64,000 bases of DNA, taken from Stachybotrys elegans. Its lineage: Eukaryota > Ascomycota > Sordariomycetes > Hypocreales > Stachybotryaceae. Below are positions 1 to 64,000 of the stretch, piece after piece (positions within the stretch are counted from its first letter, which is position 1; each line of letters starts with the position of its first letter). The position numbers and the translations under genes are program-made. Under the pieces are notes generated by a model. The model did not search any database. It was not told the DNA's origin and saw only the letters and a list, made by a program, of their open reading frames with translations. Where the stretch lies: NCBI GenBank assembly GCA_020746835.1, contig JAGPNK010000008.1, forward strand, positions 806,001 to 870,000, written 5' to 3'.

Positions 1-3000
1 TGGGTCGACGGATAGAGGGAGAGACAAATGAGGATGGAGGATGGAGAGAAAGGCTTGGGCGCGGATGCCAATTCAGGCGGCTGGCTGGTTGGATGGTAGG
101 CCCCGGGGTGCAGCAACAGCACCTGGATGGGTATGTGTATGTGGTGGTGGTTTGACCGATTTCTGGATTGGATCCCAAATCCAGAGTGGATGATGTCCAG
201 AACGGATGGAGGGATGGGATTGGTTTGGGGGGGGGGGACCTGCTGTTTGGGCGCCGGGAGATGATGCAGCCAGGGTCGCCAGTCCCAAGGTGCCTACTTA
301 GGCAGGCCTAGGCCGACTATAAGCTTGGGCTTTAGGCGGGCTGTCTGGTTGGCGGGCGCTGTGATTGGAGAATGGGGGCGCTGCGGATGGGGCCCTGGGG
401 CGACGGGACGATGCAGCTATCACAGCCCGCCCGCCCATTGATTGATAAATTGCTCCTCCCATTGTTCAATCGACACGACCGCATCATGCAACCACTTTAC
501 GCGCCCTGCATGCATGCCTTGCCGCTGCTCTCTGGCTACCTATGTTGCGCTCTGCCTCTGCCTCTGCATGGGCATCGTCATTTGGTGCCTAACCTTTCGT
601 CTCTCCTGCCTTTTCGTGAGGTCATGGCCATATAAGATGGCGCCCAACCTCGACTCTCCATCACCATCTCCTTCGTTCTCTTCCGTCAACCTGACATGTC
701 AACCACCATCTACCGAATGCCCACCGCTCGGTGCGACGTTTCATCGCTGATGCTCAGACCCCCAGGCCTCCTCCCCGGAGACGAAACACTCATATCCCAG
801 ACCCCGTCCATCCCATCCCATCGCTGTGCCATGATCCCTTCTCGTTACTAATTCTTACCAGTCACTTCCTCATCCGACCACCACCTTCTCAGACCAGGGG
901 GAGGGCCCCATCATCTGCCCGATAACCATGCTGTGCTCCCGCTCCCGTTCATGCAGCAGCCCTGCGTCCTGCCAGTGTCCATGTTACGTCCATGCTACCT
1001 CGCCGTGTCCATGTGCGTCTCCTCCCTCTCGCAAATGGCCTCGACACCACCTTTTCCTCCATTTATCCCCCCATTGATGGGTAGAGAATGGGTCCCTCGT
1101 TCCTGGCCTGCGACATGGGGGTGTGGGATGGTCAAGCAGGGGCCACGGCGCGCGTCACCTGGCGTCGGTGATCAGCATGATCCCGGGAGCCCAGAAACGC
1201 CATGCCCGCCGCTGCTTGATAGGATACCGACGTGACGGGCACGCTGTCATCGACCTTGACTGACCACGGGCATCCAAGCGCACAACACGCATCGCCAGCC
1301 ACAGCGCCACCAGCCCACCGAGCTGACCATGATAGCAAGAAAGTCTCTCATGTCTCATCACGTAATGGCTCAAGCAGAAAAAGAAACAAAGGAACTGAGC
1401 TAGCACCAGAGGAGAAGGAAAAGCAACCTCGACATGGGGCGGCAGCCATCGGTTACGGCATCACGCGGGAATATTCTCCTCCCTTCCATCAGCCCTGCCT
1501 CCCTCCTTCGTTCCCTCTCTTCCTATTCGGCTGGCATGTCGCACAGAAGGAGGAGCACCACACACTCCCCGAGTATCCATCCCGCCCTGCCGCAACAGCT
1601 GAACCATACGATAAGCATGGGAAAAAACGACCAGATCCAGGGTACCGTGCGAGCAGGATTCAGAACTAGGAAATGAACCCGACACCACCTGCCATCGCCC
1701 ACAGCGGAAAGGACTGCGGCTGGACGTATACTCTCCTGATGATATAGGTGAGCGTCACGAGTCAGTGAGGTAGGTTGGACGCTGGGTATTATTTACAGTA
1801 TTCTATAGCCACCAGGGATTTTCACGTGCAGCAGCATGTTAGGAATGGTACGATGCATGCATATGCATGCTTTCATAACAGTACTTGTCGTAAATAGAAG
1901 CACATCCATGATATCAAATGCACCTTTTCCATCTCTTCCTCGTCCCGGCATCCCGATTGTCTATCCGATGTTGACTGCCAACTTGAATCAGTCTCGTGCC
2001 CCTTCCACTTACCCTACACACCCTTCCAAACTCCTTCCATCGCCAACCCCTGAATACCCTCCTTCTGCCCTGGACCAGAAAGCTCACGCGCGCGCAGCTC
2101 CAGGAACCGATTGGGTGTAACCGCATTCTGGCTCGGACATGCAGACCATGGCTGCAGCCTGCATCTGTCGTGCTGCTCGGCAGCCCGCAGATCCTCCCAT
2201 GCGGTCCTCAGCCACTCAGGAGCTGCTCAACGTTATCTGATATCATAGATGCGTGCATGTGAATCAGGTGCATTTACCCGACTCCCCAACACCGGCTGCG
2301 TAGCAGAACTGACCGAGGATGAATCCCTTCTTGCCTGCCGGACCGAGCCCCTCCGCATGCAAGAACCGGCATCCCTTTGTCTTTGTCTTTGTCTTTCTCC
2401 TCCAGCGCATCACCACTTCCTCACAAACTCCAAGTCGAAGGGCCACAGAAGCCCCTACAGCTGCGGTCTCTGTATTCGTGAATCCAAGCAAAGGCTTCTG
2501 CTGGTTCAGGTCCCGGTCTGCGCCGCAGCTCCCTTTGACTCTAGTCAAAACCATGATTGGCATTGCTGCATGAGCACACCGTGAGAGGAGGCATCAATCA
2601 CACCCGTGCCTCGTATAGGCGGATTCCCCAAAGGCAACACGTTCTCGTCATGCCACATCATCTGAATTGAGAAATAAAGCCCATAGCTCCCCTCCCTTGC
2701 GTCCTGGCGATAAAATCGGTGAACCTCGCCCGTGACCCGAGCCATGGAACCGTGATTCGTATAATGGACCCGGCGTAGCCTTGTCAGAACACACGAGGCC
2801 AGCCTCAGCAGAACACACGTAAGGGCCAGAGCCAACGAACGGTGCGCATAGACGTCGAGTCGACTAACCGCAGGTCCCCTGACTGCATACGCATGCTTTG
2901 GCTGCCGCTGTTGTTGCCCTTTCTGCCTCATTGGTCTCGGGCTCCGGCGAATGGCTGATGTCATCTGACGATCCCTTCATTGTTTGAATATGTCATTGGT

Positions 3001-3339
3001 CCTGTGAGTGACAGAGCAATCATCGTCATTCGTATACACTATTGCTCCGTTTCCTCATTGCACCTGCTCTACCATAGTAAACCCGGCGCTGTATGCATGC
3101 TGAACATGCCTCCCAGCCAGATGGCCAATCAGTCTCCTCTCAACCCATAGCGATGCTCAAGATATTGCTAACCGGCCTTGCCGTGCTGTCTCTCCGGCCG
3201 TGGCCACCGTCCGACAGAACGAACAGGCCAGGATCACCAAGCTACCCCAGCACCACGACTGACCTCGTCGAGGCATCATGACGCACATACAACGCAACGT
3301 CAGCGCCTGCCTGAATGGCCCAGTGGGATAGGAACCTCG
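1..3339. other. Intergenic, no gene recognised
   Basis: I see no supportable gene. ORFs on both strands are short, compositionally biased and lack recognisable motifs. A CTTTGT hexamer repeat lies near 2374-2397. CT-rich stretches around 650-900 look like ordinary fungal promoter or UTR composition. The region borders the esterase pseudogene on its right. Confidence 0.5.
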
Positions 3340-4000
3340 CATCCTGGTGGGTGTGAGTATACACCATGAGGCCCGTACGCACCGTACTCAGCGCGGGAGA
3401 AACAGCTCTCTACCGGCGCCCGTGTCGATGCAGAGCTTCCATCATCCGATTTGGCTTCAGGGGCGAGTTCCTCGGTGTGACCTTCAGCCAGCATATCAAC
3501 GAGGGTATGCCTGTCGCCTACCGTCTCAACGGCATGGCCTAGATCTTCAGCAGCGTGACCACGGGCGACACGTACCAATTCATCAGTCCTCCGGGCAAGG
3601 CGTCAACGTGACGCACCCTTCATCCCCGGCATCCTTGAGATACACGTCAACACCTGAGGTATCGGCGTGCAAATCTCCCAAATCAGCATCACCGCCAGAT
3701 GCCCGCGCTTCATCGAGTTCGTCGGTGACGGCCTCAACTACGACATGTATAAGTCGTACGAGGCGCTCTTCTGCTTCGCGTACGGTGTCGGCAAGGGCTT
3801 CAGCGCCACCGAGTATTCCCTCTAGACATCTGTGTCACGGAGCAGAAATGCTTTGGCAACGACTTCCCGGCGTAGGAGTTTGACGCCCGCCCGCCAGACT
3901 TCGTCATCATCGGCATGGGCATCATCCAGCGTCACGCGCTGACCGATGAGGCATATCCTGTTTGCAAGTACTTCAGCAGGAAGAGCACTGCTCAGTGCTC
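3340..4000 (+). pseudogene. Decayed SGNH/GDSL esterase (CE2-like) pseudogene
   Basis: Pieces of a secreted fungal carbohydrate-esterase-like protein can be read in order on the plus strand but in different frames with stops between them. About 3355-3560 gives a beta-sandwich-like stretch (IIRFGFRGEFLGVTFSQ, then MPVAYRLNG). About 3700-3825 gives the SGNH block I region (FIEFVGDGLN, then KSYEALFCFAYGVG and TEYSL). About 3826-3960 gives ICVTEQKCFGN and PPDFVIIGMG, resembling the later SGNH blocks. The nucleophile motif GDS(L/I) reads GDG here, so the catalytic serine is missing, and at least three stops or frame changes interrupt the gene. In this family the enzyme would de-esterify polysaccharides outside the cell; this copy cannot. 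The family assignment is from remembered motifs and the exact borders are uncertain. Confidence 0.45.
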
Positions 4001-4560
4001 ATAGTATGGGACAGTGTGCGGAGCGAGGAGATTCCTGGACGAGCCGGTCGAGCTTTGGGTTCTGCTTCAACACCATGGACATTCTGCGGCATAACGATCG
4101 CGAGCGGAAGAGCCAGCCCACGACGTGGAACAGACCAAGATAGCCAGCCACGTAGAACAGTCTATTCACATCAATTTTGGATCGGGGATGCGGCCAATAT
4201 GCCACAGTAAACGAGCTAACGCAGACATATCAGATCTCAAGGCTAACCAGAGTGAATAGGGTCTTTGCCGATACCATGTAATGGAATAACGAGCCAAACT
4301 TTTGGATCTCGGATGCAGTACATCCCGCCAAAAGGCAATACTAGCCCACGCTTCCATTCCCGTGATTGAGGACCTCGTAGCGCGTCCTATTCTGTGATGG
4401 AATCTTTCCGAAGTCGCCCCCAATAGTGGCTGTTGAAAAGGGGGTAGAAGTGGGTTATTGAACCTCGTTGCTGCTAGCCCTGGCTGCAAATCTGATGCTG
4501 ACCAACGTTCAGTTCCCGTCCAGTCAAAGAAGACTGACCGCAACTTGGTATCGTAATGCG

Positions 4561-4582
4561 AGGCCAGGCCAGGCCAGGCCAG
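4561..4582. repeat. AGGCC pentanucleotide tandem repeat
   Basis: About four tandem copies of a five-base unit in otherwise unique sequence; a simple microsatellite with no visible function. Confidence 0.8.
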
Positions 4583-5544
4583 TCTTGAAGGGGGTAGCGC
4601 TGTATGCACAACTCCGCACCCAGGAAGGAACCGTGGTAAACGTGGGCCACCGAGGCCATCTCGTCACTGTCGTAGAAGTGCCTCAACTTCGGGTATCGCG
4701 CCTGGGGGTGCGTGTGACGCGGGACCCTCACGGCACTCTCCATGCCTACGTACCACCTGATCACCGGCCCATGTACTAGTAGCTTGCTTGATAGTGGTGA
4801 GGGAGACGTGCCTGCCGAACATTGTGAGAAACAGGTTACTATTATTGTCCAGCATTGTGAAGCAGACCTGAGGGCAAGCCACCCCAAGTTGAGATACGAA
4901 ACAGAGCTTGAGGAGCCCCAAGGGCTTCGCCACAGGATAATTGAAATCTTGTGAGAACCCCGGCGGCATATCTGCCATAGGCCCTGCTTACTAGTAGCGA
5001 CCCAAGTTTTCGTCCCCCAGACCTGTTATGCGAGCTTGGCTCCCATCATCCACCGAAGCTCGGGATTTTCGGCATAGATCTTCACCGGCTCGTCTTGTCG
5101 GAAGCAATACGATGTTGGCTGCCTTGACAGACATGTCCCACATGACCAGCTCAAGTACATACGAAGCCATTCCCCATGTGGTCGGTGTAGCAGCACCGCA
5201 AGATCAGCACCAGGGCAGGCCCGGTGGCAATTTGGGAGAGGTTGCTCCGCTGTAGGACTGACTGGGTGACGTCCCGCAGATACATCAGTGGAATTGGTCT
5301 TGAGCAAGATGTTGCCAGAGAGGTGTTTCCAGGAGTTGTCCAGATTTGAGCCTCCAGGCAGACAGAGCGCAAAGGCAGTACGCGCTGTCTCACGTATAGT
5401 TGTTTGAACGATTAAGGGGTTCAACCCCCTAACTGTCGCGAGCTGCAGGCAAGATCGTGGATCAATACCTTGGCTTCATCATGTTCTGATCATCGGTCGA
5501 TCTGCCTTGAATGTCCACCAGCTCGCCACCATAAACGCCTGGGA

Positions 5545-5562
5545 GGGGGGGGGGGGGGGGGG
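5545..5562. repeat. Homopolymer run of 18 G
   Basis: An uninterrupted run of 18 G on the plus strand. Such tracts are unstable in replication and error-prone in sequencing, so its exact length should not be trusted. Confidence 0.9.
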
Positions 5563-8500
5563 TGAAAGAACATCTCGACGTCTCCAGTGCTTGCTCCGCC
5601 AGCCCATCCACTGGAGCCTCTGGCCTGAAACTGGTTAGGGAGCAAAGAGGCGTGCTCCGAGACAGATGTGATCCTCTTCGCTCACACCTGCACGAAGATT
5701 CTCCAGTGGAGTGCGTGTAACAAGGAGCAGGCCGCGGCAAGTTGGTTCTGCATGTCCAAAATGCACGCACATGGGACGGCGAGGACCTTGCCCACTTGTC
5801 AGGGCATTGTCTCAGGAAGACGATCATGGAGACCGTTTCCAGAGGACTGGGAACCCTTGCTCAGGAAACAGACTTTGGCTCGGGCCCAGGGAGATTCTCC
5901 GCGAAGGAAGCCTACCATGTTGACGAGCACCAGACACTCGTGCGAAGCTCAGTCATCATAGTTTGTCGATCAGAATGACAAGACCCAGAGCTACGCCGCT
6001 CGCTACGTTCTCGCTTGCGAAGCCCACTTCCGCCCCCTCGTAGTGGGAGGAGCTGGAGGGGATACTCTTAGCACAGGGGGGTATTGCGTATGTACAAGTC
6101 CAAGATGAGGAACCGGTAGGCTAGGCGGATGCTAGGCCAAGACCCAGGTTGGAAATAAGCACTCCAACGGCTGCCAGAAACGGGCAGTGTGCCCGGCCTG
6201 CATGTTGGGTCGGGTCCCGTAGGAGGGCTGCAAGGAAGGGCCCGGCATGCCCCTCATGGGCCATGGGCCTTTGCTGAGAAACAATTATGTGATCGCTGGA
6301 AAGGATCGGGTCGATGTTAGGATCAGCATACCGTTCAAAGATAGCGAAGAACAGAACAAAATGGGCTAGGTGATACGTGATGTGGCCGAAAAGGGAACCG
6401 TCATCGGGGATGATGCCTGGCAGTCTGCCCAAGTCGGATTTTGCGAGGCTGCTTCACTCCACCCATCTAACACTCTTATGACTTGCTATACGCTCGGGCG
6501 GAGGATCATCATATCCTTTTGGTGTCTCCATTCGCCTCTACGGCCACTTGGACTCTTGGGCTCGGAGAAGTGCCGTTGCTACAATCTGGTGCTGTTGACC
6601 CGAGGCTGGTCGGTCTCCTGTATCAAAGCCCTTGGATAGTGCCTCACGCTTAAACATACTTAGAAGGGAATACTAATGCTGGGCCCTTGTCAAAATGTTT
6701 GAAATGAACGAACCTTGTGTGTGTGACAAGCACCAGAAGGGGACAAAGCGCTGCATGGCAGACAATGATCAACCCTCGACCCGTCATGCCTTCATGCCTG
6801 CTTCGGGGGGTCTCCATCGTAGGACTCCATCCTCTATTGGGGAATACACGCCAAGCATATTCCAAACTCCCTGGTTTCGAACCACCAGCAGTCCTGGCGG
6901 AAAACGCCGCTGTTGATTTGTTGCCCCTCTGCCCCCTTCCCCCATTCACTTGTCTCCCTGTAGGTGCATGCCTCGGCTTGCTTTGTCTTGATGCAGAGGT
7001 GGTACTTGCACACTTGCCGGCATCCGGGGCTAAGATGCCTTCTTGATCGGAGAGTGGCCGTAGGATTGGCTGGTTCCGTACAGTTGGGAGAAGGAAGAGA
7101 CCATCTCCACCAAGTTATCGGAGGTAGCCAGTAGCCCAAGGTGAGGGCCCTTGGAAAAAGCCTTAGGGGGAAAGATGGGCCAGAATGGACCAGATGACTT
7201 CCTTAGCAATTCGAGACTGAAGCCGTAATGAAGATGAGAGCCCCATCGTCTATTGACCCTCCTGGGCTTGAGGTGGACGTCATCGACTTCGATAGCTCCA
7301 ACGCTGGGTACGGGATCAATCCTTGCTCTTGGGCTGGGCTGTGAGGTGAGGTGAGGCGATATGTAATGACAGACCAAGAGACCATCCACCCACGTCAATC
7401 ACGCTCTCCCGATGGTCCATGTCCGGCATGGGCCTTGCGCCTCAAGTGGGTGACGACGAGATGGGATGGAAAGCTCGGCAAGACGAGGCTCCAAAGGCGC
7501 AGCGCCGCGTCTTCTGCACCTAGCTGGCGCAAGCAAAGACAACACAGCGCACACAGCACATGGGTAGATTGTGTAAAAGGCAAGCATCCCCAGTGTTGTG
7601 TTCCAATACCCCTCCGTGGTCGTCCTGGACGCCCCTTGCCCTAGTTACTCGGCGGCTCAGGAACGCGCTGCATTTCGGCAATGTCTGGGGATGAAGGGAC
7701 GAGGGATGATCCCGGCTCGCAACGTGCTTTCGGAGACCGCGCATCATTCATGCGCGTTGCTCAATAGGACAAGCAAAGATGGAACATTTGTAGAAGGGTA
7801 ATTTGCGAAGAACCTTTTTCTCGTAAGTCAAAGGGACGCACAGACATTATGTTCATGCAAAGAGGGGGCGGAAGGAGCATTGGCCTAGGGGGAAAAAAGC
7901 AATAATTCACAGGGGAGGAACCATCGGAGAAAAAGAAAAGGGCTAGAAAAAGAGAAGGATAACTATTACCGACGGGAAACAACTTCAGCTCAGGCAAAGA
8001 ACAACACATTGCATCCTCGGGTCTGTTAGGCTGAAACATGTGCCTATCCATGGTTTGGGGATCGAGAATTTGCTGTTTAGGTCCAGGAACAGCATCATCC
8101 CTACCCCATGTCTTCCTAAATTGCAGCCGTAAGCCCGCTTGGTGACTTGGTGTTGATGTTATTTTATTGTCGGGGAACCAGAATCCCATCATTCTGGATA
8201 GAATAGTCCAGCGCAGACCCTGAGATGCGCATGCACGCCTTCCAGACTATATGGTACGGGGGAGGGAGCACGCTTGAGGCCGAGGCTAGGCTTTCCGATC
8301 TTGGCTGTCGTGCCCAACGGCGTCGCGCTGAGCTCTTAGCCGCGATCTGATGTCCATTTTCAGCCATGAGCTCGTTTGCCCAAGCCTCATCTTGCTTGGC
8401 CTGCTGGAGTAAAGAGAGCAAAAAGGCCAGAAGGAACGGACAAGATGATTACCCCGGTGGAATGGTCGCTATAGCTGGGCGCTGCTAAGCACAGCGCTTC

Positions 8501-9696
8501 CTTGCTCCAACACCCTCGCACCTGGAGGGATGATGCCAGTTGCCGTCGGGGGCCCAGGGCTGGCACATGGCGATGGAGAACGCTAATTGATGACGGTCCA
8601 TGGTGTCCCCTTGGGTGGTTTTTTTGGCGTGCCTCGTAGCCGGACACTTCTGAGACGCACGCCACGACAGAACCTCGTGGTGAGAGCGCTAGGCAAATGA
8701 CTCGCCAACTCCCGTTGGGCCAAGCTCAATCGCGTAACTTTTGCGGAATCTCTGGCCACCGTCGTCCTTGGTCCGAGTCCGTCTGATCTTGACGTAGACC
8801 AGCCTCGAGTCAAGATAGATCCCTAGTGCATGATGGAGGGCAATGACGCATCAGCTCGTGGACCGGGGCATCATTCTTCTATCCTTCTAGAAGCCTCGGT
8901 AGCGCCGTTCAGGTCGTCGCCTCATCCGCCCATACGCTCACGCTAGAGCAGATCACTCGGCCATGCCACGACACTTGTTGGGTGCACACGCCAGCACTTT
9001 GGCCCTCCTCAGGCGCTGTCCCACGGCGATCTGTCGCGCGGGTGGCACAACAAGAGGTCACGGCAGCCCGGAGATTGCCGCAGAGACAAGACACAGGACG
9101 CATCGTGCGACGAGGCAGACAGCAGGCGTGTCCGTCAAACATTCACAGTCATGCTTTGGTGGCACTAGATGGATGGATTGATTCAATGTTCGTTCTTTGA
9201 TTGATGGATTCATGCGTCCTGGATATTTTAATCAACGCCCACAAGCTGTGCGTAGTCCTAAGCCGTGCGCACCATTTCCGCCGCATCTTCCAATCCTGCC
9301 CTGGTGCCTCGGTTTCGCGGCCCTTGTAAATACAGATTCCCCAACTCCATGCCAAAATGTCAAAATATTACCGCGGATCGGATCCATGTTGCTATGGCGA
9401 TCCCACGGGTTGTTGTAAGTAGTAGATAATACCAGTAGTCGAAGAGAGATGTAACGACTGTGAGACGGTGGTTGTAGTTGTAGTTGTAGTTTGCTGAAAG
9501 TGTTGGCGGTGGCGGTCGCATTCGAAAAGCAAATCGTGGTATCAGTCGCCCTTTTCCCATTATCCAAGTCCATTCCCCCCTCCGTTCCCCACCATTCGCC
9601 CCTTCCGCTTAGTCCAAACACATGTCCACTCCTCGTTTTGTGATTTTGCGTAGTGCAATTGCATTATACTCGTACAGCCGCATTGATTATGGTCGG

Positions 9697-10716
9697 TTAT
9701 GATAGTGCGGGCCCGCCGGCACTGACCTCGAAGCTGTGGCAGCCGCGCTCGTGGCGCTTCATGTTGCTACGCACGCTGAAGGCCTTGCCGCAGCCGGCAT
9801 GGGGGCACTTGAAGGGCTTCTCGCCGGTGTGTGAGTGGCTGTGGATGCGCAGGCTGCTCGGTCGGCTAAAGGCCTTGTTGCAGATCTGGCAGATGTAGCG
9901 GTCCTGGCTCTGAGGGAAGGCTGCTCCGTGCGAGGGATTCATGTAGTGGTGGTGTTGCCAGGGGTTGCCACTGGAGGCGGGGACCACGGCCACTGGGATG
10001 CTGAGGGGAGGCGGGAAGTTTTGAGGCAGAGGTCGCTGAGCATAGATGCCAGGAGTATGCGACTGCTGTGAAGGAGCAGGCTGAGGGGCGGGCGTGGGCT
10101 GGTAGTAAGCTGGTCGTGCCGCGTGGCTGGAGTACGGCGACGAAGGATACGTCTGCTGGGGATAACCGGCAGGTCGAGGGAGGGTCGGAGGGGCAGCCTG
10201 CTGCTGCTGCTGGCGGTGGCTGTCTGCTTCCAGAGGCGGCGTCGTCTCGTAGTGGTAGTGGCTTGAAGACGATGCACTGGGAAAGTGGGTGACCGACTTG
10301 CTGGTTGGCGAGTTGCTCTCGTACGAAGCATCGGTGCTCAGAGGAGGCGAAGGAGGCAGGGAGCGATAGTGGTGATTGGAGGTCTGGAGGCTCTGAGAGC
10401 TGGTCTTGATGCAAGGTAGGCCTTGGCGACCATGCTGTGCAAGAGCTGCAGTCGTCAGGTTAGCATCTTGGACCGAGTTGCGCAGCGACTGAAGTGGCAC
10501 CGTACATTCTGGCTTGGGAGAATGGCGAAGAGGGTTGGCGGAAGTCTCGCTGGTAGGAGATCCAGCATCGGCCAAGCCGAGCAGGTTGGAGATGGAGGGG
10601 AGAGAGCACCGAGTATCCTCCATTGGGGGCGAGGGAGGTGGCCGAGGAATCTGAGAGAGGCCAAGTCGCGAGGGTTGAGTTTGGTGGTATGGCATCGACG
10701 ACAAGACGGAGGTCAT
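9697..10716 (-). CDS. C2H2 zinc-finger transcription factor
   Basis: This encodes a 339-residue nuclear DNA-binding protein in one exon. Two adjacent C2H2 fingers lie at the C-terminus: finger 1 about residues 276-296 (C276, C279, H292, H296) and finger 2 about 304-327 (C304, C309, H322, H327), joined by the classic TGEKPFKC linker. The finger cores RPSSLRIH and SVRSNMKRH are typical of fungal developmental and conidiation regulators. The rest is Pro/Ser/Gln-rich and probably disordered, with a short conserved-looking N-terminal motif (LPSISNLLGLAD, near residue 40), a His/Tyr-rich stretch and a polyGln tract. The start is the ATG at 10716. Length and two C-terminal fingers resemble FlbC-type proteins, but the finger sequence does not match my memory of FlbC well, so I give no symbol. 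It stands alone in a large gene-poor region. Confidence 0.88.
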   Translation of the reverse strand: MTSVLSSMPYHQTQPSRLGLSQIPRPPPSPPMEDTRCSLPSISNLLGLADAGSPTSETSANPLRHSPKPECTVPLQSLRNSVQDANLTTAALAQHGRQGLPCIKTSSQSLQTSNHHYRSLPPSPPLSTDASYESNSPTSKSVTHFPSASSSSHYHYETTPPLEADSHRQQQQQAAPPTLPRPAGYPQQTYPSSPYSSHAARPAYYQPTPAPQPAPSQQSHTPGIYAQRPLPQNFPPPLSIPVAVVPASSGNPWQHHHYMNPSHGAAFPQSQDRYICQICNKAFSRPSSLRIHSHSHTGEKPFKCPHAGCGKAFSVRSNMKRHERGCHSFEVSAGGPALS

Positions 10717-10960
10717 GACTTAGAGATGTGATGATGTCTGTCGAAGGCGAGGGGGTGGAAGGAATTAAGAACAAGTAATGGTTCACTGTCCGAGTTGAGG
10801 TGAGGTGAGGTGAAGGACGAGGAGGGGTGGGATGGGTTTTGTTTTGGGAGACAAACAGATGGATGGATAGATAGAAAAGAGGCAGGTCAAGAACGGGGAT
10901 GCAAGTATATGTATGTCAAGTAAGGCCAGGTGAGGGAGGTGTGTGGATGGAGGATGGAGG

Positions 10961-10986
10961 AGTATGGAGTATGGAGTATGGAGTAC
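10961..10986. repeat. 7-bp tandem repeat upstream of the C2H2 gene
   Basis: Three and a half copies of a seven-base unit (AGTATGG), within a purine-rich segment (10790-11100) that also carries repeated GGTGA words. It lies 245 bases upstream of the C2H2 start codon, in its promoter or leader. Confidence 0.75.
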
Positions 10987-12034
10987 TAAGTAATGTGGCA
11001 GGCAGTACGGAGTAGGTGAGGTAAAGGTGAGGCGAGACTAGGGAAGGAACTAGGGTGAGGGAGGTACCGAGGAGCGAGAGGGAAGGAACTAGGAGGGCAA
11101 GGTACCAGGCGTCAGGCAGGCCCATATAAAGTACCGTCGCAGGGAGATGAAAAGAAGGTTGAGGGTGGGCTAAGAAGGGAAGTGGGAAGCGGTATATCAG
11201 ATCTCTGGGAATCCCAAACGATGATCCTTGGGGACACCTCTCCGCCAACCCAAGCCAGGCAAATTGGGGACGGACCCGGAGGCGTGTAGCGTGTGGATCG
11301 TCCCCCTGGTCGGCCCAGCGGTCATGGTATGGTAGACTCACACACGCCTGGGACGGGACTGGGACTAGCTGTATGTACGGAGCACACTCATCATCATCTC
11401 ACTCACAGGCCACCGTGCCAGCCTGACGAGGCAAGCAATTCATGACGGGGAACGGCCATGCCCAGAGGGCGAGGCGAATGCAGTAAGAAGCTCAACGGTT
11501 GCCATGTGGATGGATGCTTCCTGGCTAGCGCTCGGGCTTTCTTGTCGTCCAAATTCCTTTGCTTTTTTTACTTAGCTCGTTGTTCTTCTGCGACCTGGAG
11601 CACTCCTCTTCTCTCTTTAGCTGGTCCCCCCTCTGCCTCTCTCGTCTTTCGTGTGTGGCGTGGGGAAAAGGAGGAGGGGTGAGATACGAGTGTTTTGACA
11701 CACACACCCATTTTGCTCTAAGCGAGCACACCTGTCCCTACACACCCTGCTCACACGTTATGGGCCCTAACTGGAGATGGAGGGGTGTGTGCGCGGCCAG
11801 AAGGGGTGGAGGGGTAGAGGGGGTGGCTTGACTGGGGACAGCCCACGACCACGCTATGATCCAACCTGTAGGGCATCTTTTTTGCACATCCTTCCCCTTC
11901 ACGTGTGTCGCTGTAGATGTCATGGCTAAGGACCAGGGTGGTGACTACAGGGGTAATGACAGAGGCCCGTTCGTCGCCCAAGGGTGCAGGAAGAAAAGGG
12001 CCCACTGTCAGAAAAAGAAAAGAAGAACTCGAGA

Positions 12035-12055
12035 TTCACACACACACACACACAC
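12035..12055. repeat. CA dinucleotide microsatellite
   Basis: About ten CA copies. A shorter similar tract lies at 22131-22147. Confidence 0.85.
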
Positions 12056-13090
12056 CCACCCCATTTCGTAGGGGCGTGTCGGCATCTGGAGTGGGAAAAG
12101 GCCACACCACAGAGACGTCGTAGCTGATGCCAGTCGCTGGTGGAAACTCAAAGGTACATCGACTGCCTGCGTCGTCTCGCTGGGACGTCTTGTACCTCAT
12201 ATCCTCCTCATCAAGATCTCTTCTCGCGGAGATGGAGATGAAGATGGAGACCCTGCCTCGGGCTGGTGGGAGAGACGACGCATCATGGCTGTTTTGCTGA
12301 CCAGGCTGCCCCCATCGTGTTTGCTTGTTCCATTGCGAGCTGGGAACAGGCTGCCGGGGAATTCTCGAGGAATTCACCTCTCCATCCATCCCATCATCCC
12401 CTCGTCCGTCCCATCCCCATGCATCGTATGGACCATCTCCGGCTACGGAAAATCCCAATTTACTCTACGCTCGTTCCGCTGGCTTTGAGACATGGCATGG
12501 CCAGTTTCCCTGTATCCTGTCTGCTTCTTCTAAGTTGCCACAACCCCACTGCCTGCAGACAAGGCGCAACGCACACTGCTAACGTCGTCCCATCAAGACT
12601 CGGCCTCTTGGTCTGAGAGAAGATGGCTGCAGCCCCATTCTTCGCAACCACCTGAACCTTGCGTTACTCTTGTATCCACAAGAAGCAATCTGCGGACTTG
12701 AGACGATCAACGACGCAAAGACGAGCCCCCCCTTCGATTCGCCCGATTATGTGACCGGCGCCTCGAGCTGATCTTATGCCGGGCTTCCCTTGCCTCCTCT
12801 GATTGAGATGTTGCTGCTATTGGTGCGCCGCGTGAACTCGGACCGTTACAATATGTGGTCCGTGGGTGCGTGACAGCATTGCTGTGACGATCACTCTTTT
12901 TCCGTATTCCCGTAACGGGCTCTGACGTGTTTCCCTCTGGTGGTGGGAGTCATGGACATTGAACTGCTGTTGCGGTATGTACTGCTCGAGCAAGGACAGG
13001 AATCAACCATGATGAAGTGATGCTCTTGATCCTCCACAAACGAGGACGATCACGCTTGCAAGTACGGTGGCTCTTCTCTCCGTGCCGTCT

Positions 13091-13124
13091 CACCACCACC
13101 ACCTCCTCCTCCTCCTCCTCCTCC
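13091..13124. repeat. CCA/CCT trinucleotide microsatellite
   Basis: A CCA run passes directly into a run of about eight CCT copies; a simple low-complexity tract. Confidence 0.85.
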
Positions 13125-16100
13125 CCGACGCAGGGTCGTCCTCCGAGTAGTTGTCTTAACCTGAACGGGCTTTATCCGAGACCTCTCTAGCCTTCGGGGT
13201 CATCTATTCGAAGCCCTTGATTGCCGTGCAACATCAATCTTGCCTGTGTTTCATCTTCACCACAGCGGGTGCGGAAGACTCCTATTAAAAGACACAGCAC
13301 CGGGGAGAGAGACACGAGTAGAAACGAGTGTGGCTCGGGCCGGAGAAAATCTGCTGTGTTTTGGAACAAAAAAGGAGAGGGGGCAGCATGGCCATTGTGT
13401 CACCGCTCGGACGGATGCATGCATACATACACCTGGCAGGCAATGCACTGTGCACGCACATGATCGACCGAGAAACCGAGGGCCCTGCAGGACGGGAATA
13501 GGCCGACCTCGAGAAAACCCCCCGCCGTCGCTGCGAGGGCTCTATCTGTCTCTGTCTCTGTCTCACAGCCAGAAGGTGGTGAGACGGCGCTTTGACACCG
13601 GATCAGAAACAGGATCGGCCCTGCAAAAGCTCCCTGGTCTAGTCGACGACGGCACGTGTGAAAGGCGTGATCAAGTTCCAGTTGTTGCTTTTCCCTTGTC
13701 GCCTCCCTCTCTGATGCTGGGCGCTCAACCGCAAATGACTTGACAGGTCATCCTGGACCGTTGGGTCCTTGGATCTAGGCGCCATGGGCCCAGCCAACAA
13801 CGGACAATGCCCAGCCAACTGCAGAAGCGGCATCGAGATGACCATGTGCAGCCCCGATCTCTCCACGGGCCGTCAGACTCGGAATCAACTGAGGATAAAG
13901 AGATTGGGCACATGTCTCTATCCTCCATGGAGCCAAGCGGCTTTGGCTTTGGCTTTGTTGTGATATCTGCTTTTGCTGAGGCTTAAGACGCACAGGCCCG
14001 GCTCGCTGGTAACGGGCAGCAAAAAGGGACAGGCTCTGCCAAGTCTGCGCCGGGCTCCGCCCTAGCCTTGCCTTGCCCTGCCTTGCCTTCCCTCTCTCTG
14101 GCTTCTCACACGCCTCTCCACTCCCGGCCCAACCCCAGGTCTCGCTTAGACAATATTTGCGTGTGCGCCTGCATGCATTCTTGGTGGTCTGTGACCAAGA
14201 CCAGCTTACCGACATGCACTAAGCACAACGGTGCCGGCGCAGCTCCGAGGCAACAAAAAGCAGCCTGCATAATAGTAGATTATTCTATGGTCGCCTTTAT
14301 GCCATGACGATAGGTCATTTCCGAAGGGTCCCAGACCAACATTTGGCTGGCTTGGGTGAGCGCAAACATAAGGTCGGCACATGAAAATGGCATATCACAG
14401 GGGGGAAATGGTCTTCGCTATTGAGACCGGCGACGAGGAGGAAGGCAGAGGAAGCAGGGGCCCTTCAATTGATGTTTAATGACACAAGAACAAGCCAATG
14501 GCATGTTCCGCTGGCGCCAACACTGGCGGGCTGTCAGGCGCCTACCGTGCTTGTACGGACAGACCCGAATGATGTATTGTCATCCGCGTCTTCTCTCTCT
14601 ACTGCCAACTTGGACGTGGGACGGTGGTACTTCGGCGCCTCTTCCCCAACGCTGCCCCTCGATGGTCTGGGCTCAGGGATCCTGGTAGGGTCTTCTGCCA
14701 TATTCCTCGGACGTTTATCGACATCAGGACAGCAAACCTCCCCTGTCCCCCTCCCACCCCCTCCTTGATGAAACTTGGGTGCAGCATGCTGACTGCATCG
14801 CTCCCGTCCTTCGGGAAGATCCTTGACCGTGGTGAGAGCCCCCGTGGATGATCGCTGTCGTGGTTCAAGGCCACCCTGGAAGGAGGCGCCGACATGTCGG
14901 AGTCAGGTAACGGAGCCGACCCTCAGCGAGAAGGGGGGGGGGGTCATGTCCAAGCCCAGCCTTGCACCGAGATTAGGACTATAGCACCGCTTACTATATA
15001 TGAGGATCGATATTCGAATCTCATGCGTGGTGACGGCTTTGACAGATCCGGACAGGCTCTCCATGGAATACGAAGAATGGTTCGCCATGGGGTGGGATGG
15101 CGTTTACTGCCTCTAAGAGCCATGGGGGAAATATTACATGAGCCAACAACGGCACCCTATGGATTTGTTTCAACAGCTGGCGTTGCCTGCAGCAAATGCT
15201 GGTTGCACCCATAGCACGATCAACATATTACATACATACCCTCAGCTTTGACCAGTCAAGGCCATTTTTGGCTCTCGCACACCGGCCACTCATATAGCGC
15301 GGATCAAGTCCCATACATGCAGACAGAAAGAAATGGGCAGACGCGGTTGGGGGCCTCTCGGCATGAGATGGGACGGCATCACGAGTGCAAGACGAGACGA
15401 ATGCACGTGAAGAGGCAGGCGTGCAGCGCATGCGTGGCCGTTCCGGGGAGCATGTAGAGAAGCGGCACGGCTGGCAGCGAGCGTTGGGCGCCCGCGGTAG
15501 ACGTACCGAGAACCCGCCATTTTGGGCTGATCCAATGCCGCAACCGGCCCTGGTCCATAGCCACAACGATTAGCGCCGGGTCTCACTGCCAAAAGAGTAG
15601 CTAGACTGGGAAGGGTGGCTGCGTAGATCATCACAGGGGTAGCGTGCCGAATCATGGATGCGCAAGAGGGAGGAGGGATGAGAGAGAGGGATAGAGTGGG
15701 GCACTCAGAGGATGGATTTTCCTGTATGACACGGATGGAGGAACGAGGAGGATGAGAGCGAGGGCGAGGGCGAGGGCGGTAGATGGACAGCGAAACAAGA
15801 CACCGACCACGAGCTTCGCTCACGAGAGGGCAATTGTCGAAACCAAGACTTTTCGAAACCCTCCTAGCGCAAGTCTAGCTGCGCCGATCAAGCAGACTGA
15901 TGGTTGAATGACTGCCCCTAGAAGCCTCTTATGGAAGGGTCCGTCGCCATGTTGTCGCAGCGCAATGGCGGTTCCAAAACCGACGTCGCTGGAGCCGCTC
16001 GGAGCTTAAAGCGTGGGGAGCACCAGTCAAGTCAACCAAGTTGACGCTCGAGGGCCCCATCTTCAGCGCCGGCTGGTGCTAGCACATCGACCCAGCAGCA

Positions 16101-18978
16101 CCCGATAAAAAGAATGGCTGGTTGGGGATGCTTCGCCATGTACCATGCCAACTCTGGACGACAACGGCCCAATCTCCTTGGCTCCAGCTGCCATGGGAAG
16201 ACAAGGCAAGTTAGTCTGTTACGCGGCCAGCTCAGCCCTGCGCGCGCGGAGAAGAGGTGATTGTCGTCGGAGGTGGTGATAGTAGTGGCTGATGGCGTCG
16301 GAGAGGAGAGGGGGCCGCTGCTGGCGTTGACAGACGAACGACAGAATGAATCGTGATCACCACCCCTCCCCCTCCGAGTAGCAGCGCAATGGCTGAAGAT
16401 GACAATTGTACCCTTTTTTCCCGCTTGAGAAAGGGAAAATGGAAAGGCTGGCCACATGGTCCCCGGGCACAAAATCCTGTTTCTGAAACGAACTCTGGCC
16501 CCGGCGGCTTGCTGGCCCACGGTAGATCTACAGAGCCTTCCCACCCATCCCATGGCAGCAGACCTTTGTTTTCCCGTCGCACCAGTCCAGACAGGTGGAT
16601 ATGGTCCCATGGGCGCGGGACGACAGCCACCACAGCTGCGCTTCAGTCATCATGTCTTGTCATATCGTATCGTCCATCATCCGTCCATCACGATGATGGC
16701 CTCGGGGCCAAGGCTGACCTGGACGTATGAATGATACGATGCCCCACTGCTGTCCGTGGCGATCTGCCAGGGGTACCCCCCCCTCAAAATCTGGTCCTAG
16801 ACAAGGCCGACCACGCGAGCTGTGGACAATCCTCCCAACGTCTCGTCATGGTGTTGCAGTCGACTAACCCTTAATTTTAGATCACACCCCTCTGCGCTCT
16901 CCGCCAATCACCATTCTCCCATGTCGCCTTCGTTCTTGCTGGCATGGCCCAGGCAGGCATGTGTGCGTTCTGTGGCGTCCTGCTGAAGGTCGCGTGGGAA
17001 GCGGCAGCGCCACCAAGCCACCACCACCACCACCACCTGGTCTGGCTTGGGAACCACGCGTTCTTTTTTTGTTGCTTTGGATACGACAAAACCTGTGTGC
17101 GCTGCTGCTGGCTCTGTCGGGCGCGGCAGCTGGGTTGCTCATAGGCTCGAGGGCGAAACCTCTACCCGCGTTCGGCTACAGGGTACGCGTATCCTCATCG
17201 TCATCAATACGATGGATCGATCGTCGGTGACCAGGGATCGGAGTGTGTCGCCCTCCAACAGCTGAGTCAAGCACCCAGGCCTTGCTCCCGTCCGGTTGTG
17301 ACGATGACACGATAGTAGGCAGCATTCACAAAGAAGGAAAGGAAAAAAGTGTCGGATGGATTCCGGCTTCAGCACATAAGAGCTGGCTTGGGAGACTTAG
17401 TAAGTCGGGTCAGTGGATACATGGGCAGGCAGGCGCACACATACCTCGGACGGGAAAGAAGGAACAAAAGACTGGGGCCTGAACAGGAAGTCAATGTCGG
17501 TCGGTACTGCCTTCCTGCCAACTCGTTGCTCCCCCGCTTTTTTGCAGACGCACGCCCCCTCCACGGTAACGAGGTGATTACTGGTTTTGTCAAGACTCCG
17601 CCCCCGGCTCTTGCCAACGTGTGGTAATTATTTCCATCTGGCCGTTGTACATACATACATACCCAGCGCCCCTTTGATCCCATTGGCCCAAAACCCCCCC
17701 ATTGGGACAAATTAGCCCTCTTACGGTGCGAACCTCTCTTATGTACTCCGTACTTCACTTCCATCCATTCATTCTGCCCCCCCCGTCACCGATGGTGATC
17801 GTCTGTCTCTCTGGCTCACCTTGCCTCACCTGAGCACTTATCTCGCCTTTACCTCTCAAGCACGTCGTTATCGGTACAGATCATCGCCAGCCCGGCTGCA
17901 CTTCATATCTAGCCGGCGCCGCTTCTGTCCAGGGTGCCTTGTGTGTTTTCAGCCCTGCAGCCAGCGGAGCCTTTTTCTTCTTCTTTCTTTTTCTTCCTCC
18001 CTTCATTTTTGCGATAGAGCTGACGTTACCGGCGGCAAGAAGCTTAGTCGCTTCAAGCGCTTGATCCCTTTGCTTTTTTCCCCCCTCGTCCTTCTTGTCT
18101 TGACTTACTCGCGCTGATTGCTAACCCTGCACTGCCTCGTTCTCCCCGCTACTCCGTACGCGCTGTCAAGTACGTACATACGGTGTCCTGCTATAATATA
18201 CATATATACCTGAGCACTATGCTTGAAGAACCCTGAAAGGATCGCCAATAAGTCGATCCACTCACCTCGCTGGTGAACCAGTCACAAGCAAGCGCCCCGT
18301 GCTAAAGGTATGGTACGGAATTTACCGGTCGGGCATACTTACAAAAGGAGCATAGAACAATTCCAACTCTGCGGATTTTCGCAGCCAACTGTTGTCTGTC
18401 ATGATGTATTGCACGACCAAGGAACACCCACCCCATGGGCCCATGGTGGCAGATCCTTAGCCCGTCGATGCCAACTCCCTCGTCCCAACTACTTGGGCAG
18501 GTAGATCGCCTCAGAGGCGAGCCCACTGTCTCTCCCGCTGCCTGCACACGCGCCAGTGCCTGGAGCTGGAGGCTTTCCCAGGCTTGCCATTTCTCTGTTT
18601 CAGTTAAACACCCCCTCCCCGGAGATGAGAAAAAAGAGGCGGTGGGAGGCCCGGCCCCTGGCCAGTGATCTACGGCGTCTTCCCAATCCGCCCATTGGCC
18701 TTCTTGGTTGCGATGGAGTGGAAGGAGGGACACCTGCCCGTTGGACCGTTTCTCGTTTCGACTTGTTTTCTCATCGACCCGCACATGGCAACCCTGATCG
18801 TCCTTGACTTGGATCCCATGCGGCTTTGGACCCATGTCCGTGTGTCCGTCTAGCACGCACGACGTATAGGGGCAGACACGCAGCGTCTCTTGGACTTCCT
18901 CAGGTCGGGTTTCAAGATCAACACTAAAGACTATATCGAAGGGCAGCCACCATGCGCCGGAGGGGCCCAAGGTTTGGC

Positions 18979-18999
18979 GCCGTCGTCGTCGTCGTCGTC
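18979..18999. repeat. CGT trinucleotide microsatellite
   Basis: About six CGT copies. It lies inside a minus-strand ORF of 241 codons, where it gives a run of arginines; this contributes to my doubt about that ORF. Confidence 0.85.
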
Positions 19000-21900
19000 C
19001 AAGCGATCTCGAGGGGCCAGGGCACATGACATAATTGAGACGAGATCCGCTTCTGTTCCGAATTGGGCATGCTTCGACCCTGGCGAGGAAATTTATAAGC
19101 TTCTCCTAAGCAGCCACTTTTGGCCAAGCCTGTCATAGATGTAACCCTCCCCGGGCCCTCGGATACTCTATGTGGAAAGCTGCCAAGGATATCGAGTATT
19201 GATCACTCTGCAGCCCCCCCAACTCCATACAGATCCGCGCGGTGATCATCTGGTGCACCCCTTTTCCAATTGACTGGCCGGGGGTGACAGGAGGAGTGCA
19301 TGTGCATTTTGGAGGTGGTGTACGACGAGGTGCAGGCGCGGCGCACACTCTTGTGCAGGTCTTGCAGGTGCAGCTGCCAGCAAAGCAAGCCCTGCATGGC
19401 CTTGGATCAACATGGACCTTAGTACTCCACAGGCAGGATCAGCGTTAAGAATAAAGTGTAAGACGAAACGCAGTACCGTAGGCTCAAGGAGACCGAACAC
19501 CCAGCATGTGCGCCTCCTTTCTTTGGAGCCAAAAGCAACCATATCGTCTATCCGTGTTATCCGTGCACACCAGATAGTACATATTTGCCGAAGGAAACAT
19601 GACTCGGTCTCTTTAAGATAGTACCGTCTCCGCGTATACAGAGGGAAGAGGAGCATGCCAACATCTAAGTCGGATAGACACAAGTCGAAGCTCTGTCCGT
19701 CGAGACGGTGCCTGTGTGCCATCATGACCTGGCCGGTCTTAGCTCGATAAACGACCACAAGGCATCCATTCTGGATGCGTTGTTAGTGAAAGCGGCATGA
19801 CAACGACTGCATCGGAGAAGCGCAGGTGCCCCGAAAGCCGAGAGGGCCTTCTCGATTCAGAATGGGATTGAAACATGATGATAACAGGACCCGAATCCAT
19901 TGCCTGCCCTGGCGGCGATCCATCTCTCCTTCCGCGGTAGTGGGATTCTGCCTATTATCCTTGCCTCTTCCCCACCTCGCTTCTTTGCTGGAGAGCCGTG
20001 ATGCATGGACGAACGGGGGTATATCTTACTGTACCGGCTGGCCACCGCCCGCTGTTCTCCCTGAGAGGAAGAGGTGCTTGGCCTCTTGGTGTGGTGAACA
20101 AACGCGACGGGTTCATGATAGTCGGGTCCTCCAAAGTGTCCTGGTTCATATTTGCGTGGGTGCGAAATAAGCTCATCTCGATGGCGAGCAAGATTCTTCT
20201 TTGATTTTAGCTCGTCCACCTCTGTCAGAGAAGACACAGGGGGGCTAGACCTGATATTCTGGCTGACTGCAGCCTGCTGCTCTGCCGGCATGGTCTCGTG
20301 GGCGATGTCAGTTGCTTATTTGGTGCCTGTATCGTCTGGGACGGCCGCACACGAGGATTGGTGACGACAGCGCTATTTCCGGCAGCCAGGCTGTGGACAC
20401 GCAACCGATACTCAGCGGAGAGGGCGTGTCGATCTGGTTTTCAAGGACGAAGACAGCTTGACGCTCCCGGATTTTGGTAGGAAACGACGGCAGCCTTCGG
20501 CGAGGCCGACCTTTTGCGGGATACCTGCAGCTCACCGGAGTGCAACGTTGGCGGGCCGTACGTCGAGATCGACCTTTCTCCTCACGCGTCTGCACAGGCC
20601 AGGCAGGCAAAGGAGGGTCTCAAACTTGAATGTTGGCCGCGGGGCAGAGCGTCAGGGGGGGCTATATGGTCCCTCACATATACCAGCCGGCTGGCAATGG
20701 TTGGGTGGTATCGATGTAACACGATACGCTCACCTTACGCAGCACACTGCGGGCGGCTGGGAAATATAATGGAGGGGCGTGTAGGTCAGAGTGAGTGATG
20801 GCAATCTATTTCCCCGGGCACGACGGGCAACCGCACGGCTCAGCGTGGTATAACACTGTGCGTATAGTCAGTACTGCATCTGCCCCAGGTGCGGAAACCC
20901 CAACGATGGGTATAACAGCAGTCGAGTTAAGACAGGCCGTGCCACACCTCTTGTGGCACGAATGTGCTGTTGGTTGGAAGCAGCAGGACACATGTAGGTA
21001 CGTCCGTCTCGGTCGAGCTCCAGAGCCTGCGAGGAGATGCAAGCCGAATCACTTTACGCGCCGATGCCCGCATGCACCAGCGGATAAATGCATGAGAGAA
21101 GGCAGCATCAAACGAGGTCCGCGCCCCTGGGACCTCATTTACGTCCCGTCCTCAAGGGTAGCCAAGTCGCTTGGATGTGTTTGGTGATGCTCGGTTAGTG
21201 GTTCTCATGTCGTCTGTGAGGCTTAGCAGGCCCTGCTCCTGTGGCTGACATCGGGTCTGGACTTTTTCTTGATCGAACCAAATTGCTGTGCGCGTGCGAC
21301 ACTGAAGGCAAGACAGGGGGTACGGAGGGCGACTAGGCCAGCCAAGAAAAAAAAAGAATTAACAAAGGTGTCTTCTTGTCCAGGGAGGGCGGATGCACGC
21401 CCGTTGCACATGCATGTGGCGGAAGGGGAGGCTAGGCCCGAACGGGGCAAGGCGCTGCTGTAGTTGCCTGGCGTGCCGTCCTCGCCAAAGAGAAGAAGGT
21501 GCGGTGGGAAATTGTTTACGCGGCAAGAATCCATCCACGACTCCATCGATTCCCTTAGTTGCGGATGGATGGGTCCCCTCGATTGATGTCCTAAGGCCAA
21601 CACATGCACACACCTATATGCACGGCTTGCTTTTCGCGTGCCAATAGTCGCCCGTAAGCCTTGCAGCAGCGCGCTCTGCCCCCCCCCCGAGGAACTTCTG
21701 TATCTCGGCCCATGCCGGTGAGTACATACGCCCAGCCCGGTCTGGAAAGCTCACGGCCGACCCAGCCATGCCCATCGATGTGACCCAAGACGTATCCGTA
21801 CACATGTAACAGTACGTCGTGGTTGGACCAGATCGTCACGCCAGGTGTGAGAAGGCCGGACAGGTGCGCCGATCTTGCTCTCATCCCGATAAAACGTCTC

Positions 21901-22718
21901 CCATGCTACCATGGTTGATGCCTGCCCACCACCCTCTTTCGCCTGGCCATGAACGCCTGCTCTGAGCGGCCCGCCAACGCGCGCGCTCACCGCGAACAAC
22001 TGGCTGTGTTGTACTACGTACTCTGTACACCCGTGACGGACGGGCGGGTATGTACGAGGATCATGATGCTCGCTTCCCGGGGCGGGATGTGGCCGCCCAG
22101 CATTGGTCGGCTCTAGGCCCCCTGACGCCACACACACACACACACACTTGCCTGCCCTACAACGCCGTTTTCTTGCCATGCACAAGCTAAGGCCACCGAG
22201 CTTTTTTCCTCTTCTGGCGTTTTCTTTCCTTTTTCCTCTTCTTGGGAGTGTGCGATGTGACCTGTTGTGTCACGTTGTGGCGGCGGGCGCAAAAATTGCC
22301 GCTGCTGCGTTGTCGACGAGAAATCGTACGAGCAGCCACTTTTAATTGCTTTTCTTTGCATCCAGCCTCCAGAGGGAGTTCTCTTGACTCCCTCACCGCG
22401 CTTCCCTGGGTCGCCTGTTTCCTTTTCTCCCCTTTGTCTCCGCAAGCGAGCACATCAGGGCCGGGTGATGTGATGCTTCAAAAATATCCCGACATCCTCC
22501 TCGTTGAAACAATGATGCACCTGGCCATGCCTTGAAGCGGTAGCCAGCGAGTAGGCTAGGAGAGGGTATAGTATAGACCCCCTGGTCTAAGCTCGCTTAT
22601 GGTGATGAGAATCCTAGACGCGGCAAAAGATCCTGAGAGTAGCGCAGCGAGTATTACGCCGACAGAAATGCAGAGAGGCGGCCCAGATGATTGGGACCAT
22701 CCACGGGATGCATAGAGA

Positions 22719-22740
22719 GGGGGGTTGGGGTTGGGGTTGG
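22719..22740 (+). repeat. G-rich GGGGTT repeat, possible G-quadruplex
   Basis: G tracts of 6, 4, 4 and 2 bases separated by TT. It resembles a telomere-like G-repeat but is too short and internal to be a telomere. Quadruplex formation is conceivable but unproven. Confidence 0.6.
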
Positions 22741-24660
22741 AAGAAGAGCCCATCTATCTGCCTGATCGCAGGCAATACTGTCCGATCTTAGAGCCCGTCT
22801 CGCGCAGCATACGACGTCCTCCCATCGGCGGTTCTCGACCTGCATTGCGTTCAGACTGTGGCATCGATGGATCGACAGCATGGGCCAAACCCTCTGCTGC
22901 CACTGCTACGTGTGTTTCTTCTTATGGAGGTATGAGGCATGCTGGGGCACCACCAAGTTTTCTGCAGTATGGTGGATATAGCGTCCGTTGCTGGGGATCT
23001 GCTGCAGGTCATTCGCTGCCAACGCAAGATGTCTGCACGCAGACGGGGAAAGCCTGACACGCGGGGAGGCAGTATCTTCCTCTCTGCCCACAAACCCCAT
23101 GATCAAGAACCCCGAGTCTTGGGGTCACAAGAGGGAGGGGAGGTGTGAGTAACGACCAGCTCATCCACGGACAGGCAGGATAGGAACGGGGTGGATGAGG
23201 CTGGCTATATTGGATCGCCGAGCCCCATTGCCGTCTTCGACCGGTATGCCATTATGCGTCGATCACATTGCCTCGTTGGGAATTCGTGATTGGAGGACAT
23301 TACTGACGAGAGAGCTGAGAAAGGCAATTCCCAAGCCGATGCCTTTGCTGTTTCTCCCATTTTCCATTTCCGTATCCCTGCGTGATCCCCCCTCCCAATG
23401 CCCATCCTTTTCGTCATAGATAGATGTATGTCGAGGGATGCGACATCATCGATCACCGATTGCCGGGTTCTTGCAATTGTGGTTGTAGATCATGACGGCA
23501 CCCTTGGACTCGGCCTGGGGTAATAATTAATATCCCCACCGAAACCGTTGCGCCCGTCCCCTCATCGACGGCATTTCTGACGTCGCATCCTTTTCGTGTA
23601 TCACTTGCCGGCACTACAGAGTACTGCCTCTGCTATTCCTCCGGGTCAATTGCTCCTGATGCTGCAATTGGTTGGCCTGTCACCAGCCCATCCTTCACAT
23701 GTCATACTGCCTGGACCAACACATCTGTGATTGTCGTTCTTGGCAATCCCAGAGAAGGGTAAACGGTCCGATGAGGCTGCTGGAGGAGGGGCGTAGGGTA
23801 AGTTCCATGGCTCTCATTTGATACCGTCCACCACTCCAACCTCCACCCCCCCCGAGCTGTGCCGTCCAATACCATGAACGAGCCGGTCATGTGCATCGAC
23901 GCACAGGCAGGTGCTGACGTAGCTTATCGGTGTTGAATGTGCTAAGCCTCTTCTCGCTTCTGGGAATCATGGGACTTGATGGGCGATGGATTCCGCGACA
24001 TTGGTGATGCAGCAAAGCAATCTATTTTGAAAGATCTCCAAAGAAGGCCTTTGTGAGACGCCGCAAGTGTTTTCGATCATCTATCTTTAGGGCCGCTCCG
24101 CAATCCGGGGTTCGCGTGAAACATACCTCGATACATCGTACCGGCGGGTCCCCTCTGTCCAGGACGCTCGAGGCCTCCTGCAACGGGTCCCAGGGTCTTT
24201 CAAGCGTGCCGATGGTATCAAGTCTGCTTAGGCCGGTTCGATATCGCAAGGAAGCTGCCCGGCTGGCATGTGGACGGGGCTCTGTCGAAGAAGCCTCCAC
24301 CGGTGCGGTGCGTTCTTCATCGCTACCAGAAAGCTGCGTCTCTGCAGCCGGGCGGGAAGCATCCCGACAGAAGAAGAACCGGATCCCCTGCGCAGAACAC
24401 GGCCGCCTTAGCCATCTCGGTGTGAATGTCGGGGCCTCAACAAGCTTCAACTCGATGGTGTTTCTTTCTAGTTCGTAATCTACCCTATTCAGGCTTGGCG
24501 CCTCTCAACCACAAGACTCAGGCTCGGACTTACCTAATCTTCGCCGCTCAACCACGCCAGGCTTACCAGCAAACAACATCAAGGGGCCATCAAATCCCAT
24601 ATCCCACCCCTTGGATCATGCGGTAGCTGCACGCAAGGATCCCTCGCCACTCGCATCCTC

Positions 24661-26402
24661 ATGGGCCTAGCAGAGAAGGCCTGCCACAACTGTCGTCGCA
24701 AACGCTTGCGCTGTGACCGGAGTCTCCCACACTGCGTCAAGTGCACAACCGCCGGCAGAGAATGTCTGGGCTACGGGAACCTGCTGCGATGGACCGGCGC
24801 CGTGGCTAGCCGTGGAAAGCTTGCCGGCCAATCTTCCAGCGCTGCTGTGGTGGCGGAACCCTCTCCGCCTCGGCGCTCTCTTGGACCTCCGTCACCTCCG
24901 TCGCCCCCGTCGCCCCCGTCGCCCCCGTCTTCCTTCGAGTCGGGGTCTGTTGTAGGACGCAATGTCGGATCTGATGGCGATGCGCAGATGCAGCTTGTCC
25001 ATGTTGCCCGTCTACCACATGTCGAGTCTGCTCCTCAGCTCAGTAATCCATGGGTCTTGGCAGACCCTTTGTTCCAGGATATGGCCTACTCTTCGAGATA
25101 TTACCTGTCTTACTGTAAGAGCCATCTCGCCTTGCTGGAACGCGTCAGAATCCTCGAAAACTGACACCATGCAGTTGCCGAGCGCGTATGTGGTGACATG
25201 GTGTCCTGGGACTTTGGTGACCGGAACCCCTTTCGCTATCTTCTGGCTCTCACCCAGGCTCAGCCGCTCCTGCAGCATATCATCATATCCGCAGCCGCAG
25301 CGCACATGTCCAACTTCCTCTCACCCTCACTCCCGCCCTGGGAGACGGAAGGGCGAATGATATGCCCCTTCAACGTGGCACAGGCACAGGTGGTGCTGCA
25401 TGACTCCCTGGTGGCCAAGAACAAGGCGCTACGACTGATGGCCCACGCCTTGGACAATGTCGAGTTGTTCCCTCGCGAGGTTATATTTGCTGCTGCCATC
25501 TTCTTCGTCAACGTCGAGTTGATAGAATCCGGGAAGCATGGCTGGAAAGCCCACCTGGAGGGTGCAATCAGATTGATGTCGGTCTTGCAGCTGACGATCG
25601 GCACGACCAGCCATCTTATTGACTCTCTGGTGTCTGACCTGTTTGTGTAAGTCTGCTGAAGCTAATGTCCAAGAAAAGGAATGCTCATGTCTGATCCAGG
25701 TATTTCATTTTGGGATCGACATTTTTGCCCGCCAAATCCGCGGGAGACAACCGACTTCCAGAGATTTTCTGCAATTCAGCCATGCTGCGCCGAGCTGCTG
25801 CCAATAGCTACCTCTGCTGCCCACCCGACATCCTGGAGATTCTTCACTCAGCATCGCAGCTCTCCAACATTGCTACCGAGGATGCCGAGACTGCCCAGCA
25901 GGTTTCCCAGGCTGCGGCGGATTTGATACAGAGGGCGCTGGCCTTCGACATAGTGGAATGGGCAAGCAGCCACAACGATGATGTTGAATTCCCACAGGAG
26001 ATCCTTCCAAGTCGGATCCACGCCGGCACGGTACATCAGCTTGCCGTATGTCTCTATACTCTCCACGCGATTCCCGACGTAGAGAGCTTAATGGACCCCG
26101 GGTTCGGGGAGAAAGTTGCCCAAGATCTGTTTGACAATCTGGAGCATATCCCCGAGAGCGATGTCAACTTCAAAGCCACCTCTTGGCCAACCTTCATTGC
26201 CGGTGCGGGGACGACCGACCCGGAGAGACGGAAGTGGGTGATGCATCGACTCCACCGAGAAGTGGTATTGATACCATGGGGCTTCATCTACACGGCAATG
26301 GAGGTGTTGAGGGTCATATGGGGGCTTGAGGGAGAGGAAAAACTGAAAGGTAGCTGGGTTCAAACACTCAAAGACCCAGATCTGCACTTTCTCATGATAT
26401 AA
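24661..26402 (+). CDS. Zn(II)2Cys6 transcription factor, Fungal_trans_2-like
   Basis: A fungal-specific regulator of 542 residues in three exons: 24661-25114, 25175-25646 and 25700-26402. Both introns (60 and 53 bases) have GTAAG donors and CAG acceptors, and the joined frame is open throughout. The N-terminus is a textbook binuclear zinc cluster, C8-x2-C11-x6-C18-x6-C25-x2-C28-x6-C35. A Ser/Pro repeat (SPP units, DNA 24890-24935) forms a linker. The body includes SRYYLSYFAERVC, DRNPFRYLLAL, AAAHMSNF and YFILGSTFLP, the layout of the Fungal_trans_2 (DUF3468) effector region common in regulators of metabolism. The target is not deducible. It ends tail-to-tail with the giant adhesin-like gene (306 bases between), so adjacency does not imply co-regulation. 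The start is the first ATG of the zinc-cluster frame. Confidence 0.93.
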
Positions 26403-26707
26403 TCCAGTAACTACATACTACCCTATACACGGGCCATTTCCAACCTCGTTCTGGGTGTTCTATAACACTGATCACTTGCCATGAGCGCATAATTCACTCC
26501 CTTTGGGGTTTCTAGTTATTAGATGTAGTCAAGTCGAGCTTTATTACTCGATGTTCATTAATATTAAAAAAAGGTTTAACGATAGTAAGTAGCTGTACAA
26601 TGATGAAGACAAAGTAAACAATCGCAATAATGATCTTGCTCGCGTAGGGCGTACTATATACACAAACCAGTTGTGCTTTGGTCTTTCACCAAAAGTAAAT
26701 CCTGGTT
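26403..26707. other. Convergent 3' intergenic region
   Basis: A 305-base spacer between two facing stop codons, AT-rich with A/T runs near 26560-26575. It probably carries the polyadenylation sites of both the Zn2Cys6 gene and the giant repeat-protein gene. Confidence 0.6.
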
Positions 26708-27617
26708 CTAGCCGCCCAGGATATTTCTCTGAAGACAGTTCAAAATCTCAACACCGGTACCGTAGGTCGACGACAAGCATTGACTAGCGCTACCTGAAGC
26801 CAAGGGGCCGAGGGCAATGGTACAGAGGGGCAGAGCCGAGTTGAGGGCTCCGACACTTGTCTGGACAACAAGGTTTTGACAAGCCTGAGGCAACTGGGTG
26901 ATGCAGATATCAGCCAAGTTGGTATCGACGCAGTTAAGAATGTCGCGACCGAGAACACTGGTGGCCAGGTTGACGGTACACCTTGCGACGTTGCCGACGT
27001 TGTAAGCACCGAGAGAGATGGAGCATAGCGTTGCTTGGGTAATGGCCTGCACGCCAGAAAGGTTGGCCAGTTGGGTGCATGCGCTGGGTAGTGCCCCCGA
27101 GCAATAAGGTTGGCTAACTGCAGCACCACACTGAGAGCCGGTAGGAGTCGCAACCGCGAGCCCCAGATTTCTCTGGAGGCAGTCGACAATGCCGAGACCA
27201 GTTGTAAGTGAAGTGATGGTCTGTGTCAGACAAGTCAAGACAGTACCTAGAGCGAGCGGTCCGAGCGCGGTTGTACACTGTGCTAGACTGATGCCATTTT
27301 GCCCAATGCTGAGCGTGTTGCCATTAAGAGTGGCAAGGTCCAAGCAAGCATCGGGAAGCTGGTTGACACAGTAGCCACCAAGTCGAGTTGTCAAGCAGTT
27401 CACAATAGATTGTCCAGTAGTAAAAGTACTGATAGCCGAGCTAAGCAAACATGTGCTGAGACCGATGAGCGAGCCGACGCTGCCAATAGCCAGGTTACAA
27501 GTGACAACCGGAGCGAGAAGAGCCAAACCATTGTAGTTTCGCAAGTTCAAGCAAGCCTGGGGAAGCGTGTTGGTGCCGCCGCAACCCGAAGGTGCAGATG
27601 TTGCGACAGGAGCACAG
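26708..27617 (-). other. C-terminal four-unit Cys-rich module of the giant protein
   Basis: The last 300 residues contain four tandem units of about 65-80 residues sharing the plan C-x(3-7)-LPxAC-x-L ... C-x3-LG ... C ... I(V/L)xC(L/V). The units begin near 27600, 27380, 27125 and 26925. Each has five or six cysteines, while the thousands of residues upstream have almost none. The segments between cysteines are hydrophobic and rich in Leu, Ala, Gly and Ser. The protein ends ILGG directly after the last unit. I know no named domain with this pattern. A disulphide-bonded, possibly surface-active or ligand-binding tip is an inference. Confidence 0.8.
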
Positions 27618-30600
27618 GTTCTTGTACTACCTGTGGAAGACGAGCGGATGGTCGTGGCACTGACAAGAGTAGCAGAAGATGTAGTGCGTATGCTGCTTGA
27701 GGTGGTTGATGCAGGGCTGGTGGTTGATGAGTGACTAGTAGTGGTTGATGCGTGGCTGGTAGTCGTTGGTGTGGGACTGGTGCTGGTGGAGGTGCTGGTA
27801 GTGGTTGATACACTGGTGGTAGTGCTAGAGGTAGTGCTAGAGGTTGATGCACTGCTGGGAGATGATGTGGTGGTTGACACGGTGGTGCTGCTGGGCGTTG
27901 ATGTGTTGCTAGGCGTTGACGTGCTGCTAGGCGTTGATGTGCTGCTGGGCGTTGATGTGCTGCTAGGCGTTGACGTGCTGCTAGGCGTTGATGTACTGCT
28001 AGAGGTTGATGTACTGCTAGAGGTTGATGTACTGCTAGAGGTTGATGTACTGCTAGAGGTTGATGCAAGGCTGCTGGTGGTTGACGAGTAAGTACTGGTC
28101 GAGATATGACTGCTAGTTGACGTCTCGCTGCTAACCCCGGGGGTGTCCGTAGAAACATGGCTAGTTGAGTGACTGCTGGAAAGGAGGGTGCTCGATTCAG
28201 CACCGGGTAGGCTGCTTGTAGTAGAATGTGTGGTGGAATGGGTAGAAGGAGTAATAGAAGATGCCGCGGAAAGCGTACTTGACGCCTCTGCACTTGACGA
28301 AGAAATGGTAGAATGGCTGCTTGATGCCTCTATACTCGATGTCTGAGTTGTAGAATGTGTAGTAGAAGGGGTAACAGGAGAGCCAGTGGAAAGCGTACTT
28401 GACGCCTCTGCACTTGATGAATAAATGATTGAAGGGGTGGTGGAATGGCTGCTTGATGCCTCTACACTCGATGTTTGAGTTGTAGATTGTGTAGTTGAAG
28501 AGGTAACCGGAGAGCCAGTGGAATAAGTACTTGATGACTCTCCGCTTGATGAATGAGTGGTAGAATGAGTAGTGGAAGGACTGCTGGACACCTCTATGCT
28601 CGATGAGCGAGAGATAGAATCGGTGGTAGAAAGGAAACTTGATGCCTCTTGGCTAGAGGAGTGAGTAGTAGACTGTGTGCTCGATGCATCTTGGCTCAAG
28701 GACTGGGTAGTGAAATAACTACTTATTGTCTCTTGACTCGAAGAACCAGTAGTAGAAGTGGTATGGGTACTTGACGACTCTCCGATTGAGGATAACGCGG
28801 TGGACAGACTGCTTAGCACCGATTCGCTCGATGTAGGAGTGCTGGTTTGGCTACTTGAATGAGTGGTTGAGTGAGTGCTCGAGTAGTAACTGGTGGCCTC
28901 GGTACTGCTTTGCTGGGAAGCGCTGCTTGAATTAACAATCGACTCAGAGCTGCTGGTGTAGCTGGTTGACTGAGTCGTTGGGCCAGAACTGGCGAGGGAC
29001 GTGGTTGAATGGGTACTTTCGGATGTGGAACTGCTGTAGGTAGATGACTGAGTGGTGGGATGTGTGCTCTGCGACTCTGTGCTACCATAGCTGGTCGAAT
29101 AAATACTTTCGGAGCCTGAGCTGACAAGGTTACTAGTAGAGTGAGAGGCACTAGGCCCAGAGCTACTGTAGGTGCTTTCGGACCCTTGGCTGCTGTGGAT
29201 TGTTGAATGGCTTGTAGAATGAGTACTCTCAGACTGTGAGCTGGTGAAGTAGCTGGTGGACGGTGTGCTTGCAGCCAAGGAACTTTCAGATACACTGGAT
29301 GAATCAGTGGTGGAGCGACTGCTGCCAGAAGGAGAAGTGCTCGAACTCTCACTGCTCGCGTAGGTGCTCTCAGACTGGGAAGCTATCGTGGCCTGACTGC
29401 TCGTGTGAGCACTTTCAGAAGTGATTGAGCCACTGCTGGTATGCGTGCTTGCTGAATCAGAACCCGCTGTGGTATCGCTGGTCGTATGGCTGGTTGTGCG
29501 AGTGTTTTCTGACAGAGTGCTGGATTCGGAGCGGAAGCTAGATTCTGATTGAGAGCTGGTTTCAGAGGGGGGGCTGACGGAATGACTAGACGAATGACTA
29601 CTCGTGTACGTGGTTCCCGAGGGCGAGCTGATGTCGGCAAGAGAAGGAGAGGAACTAGTTGAGTCGCTGCTACTAGAAGGGCTGGTGCCACTGGAGTATG
29701 AGCTCGTTGCAGGAGTGCTTGAATACGTGCTGGCTGATTCTGAGCTCCTGTCCGCATAAGAAACGCTTCCTGACTGCGAGGTAGCGGATGAGCCGGATGA
29801 ATAGCTGGTGGGCTCAGAGCTTATGGATTGACTGCTGGTACGCGAGCTTTCAGAAGAAACAGTGCTTTCCGAACTAGATGTGCCCGTAGAAACGAAAGCA
29901 GCAGAAGAACCTGTGGAGTAGCTGTAGCTGCTACTAGCTGTGGAATGACTACTCGTGTGAGAGCTTTCCGAATTTGCAATGCTTCCCGAGGACGAGGTGC
30001 TTTCAGCAAGAGAAGTATCAGAGCGACTGGTTGTCTCAGATTCGCTTCCAGAGTAAGTGGTTCCCGACTGTGAGCTGCTCTGTGAAAGAGAAGTCGAGGC
30101 CGTATCGCTACTGCCGGAGTGGGTAGTCGTTTGAGAGGTACTAGTTTCGTAGCTGCTGCTGAGAGAACTCGTGGAGTGAGTAGTAGACCCCGCGGTGCTA
30201 CTTGAAGCTGTGCTTCCCGTCTGAGTGCTAGAAAGCCACTCACTACTAGAATGAGTGCTTGCAGAGTTCAAACTGCTTGCAGTAACAGAAACTCCAGAGA
30301 AAGTGGTCGCAAGAGACTCATTCAATTCGGAGTTGCTGCTGCTGAGTTGGCTCGTAGACTGAGTGGTAGACTCCCCAGTGCTATCAGGGTGCGTGGTTCC
30401 GGTATGAGTACTTCCAGAATAGGTGCTGGACTGGGACTGACTGCTGGATATCGAGCCGCTACTAGAGCTAGAGATTTCAGAGAGGGTGTCCGACGCTGAA
30501 GCAGTACTAGAACCAGTGCTGCCAGAGTGGGTGGTGGAAGCCGAGTGGCTGCTGCTATCAGTGGTTGCAGAGTAAGAGTCACTGGACTGATGGGTGCTGG

Positions 30601-33600
30601 TTGCAGATGTAGCAGTATACGGGGTGGAGGGAACCTCAATGAGAACGGTCCCAATAGTTCCAGTACCAGTTGGCTCCAGAGTGATAGTAGTGGGCGCGGA
30701 GACAGTACCAGTTGCGGTGACGGTTGTGAAGGGACCTGTGAACCGCGGCGTCTCAACGATAACTGTGCCGGTTGCAAAGGTGCCTGTGGGCGAGAGCGTG
30801 AGGGTCTGAGGAGTCGTGCCGCTGTACGGGCGAGTAGTCGTGACGTAAGGACCACTAAAGGCACTGATAGGACTGCTGATGATCACGGTTCCGGTTCCGC
30901 CAGGAGAAACTGGTGGAACAGTGACGGTGGTAAGAGTGAAGCCTGGTCCGGCAGTTACAATAGTGGTATAGGGACCTGTAAAGGCGGCTGCTTCCGGAGT
31001 CTCGACATAGACGGTGCCGGTATTGTCACCGGAGGCTGGAGACAGTGTGAAGGTGATTGTTCCCGTGCCAGAATGAGGCCTTGTGATGGTAGTGTAGGGA
31101 CCGGTGAAGCCTGCTTGTGAAGGGACGTCCACAATGACAGTACCGATCGTGCCTTCACTCTGCGGATTGAGAGTAACAAGCCTTGTTGTGTTGCCAGAGT
31201 AAGTGCTTGTGATGGTGGTGAACGGGCCAGTGAAAGCAGTTGCAGCGGGGGTTTGGATGAAGACAGTTCCAATGGAACCGCCGCTTGCAGGGTCCAGCGT
31301 TAGCGCCGTAGGTGTAGGTCCGCCATACTCGCTGACGATTGTGGTGTATGGACCAGTGTAAGCAGCAGGAGCTGGAGTCTCGACAACAACAGTACCGGTC
31401 TGATCTGTGCCAAGGGGATCGAGGGTGAAGGTCGTCGGGGCAGTTCCCGTGTACGGCCGAGTGACCGTGACATAGTTTCCGCTGAACTGCGGCCTGTAGA
31501 CGATGACGGTACCCGTACCAGTGCCGCCTGCGGGCTCCAAGGTGGCGGTACTGGTCGTGTTGCCGTCATAGGTTGTGGTGGTTGTGATGTAGGGACCAGT
31601 GAAAGCGGACTGGGCCGGGGTTTGGACAATCACTGTACCAAATGTGCCGCCGCTCGCAGGTTGCAGAGTAATGGTTGTCAGAGGGCCAGAGTGCGCGCTT
31701 GTGATTGTTGTGTATGGGCCGGTGAAGGCCGGCTCATTCACAATGACTGTACCGGTGCCACCGTTGCTAACAGGCGGAAGAGTCTGGATAGACGTCGAGA
31801 CGCCGGTGTAAGGTCGGGTGATGGTTGTGTAAGGCCCTGTGAATGGCGGTTCGTAAATGACGACGGTACCGAGAGTTCCACCGCTTGCAGGCTCAAGAGT
31901 AGCAGTGGACGTACTGGATCCTGTGTACGGCTGAGTGATTGTGGTGTATGGGCCGGTAAAGGCGCCAGGAGCAGGCGTGTTGATAACCACAGTACCTTCT
32001 CCGCCGCTGACTGGCTCGAAGGTAGCAATTGATGTTGTGGTTCCAGTGTAAGGCCGCGTGATAGTAGTGTAGGGGCCGGTAAATCTGGGGGTGTTGACAA
32101 TGACTGTTCCAAGCTGTCCGCCACTGGCCGGCTGTACTGTCGCAATAGACGTAGTTATACCGGAATATCCGGTCGTGATGGTTGTGTAGGGACCAGTGAA
32201 TGGTGGGATGTTGACAATGACGGTGCCGGTTCCTCCACTGACAGGCTCCAGTGTCTCGATGGAAGTTGAAACACCAGTATATGGTTGGGTGATTGTGGTG
32301 TAGGGTCCGGTGAAGGGAGGCGTGTTGACGATGACTGTGCCCGTGCCGCCATCGCTAAGGGGCTCAATTGTAGCCAGCGAGGTTGTGCTGCCAGTGTATC
32401 CACGAGTAATAGTAGTGTAAGGGCCATTGAAGCCAGCAGGCGTTTGAACGATGACAGTGCCCGTTCTATCACTTCCAGATGGCGGCAGCGTAACAGCAGA
32501 AGCGCTAGTTCCGGTCCAAGGTCGCGTAACGGTGGTGAGGGGACCAGTGAAGCCTTCAGGAGTCTCGATAACAACCGTGCCGATAGTGTCAGAGCCGGCC
32601 GGTGGCAAAGTAAGCGTTCCAGTCGTTGCCCCTCCATAGCCCCTGGTGATAGTGGTGTAGGGGCCCGTGAAAGCAGAAGGTGCCGGAGACTCTATAACAA
32701 TAGTTCCTGTACTATCACCGCTTGCCGGCTCGAGGATAATGGTAGCCGTTGTTGTCCCGGTGTAGATTCTCGTGACAGTGACGTAAGGGCCAGTGAATAC
32801 AGAAGCACCAGGGGTCTGAACAATGACTGTGCCAGTTTGGTCACCGCTGGCGGGTTCTAGCGTAATCGTTGATGCAACAGAACCTGTCCAGGCGCGTGTC
32901 ACGGTAGTGAATGGCCCTTGGAAGGGAGGGGTGTTGACGATAACTGTGCCTGTGCCGCCGGTGATGGGCGGGAGGGTGACAATGGAAGTAGATACTCCCG
33001 TGTAAGCGCGCGTGATGGTGGTATAAGGACCGGTGAATTCAGCCTCTGGGGTGTTGACGATAACGGTTCCAGTGCCACCCGGAGTAGCAGGCTGGAGAGT
33101 TGCCAGAGAGGTCGTTGTTCCAGTGTAGGCTCGTGTGACTGTGGTATATGCTTGAGCTTCAGCTTCAGGGGTCTCAACGATAACTGTTCCAATACTTCCC
33201 CCACTAGCAGGAGCCAGAGTGACGGTGGAAGTGCCAGTGCCGTTATACGGACGCGTGATGGTAGTGTAAGATGCAGCCATCGCCTGGGGCGTTTGGACGA
33301 CAACAGTGCCGGTGCTATCGCCACTAGCAGGTGCCAACGTAAGGGTAGACGCGGCTGTTCCAGTGTAGGGCGCGTAGACAGTCGTGTAAGGACCAGTGAA
33401 TCCCAAGGGAGTCCGGATAACAACTGTGCCCTGTGTACCACCAGAAGCAGGATCAAGGGTCAGGGTAACAGGCACTGCGCCGTTGTAGCCCTCCGTGATT
33501 GTCGTGTAAGGGCCAGTGAAAGCAGCGGCCCGAGGCGTTTCGATGATGACTGTACCGGTCTCTCCACTGTTCGCTGGAGGAAGAGTTGCAGTTCTGGTGC

Positions 33601-36600
33601 CAGTTCCGTCAAAGGGCAACGTGAGTGTGGTATAAGGACCAGTGAAGCTCCTGACGGATGTGGCAGGGATCTCGATGATAACTGTTCCAGTGCCGCCGCT
33701 ACCACTGGGTGGCAGCGTGATTGTACGGGAAACACTTCCAGCGAGGGTCTCGGTGACATACGGTCCGGTGAAGCCTGAAGGTGTCTCGATGTACACGGTT
33801 CCAATAGAACCACCACTGGCAGGAGCCCGAGTGATAGTCAACGTGCCTGGCCCGTCGTGTCCCACTGTTACCGTAGTGTAGGGACCAGTGAACTCTCCTG
33901 AAGAGGGAACGTTCACGATGACCGTGCCGGTAGGCGTGGGATCCGACGCAGCTGGCGCAAAAGTCTGTGTCGAAGCGACCGAGCCTGTATAGGTGACGGT
34001 GCGCGTAATGTAGGGGCCAGTAAACACATTCCGGGATGGAATCTCGACAAGGACGGTACCTGTAACATCCCCACTCGAGGGATTGAGTGTGATAGTAGTG
34101 GTAACGCTGCCGGTACCCTCAACGGTGACTGTGGTGTAAGGGCGGGATGCTGCAGTTGGGGTCTCAATGATGACAGTTCCAGTTTGATCTCCCGAGGCTG
34201 GGGCCAGGGTGACGGTTCGCGACGAGGCACCTCCAGCGGTGACAGTGACATAAGGCCCAGTGAAACCTTGAGGAGTCCTGATGATGACAGTCCCTGTAGA
34301 GTCGCTGTTGGCAGGCAGGAGCGTAGCTGTAGTAACCCCTGTACCATCGTAACCAGCGTAGACCGTTGTGTATGGCCCAGTGAAACTGGGACCGCGCGTT
34401 GGAGTTTGAATAATGACAGTACCGAGTGTCCCGCCGCTGGCTGGTGCAAGAGTAACAGTGGAAACCACCCACCCGTCGTACCCAGCCTCGATTGTCGTGT
34501 ATGGGCCGGTGAACGCAGGAGCTGAGCTATCAGCAGGAGGGGCGGTTGGGCGCGGGGTCTGGACAATGACAGTGCCAATAGAATCACCAGGAGAAGGACC
34601 GAGAGTAACCGTGGTGGGCACAGTGCCATCATAAGGTGCAGAGATGGTGACATACGGTCCAGTGAACCTAGGTGGTGTCGTGGGTGTTGGCGTTGATGCT
34701 TCTGGTGTCTGGACAATAACTGTTCCGACAGAGTCGCCACTGGCTGGGTTGAGAGTTTGCGTAGTCGCCACGGTGCCTGTGTAAGGTGCGGTGACCGTCG
34801 TGTAAGGACCAGTGAAGGAAGCGGCCTGCGGAACCTGCACAATAACTGTTCCAACGGGATCACCAGGGCTTGGCGGCAGGACGATGGATGATGTAACAGT
34901 GCCAGTGTAGCCTTGAGTCACGGTTGTGTACGGTCCCGTAAAGGGAGCTGGCTCTGGCGTATGAATGATGACCGTGCCAACTGAGTCTCCCTGGCCGGGA
35001 TCCAAGGTTGCTGTTGTAAGCTGAGAGCCTGGATAACCCTCAACAATGGTGGTATAAGGACCAGTGAAGGATGAGTTGAGGCGAGCTGGAGTTTGAACAA
35101 TGACCGTCCCCACAGAATCGCCGTACGCAGGAGTTCTGGTAATGGTCTCTGTCTGTGAGCCACCGTATCCTTGGGTGATAGTTGTGTATGGACCGGTGAA
35201 CGCGGGAGCAAGGGGCGATTGAACAACGACGGTAGCAGTTCCATCGGGTCCAGGCGGCAGCGTAATGGTCGACGCCATGGACCCTGCATATGGCTCGGTC
35301 CTTGTCACGTAGTAAACTGGCGCTGCTGTTGTGACAGTTTGGATGATGACCGTCACAACGCCGTCAGGGCCAGGAGGTAAAGTGACTGTGTTTGCAGCAG
35401 CACCACCTCGGTAGACAGTGGTTGTTTGGCGAGGAGGCTCTGTAATCGGTATAGACGGGGAGCTTGCGACAGGGGTCTCTACAATGACCGTGACGGCTCC
35501 GTCAGGGCCGGCGGGCAGAGTCACAGTTTGAACCACAGATCCATCGTAGCCCTGAGTAACCGTGGTGACGGGGAGGGCGACGGAAGTGCCGGTAGGAACA
35601 GGAGCAGCGGTTTGAGGTGTCTCGACAATGACGGTGGCAACGCCATCTGGTCCTGGCGGTAGAGTGATTGTGGTTCGAACAGATCCGGTGTATCCACGTG
35701 TGACTGTCGTGACGGGGCCAGTAATGCCAGCCGTTGTACGCGCAATTGGCGTTTCGACCACAACAGTGACAACTCCGTCGGGGCCTGCAGGGAGCGTGAT
35801 TGTTTGAGCCGCTGATACTGGTTCTCCGCGAGTGACAGTGACGACGGGGCCTGTGGGAGCGTAGGTCGGTGTCTGGACAATAACAGTCTGTGTGCTCCCG
35901 CCTGAAACCACTGGTAGAGTGACGGTTCGAGTAACCGAGCCGGTATAAGCCTCGGTGATGGTGACAACAAGCAAAGAATCAGAGACCGATCCTGTAGCGG
36001 TTGGTGTCTGGACAATGACAGTAACAGTGCCATCAGGACCTGGAGCCAAAGTGATGGTCGAGGTAGTTGCACCATCGTAGCCATTCGTGATCGTAACCAG
36101 AGGCCTGCTCGTAGGTGCAGCACCGTTGGGGGTCTCGACAATAAGCGTACCGACAGTGCCGCTTCCGACGGGAGGCAGCGTCAGTGTCTGAGTGATTGTG
36201 CCATCGTATCCCCGAGTGATTGTCTGATAGGGACCAGTAAATGTATTGGCGGGGGTCTGCACGACAACAGTGGCCACCCCGTTAGAACCGCGGGGCAGGG
36301 TGAAGGTTGATGCTGCAGGGCCAGCCTCTGTAATAGTCACATAGGAAATGCCGCTTGCTGTGGGTGTCTGCACGACAACAGTCACAACACCGTTGCTTCC
36401 CACCGGCAGGGTATTGGTGGTTGCGACTGCACCGTCATAGCCGTTCGTGATTGTGACATAGGAAGCAGTCACAGACGCGGTCACGGACAAAGCAGATTGT
36501 CGTGGAGTCTGCACAATAACAGTTCCAAGAGACTGTCCTGAGCCTGGAGGAACAGTCAGGTAGCCAGTTGAAGTACCATCATATGCCAGTGTGACTGTCG

Positions 36601-39600
36601 TATACGGTCCCGTAAAAGCAGCCTCTGGCGTCTGGATAACAACTGTCGCAACTCCGTCTGATCCTGCAGCCAAAGTAGCGGTCCTAGTGGTGGTACCGGT
36701 CCAGGAGCCAGTGATGGTCGTGTAGGAGGCTGCTGAGGCAGTCGGAGTTTCAACAACAACCGTAGCGACGCCGTCTGTGCCAGGTGCCAAAGTGAAAGTC
36801 GTAGGGCTGGCTCCATCGTAGCCTCGTGTGATGGTTGTACGAGCCCCAGTGAAAGCTGCGGCAGGAGTTTCGACTACGACGGTGCCTACGCTTCCACCTG
36901 GTCCAGGAGGAAGGGTGAGAGTGGTTGTCGCAGTTCCGTCGTAGGGCCTTGTGATGGTGACGTAGCGGCCAGTATAAGCTGTAGGGGTCTGAACAATAAC
37001 CGTACCAACAGAGCCACCCGGGCCAGGATCCAGAGTGATAGTATTGGGCTGTGTGCCGTCATATCCATCAGTCACGGTAGTGTAGGGTCCAGTGAATGTG
37101 CCTCTTTGGGGCGTCTGAACAATGACAGTACCAGTGCTGTCGCTTGAGCCGGGCGCCAGAGTGAGCGACCTCGTTGTTGTGCCGGTGTATGCTTCAGTAA
37201 CTGTCTGGTACGGGCCTGTAAATGTACCGGCGCCCAAAGGAGTCTGGACAATGACTGTTCCGACCGAGCCGCCTGGTCCGGGAGCAAGAGTCAGGGTATT
37301 CACGGCTGATCCGCCATAGCCGTTGGTGACTGTAACATAAGGGCCGGTGAAAACATTCGTAGCTTGAGGAGTCTGGACGATAACTGTACCGGTAGAGTCG
37401 CCAGGGGCAGGGGCAAGAGTGACTCTGCTAGTTGCTGTTCCTCCATAGCCGTCTGTAATGGTGACATATGGACCAGTAAATTGTGCGGGACCTTGAGGGG
37501 TCTGAATAATGACTGTTCCGATCGAGTCGCCGGAGCTGGGACGAAGGGTGATGGTGGTGGCTGCCGTGCCGGCGTATCCATTCGTAACGGTGGTAAAAGG
37601 GCCTGTGAACGCACCCGATCTGGGTGTTTGAACAACAACAGTTCCGATAGATCCCCCAGAAGCAGGTTGAAGCGTGATTGTAGACACAGTAGGGCCATCA
37701 TAAGCGTCAGTGATTGTGGTAAATTCTCCTGTGAAGATGGGTCGTGGCGTCTCGACGATGACAGTGCCAGTAGAATCCCCTGGACCAGGAGCTTGGGTGA
37801 AAGTTGTGGGGGTTGTTCCACCATAGGCGTTTGTGACAGTGACGTATGGACCTGTGAAAACGGGCTGCGGGGTCTGAACGATGACCGTACCGGTAGAATC
37901 ACCCGGGCCAGGAGCCAGAGATAGGGTCCTGGAGGTGGTTCCAGTGTAGCCCTCCGTGACCGTACGATATGGCCCAGTGAAACCAGCGCCCGGCGTCTGC
38001 ACGATGACTGTGCCAATAGTTCCACTGACAGGGGCAAGAGTGATGGTCTGGCCTCTGGTTCCAGTGCCAACGTAAGGCTCGGTGATGGTTGTGCAAGGCC
38101 CTGTAAAAGCAGCAGGTCGAGGGGTCTGAACAAGGATAGTGCCCAGGGATGCTCCATTCGCCGGCGGCAGAGTCTCAGTTGTGACAACTGAGCCGTCGTA
38201 GGGTTCAGTGACAGTGGTGTATGGGCCGGTGAAGGCTGCTGCAGGGGTTTGGATGATAACAGTGCCCACGCTGCCGCTGACAGGGTTCAATGTGACAGTT
38301 CGTGGAGCAGTGCCCGTGAAAGACTCAGTGATGGTCGTATAGGGGCCAGTAAAAGCAACTCTGGGGGTCTCAACAATTACGGTACCGACACTGCCACCAG
38401 GTCCTGGGGAAGCGTTGCTATCCTAACCGCAGTTCCGTCATATGGTTCAGTAATGGTGCTGTATGGGCCAGTAAAGCTGCCTCGAGGGGTCTGGATAATG
38501 ACAGTGCCGAGTGTGCCACTGACTGGATTCAAGGTCAGCGTTTCCACGGCAGTACCGGAACCAGTATATTCGCTGGTAATGGTTGTGTATGGACCAGTGA
38601 AGGAGCCACCTCCTGTCTGAATGATAACTGTTCCAATAGTGCCACTGAAAGGATTCAGCGTGACGGTGCCCGGGCTGGCTCCGCCCTGGGTGATCGTAGT
38701 ATAGGGTCCTGTGAAACCAGCGGTAGCCGGTGTGCGAATAATGACTGTTCCCTGAGGGCCACTCAGGGGAGCCATGGTAATGGTCTCAGTACCTGTTCCA
38801 GAGTACGGCACTGTCACTGTAGTGTAAGGGCCTGTGAAGGATACTTCCGTGGCCTTGGGGGTCTGAACAATGACTGTACCCACGGTGGCCGAGCCAGCAG
38901 GAGCAAGGGTAACTCTGCCAGTCGTGGTGCCATCGTAGCCTTCAGTGATTGTGGTGTACGGGCCTGTGAAAGAGATGCCGGGCGTTTGGATGATAACAGT
39001 TCCAACAGTACCGCTTGGCCCCGGATTGAGGGTGATGGTTTCTTGTCCGGAGCCATCGTGGCCTTGGGTGATCGTTGTGTATGGTCCAGTGAAGGTAGAG
39101 CCCGAGGACAGGGTCGCACGGGGTGTTTGGATGATCACCGTACCGATAGTGCCGGAGACTGGTGCCAGTGTAAGAGATCTGGTCGAACTGCCGTCATATG
39201 CCTCAGTGACAGATGTGTAAGGCCCTGTAAATGCGGTAGTAGGTGCTTGAACAATGACTGTCCCAATGGTGTCGGAGCCCATCGGAGCCAGGGTGATGAA
39301 GCCCGTTGTAGTACCTGTGTAGGGCTCGGTGATAGTTGTGTATGGGCCAGTAAACGAGCCTTGTCTGGGCTGCCGGAGAATGACTGTTCCCAAAACACCA
39401 CCAGAACTAGGAGGTAATGTTACGGCTTGGGTTGTTGTGCCATCATAGAACTCGGTCACGGTTGTGTAAGGTCCAGTAAAGGTCTCAAAGGGTGTCTGAA
39501 TAATGACGGTCCCGATAGAACCAGAAGCACCAGGCGGAAGAGTGATGGTTGTAGCGGATGTGCCATAGTAACCGTCAAAAATAGTGGTATATGGTCCAGT

Positions 39601-42600
39601 GAACGAAGACGCAGCACCTGTGGCTTGGCTGAGAGTTCCCGAGGAGATTGCAGTAGTGCCGCTAGGGGAGTCGCCAGATGCCGAACCTGAAACAGAGCTC
39701 GAGTGAACAGAAGAAGAGTGAGCATTGGACGAAGTATCACCAGGAGCAGGAATTGATCCTGAGGGGATGGTGACAGAGGGACCGGTAAATGAACCAGCAC
39801 TGGAAGCGGACTCTTCGGGAGAGGAAGTAGCAGGAGAAGACTCATTGGAAGTAGCACTGCTGGAGCCGAAACTGCCATAGGCAGAGCCACTGGGGCCAGC
39901 GCTGCTCACGCTTGCGCCACTGGCAGAAGAAGGCCCTCCCGTGGATTCGGTTGGTGAAGACAACAACCCGACCGAGGAAGACTGCGTGCCTGATGCATTT
40001 GTCGTCGATGGCACAGTAGCATCCGTAGCAGATACTGTTGCGGAGGAGAGTGAAGCCCCTGCAGACGCCGTAATACTTGAACCAGTGGCCTCTGAAGAGG
40101 TTGCACCACTTGCTGCGGAAGACACTTGAGAAGAAGAAGCAGTGGTAGTGGCGGAAGCAGAAAATGGAGTCTGTACAAGCACGGTGCCGATCGAGTCTGT
40201 GACAGGCAGTGTGATTGTTCGCGGGGCTGTGCCATCGTACCCGGTTGTGATTGTAGTGTATACTCCAGCGAACCTAGTCTGAGCAGGAACAAGATAGATG
40301 ATGGTACGAGTTGGCCCACCGTCGAGGAGCGTGTATGTCTGAACCGTTGAGCCAGAATATGTTTGATAGACGGTGGTATAAGGACCGTTGTAAACAGGGC
40401 CGTTGGTGATAGTTGCTTGTGGGTTAGCAACAATTACTGTCCCAACACTGCCCGTCTCAGGGGCCAGGGTAAATGTCTGAGGACCGTTATTGTCACCACT
40501 ATAGTCTTCGGTCAAGGTCAAGTAGGGGCCAGTGAATGAGGCTGAGGGTCCAGTCGGGAAGATGACAACAGTCGTCTGCCCTGAGCCCCCTGAAGGAACT
40601 TGAGTAACAGTGACGGGAGCGGTGTTGCTAACGAAGCCACCAGTGACTGTAGTGTAGCCACTGGGGATTGGCGCTGGTGAGGACGCATGAGAGGTGCCTG
40701 AAGAGTGTCCCGCTGAGGAAAGCGTAGAGGAGGCTGGAGGTACTGCGACCACCACAGTGTTCGTTCCTCCCACATATGTTGCCGAGTTCGTCGTAGTAAC
40801 CGGCCCTGTCAGCCCATCGCTCGTGACCGTGATCGTGATAAAGATACCGCTGGGGTTCGATGTCAAGGACGCGGTAGGGGTAGCCGCCGGTGATGGGACG
40901 ATGATGGCCACTGTGCCTGTTCCTCCGGAGCTTGCTGGCAGATAAGTGATAGTTGTGGGTGTGGAAACACCAGCATCAGTGGCTGTGATGGTAGTGAAGA
41001 CAGCATCAGGCGGGAGAGTTGCTGAAGGAACCCGGGTTGGTGGCACAGCAATCACGATGCTTCCAGTGCCTCCGGAAGCCGTGGGAGGGTAGGTTCTGGT
41101 AGTAAGCGAGAGAACTCCCGGATCAGTTGTTGTAATAGTAGTGAAAGAAGCGCCTGGCGGGATAGAGACTGATCCGGTTTCGGTAGGCGGAACTCCAACG
41201 ACAATTGTTCCTGTCCCATCAGAAACAGTAGGAGGATAAGTCCTGGTTGTAGAGAAAGACAGCCCTGGGTCTGTTACCGTAGTAGTGGTAAAGGAAGCAC
41301 CTAGAGGAATGGACTGAGAGCCCGTCTGGATTGGCGGTACACCAATAACAACTGTTCCGGTCCCCCCAGAAACGGTGGGAGGGTAGGTTCTAGTGGTAGG
41401 TGAAAACAGTCCTATATCGGTTACGGTAGTCGTAGTAAAGGAGGCATCGGGTGGAATGCTTATAGAGCCTGTCTGGGTTGGTGGCACGCCGACAACAATT
41501 GTTCCAGTACCGCCAGAAACCGTCGGGGGATAGGTTCTTGTCGTGGGTTGAAGCAGTGCTGAATCAGTTACAGTGGTGGTAGTGAAGGAGGCGCCTGCTG
41601 GGATAGACAAAGAGCCTGTCTCCATGGGCGGAACGCCAATAACAACTGTCCCAACACCGCCTGACTCAGTGGGAAGATATGTTCTGGTAGTAGGCGAGAA
41701 CAATGCTGAGTCAGTTGCCGTGATGGTTGTGAAAGAGGCACCCGGGGGAATAGTTAGAGAGCCCGTTGGGGTTGGCGGCACTGCAACCACAACAGTAACA
41801 GTGTCTCCGGATTGACCTGGTGGATATGTGATGGTTGTTGTGGTGACCAGTCCAGAATCCGTCGCCGTGATCGTTGTGTAAGCAGCGCCTGATGTAATTG
41901 GGACGGAGCCAGTTCTGTTTGGTGGCACAACCACAACTACCGTTCCGGCTGTTTGAGATGCAGCTGGTGGATAAGTTATTGTTGTTGGCGAGAAGACGGA
42001 GGGATTTGTGGTTGTTATGGTCGTGTACACTTGGCCTGGGATCGCAGAGCCAGTAATGGAAGGAGGTACTGCAACAACAACCGTACCAGTGCCTCCGGAA
42101 GAGGCGGGAGGATAAGATATTGTTGAAGGTTCAAGAAGACCAACTTGGGTGCTGGTAAGTGTTGTGTAGGGTACAGCAACACTGGGAGATGGTGATGAAA
42201 CTGTGGCTGCAGGAACGAAAATGACGACCGTGCCAGGTGCGCCGGCTGAACCAGGAGGATAAGATGCTGTTGAGGGCTCAAGAAGGCCAGCTTGAGTACT
42301 AGTGATCGTTGTGTAAGGTATAGTGATACCGGCGGAGGACAGTGAAGCTGTGGCTTCAGAGACAACAACCACGACTGTGCCAGGCCCACCAGACGTGCCG
42401 GGAGCATATGAGAGAGTAGTTGGCGATGCGACCCCAGAATCTGTGCGAGTAATCGTCGTGTACGATCCACTAGGGTTGAGTGACCCGGTGGTCGGAGGAA
42501 CAACCACAACAACTGTCCCAGTGCCACCGGAAGTGACGGGAGGACGAGTGATCGTAGTCGGGTTGACCAATCCAACACTGGTTGTCGTAACAGTTGTGTA

Positions 42601-45600
42601 AACATCATTGGGGTCAAGCGTGCCTGTAACTGGAGGCGGAACAGCCACAATGACGGTACCGACTCCACCAGATGAGGTAGGAGGGCGAGTGACAGTTGTG
42701 GGTAGTAACAAATTGCTGTCCGTGGTAGTAACTGTGGTGTAAACTGCGCTTGTATCGGTTGTTCCTGTGACTACGGGAGGAACGGCAATAATCACAGTGC
42801 CGACTCCACCAGATGTTGCGGGAGGTCTGGTGACAGTTGTGGGCTGGATCAAACCGCTCAGCGTGCTGGTAGTCGTGATATAAACCGCACTGGGGTCAAT
42901 TGATCCTGTAACCTGAGGCGGAACAGCCACGACAACAGTGCCAACTCCGCCAGATGAGACAGGAGGGCGAGTGACGGTTGTAGGTAGTATCAAATTGCTG
43001 TCGGTGGTCGTGATAGTTGTGTAAGCCTCACCAGGGCTGGTCGATCCTGAGGTTGAAGGTGGAACAGCCACAATGACAGTACCGATTCCGCCAGAGGAAA
43101 TTGGTGGTCGAGACACCGTTATGGGTTGCATCAAATTGCTATCCGTGGTTGTGATCGTAGTATAGATAGCATTGGGGTCAATTGAACCGGTGACCAAAGG
43201 TGGAACAGCAACTATAACAGTGCCTACTCCGCCAGAAGAAGAAGGTGGCCGAGTTATAGTCGTGGGCTGTATTAGGTTGCCCTCGGTAGTAGTGATAGTC
43301 GTGTATACAGCTGAAGGGTTTGGTGTACCTGTAACGGGAGGCGGCACAATAACTATCACAGAACCAACAGCACCAGAAGAGAGCGGCGGCAGAGTTACTG
43401 TTGTTGTTAGTATCGCATTGGCATCTGTTGAAGTGACAGTGGTATAGACAGCCGAGGGGCTTGGTGTGCTTGTAGCCGGTGGGACAATAACGATGACTGA
43501 GCCAACCGCACCGGAGGAAGCTGGCGGACGTGTCACGGTTGTCGGCAGCAATATATTGCTGTCCGTAGAGGTTACAGTAGTATAGAGAGCTGAGGGATCT
43601 GGCGTTCCTGTGATGGGAGGTGGGAGAACAACAATGACGGAGCCAATCGCGCCGGAGGAAACTGGTGGACGTGTCACGGTCGTCGGCAGTATGATGTTGC
43701 TGTCTGTAGAGGTAACAGTGGTATAGAGCGCTGAGGGGTCTGGCGTTCCTGTGATGGGGGGTGGGATAATGACGATCACCGAACCGACCGCACCTGAAGA
43801 CACCGGCGGACGAGTCACCGTTGTAGGCAGGATCAGGTTACTGTCGGTCGATGTGATGGTGGTGTAGATAACCGAATAGCTAGGCGCAGGTGTGGTTATC
43901 GGAGGGACCACAACGAAAATGGTTCCTGTACCCCCTGAAGAAACAGGTGCTCGGGTCACGGTAGTGGGCAATAACAAATTGCTGTCGGTGGTGGTAATTG
44001 TTGTGTAGATTGCTGACGGATCAGGCATGCCAGTTGCCGAGGCGGGGACTGCAATGACAACCGTTACCACGCCTCCCGAACTGACGGCTGCTCTGGTCAC
44101 GGTGGTAGGCAATAGCAAATTGCTATCGGTTGTAGTGACTGTGGTATAGATGATTGGGGGGTTGAGTGTCCCCGTCGCTGATGCAGGCACTCCGATCACA
44201 ACTGTTCCGACACCTCCTGACGAGACAGGCGCTCTGGTTACCGTTGTGGGAAGCGTCAAGCCACTGTCGACCACAGTGATAGTTGTGTAGCTGGCTGAGG
44301 GATCGGGTGTCCCTGTAACCGGAGGAGGGACTCCTATCACCACAATACCCGTACCACCGGAGGTAGCAGGAGGATAGGTGATGGTTGTCGGGCTGAGAAG
44401 CCTTGGGTCAGTGACCGTTGTGGAGCTGTAAGAAGCCGCGGATGGGCCACTGGTAATGGCTGTGGGAGGGACTTCGACCACAACAGTAATAACATCTCCT
44501 GGCATGGAAGGCGGAAGCGTAGAGGTAGACGGCAAAACAAGACCAATATCAGTTCGGGTGGTCGTGGTGTAGCGCACGCTAGAGATGGTTTGAGACGCAG
44601 AACCGGGGGAGCTTGTTACTTGGGACAGGGAGTTTCCAGAAGGCTGACCAGGTACGCCGATTACAACTGTGCCGGGGCCATCAGAAGCACCCGGGGGGTA
44701 GGTGATGGTTGTAGTAGCCGTCAGCCCGGCGTCTGTCACTGTAGTCGTGGAGTACGTGGCTGAAGCTGCAGGGACAGTAGGAGGTGAAATTGGGGGCACA
44801 CCGACCACAACTGTGCCAGGACCACCCGAGGCACCAGGAGAATAAGTTATCGTGATCGTGCTGAACAAGCTGACCTCAGTTCTGGTGATAGTGACATACT
44901 GAGCTCCGGATGGAGCGGTTATCGTGGGTGGCGGCGGAGGAACAATAACCACGACGGTTACAGTACCACCTGGAGACCCGGGAGAGTACGTTATAGTGGT
45001 GGGACTTAGAACACCGGCATCTACTTCCGTGAGTGTAGTGAATGCTCCCAGGCCGGTATTGCTCGAGCCCGCGGATGGAGTAGCTGCACCAGTGGAAGCC
45101 GCAGACTGGCCAGAAGTGGCGGTGCCGGTACCAGGGCCAGAAGACCCGCTCGCTGTACCTTGACTGCCCGAGATGCCCGTAGAATACGGTTGCGCACTTC
45201 CAGAAGTTCCAGGAGATGATGCCGACGGAGATGAAGCTGCCGAGTCTGATGTGGCCAGCGCCGGAATACCAATCACAACCGTACCGGTTCCTCCAGAGGC
45301 GGTAGGTGGGTATGTAATGGTCGTAGTGGCTGTCAGACCAGCACTGGACACAGTCAAAGTTGTGTAAACTGCCAAGGGCGGGGTGCTTGTGGCCTGGGAT
45401 GGCTGAACACCAACAATGACAGTTCCGGTGCCACCAGGAGTTGCTGCGGTATATGTAATAGTGGTGGTTCCAATGAACCTCGGGTCTGTTACTGTCGAGG
45501 TGGTGTAAGGTCCAGTGGGAAAAGGTTGAACACCAATAATGACGGTTCCAGTACCGCCAGGAGTCGCTGGGGCGTAGGTGATAGTGGTGGTTCCAGTGAT

Positions 45601-48600
45601 CCTGCTGTCCGTTACTGTGGAGGTGGTATAAGGGCCTGTTAGCAAACTGCCTGATGGCTGAGTTGGCAAGACGCCAATGATGACTGTTCCAGTTCCGCCC
45701 GAGCTTGAAGGGGGATATGTGACGGTTGTAGGACTGAGCAATCCAATATCCGTCACAGTTGAAGTGACGTATGCTTGACTGTAGGTACCGGTGAGACTTT
45801 GAGGAACCTGGCTTGGCGGCACGCGGACAAGAACTGTCTCGAGACCTCCAGAGCTGGCGGGAGGCAGAGTTTCGGTGGTCAGGCTGAAAACCCCAATGTC
45901 TGTAATGGTGGAAGTAACGCGAGATGGTCCGACTGCGCTAGATACACCTGCGCTGGAGATACCTGTACCGGAAACCCCAGCACTAGATGCGCCGGCATTG
46001 GATGCATCGGTAGAAGACAGGCCAGCACCGGACACACTGGAGCTGGGTTGGCCTGCACTAGATTCGCTGGCAGTAGATGCACTCAAACCTGATGGACCTG
46101 CGCTAGTGATGCCTGTGCTGTAGATACCTGCACTCTGTAGACCTGTGCTGGATATAGCTGTGCTGGACAGACCTGCACTGGGCGCGCCAGGACTGGATGC
46201 GCTTGCGCCGGTGAGACTCGGTTGTTGACCTGGTGTGGAGCTCAGAGTCGCCGAAGGAGATGGGGTAGGTGTGGTTTCCGGTGCAAAGACAACGACGGTG
46301 ACAGGATCGCCTGACTTAGCTGGGGCATAGGTGATCGTAGTGGAACTGGCGAGCCCAGGGCTGGAGATGGTCGAAGTAATAAAAACCTGACCTGAGGTTG
46401 GTGTAAAGCTCTGGATCTGTGACGGTGGCACACCGACAATGACGGTCGCGGTGCCCCGGAGGTAGCAGGCGGGTAGGTAATAGTGGTCGCTCCAACTAGC
46501 CCGATGTCCGTGACAGTGGAAGTAGTGAAGACTTGGCCAGACTGACTGACGAAGCCAGACGCTGGGGTTGGTGGCACAGCGACAATCACGGTGGCCGTAC
46601 CTCCAGGACCTGGCACGTAGGTAATCGTAGTAGTTCGAACAAGTCCCAGGCTAGATTGTGTCACTGTCGTGAATGGACCAGCGAGTGAGCTAGTGGCTGT
46701 AGATGCAGGCACGCCGACAACGACCAACCCAGGGCCACCTGGTGAAGTGGGAGCGTAGGTGATTGTGGTCGAGCTGGAAAGGCCTATGTCGGTGATTGTT
46801 GAAGTGATGAACGATACTGGGATCGTTTCTGATGCCGTTGATGCCGTCGAAGCACTGGCACTAGTGAACCGAGGTGGAGGTGTGCCAATAACCACGGTAC
46901 CCACGCCTCCTGACGAAGCAGGAGGGTAGGTGATGGTTGTCGGGCTGAGCAAACCAGGATCCGTGATGGTAGATGTGACATATGGTCCAGGAGCAGGCGT
47001 CCTAGTGATCCTGGGTGGAGGTACACCAATGATAACAGTTCCAACTCCCCCGGTAGAAAGAGGCGGATAGGTAATGGTTGTTGGGCTAAACAGCCCAGGA
47101 TCGGTGACAGTTGACGTGACATACTGACCAGGAGGCGGCGTACCAGTGGGTTGAGGCGGAGGCGTACCGATGATCACGGTTCCAGTTCCTCCTAGTGAAG
47201 TAGGAGCATATGTGATCGTCGTAGGGCGAATAATTCCAGTCGCGACCAGAGTTGAGGTGACGTATGGTCCCGTGGGCAACGTACCAGTAGCCTGTGGGGG
47301 AGGAGTGCCGATGACAACAGTACCCGGGGCACCGGACGAGCTGGCAGGGTACGTGATTGTCGTAGGAAAGATCAGATTGATATCAGTAACCGTCGTCGTC
47401 ACGTACGGACCAGTAGACGTGCCAGTAGCCTGAGGCGGGGGTGAGCCAATAACGACGGTGCCAGTACCACCCGATGAAGCAGGAGGGTAAGTGATGGTCG
47501 TCGGTTGCAGCAGGCCGATGTCAGTAATGGTAGAAGATGTGTAGGCCCCAGCGGGTGGTGTTCCGGTTGGAGGTGGTGGCGGAACGCCGACCACAATTGT
47601 TCCAGTACCGCCGGCAGACGTTGGTGGGTACGTGATTGTGGTCGTACGCACAAACCCGATGCTTGTCAAGGTCGACGTTACGTATACAACACTGATAGAT
47701 GGCGTCGTGGAGGGTCCTGGAACACTTGACGTGCCTGCACCTGAAGCAGCACCTGAAGGACTTCCGCTTGGCTCAATGCCTGAGCCAACTGGAGAGGAGG
47801 GTGAGCCGGAGGCTCCGGCGTTGGATCCTGAAGACACATCACCAGAAGGAATTGCGCCACTTGGTAACGAAGTCGCTCCTGGAGCTCCAGTGCTAGGTCC
47901 CGAAGGTAGAGGACCGGAAGGGGTCGAAATACCGCTGGGGTTGCCAGACACAAGGGAGGAGGCTGGCGAGCCAGTGTTGGATGCTGAGGGCGATGCTCCA
48001 GAAGGAGCTGCGGAACCACTCCCGCCACCTGGTACCGACGATGATCCTGAAGGCCCATTGTCCGATCCTGACACTTCAGTGCTGGCTCCCGAAGCTTGCG
48101 TATCAGGAGGAGAGATACCACTTGAAACACCTTGTCCCGGAGATACTGACGCTGCTGTGCTGGAACCAGCGTTTGATACAGGCGAAACACCAGATAGCGC
48201 AGTCGATTGGCTGCCTGAACCACTTGCACCTGAGGAACCTGAAGCTCCTACTGACGCAGTATTTGGTGCGGTGAAAGTCGCTCCAGCTGATGTAGACGAT
48301 GGCGGGACGCCGATAATCACCACTCCTGTGCCTCCTGGCGTTGCAGGGGGGTATGTGATTGTAGTAGGTCCTGTCAAACCTGGGCTGGTGACAGTGGAAG
48401 TGGTGTATATGGCGGACACGGGTGGCGTGCCCGTCGGTGTAGGCGGAGGAACACCGATAATCACTGTACCAGTACCCCCAGGGCTCAATGGGGGATAAGT
48501 GATAGTAGTCGCGAAAAGAAGTCCAGTCTCGGTGACGGTCGACGTGATGTACACAGCAGAAATAGGAGGCGTTGCTGTCGGTACCGGCGGAACCGCTACT

Positions 48601-51010
48601 ACCACAACACCTGTGGCTCCGGAAGCCGAAGGCGGGTATGTTATGGTCGTGGGGTTCACCAGCCCAGTGCTTGTGACCGTAAAGGTCGTATACACGGCGC
48701 TGGGAGGGGGCGTGCCGGTCGGTGGCGGCGGAGGAACGGCAATGACAACGGTTCCTACACCGCCAGATGTGGCCGGAGGATAAGTCACCGTCGTAGGGTT
48801 GATCAAACCGGTGTTGGTGATGGTCGAAGTGATGTAGGATGCGGATGGGGGAGGAGTGGCTGTTGGCGTAGGAGGCGGCACAACGACCACCACGGTCCCG
48901 GTTCCTCCAGCAGTAGCTGGAGGGCTAGTGAAGGTGATGGGAGCATTCACAGCATAGTTCGTCTGAGTGATAGTGAGGTAGGTAGCGGCCGAGGGCACAG
49001 TCGCCGTGACAGTCGAAGGAGGCACGGCGACAATGACGGTACCAGGATCACCAGCATTGGTAGGCGGGTAAGTCGCGACGCTGCTCTGAGTGATTCCCGA
49101 ATTCGTGACCGTGTACGTTACGTATGGTCCGGTGTAGGGAGCTGAAGTGACTCCAGAGCTAGCCGGGACGGCGACGATGATAGTTCCTGTGCCTCCGGAA
49201 GATGCAGGTGGGATGGAGTTGCTCTGAGCACGCGTAACAGCGGTGTTGGTGACTGTGTACGTAACGTAGGGACCAGTGAAAGGAACGGTCGACGACGGGG
49301 GGACTGCTACAATCACTGTGCCAGGGCCACCGGCAGAGGCCGGGGGATAGCTGTTTGTAGCGGGTGTCTGGATGGCGTTGTTCGTGACTGTGAAGGTAAT
49401 GTAAGGACCACTAAATGGGGTACTGGGTGTGCTGGGACTGCCGGAAGCACTGGAGCCCGTCAAGGGGCTGGGGGAGGGCGTTGCGGGCACCACTACGATG
49501 ATGGTGCCGGTGCTGTCGGTAGATCCCGGAGCGTAAATGTTGGATTGGACAGTCGAGATCAAGTTGTTGGTGACTGTGTAGGTGACGAAAGGTCCTCGGA
49601 AAGACGAGCTTGACGGGACATTCGTGATACCAGAGCTGGGAACAACAGCTGCGATGACGGTACAGACGCCGCTGGGCGACGACGGAGGGTAGGTCGCTGT
49701 GCTTGGGGCGTTGTTGGTGACAGTGATGGTGGTGCAACCAGTGTACACGGGAGGCACGTTAACGACAACACTTCCTCCGCCTCCCGGACCGCCAAATAGG
49801 AATGTCTCCGTGTTGGGAAAAGCCAGTCCATTTTGTGTTCGCGTCACAGTAACGATGGGGCCCTGGGAATACGACGGAGGGACATCGACAATCACAGAGC
49901 CAACACCGCCAGGGCTTGTAGGAGAAACGGTTTGAGTCACAGGGGCGCTCAGCCCATCGCGTGTTCGAGTTGTGGTGACGAACCCATTTCCTGAGGTATA
50001 ACTGGGAGGGACCTCGACAACGACAGTCCCAGTACCGCCTGGGCCCGGGGCCACAAACGTCTGAGTGTTGGGGCCGGCAAGACCCTCTCGTGTACTAGTA
50101 ACAGTCGTCAGCAGACCAGATGGGGAACCTGTGGTTAGCTGTCCGGGAGGCACGTCGACGACCACGAGGCCAGTGCCTCCAGGGCTTGTCGGGGCAATAG
50201 TACGAGTCCTAGTGTTAGCGAGTCCCTCAACGGTGCTTGTAACTGTGGAATAGACAACGGCAGAATAACTGGGAGGAACCTCGATCACGACGGTACCTCT
50301 ATCGCCCGGCGTGGCAGGAGGGAGCGTCACTGTTCGCGGAACGGTGAGAGTGCCCTCATATACGGTAACGGTGGAGTATGAGCCGTAGAACTGGGGCGGA
50401 AGCTCGATGATGACGGTGCCTGCTTCGCCAGGCTTTAAAGGAGCAACAGTCCTCGTGGAGGGCTGGTCAAGGCCTTCGACAGTTCGCGTTATCGTTTCGT
50501 AAGTAGCGGGCGGGGGCTGCTCGACAATGACGGTTGCGAGATCACCAGGACGCTTGGGAGGGAACGTCCTTGTCACAGGGGCGGTGACATCGGGATCAGT
50601 GATTTGAATCGTGGTATAGGGGCCGACATATGCTGACTGCAAGCCAACAAGGCTATCGAATCATGCGTCAGGTTTCCATCATGTCACAATATCCCAAGCA
50701 TCAAGAGCGCAACAAACCTTGTCAAAGTGATGACCGTGACTGAAGTATCGATGACGACGGTGCTCACCGTCTTGGGAGCATCGGTAATGTGGATGATGAG
50801 CTCGGGGTTGATGACGAGCTGGGTGTTGTGAGGCACGTAGGTGCTGATGAGAATGGGATTCTGGAACTCGTACTCGATGGGCTGGAGATCGACGAGGTTC
50901 GGGTTGGGACAAATGTCCAAGGCGGGCAAGCGCATGCGGCCTGGCAAGGCGTCGGCGAGCGACGCCAGAGCCAGGACGGCCGCCGCCGTCGAGGCCCACG
51001 AGAGGCGCAT
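26708..51010 (-). CDS. Giant flocculin/Als-like repeat adhesin, ~8,080 aa, two frameshifts
   Basis: One gene of two exons, 51010-50718 and 50652-26708. The 65-base intron has a CTGAC branch site 18 bases before its AG. The long exon is broken by single-base losses at 46454-46457 and 38406-38409; allowing one base at each gives 24,240 coding bases, 8,079 codons plus stop. Parts in order: signal peptide (MRLSW... to about residue 21); a unique segment to residue 97; 13 variant repeats (TxTxxGLxxPxTxT...GTVIVEVPP); about 50 repeats of YTTSTVTDxGLxxPTTITYPP type, cut by Ser/Ala/Gly linkers; about 75 repeats of FTGPYTTITxGYxGT...GTVIVQTP type; a Ser/Thr-rich stalk of about 990 residues; and a four-unit Cys-rich end. 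The repeats resemble yeast Flo and Candida Als units, so I infer an O-glycosylated surface adhesin. It has no C-terminal hydrophobic tail, hence no GPI anchor. ATG 51010 is the first ATG; upstream in frame there is only a GTG. Confidence 0.9.
27618..30615 (-). repeat. Ser/Thr-rich mucin-like stalk region
   Basis: About 990 codons are dominated by Ser and Thr, with frequent HSTT, SSSES and TSSS words. This is the composition of heavily O-mannosylated, extended stalks in fungal wall proteins. It separates the beta-repeat array from the C-terminal Cys-rich module. Confidence 0.85.
27887..28066. repeat. 18-bp minisatellite in the stalk coding region
   Basis: Ten tandem copies of an 18-base unit, in two subtypes (six GGCGTTGATGT-like, then four AGAGGTTGATGT-like). 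Read on the minus strand each adds six residues (TSTPSS or TSTSSS type). Whole-codon units let copy number vary without breaking the frame. The antisense strand is also open here, a by-product of the repeat. Confidence 0.85.
30616..40570 (-). repeat. Array of ~75 FTGPYTT-type adhesin repeats
   Basis: Tandem protein repeats of about 45-48 residues with consensus FTGPYTTITxGYxGTxxTTxTLxPxSGGxxGTVIVQTP (x variable; shorter in some units). I count 61 units in the segment after the second frameshift site, one across it and 13 before it. A Ser-rich linker interrupts them at about 39610-40150. Units have diverged in DNA while keeping the Thr, Gly, Tyr and terminal VIVQTP positions, which implies selection on the protein. 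The pattern recalls the flocculin repeat (PWTGTFTS...DETVIVIRTP). Confidence 0.85.
38406..38409 (-). other. Frameshift site 2 in the giant gene
   Basis: In a four-base run the frame runs off a perfect repeat (IATLP, then QDLV and an early stop). One more base in the run would give ATLPPGPGGSVGTVIVETP, exactly the repeat consensus, and the following frame stays open to the end of the gene. A sequencing or assembly error or a recent mutation is likeliest. Confidence 0.85.
40571..50652 (-). repeat. Array of ~60 YTTSTVTDxGL-type adhesin repeats
   Basis: Repeats of about 40-48 residues related to the downstream array but with the core Y(T/I)T(S/T)TVTDxGLxxPTTITYPPxxxGGTGTVVIGVPP. The first eight (50652-49690) are of TVEGLxxPxTRT type, the next five (about 49660-48890) of GPYVTYTVTN type, then about 50 of the main type. 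Ser/Ala/Gly-rich linkers break the array at about 48290-47700, 46260-45900 and 45240-45020. A DSNLLLPTTVTRPP subtype (about 42640-44330) is locally homogenised, suggesting recent unit duplication. Confidence 0.8.
46454..46457 (-). other. Frameshift site 1 in the giant gene
   Basis: At a four-base run (CCCC on the plus strand) the reading YPPATSGAP leaves the repeat consensus. One added base gives YPPATSGGTATVIVGVPPSQ, matching neighbouring units, and the new frame stays open for over 8 kb. It is the same kind of lesion as at 38406. Confidence 0.85.
50653..50717 (-). other. Intron 1 of the giant gene
   Basis: Donor GTTTGT after codon-phase-2 AG, branch site CTGAC, acceptor GATAG. Splicing joins TVITLT to SLVGLQSAYVGPYTT and puts the signal-peptide exon in frame with the repeat exon. 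Unspliced, the first exon stops within a few codons. Confidence 0.85.
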
Positions 51011-52609
51011 CGTGTTTGGTGTTTTCACGGCACCCTAAGGCGAAGCCCGTTGCGTTGGCATCCAAGGAGGGCGATTCGGTAAAGCAGATGAGGGTATCGC
51101 AACAGTGGCGATGGGGTATAATGTAGTGGTGAGGATGGTCGTGTGAGGAGATGATCACGTCCAGATGCAACTCTCGCGCTGAGGAACAAGAAGAAAGAAA
51201 GAAGCTGCACAATCACGATGCCATCACGGCGTGGGTTGGGATTGGGAATCTGACAACAGCGCGATGACCGGTCATGCACACCTTTTTACTATCTGGCCAT
51301 GGGCTTCTTGTTTGGGGCCATGCTGCCCTGGCCGTGGCAACCAAAACATTATGCCCATCCTGGTGAGCTTCCTGATTAGCCATGGGCGGCCCTGGGACAG
51401 TGCCGACTCGGAGGAGATTAGCTGCTATACAAAATGTCTTGCCTGGGGAACAGGTCGAATTAGCGTCCGTCAGGGTCCCTCTCCCTCTCGATCCGCGCAC
51501 GCCTCCTGGACGAGGTGGGCGGCCCTGCTCTCGTAATAATAAGCTGTAGGCCGCGCGGGCCGTCTCTGCGGGAAGGCGACTCGTCCCGTCGTCGGGCAAT
51601 CCTGCGCGAGGGATGGTATGTGTCGGGACCAGAGATGGCACGGAGCCTGAGACTCGGAGGGATGGACGCAAGGGACGTCATTCCGAGGGAGATGCGGATG
51701 GAGACTCATGGGCGGGACAGTCCATGGGCAAGGAAGACCCCGAGAGTCAACAAGCCGCTCCTGCCGTCCGTCCGCTCCCGTGCCTTCCTTGCCTATGTAT
51801 GTACCAGAAAGTTGGGCGCTGGACGGGGTCCGGATGCTCCCGCCTGTCACGTGAGCTCCCTGGGCAGTTTGAACTTCATCGTAGCAAAGAAGAAGAGTAC
51901 CTCCCTGTAAGACAACAAAGAAAAGGACAAAAAAAAGTACGTCTCTTTTTCGAGGGTCTCCTCTACGCGTCCAGCCCATCTCAGGCAAACATGACCCGCG
52001 TCTCGAGCATGTCAGTCGCGAGCCACCTCAGCCCACGCTCGCTCGCCCAGGCACGCGTTAAGCCATGCTCCCCTCCTCGTCTTGTCATCCTCTCTCGCCG
52101 CGTGGCAGAAACCCCGCCAAAGTGCTTTGCCGTGGGTGAGCCCCTCCTTTGGTCTCTCTCCTTAGTAGTCAGTCAGAGCTTTCTGGCACGGAGCAAATGC
52201 CCAAACCTAGGCGATGCGTGGCTGCGCCGCCGTGGTCTGAGCTGGTAGCGTAGTTGCGTTGTTTCCATGTAAGCCTCTGGCACGGAACAATGGCGCGTCT
52301 GCAGGCGCAACTCAACCAGTTTCGCTGGCCTGTTCCTGTCTGCATTGTCTTCGCGACGTCAATGGCATTGTTGGCGACGCCCGATACGCGATGGCGCGAT
52401 ATCTACATGCACGAGTATCGTGTAAGTTGGTATATATATGTCGGGATGAATTGTCCTCTGAACAGCTGGTTCCTCATCATCACCAAGCCGAGTCGAGTCC
52501 TCCAAGGTCATTCTGTCTTTTATCTTCACCTTCTTTTGCCTTTGTTTGTCCATCGTTGTAATACAGTTAATCTGCCCAAGCCATTCTTTTGCATCCCCTG
52601 TTAGCCACC
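51011..52609. promoter_or_regulatory. Shared divergent promoter region of two wall-protein genes
   Basis: This 1.6-kb stretch separates the start codons of the giant adhesin-like gene (leftward) and the GPI-protein gene (rightward). No gene is supportable in it. A TATA-like ATTATA on the minus strand near 51116-51121 lies about 105 bases before the giant gene's ATG. A TATA-like element and pyrimidine tract precede the GPI gene. Common upstream control of two surface proteins is possible but unproven. Confidence 0.5.
52431..52439 (+). promoter_or_regulatory. TATA-like element of the GPI-protein gene
   Basis: TATATATAT lies about 175 bases before the ATG, followed by a CT-rich tract at 52512-52555, a usual setting for a fungal transcription start. 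Confidence 0.5.
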
Positions 52610-53554
52610 ATGCGTAGCAGCAACATGTCCATCGCTTCCACTCTGGCCCTGCTTCTAAGCATCGCCACCCCAGTCTTTGCCGCAGTACCGACTTCCTCCT
52701 GCATCACTTCCACATCCACCGAGGTTCTCCCCACGCTCAGCTTCACCACTCTCGGCGCCACCACGACATGGACCGGCCAGCCCATCACCGACGGACACCG
52801 CACCGTCACCGTCTACACCACCGCCTATGAGAAGTTCTGCTCCACAGGACTCACCATGCACACTTATACCGTTACCGAGCACTGCCCTCCCCAGCCGGAC
52901 TGTACCTGCCGCGGCGAGATTCCCAAGAACTTTTATAAAACCGTTGCTGTCTGCGACACGTGCGGAAAAGTTCCCATCACCGCCACCCTCACCCTTCCCT
53001 CCCCTACACCCACCCCCAAGATCCCCTCCAAGGATGGTGGCTTCGAGTGCAAGCACCCCGAAATCTGCAACGGCTCCGAGCACAAGCCATCTCACGGCGG
53101 CGAATACGAGCCCATTCCCAAGCCTCACGGCGCCGACCAGCCTCATTGCAAGGATGGAAACTGCTTTGTCAAGGACGTCAAGCCGGCCTACGACAAGGAG
53201 ATCCCCTGCACCTCTGGAGACTGCAAATCCAAGGACGTCAAGCCGGCCCACGACAAGGAGATTCTCTGTACCTCTGGCGACTGCAGTGCCAAGGACTTCA
53301 TGTCCCCTCCCGGCATCAGCACTCTGGTCCCCAAGCCGTCCCCATCCACCGAGAACCAGGACTACACCGACTCGACCAACGGCCAGCGCCCGGTGCCCAA
53401 CCATCCTCACAAGAACCCCGATATCATCGATACCTATCCCACCCCCCTCTCACCCGCTCATGTCCCCGGATCTGCTGGCTCCAGACTATCCAAATCCTCT
53501 GCCTCGTGGGCTGTGGCCTGCATCGCCGCGGCCGCCATCACCTTGGTGCTCTAA
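52610..53554 (+). CDS. GPI-anchored Cys-rich cell-wall protein
   Basis: Single exon, 314 residues. The ATG at 52610 has a strong context (GCCACCATGC). A signal peptide covers about residues 1-24 (hydrophobic STLALLLSIATPVFA). The first half holds a Thr-rich, cysteine-containing segment with VTVYTTAYEKFC, TYTVTEHCPP, DCTCRGEIPK and VAVCDTCG, a layout seen in fungal extracellular GPI proteins. The second half is Pro/Lys/His/Asp-rich and includes a 20-residue tandem duplication (KDVKPAYDKEIPCTSGDC and KDVKPAHDKEILCTSGDC). The end has a candidate cleavage zone (PGSAGS) and a hydrophobic tail (SWAVACIAAAAITLVL), a GPI attachment signal. The role is structural or interactive in the wall, not enzymatic as far as I can see. 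It is divergent from the giant adhesin-like gene. Confidence 0.9.
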   Translation: MRSSNMSIASTLALLLSIATPVFAAVPTSSCITSTSTEVLPTLSFTTLGATTTWTGQPITDGHRTVTVYTTAYEKFCSTGLTMHTYTVTEHCPPQPDCTCRGEIPKNFYKTVAVCDTCGKVPITATLTLPSPTPTPKIPSKDGGFECKHPEICNGSEHKPSHGGEYEPIPKPHGADQPHCKDGNCFVKDVKPAYDKEIPCTSGDCKSKDVKPAHDKEILCTSGDCSAKDFMSPPGISTLVPKPSPSTENQDYTDSTNGQRPVPNHPHKNPDIIDTYPTPLSPAHVPGSAGSRLSKSSASWAVACIAAAAITLVL

Positions 53555-53717
53555 GAATCATGATTACGCACCCTAACGTCTTCAAGCTCTTCGTTTTAGC
53601 GCCGTCATTCTTTTCATCATCGCTAGTGAGCGTCATGTTTCACCTCGTCATTCGCTACGACACTCAACGCATTTAGCCTTCCATTGTTGTGGATTTATGT
53701 AACACGTATTGAATGGT
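53555..53717. other. 3' flank of the GPI-protein gene
   Basis: A short T-rich stretch probably carrying the polyadenylation site. It is cut off by the transposon insertion 163 bases after the stop codon. Confidence 0.5.
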
Positions 53718-53726
53718 CATACAGGA
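53718..53726. repeat. Left target-site duplication (9 bp)
   Basis: CATACAGGA, identical to the nine bases right of the element at 56591-56599. A 9-bp duplication is the hallmark of MULE insertion. Confidence 0.93.
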
Positions 53727-53815
53727 GGGGCCCCATAGGCACACGCCTAGGCGCGCCTCCACTCGTGCACGCATAGGCGTGCGGATTATGTCAGCCCTCA
53801 ATTTAGCCCAACCCC
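53727..53815 (+). repeat. Left terminal inverted repeat
   Basis: 89 bases matching the reverse complement of 56502-56590. The outer 43 bases are identical; the few inner differences are mostly C/T or G/A changes. Confidence 0.92.
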
Positions 53816-53879
53816 GCACAGTTACAATTCCGAGTTCTGAGGCAGTTTTTAAAATCCTATGATCTGGAATGGCGATGAA

Positions 53880-56200
53880 TTCTTGATTATCTACCTGAAT
53901 AAAAGGCCTGTTGTGCCTTACTATCTGCTGCTGCTGCCTCCTAAATCTCGCGCATACCTTTTCTATTAGGAAAAGGGTTGCTTTTTATCTCCGTAGCTGC
54001 CTGAGCCTCAACCTGGTTATCTTCTGCCTTGCTCTAATCTAGGTACGCTATCATCTCCTCCTTGGTCCAATCTCTAGATCTAGTTTGCATTATACAGCAT
54101 TTGCCTATTTGCTTCCAGTTAAGATACCACTGGTAGCTTGCTTTGTTATACTGCAAAGGTAGGCCTAGTGCTTTCTGATACTGCTGATTAGTTTTGACAC
54201 TGCCATGAGGCTGCGCCTTGTACTAAGCATCTCGAGCAGCAATATATCTTCGATAGATAGCCTATGGGTCATCATATCTCAGTGTTGGCGCTGCTGATGC
54301 TATTGGCGATAATGCTACTGGCGCTGTCCCTACCTGTATTAATGATGCTATCAGCTCAATACTAATAACAATACAGCTAGTACTATCCTTGCCTGGCCCT
54401 GCCTGCCTGAATAATCTTGACAAGGGTGCTCCTAGCGCTTTCCCTGCCTGTAATGATAATGCTAATAAAGATATTGCCAGCGCTGGCTGTGCCTGCCCTG
54501 ATAATACTGGCAATAATGCTACTGGCATTGCCCCTACCTGCGCTAACAATGCTGACAACTGCAAAAGCTCCTTGTGCTATTAAGGGCATACCTTTGAAGT
54601 CATTCTATAACCTAATTTGTGGCATCTACTGCATTTAGATTATGCCTTTGGCTATGCTACTGCCTAAACTGCCTCAAATACACTTGGCTCCCTCCAAGTG
54701 CTTAATTGCAGTTTACCAGTAGTTAAACCGGCAGCTATCCAATCAGGTCAATGCCAAGGCTCTAGTAGCAACTAATGAATACCATAACAGTTAAGATACC
54801 AATGCATATAAAAATACTCTAGACAAAGAACTTGATCTTGTTCTTGTAGAGCCTTGAGAGTATGGGCACAAGGGAGGCCGTGAGATTGAGAGAATGCGCC
54901 AGTGCAACTAGGCAGATCTTCTTTCAAGAGCAGCTTCCGCTATTCTTCAACCTTACATAAAGCCTCATAAAATATCCAGCCACATATAGCACTATATAGT
55001 GATCCAGAGAGCTCAATTAGTATTCACATTTACTAGCTAGCTTGGTTAGATCGTAGTTCAGCTAATTAATTAAGAAGCACATGCTTCATAGCCCTCCAAG
55101 CCTCAAAGAGATCTAGCATAGATTTCTTAAGGTGGCTTTTAAGAAGCCCATAAATACCCTCAACCCATAAGGTAACTACATTACCAAAGTAAAAGTACTG
55201 ATCAACCCAAGCCTTCACAAGCTTTTCCTTATACAGATCAAGCCAATTGGCCTTAATATAGCCAACCTCTTCAAGGTATTGCAATAGGTAGCGCCTTTCA
55301 AGCTCCTATACACGCTAATCAAAGGCCTCTTCATCTAGTGACTTCATAATTAAATGCCAGTGATTAAAAAACTCATTCCAATCGCTCAGGCCTTGCTAGT
55401 AGGCCTCTAACCCTTATTAGTAGCATACAAATATTAGCTGGCAATAGCAGAGGACTGCCTTGTTCACATGCCATAGGCATAGCAGCAAGATTAAAGATAG
55501 AAAGCAAATCTCTACGGCGTTCATACAAGCCTTATCGCGGTCTATTAAGATAACAAATAGAAACCTTATATTGCAGAGTTCATACAGGGACCTAAGCCAG
55601 TCCAAGGCCCATAGATAGTCCTGCTCAGTCTCACCACTAAGGAATGCAAAGGCAATACAGAAGGATCGCTAGCAGGCATCAACGCCAATCATATCAAGAA
55701 GTAGCATCCCATATTTATTCATTTTATATATACAGTCCAGAAAAAGTAGGTCTAGATAAGCCTAGAGGTATACCAATAACTCTAGATAGGCAAATAACAC
55801 TGCCGTGATTCAGTCATCTAAATCAAGCTACATCCAGTTCCAGAACCCTTCCTTATCCAGCTGGTTAGCAAAGGCATGTATAATACTCTAACCCTCACAG
55901 AGCTCTCGTTTACTGTCTGCAATACAATTATAGATATCTTGCTAGATTGCAATAGTATTCAAGTTCTAACAGATATAAGTCCTAATATCCTTTAGCACCA
56001 CCCCAGCATTCACAAGGCAGCTGATTGTTGATTTTTCAGCATCAGAGAGCTGCCAATAAACTGGATATACTAATTTATACCAGCTTGGCTCATGGTTATA
56101 TAAGGAAAATCGTCTGTCTGGACAATGCCTTAAAAACCAAGTTATTTTATCTAGGGATTCCTTCACAATAATCAAGAACCGGCAATTAATTCCTCACATA
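53880..56200 (-). pseudogene. MULE transposase pseudogene
   Basis: Fragments in order on the minus strand: about 56175-55966 (RRFSLYNHEPSW, ADA-like DAEKSTISCLVNAGV), about 55740-55417 (KMNKYGMLLLDMIGVDAC, then stop, then SFCIAFAFLSGE and WHVNKAVL), 55284-55066 (HFGNVVT-like stretch and VEGIYGLLKSHLKKS) and about 54230-53880 (RDWTKEEMIAYLD, then stop, then SKAEDNQVEAQ). The MULE catalytic-core signature around the WHVNK segment is clear. Imperfect repeats of about 57 bases at 54290-54570 lie in the C-terminal part. Stops and frameshifts rule out a functional enzyme. Confidence 0.85.
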
Positions 56201-56501
56201 GTAGTCTTACACTAGCAATCTCTTAAGGCACTAGGTAGACAACACCATCAATCACATGCATATATGATAATCTACCTGCCACTACTTAATCGCAAAAATC
56301 TCCCAGTTATAAACGCATATCCTCTTAGTACTACCCATTCATTGATAGCTGCAAGTAGAGCCTCTCGTAAGTCATATATACCCTATGGCAGAAGCACATC
56401 ATCAGGAAATATTGCTTGGGCCATAGCGGAAGCCCCTGGGAACTACAGTTATGGTCAGCAGTGACAGCAACAATAGATGCAGCCCCTGAGAACTGCAGCT
56501 A

Positions 56502-56590
56502 GGGGTTAAGCCAAATTAAAGGCTGACATAATCCGCACGCCTACACATGCACGAGTGGAGGCGCGCCTAGGCGTGTGCCTATGGGGCCCC
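56502..56590 (-). repeat. Right terminal inverted repeat
   Basis: Counterpart of 53727-53815, ending in GGGGCCCC at the element boundary. Confidence 0.92.
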
Positions 56591-56599
56591 CATACAGGA
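56591..56599. repeat. Right target-site duplication (9 bp)
   Basis: CATACAGGA, identical to 53718-53726. Confidence 0.93.
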
Positions 56600-56621
56600 C
56601 GTCTGCTTACTAAGCAGACGT
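56599..56621. terminator. Perfect 11-bp hairpin beside the transposon
   Basis: ACGTCTGCTTA, one C, then the exact reverse complement. Before the insertion this hairpin lay about 170 bases downstream of the GPI gene's stop, so it may have belonged to that gene's 3' end. A role as a terminator is a guess; it may instead be what attracted the MULE. Confidence 0.35.
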
Positions 56622-57833
56622 TCTGGACTGCCCATTCAAAACGTACCCAATCCAGGGACAGCCTGGATTGGGGTTTCTAGACTTATCATCAATCTTTTCA
56701 CTCTACGCTTAATGGATCCAAATCTACTGTGATTTCTTACGCGTTAAGAAAGGCCTTCCAACAATTGTCCCATTAGCGCCATGGGCCGGTTGTTCACTCG
56801 CTTCGACACTCGTTTTTTATTACACTTATACCACCGTCGTTCGCTACAATATCTCCATTCGTTTGGACTCACACAGGATGGGCATTATCAGGAGTTTTCA
56901 CTGTTTTTCTGTCTTTTGGAGCTGGAATAGAGAGTCGGGCTACTGTGGTACGGAAAAACGCGTTCTAGAACTCTAGCGTTAGATATTGTTAGAGATGACT
57001 GATACGCAAGATGTTCTGCATGTTTTGGTTACTCTTTTTTGTTTTGCGGAGGAAAAAGAATCCAAGCTCTTTGTAGCAGGATCACGTATTCGTGATTATG
57101 GGCATTTTCCCCCGCGTCTCCTGTTCAGCGTACAGGATGGATTTTAGAGAAATAATGCAATCAAAACTTTAAAACTGCTCTTTAACGTGAAGCAGACTTT
57201 CAAATGTTAGAATCGACTTTGTGTGTTCCTGGATGGAGCTGAGGCAAAGGCATCACCAGGGCTCGGAGAGACGCGATCATATTTTTGTTTAAAGAAGCGG
57301 TGTTTAGCAACGAAGCGAATTCCAGATGAATAGGAGCAAAGGACGAAAAGAAAAAGAATTACTTCCACCTAATCAGTGCTGATAGAAAAAAAGGCGCGTA
57401 ACTTGGCATGTGCCGTGTGCCTAGTCACTGAACGCGTACCGTATTCCAGTTATTTACGCTGCCACCTGGCACTCCCCCCTTTCGCGTTTTGCCTCTTGCA
57501 CCGTCTGATTTCACTTTCCCCTCACCTCCATCCCACCTTTTGCCACCTGAACGCAGAGCTCCTCTACCATCTACCTTTGAGCCCAACATCTCAGGTTTCT
57601 ATTTGTAAAGAGAGGACCCCCTCTTTCTCCTTCATCAACCGCCTTCATCGCAACACGTACCTCGCAAGACAAGAACATACCTCCGAGTTTGGTCTTTTCT
57701 ACGATACATTTGTCAACTCTTGTTCGTGTATGACTCTCTGCACCAAGAATCATGATCAGCTTGACAATCCCCCTCACCTTGTATCATAATCCGACTGACC
57801 AGGCCTCCCAGAAGAGCCTGGGACTATAGAACC
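56622..57833. other. Intergenic and probable 5' leader of the next gene
   Basis: No gene is supportable. The part from about 57460 to 57830 is pyrimidine-rich and is probably promoter and leader of the gene starting at 57834. A plus-strand ORF at 57376-57789 lacks motifs and looks incidental. Confidence 0.45.
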
Positions 57834-58765
57834 ATGGCTTATGAACCCTACGTGACGAACCACCCCGAGCCTGGCTTTGTCAGTCCCCGTCGCCATCACT
57901 CGCTTTGCTCGGCAAAAACTAACTTGACCAGTCGCACTTGCGATCTGCCATGGCTTCCATCGCCTCAGCAGAAAATGACCAGACGCCCCGTCTACCGTTC
58001 TCTTGGGAGATTCGCCCGCCGAACCACCAAGAAATCGATGCCGTAGATGCCGTCATCCGTGACCCCAGCTACGAGCCCGAAATTGTCTTGCCCCCGGGGG
58101 TCACTGCAGGGGGAGGTGCAGTCATCTAGAGGGAGACTGCTCAGCCCCCGAAGACTCCACGCAAGGAGTACACGGGCATGTACACCGACACGGGGCCTTG
58201 GCTGGACGACTACAGGCAAATCTACCCGACACTCAAGAAGTATCCCATCACGCGCACTGGGTTTGATGAAACGTCTCGAATTCAAGAAATCATCAAGCAC
58301 GCCGAGACCTACCACAAGCCCATTGTGCCGGATGCCATCTTTGACGATCACGACTTGGGGGGCCACGAATCTTCCATGAAGAGCCAAGCCATTTCGAGCA
58401 TCTTTACCCCCGTCCCCCTGTATCAGACCCGAGGCGTGGACTATTCCTGGGACTTTCCCCAGGCACTTCCAGCTCTCCCGTACCCCGTATCCCTCGATCG
58501 CTGCCCAAATGTAAACGAATTTCTGTCTCTGCACCTTTACCCTGACCCTGAATGCTTACAAGTCTATTAGAGCGAAAACGACGATAATCTTTCGCCTCCT
58601 CTCAGCTTGGTTATCGACTTCTCTCAAGCCAGAGCACCTCCTCGGGCCAAAAAAGCCGGTTCGAAAAGAAAACGAGTCTTTCCGACCTCGGCTCTGGGCA
58701 CGTCCATAAAAACCAAGATGGCCGCCGCCTTTTCCCGCGTTGGCGCCTTGATTCGTCGAAAGTGA
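57834..58765 (+). CDS. Unrecognised conserved-looking protein with one in-frame TAG
   Basis: Three exons, 57834-57878, 57932-58510 and 58571-58765, with clean introns (GTCAGT..CTAAC..CAG and GTAAAC..TAG). They give 272 codons plus stop, all in frame except one TAG at codon 81 (58127-58129). The ATG has an excellent context (AACCATGGC). Readable segments are PEPGFSHLRSAMASIASAEN, PFSWEIRPPNHQEIDAVDAV, KEYTGMYTDTGPWLDDYRQI, HDLGGHESSMKSQAISSIF, and a basic C-terminus (KKAGSKRKRV) that could be a nuclear localisation signal. I do not recognise the family. The frame, both splice junctions and the downstream protein are intact, so this is either a very young pseudogene, a gene starting at an internal ATG (58178), or a transcript whose TAG is edited or read through. 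Confidence 0.7.
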
Positions 58766-60513
58766 GACAGTGCCACCATAATTCGCGGGTGTCAGATCAG
58801 GCAGAAATGTCTCTATTAGTCCCTGGCTCAGGAATGGAGATCCCGTCCGCCACCAAGACACTCTTATTCTATCCTCTTCGCGATTTACTCCCGAAATCTT
58901 GTATTACCACATGTACATTGCCAAGTCAGCGAAGAGATTACCTTGCTTCGTAATCATCTTCATCCGGCACATATAAGCAGGCAGGGCCTGCATCTTTTAC
59001 ATACAGTTTATAGTACTTTGACGGTCGTTTCACTCCCTCCACCCGGCTCATGTCTTGGGTTGAACACCGTGTCTAATGTGGAATGAGCACTTATCTCGCC
59101 GTCTTGGTGCCTTGCGGGTGGCCGGGACCACCCTAGCCTTTAAGGGGGCGGCCATGATAGAGAGAAGGCTATTTTTCACCAAAGCTGTAATAAAGGAATC
59201 GTCTACAGCACAGAAGTTCAGCATCTCTGGTCCAGATCCATGTTTCGATGCGGTGTTCAAGCACCGTCTGGGCTGCTGCGTGACCGACATCCACCTCCAT
59301 GATGTATGCAGGCACCAAGAGCCAAATTCCACATACACGACTAGTACAGACATACATAGCGAGGCTATTGAATGCTTGATTGGGACAGCTTTAAGCTGAC
59401 ACTGGTCTAAACCCCCCTACCACAGCCCCTTTTGCAAACGTCGCCCCGCGGCCCAGATAGACCGTAGCCCAGAGGCTTCTATCACCGCCCCTTCCTCCCC
59501 GGATTGTCTTGACCAGCAGAAAGCCCCAGGATTAAGAACCCAGCGAGTGAGTGATTTGAATGGGGAGTTTCAGCGAAATTTTTGCGTCTCCTGTGGCAGG
59601 AGTTCGGGTGATAATCCCCGGATTCATAGACCCTGATCAGAGCATTCTCGAATCCTGGTCAGACATTAGGGGATCGGAGGGCCCCAATTCATCTCGCCAC
59701 GGCAGATCGAATCTGTGAGCCCCTGCTGGATTATCCCTGGAATTCTTTGGAGACCCCTGAACAAGGGGACCGCGAATTTGACCGTGTCTTAGCACGTGCA
59801 CCCATGGTTGTCTCGATCTTTGATCGGGAGATTGGAACGAGCCCTGTCTCGTGTCTATACTCTATTTCTTCACCGCCTCAATGGAATTGCTGGAAGGACT
59901 GTTTGACTATACATGGGGAATTGTAGGACCTTGCGGATGTGATGAGGGCATGTCTTGCCATATGCAGGCCTCCTGACCATGTGCAGTTGTCTCGCAAGGA
60001 GGAAGGTTCATCCATGCATGGTTCTTAGAAAGAGGAAACAAAATATCCCGATGACTGTGTGTATTTCCCTCCATCTAACTGTTACCCAATTCCCACTATT
60101 TGGTCGAAAAGTCTCGGCCATGATCGAGATTGTGCATAGCTGGACCCACTCAGCCTGTGATATGCAGCTCAAATGTAGCTGAATATTGATATTTTTCGAA
60201 CTTCAATACCAATAATGATCTTAGGTAGGAGCTAGAGGCCTTTGGGGGGAACTTGGTTGTTACAGAAGTTAAAAGCATGGCGACCGAAGTCAGGCAGCTT
60301 GCTTTTGTTTGCGTGTCTCGGAGACTACCCGGGACACGGTGGTCATCACAAGAGGATACTCGAAAGTTCACAGCTGCCTTGATGGCGGGCACCTAGTGGC
60401 TGGAAAAAACATAGAAATTGTAAGGAGCTCCTATTTATACATTGTGCTCTTGTGCTGTAGAGTGAATATTGGTCGAGCCCGGGCCCTCAATGCCAGGACA
60501 GAACCGCCCTCGA
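58766..60513. other. Intergenic, no gene recognised
   Basis: A 1.7-kb spacer between two genes whose 3' ends face each other. A plus-strand ORF at 59076-59399 (107 codons, ATG) has no recognisable motif and its opposite strand is also open, so I do not call it. Confidence 0.45.
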
Positions 60514-62172
60514 TCAACTTGCTGTCCGAGGTAAATGCTTCAACCAAGGGTCATCCTTCAGCTCCTTTGCAGTTGCTCGCTCCTCCGGAAGCCAGTGGAG
60601 CATCCGTCTCATGAATTGGAGAAAGAGTTCAGACTCTTCTTCTGAGATGCACTCAGGCATCTCCTTCTGCAAACTCCTTGCATATGGAACCAAGTCGTTG
60701 CGTACAAATTTACCTGGGGCACTGTTAGCCACGATATTCATGGATAGGGAACCAGTATTCAAGGTCTTACCTTCTTCAGTGAGGAAAGGCCCGCCATAGA
60801 AGTCGTTAGCATTGTTGCACAATATGCCTTGGTTATTCGGAACCTCGGGGCTCCATTTCCATCGGCGCATCTCCTTCTCGCGCTGTATCAGCTTTGGCGG
60901 AATGGGGCCCATTAAGGCTATCATCTCTGCCAAATGACCCACTGGAGAGTATTGACGCGGGTCGCCTCGCTGGAAAAGACCATGGCCAGCAAGCAACTCC
61001 CAGACCTATTGTCATCAGTTAATGTGCTGCGTTAATCGCCGAGGTATTGAGAAGCAAGTGTTGAGATCGCGCTGAAACCACCTACCATGAGGCCGAAGTT
61101 CCAGATGTCGACACTCGAGGACCATCCTGTGCCGAGGAGCACCTCAGGGGCATGGTAGGTGTCGGGCTGTATGGGATGAATATGCGGCCCAGGTTTGTCG
61201 ACCCGCTGTGCAAGGCCAAAGTCGGTGATCTTTGGATACATCTTTTTCAGGGCTTCCTTGCCGTCGATATCCCCAAAGTTGTTATGGCATCTGTATAGCG
61301 TGTAGTTTCCGATCTTTTTTTGTGCCATGGGATGCTGCGACTGTGCTTGAATGAACTCTTCAATAACAGATTGTCCTTCAAAGACAACCATAATATTATC
61401 CAATTTCAGATCTGATGGGATAAGTATATCTCGCTCAATGCTGAACCAGGAAGACGCAACTCACCCGTGTGCACAACATGGCCTTCCGAATGAAGGAAAT
61501 CGAGACCTTCTAGCAAGATCTGGATATATGTCTTGAATATAGGCAAGAAAGGGCGGGTTGTCCTGTTTTCGCCCATGATACGCTTTCGGAATAACCAGAG
61601 AGGTTCTCGCAAAGGCTCAAAAACTAAGGCCAGATGCGTGGACCCGTTTGGCGATTCCAGACCGAAGCTCCCAATCGCCGTTCCTAGGATGCCGCGCGCT
61701 CGGTGTTGTGATTTCACTTTTGACAGATGAATGGTGATATCCAGCTCATGCGTTATGTCTGACTCTTCAACATTGCTAGTGCAAATCTTGATGGCAACAT
61801 ACTTCCTTGTCTTTGACCAGCGACTCCTATGATTACCGCATCAGCATTAGAAGACAGATAGACTGATGAGAAGACATAATTGATAGAGAAAGACGTGGGA
61901 GGGTGAGAACACGTGGACATCATTTACCAACTAGAATCGCGCGCAAGCCAGACAGTAGAGGCTGTACCCCAACCGAGCTTGGTCAGCAACTCATATTTGC
62001 CTTCCAAAACATCTCCCGGATTTGCAGGATAGAAGTTCTCCGGGTTGAAATTGGGAATCCTCTCCTCATCGATAGGGACGTCGGGTGGAAGAATCTCAGG
62101 GGCCTTGGCTTGTTGTGACGTGGAGGACTTAACTCCGCTCAGGATGGAAAACTTGCGCGATTGGAACGGCAT
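60514..62172 (-). CDS. SRPK-like serine/threonine protein kinase
   Basis: Five exons, 62172-61928, 61826-61465, 61411-61086, 61005-60771 and 60713-60514, give 455 residues. All four introns (101, 53, 80, 57 bases) have GT..AG ends and preserve frame. The motifs are a glycine loop LGWGTASTVW (66-75), lysine K95 in YVAIK, the catalytic loop HTDLKLDN (201-208) where SRPKs have HTD instead of HRD, DFG at 266-268, and HAPEVLLG near 289-296. Leading residues EENFYPANPGDVLEGKYELL-like match the SRPK N-lobe entry (NFYPANPGDVLEGKYELL). SRPKs phosphorylate Arg/Ser-rich proteins such as splicing factors. The long spacer insert of SRPK1/Sky1 is replaced by only a short segment, as in the expanded family of short SRPK-like kinases of filamentous fungi. 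The substrate is unknown. Confidence 0.92.
60714..60770 (-). other. In-frame 57-base intron of the kinase gene
   Basis: GTAAGA..CAG intron whose length is a multiple of three and which contains no stop in frame. Splicing joins TEEG to KFVRND; retention would insert 19 residues (KTLNTGSL...) into the kinase C-lobe. Splicing is the better model because the joined sequence is continuous with the family pattern. Confidence 0.7.
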
Positions 62173-63132
62173 TTCAAAAAATGATGCGCGTGGCCTGCCG
62201 AAGTCATTCGAGAGCTGTACCGACTGGAAAAAGGTCCGAGTATGGCGGAGCGAGCCCTGGCTTTATGCCCAGCTGTGATCATGATGGATGATGGGCTGAC
62301 TGGCTTGGGAGAAAGAGAAGCTGATGGGAAAATAAACCACATGTGGGACTAGGCGCGTATAGGATGCATACTATTGGTCTGAAGCTGCATTAGGCGGTGG
62401 GATGGTAAACACTGGCAGCGAGGAGAGTGGTCCGACGAGCATGGCAAATGGGTTGCGTACTATAATGGACAATGGTATGCATGGGAGTGATGATGATGCT
62501 ATGGTCGGATATTTAGAGACTCCTAATTCTTGTCATCTAAACTGCCATAGAATATTAGGATGCGGTGTGTAGTGAGACTTGATGCATATACGTGCCATTC
62601 ATCAACCTATCTTCGACCTTCACGTGGTTTTTTTTTCGAGGCTGGCAGTAGGTGCTAGGCTGTACCTATCGAAAAGCCGAACGGAAACCATCAAGGCAGC
62701 GCGGGTGAGAAATGACGAGGGAATGGTGGTAAGTCCAATGCTGGAATAAAACAGGGACAGGCGGTGAACGGGACACCACATAAGGCAGGTTAAGGCGGGA
62801 TGATCTTCGTGGAGGCAAATGACGAGCTGCCGCACGCCCCTCGACAAGGTATCCTATACAAGCTCGAGATGCCTATGCCTGACTTCTGGTAGGTAGAAGT
62901 CTGAGCTGAATTTTGGGCTTGCATGTTGGGTGTTGGTCAGTGCCAGGTCTGTGGCATATCTGCGAGAGAATAGCTTGAACCAATCCAGAAACAGGTTCTT
63001 TTTTAACAATGCGATTTGATCATGTTGATGTTTATGAAGAAGGAAATTGCGAGTCCGAGACACTGTCCCCCTCTCTTTTTTTGATCCCCAAAGCGCCTGA
63101 ATATCCACTGGATAGTGCAGCCTCAACCTCGT
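62173..63132. other. Intergenic between kinase and homocitrate synthase
   Basis: Contains the kinase promoter (adjoining 62173) and the 3' end of the homocitrate synthase gene. No gene is supportable; ORFs are short and motif-free. Confidence 0.5.
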
Positions 63133-64000
63133 CTACTGCTGCAGATCCAAGTGATAGGAGCGGATGATGCTGTCAGTATCATCGATAGCTAAGGGGCGCA
63201 AATCCGCCATAGCCTTGATTTTTTGGGTAACTTCCTTGACCTGTTCATCAGTCATGGTGAGACCGAGCTCTGCTTCAAGGTTAGCCACCAAGCACTGAGC
63301 TAAATATAAGGGAAATGAGGCGGGAAAGCCTCCAAGAAACTCACGCGACACTCGGCTTTTCACTGCATTCCAACCTGTGATTCTCGAGTTGATTGAGACA
63401 TAGCGCGTTACTGTAGAGCCATCATCAGGCGAGGAAGTAAAAAAGACAAGCAGTAGAACTCACGTCCGAACAAACTGGGATCGATAATTTCATAGGTTGA
63501 AGGGTTCGCAAGAATGGCTGTTAAAGTCAGTAAAGAATAAGGCAAGCGAATTATCTCCTCGTCCTACCCTTGGCATGAATGCCTGCTTTATGTGTACTAA
63601 TAGCATATTAGCAGAGCCCTCTTATCGTTTAAACCCGACCAATGACAACTAATGACTTACAAAGCGCAGAACCCTGTGATTGGGTTATTGAACTTTAAAC
63701 CTAGTGTTAGTGACTTTCGGACTTATACTTATGTAGAGTCTGCTTACAGGAATGTTGATTTGCACGGCATCAGCGACCAACTCCTCCAGACTCTTGAGAG
63801 CCTTGAGGTTATATTTGCTAGTAACGTAATCGGGGGCAGTTACGACCATGCGAGCCATGAAGGCGCCACTATACTCAGTTATTAGCTGTATGTTCTGGGA
63901 TTCCGGCTCGGATTGCGTAGTTACAGTGGAGTAATGCCGTTGCGTTCACCAATGCCCAGTACACCTATCTTGAGTTAGACAAAATATTAGGGGATGAGGA
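63133..64000 (-). CDS. Homocitrate synthase, C-terminal part (runs off window)
   Basis: First enzyme of the alpha-aminoadipate lysine pathway: acetyl-CoA plus 2-oxoglutarate gives homocitrate. Seven exons are visible, N to C: 63964-63925, 63868-63748, 63692-63661, 63596-63568, 63517-63464, 63410-63345 and 63269-63133; a further intron leads off the edge. Introns are 50-75 bases and all junction phases agree. The spliced protein reads VLGIGERNGITPL, FMARMVVTAPDYVTSKY, NIPFNNPITGFCAF, THKAGIHAKAILANPSTYE, RITGWNAVKSRV, LTMTDEQVKEVT and RPLAIDDTDSIIRSYHLD, all characteristic of fungal homocitrate synthase after the TIM barrel, including the C-terminal regulatory region. About 158 codons are in the window. 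Exons as small as 29 and 32 bases make it easy to misannotate; without splicing only short fragments appear. Confidence 0.93.

What the first reader, a model, noticed from the sequence alone, without database searches (positions are those of the whole stretch)
26708..51010. A single ~24-kb gene encoding an ~8,080-residue surface repeat protein
Four separate reading frames are one gene. The intron restores the signal peptide, and two single-base lesions, each within a repeat whose consensus dictates the missing base, restore the rest; the final coding length is an exact multiple of three. It would be among the largest fungal surface proteins. Automatic annotation would probably report three or four unrelated hypothetical proteins, one of which would lack a secretion signal.
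Basis: partly seen in the sequence, partly recalled or inferred. Interest (0 to 1): 0.9.

Follow-up and report, generated by a model that had tools for sequence, protein, structure and literature searches.

The report
Giant fungal agglutinin-like repeat protein
One fungal gene of about 24 kb, split in this assembly by two small frame breaks, encodes a roughly 8,080-residue secreted protein built from some 138 adhesin-type repeats; similar giants occur in Fusarium, but this one has different ends.

Summary
Three long minus-strand frames and a short first exon form one gene. A profile of the 38-residue repeat finds 137 units over 18 bits, all in those frames. At each break the repeat stops and resumes at the same profile column (29/29, 23/23). 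No usual intron explains either break. The 65-nt intron is supported by a paralogue on contig C9 with an intron at the same place and phase.

The repeats match Pfam Candida_ALS. Order: signal peptide, short N-domain, about 138 repeats, Ser/Thr stalk, four Cys modules; no GPI-like tail. The unbroken paralogue (2,147 aa) shares both ends but has no repeats.

Giants of this kind are not new: 32 proteins of 3,563-7,674 aa carry related repeats, 29 under Fusarium names. None shows the N-domain or Cys modules. This is a new variant of a known kind.

A cell-wall adhesin or spacer fibre is most likely, but inferred. Whether the breaks are assembly errors or real mutations is undecided.

The parts
50718..51010 (-). 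Exon 1 (293 nt): signal peptide and a ~75-residue N-domain
   Evidence: 11-residue hydropathy windows starting at residues 3-14 average 1.1-2.3; N-domain shared with the C9 paralogue, E 1.1e-4, 32% identity, local score 98 against shuffle mean 28.5, sd 5.5, max 65 of 2000; no Pfam match at E<=0.1
50653..50717 (-). 65-nt intron, phase 2, GTTTGT donor, CTGAC branch-like site, TAG acceptor
   Evidence: paralogue has a 44-nt intron at the same place and phase, both in context TTGACAAG|GT
46452..50652 (-). Frame C: 26 ALS-type repeat units over 18 bits
   Evidence: PF05792 13 stretches, E 6.8e-40
46452..46455 (-). Frame break C to B, inside one repeat unit (column 29)
   Evidence: no usual intron
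38407..46455 (-). Frame B: 49 units over 18 bits and one of 10.3 bits
   Evidence: PF05792 22 stretches, E 1.3e-45 (scanned 38380-46431)
38407..38410 (-). Frame break B to A, inside one repeat unit (column 23)
   Evidence: no usual intron
30629..38410 (-). Frame A, repeat part: 62 units over 18 bits, median spacing 41 residues
   Evidence: PF05792 53 stretches, E 1.1e-128
27623..30628 (-). Ser/Thr-rich stalk, ~1,000 residues, 42% Ser and 22% Thr
26711..27586 (-). Four Cys modules (27365-27586, 27098-27364, 26900-27097, 26711-26899), then stop 26708-26710
   Evidence: 27-35% identity to one another with 11 invariant columns; the C9 paralogue matches the C-terminus at E 4.4e-14, 31% identity and holds two modules; no Pfam at E<=1, no PDB relative
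47685..48302 (-). Longest non-repeat linker (206 residues); others at 45919-46278, 45049-45261, 39604-40164

Best explanation
A single gene for a secreted, Thr/Ser-rich (so probably heavily O-glycosylated), cell-wall-associated adhesin or spacer fibre. Shown: one gene, a signal-peptide-like start, about 138 repeats of the Candida_ALS type, Ser/Thr stalk, four Cys modules, ends shared with a repeat-free paralogue. Inferred: each repeat is a small beta unit; the array is a long extensible rod whose many units give multivalent, force-strengthened contact, as proposed for Als repeats; the Cys modules or the N-domain hold the chain in the wall. The frame breaks are most likely leftover consensus errors in a repetitive stretch, less likely real recent mutations.
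For: Repeat register is continuous over both breaks; PF05792 in all three frames; the 41 genome-wide PF05792 matches at E<=0.001 all lie in this gene (only the best 120 candidates were scored); intron and ends confirmed by the paralogue; dN < dS in all three frames; AlphaFold2 gives three strands per unit, pLDDT 82 but pTM 0.40 (41 of 116 listed repeat triples used); Als repeats are described as beta domains that unfold under force, with adhesion rising with repeat number (PMC6023273, section 3.2.2 read); ALS loci are often misassembled (PMC6499006, passages).
Against: No ligand-binding N-terminal adhesin domain and no GPI-like tail were found, so wall attachment and adhesion are not shown. 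In Drechmeria coniospora none of 10 ALS-domain genes was highly transcribed (PMC4792172, section read). No expression data here. In 200 kb of contig C60, 10 of 10 frame-switching ORF pairs had a possible intron under a lenient rule (7 of 10 under a strict one) against 0 of 2 here, so errors may be concentrated in this gene or the breaks may be real. Fold searches gave no convincing match.
Confidence: 0.6

Rival explanations
1. The gene is really broken in this strain: the two breaks are genuine recent mutations and only a truncated N-terminal product is made.
For: Under a lenient intron rule 10 of 10 frame-switching ORF pairs in 200 kb of contig C60 could be explained by an intron, against 0 of 2 here; under a strict rule 7 of 10. 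The paralogue is unbroken.
Against: No in-frame stop in the rest of about 24 kb and dN < dS in every frame; repeats are where assembly faults are common in ALS loci (PMC6499006, passages).
Confidence: 0.3
2. Three or four separate genes.
For: Three frames are listed mechanically as separate ORFs.
Against: Frames B and A begin in mid-repeat at the column where the upstream frame stops; by eye they show no signal peptide at their start.
Confidence: 0.02
3. The breaks are introns or programmed frameshift sites.
For: Many bare GT-AG pairs exist (166 and 33).
Against: None has a usual donor and branch site, and an intron would cut a piece out of otherwise complete repeats. Slippery signals were not tested.
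Confidence: 0.05
4. A passive wall spacer or surface coat without adhesive function; the conserved ends are the working part.
For: The repeat-free paralogue keeps only stalk and ends; the three frames hold 4 Lys in 7,984 residues; no ligand domain recognised.
Against: The repeat type is that of adhesins.
Confidence: 0.3

Closest known systems
Giant repeat proteins of Fusarium, some called 'agglutinin-like protein 2' or DUF6923 proteins (32 found, 3,563-7,674 aa; 29 under Fusarium names, 3 without an organism name)
   Same: Similar to the query part of frame A at 29-32% identity over 65-100% of it; my repeat profile finds 35-66 units in each at domain E<=0.01; similar size; many start with a signal-peptide-like stretch (by eye)
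   Different: 15 of 32 carry DUF6923 in the precomputed Pfam column and 27 of 32 end in a DGARC signature; none shows the N-domain or Cys modules; their repeats lie further apart (median 54-98 residues). Of two scanned with Pfam, P0031 has Candida_ALS below its cut-off (21.3 of 25 bits) and P0024 not at E<=0.01, so the repeats are related rather than the same
Candida Als adhesins (PF05792 repeats)
   Same: Pfam repeat family, signal peptide, Ser/Thr stalk
   Different: No NT-Als adhesive domain and no GPI-like tail found here; far more repeats than in yeast Als proteins (yeast counts recalled)
Paralogue on contig C9 (L004:2750-9237)
   Same: N-domain, intron position and phase, Ser/Thr stalk, Cys modules
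   Different: 2,147 aa, two Cys modules, no ALS-type repeat (best 1.1 bits), no frame break
ALS-domain proteins of Drechmeria coniospora (10 genes)
   Same: Described as large cell-surface glycoproteins with ALS domains in a nematode-endoparasitic fungus (PMC4792172, section read)
   Different: Sequences not compared here
Als-group adhesin candidates of Metarhizium (Mad1, Mad2) and Trichoderma
   Same: Repeat structure and Thr-rich region are described (PMC9026816, passages)
   Different: Sequences not compared here

Membership tests
Proteins with Candida_ALS repeats (PF05792) | Repeats over the curated cut-off of 25 bits | tested here: met
   419.7, 153.9 and 135.6 bits in frames A, B, C
ALS adhesin family (features as given in PMC8712946, passages seen) | N-terminal NT-Als domain (Candida_ALS_N, PF11766) | tested here: not met
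   Not in the Pfam scans of exon 1 (E<=0.1) or frames C, B, A (E<=1). The genome-wide search found none either, but its controls were silent too, so that part is inconclusive
ALS adhesin family | Signal peptide | tested here: met
   By hydropathy only; no signal-peptide predictor was available
ALS adhesin family | GPI anchor addition signal | tested here: not met
   No hydrophobic tail: the last four 17-residue windows score 0.03-0.56; no GPI predictor available. A further unseen exon is not excluded
Fusarium-type DUF6923 giants | C-terminal DUF6923 (PF21959) | tested here: not met
   Absent from frame A at E<=1 and from the C-terminal 304 residues; in this genome it was found at two other places
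Own two-member family of N-domain plus Cys modules | Both ends and the phase-2 intron shared | tested here: met

The most novel reading that the evidence does not exclude
A secreted protein family defined by its ends (N-domain and Cys modules), in which one member has acquired or expanded about 138 ALS-type repeats in the middle while its paralogue has none, and in which a related repeat class carries an unrelated end (DUF6923) in many Fusarium giants: fungal giants are assembled by swapping end caps onto a common kind of repeat rod. (Lowered from 0.55 to 0.5 on re-checking, because the two Fusarium giants scanned fall below the Pfam cut-off for the repeat.)
Probability: 0.5. Interest if true: 0.55.

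Novelty: new variant of a known kind. Interest (0 to 1): 0.42.

Why it matters
It adds a roughly 8,080-residue member, with a different pair of ends, to a little-studied class of giant repeat proteins, and supplies a natural comparison: a paralogue in the same genome with the same ends but no repeats. That makes the role of the repeat rod testable. It also shows how frame breaks in long repeats could hide such genes from annotation.

Tried and rejected

The frame-break control rests on 200 kb of one contig, on pairs not known to be one gene each, and on a rule that can hide real frameshifts: 10 of 10 pairs had a possible intron under the lenient rule, only 7 of 10 under the strict one. It does not settle error against mutation. 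Scores of the Cys-module and N-domain profiles in their own training sequences are by construction and are not used as evidence.

Papers: ten searches. In their listings I saw no paper on this protein; only asked for DUF6923 (0 papers) and for a giant agglutinin-like protein in Fusarium (0 papers). The library is open-access only. Passages seen of PMC4791367, PMC6308950, PMC3320895 and PMC3843709; the last says that no predicted GPI protein of F. graminearum resembled known adhesins.

Full report
What was claimed. One gene of about 24 kb on the minus strand (26708-51010), read in four frames because of one intron and two small lesions, encoding about 8,080 residues of a surface repeat protein.

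Is it there. Yes. The long frames are A (26708-38422), B (38377-46650) and C (46242-50660), and exon 1 is 51010-50718. A profile grown from the repeats (38 columns) finds 62, 49 and 26 units over 18 bits in A, B and C, plus one of 10.3 bits in B, and none over 18 in any other stop-to-stop frame of 30 or more residues in the window; shuffled pieces (40,665 residues) give none, best 2.9 bits. The strongest evidence for one gene is register: C stops at column 29 at position 46452 and B starts at column 29 at 46455; B stops at column 23 at 38407 and A starts at column 23 at 38410. Of 166 and 33 bare GT-AG pairs that would join the frames, none has a usual donor and branch site. I put no base back and joined no frames.

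The intron and the ends. The 65-nt intron (50717-50653) keeps phase. It is supported independently by a paralogue in the same genome. The C-terminal 304 residues match G000:C9:97736-98311 (E 4.4e-14), and exon 1 matches C9:91803-92027 (E 1.1e-4), about 5.7 kb upstream on the same strand. Spliced, that gene has exon 1 of 284 nt, a 44-nt intron in the same context (TTGACAAG|GT) and phase, and a second exon of 6,160 nt: 2,147 residues with no break. It shares the N-domain (local score 98; 2,000 shuffles mean 28.5, sd 5.5, max 65), a Ser/Thr-rich stalk and two Cys modules, but no ALS-type repeat (best 1.1 bits).

Architecture. Signal-peptide-like start; N-domain of about 75 residues without a Pfam match; about 138 ALS-type units with four longer linkers of 71-206 residues; about 1,000 residues with 42% Ser and 22% Thr; four Cys modules of 63-89 residues. 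There is no GPI-like tail by hydropathy. Frames C, B and A together hold 4 Lys in 7,984 residues, and 23 of their 25 Cys lie in frame A, 22 in its last 304 residues.

What family. Pfam PF05792, Candida_ALS, scores 419.7, 153.9 and 135.6 bits in A, B and C, and the 41 matches found in the genome at E<=0.001 all lie in this gene, with only the best 120 candidates scored. They resemble the query at 29-32% identity. BLASTP of the N-domain, stalk and C-terminus gave no match to the 32 at E<=1; profiles of the N-domain and Cys module gave only weak scores (best 4.0 bits, E 0.088, and 0.4 bits). 15 of 32 carry DUF6923 in the precomputed Pfam column, and 27 of 32 end in a DGARC signature. Against a simple equation with this gene: of two giants scanned with Pfam, P0024 shows DUF6923 but no Candida_ALS at E<=0.01, and P0031 shows Candida_ALS only below its cut-off (21.3 of 25 bits) and no DUF6923. 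So the repeats are related rather than the same. In the present genome DUF6923 was found at two other places (C60:2080243-2080905, C12:301688-302341). Related repeat rods thus appear with different ends in different fungi. Membership in the ALS adhesin family proper is not met: no NT-Als domain and no GPI-like tail.

The breaks. In 200 kb of contig C60 (64,074 nt of long ORFs), 10 of 10 frame-switching neighbour pairs had at least one possible intron under a lenient rule and 7 of 10 under a strict one, against 0 of 2 here under either. That hints that the breaks are unusual but does not settle the matter: the control is small, the pairs are not known to be single genes, and a lenient rule can hide real frameshifts. 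PMC6499006 (passages) reports that ALS loci are often misassembled and that some needed Sanger reads even with long-read data. dN is below dS in 76 of 76 usable pairs of 131 in all three frames; this speaks for past function, not for the present state.

How it probably works (inferred). AlphaFold2 on 41 aligned repeat triples gives three beta strands per unit (pLDDT 82, pTM 0.40, so unit packing is not known). Als repeats are described as antiparallel beta domains that unfold under force, and adhesion as rising with repeat number (PMC6023273, section 3.2.2). By analogy the array would be a long extensible rod with many weak contacts, shown on the cell wall by one conserved end. Which end anchors is unknown. 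A purely passive spacer is a live rival, as is a broken gene.

Verdict. The paralogue with the same ends and no repeats is the most useful new fact.

Noticed in passing
L004:2750-9237 (G000:C9): Unbroken 2,147-residue paralogue with the same N-domain, intron and Cys modules but no ALS-type repeats.
   Followed up: yes
52610-53554 (+): Divergent neighbour, 314 aa: signal-peptide-like start, Cys-rich, 60-bp internal repeat (53170-53300) and, by eye, a hydrophobic tail that looks like a GPI signal; no Pfam match at E<=0.1. About 1.6 kb lies between its ATG and that of the giant gene.
   Followed up: partly
L046 (C60:2080243-2080905) and L047 (C12:301688-302341): DUF6923, the end of many Fusarium giants, sits here on other genes; the C60 copy has a Ser/Thr-rich stretch before it and lies about 58 kb from the contig end.
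   Followed up: partly
24538-26399 (+): Convergent neighbour with Zn2Cys6 and Fungal_trans_2 domains in two separate frames, probably exons of a transcription factor.
   Followed up: no
9700-10719 (-): ORF with two C2H2 zinc-finger stretches.
   Followed up: no
54001-64000: G+C falls to 0.42-0.53 against 0.51-0.58 in the rest of the window; one frame of 170 or more codons; possibly a decayed repeat region.
   Followed up: no
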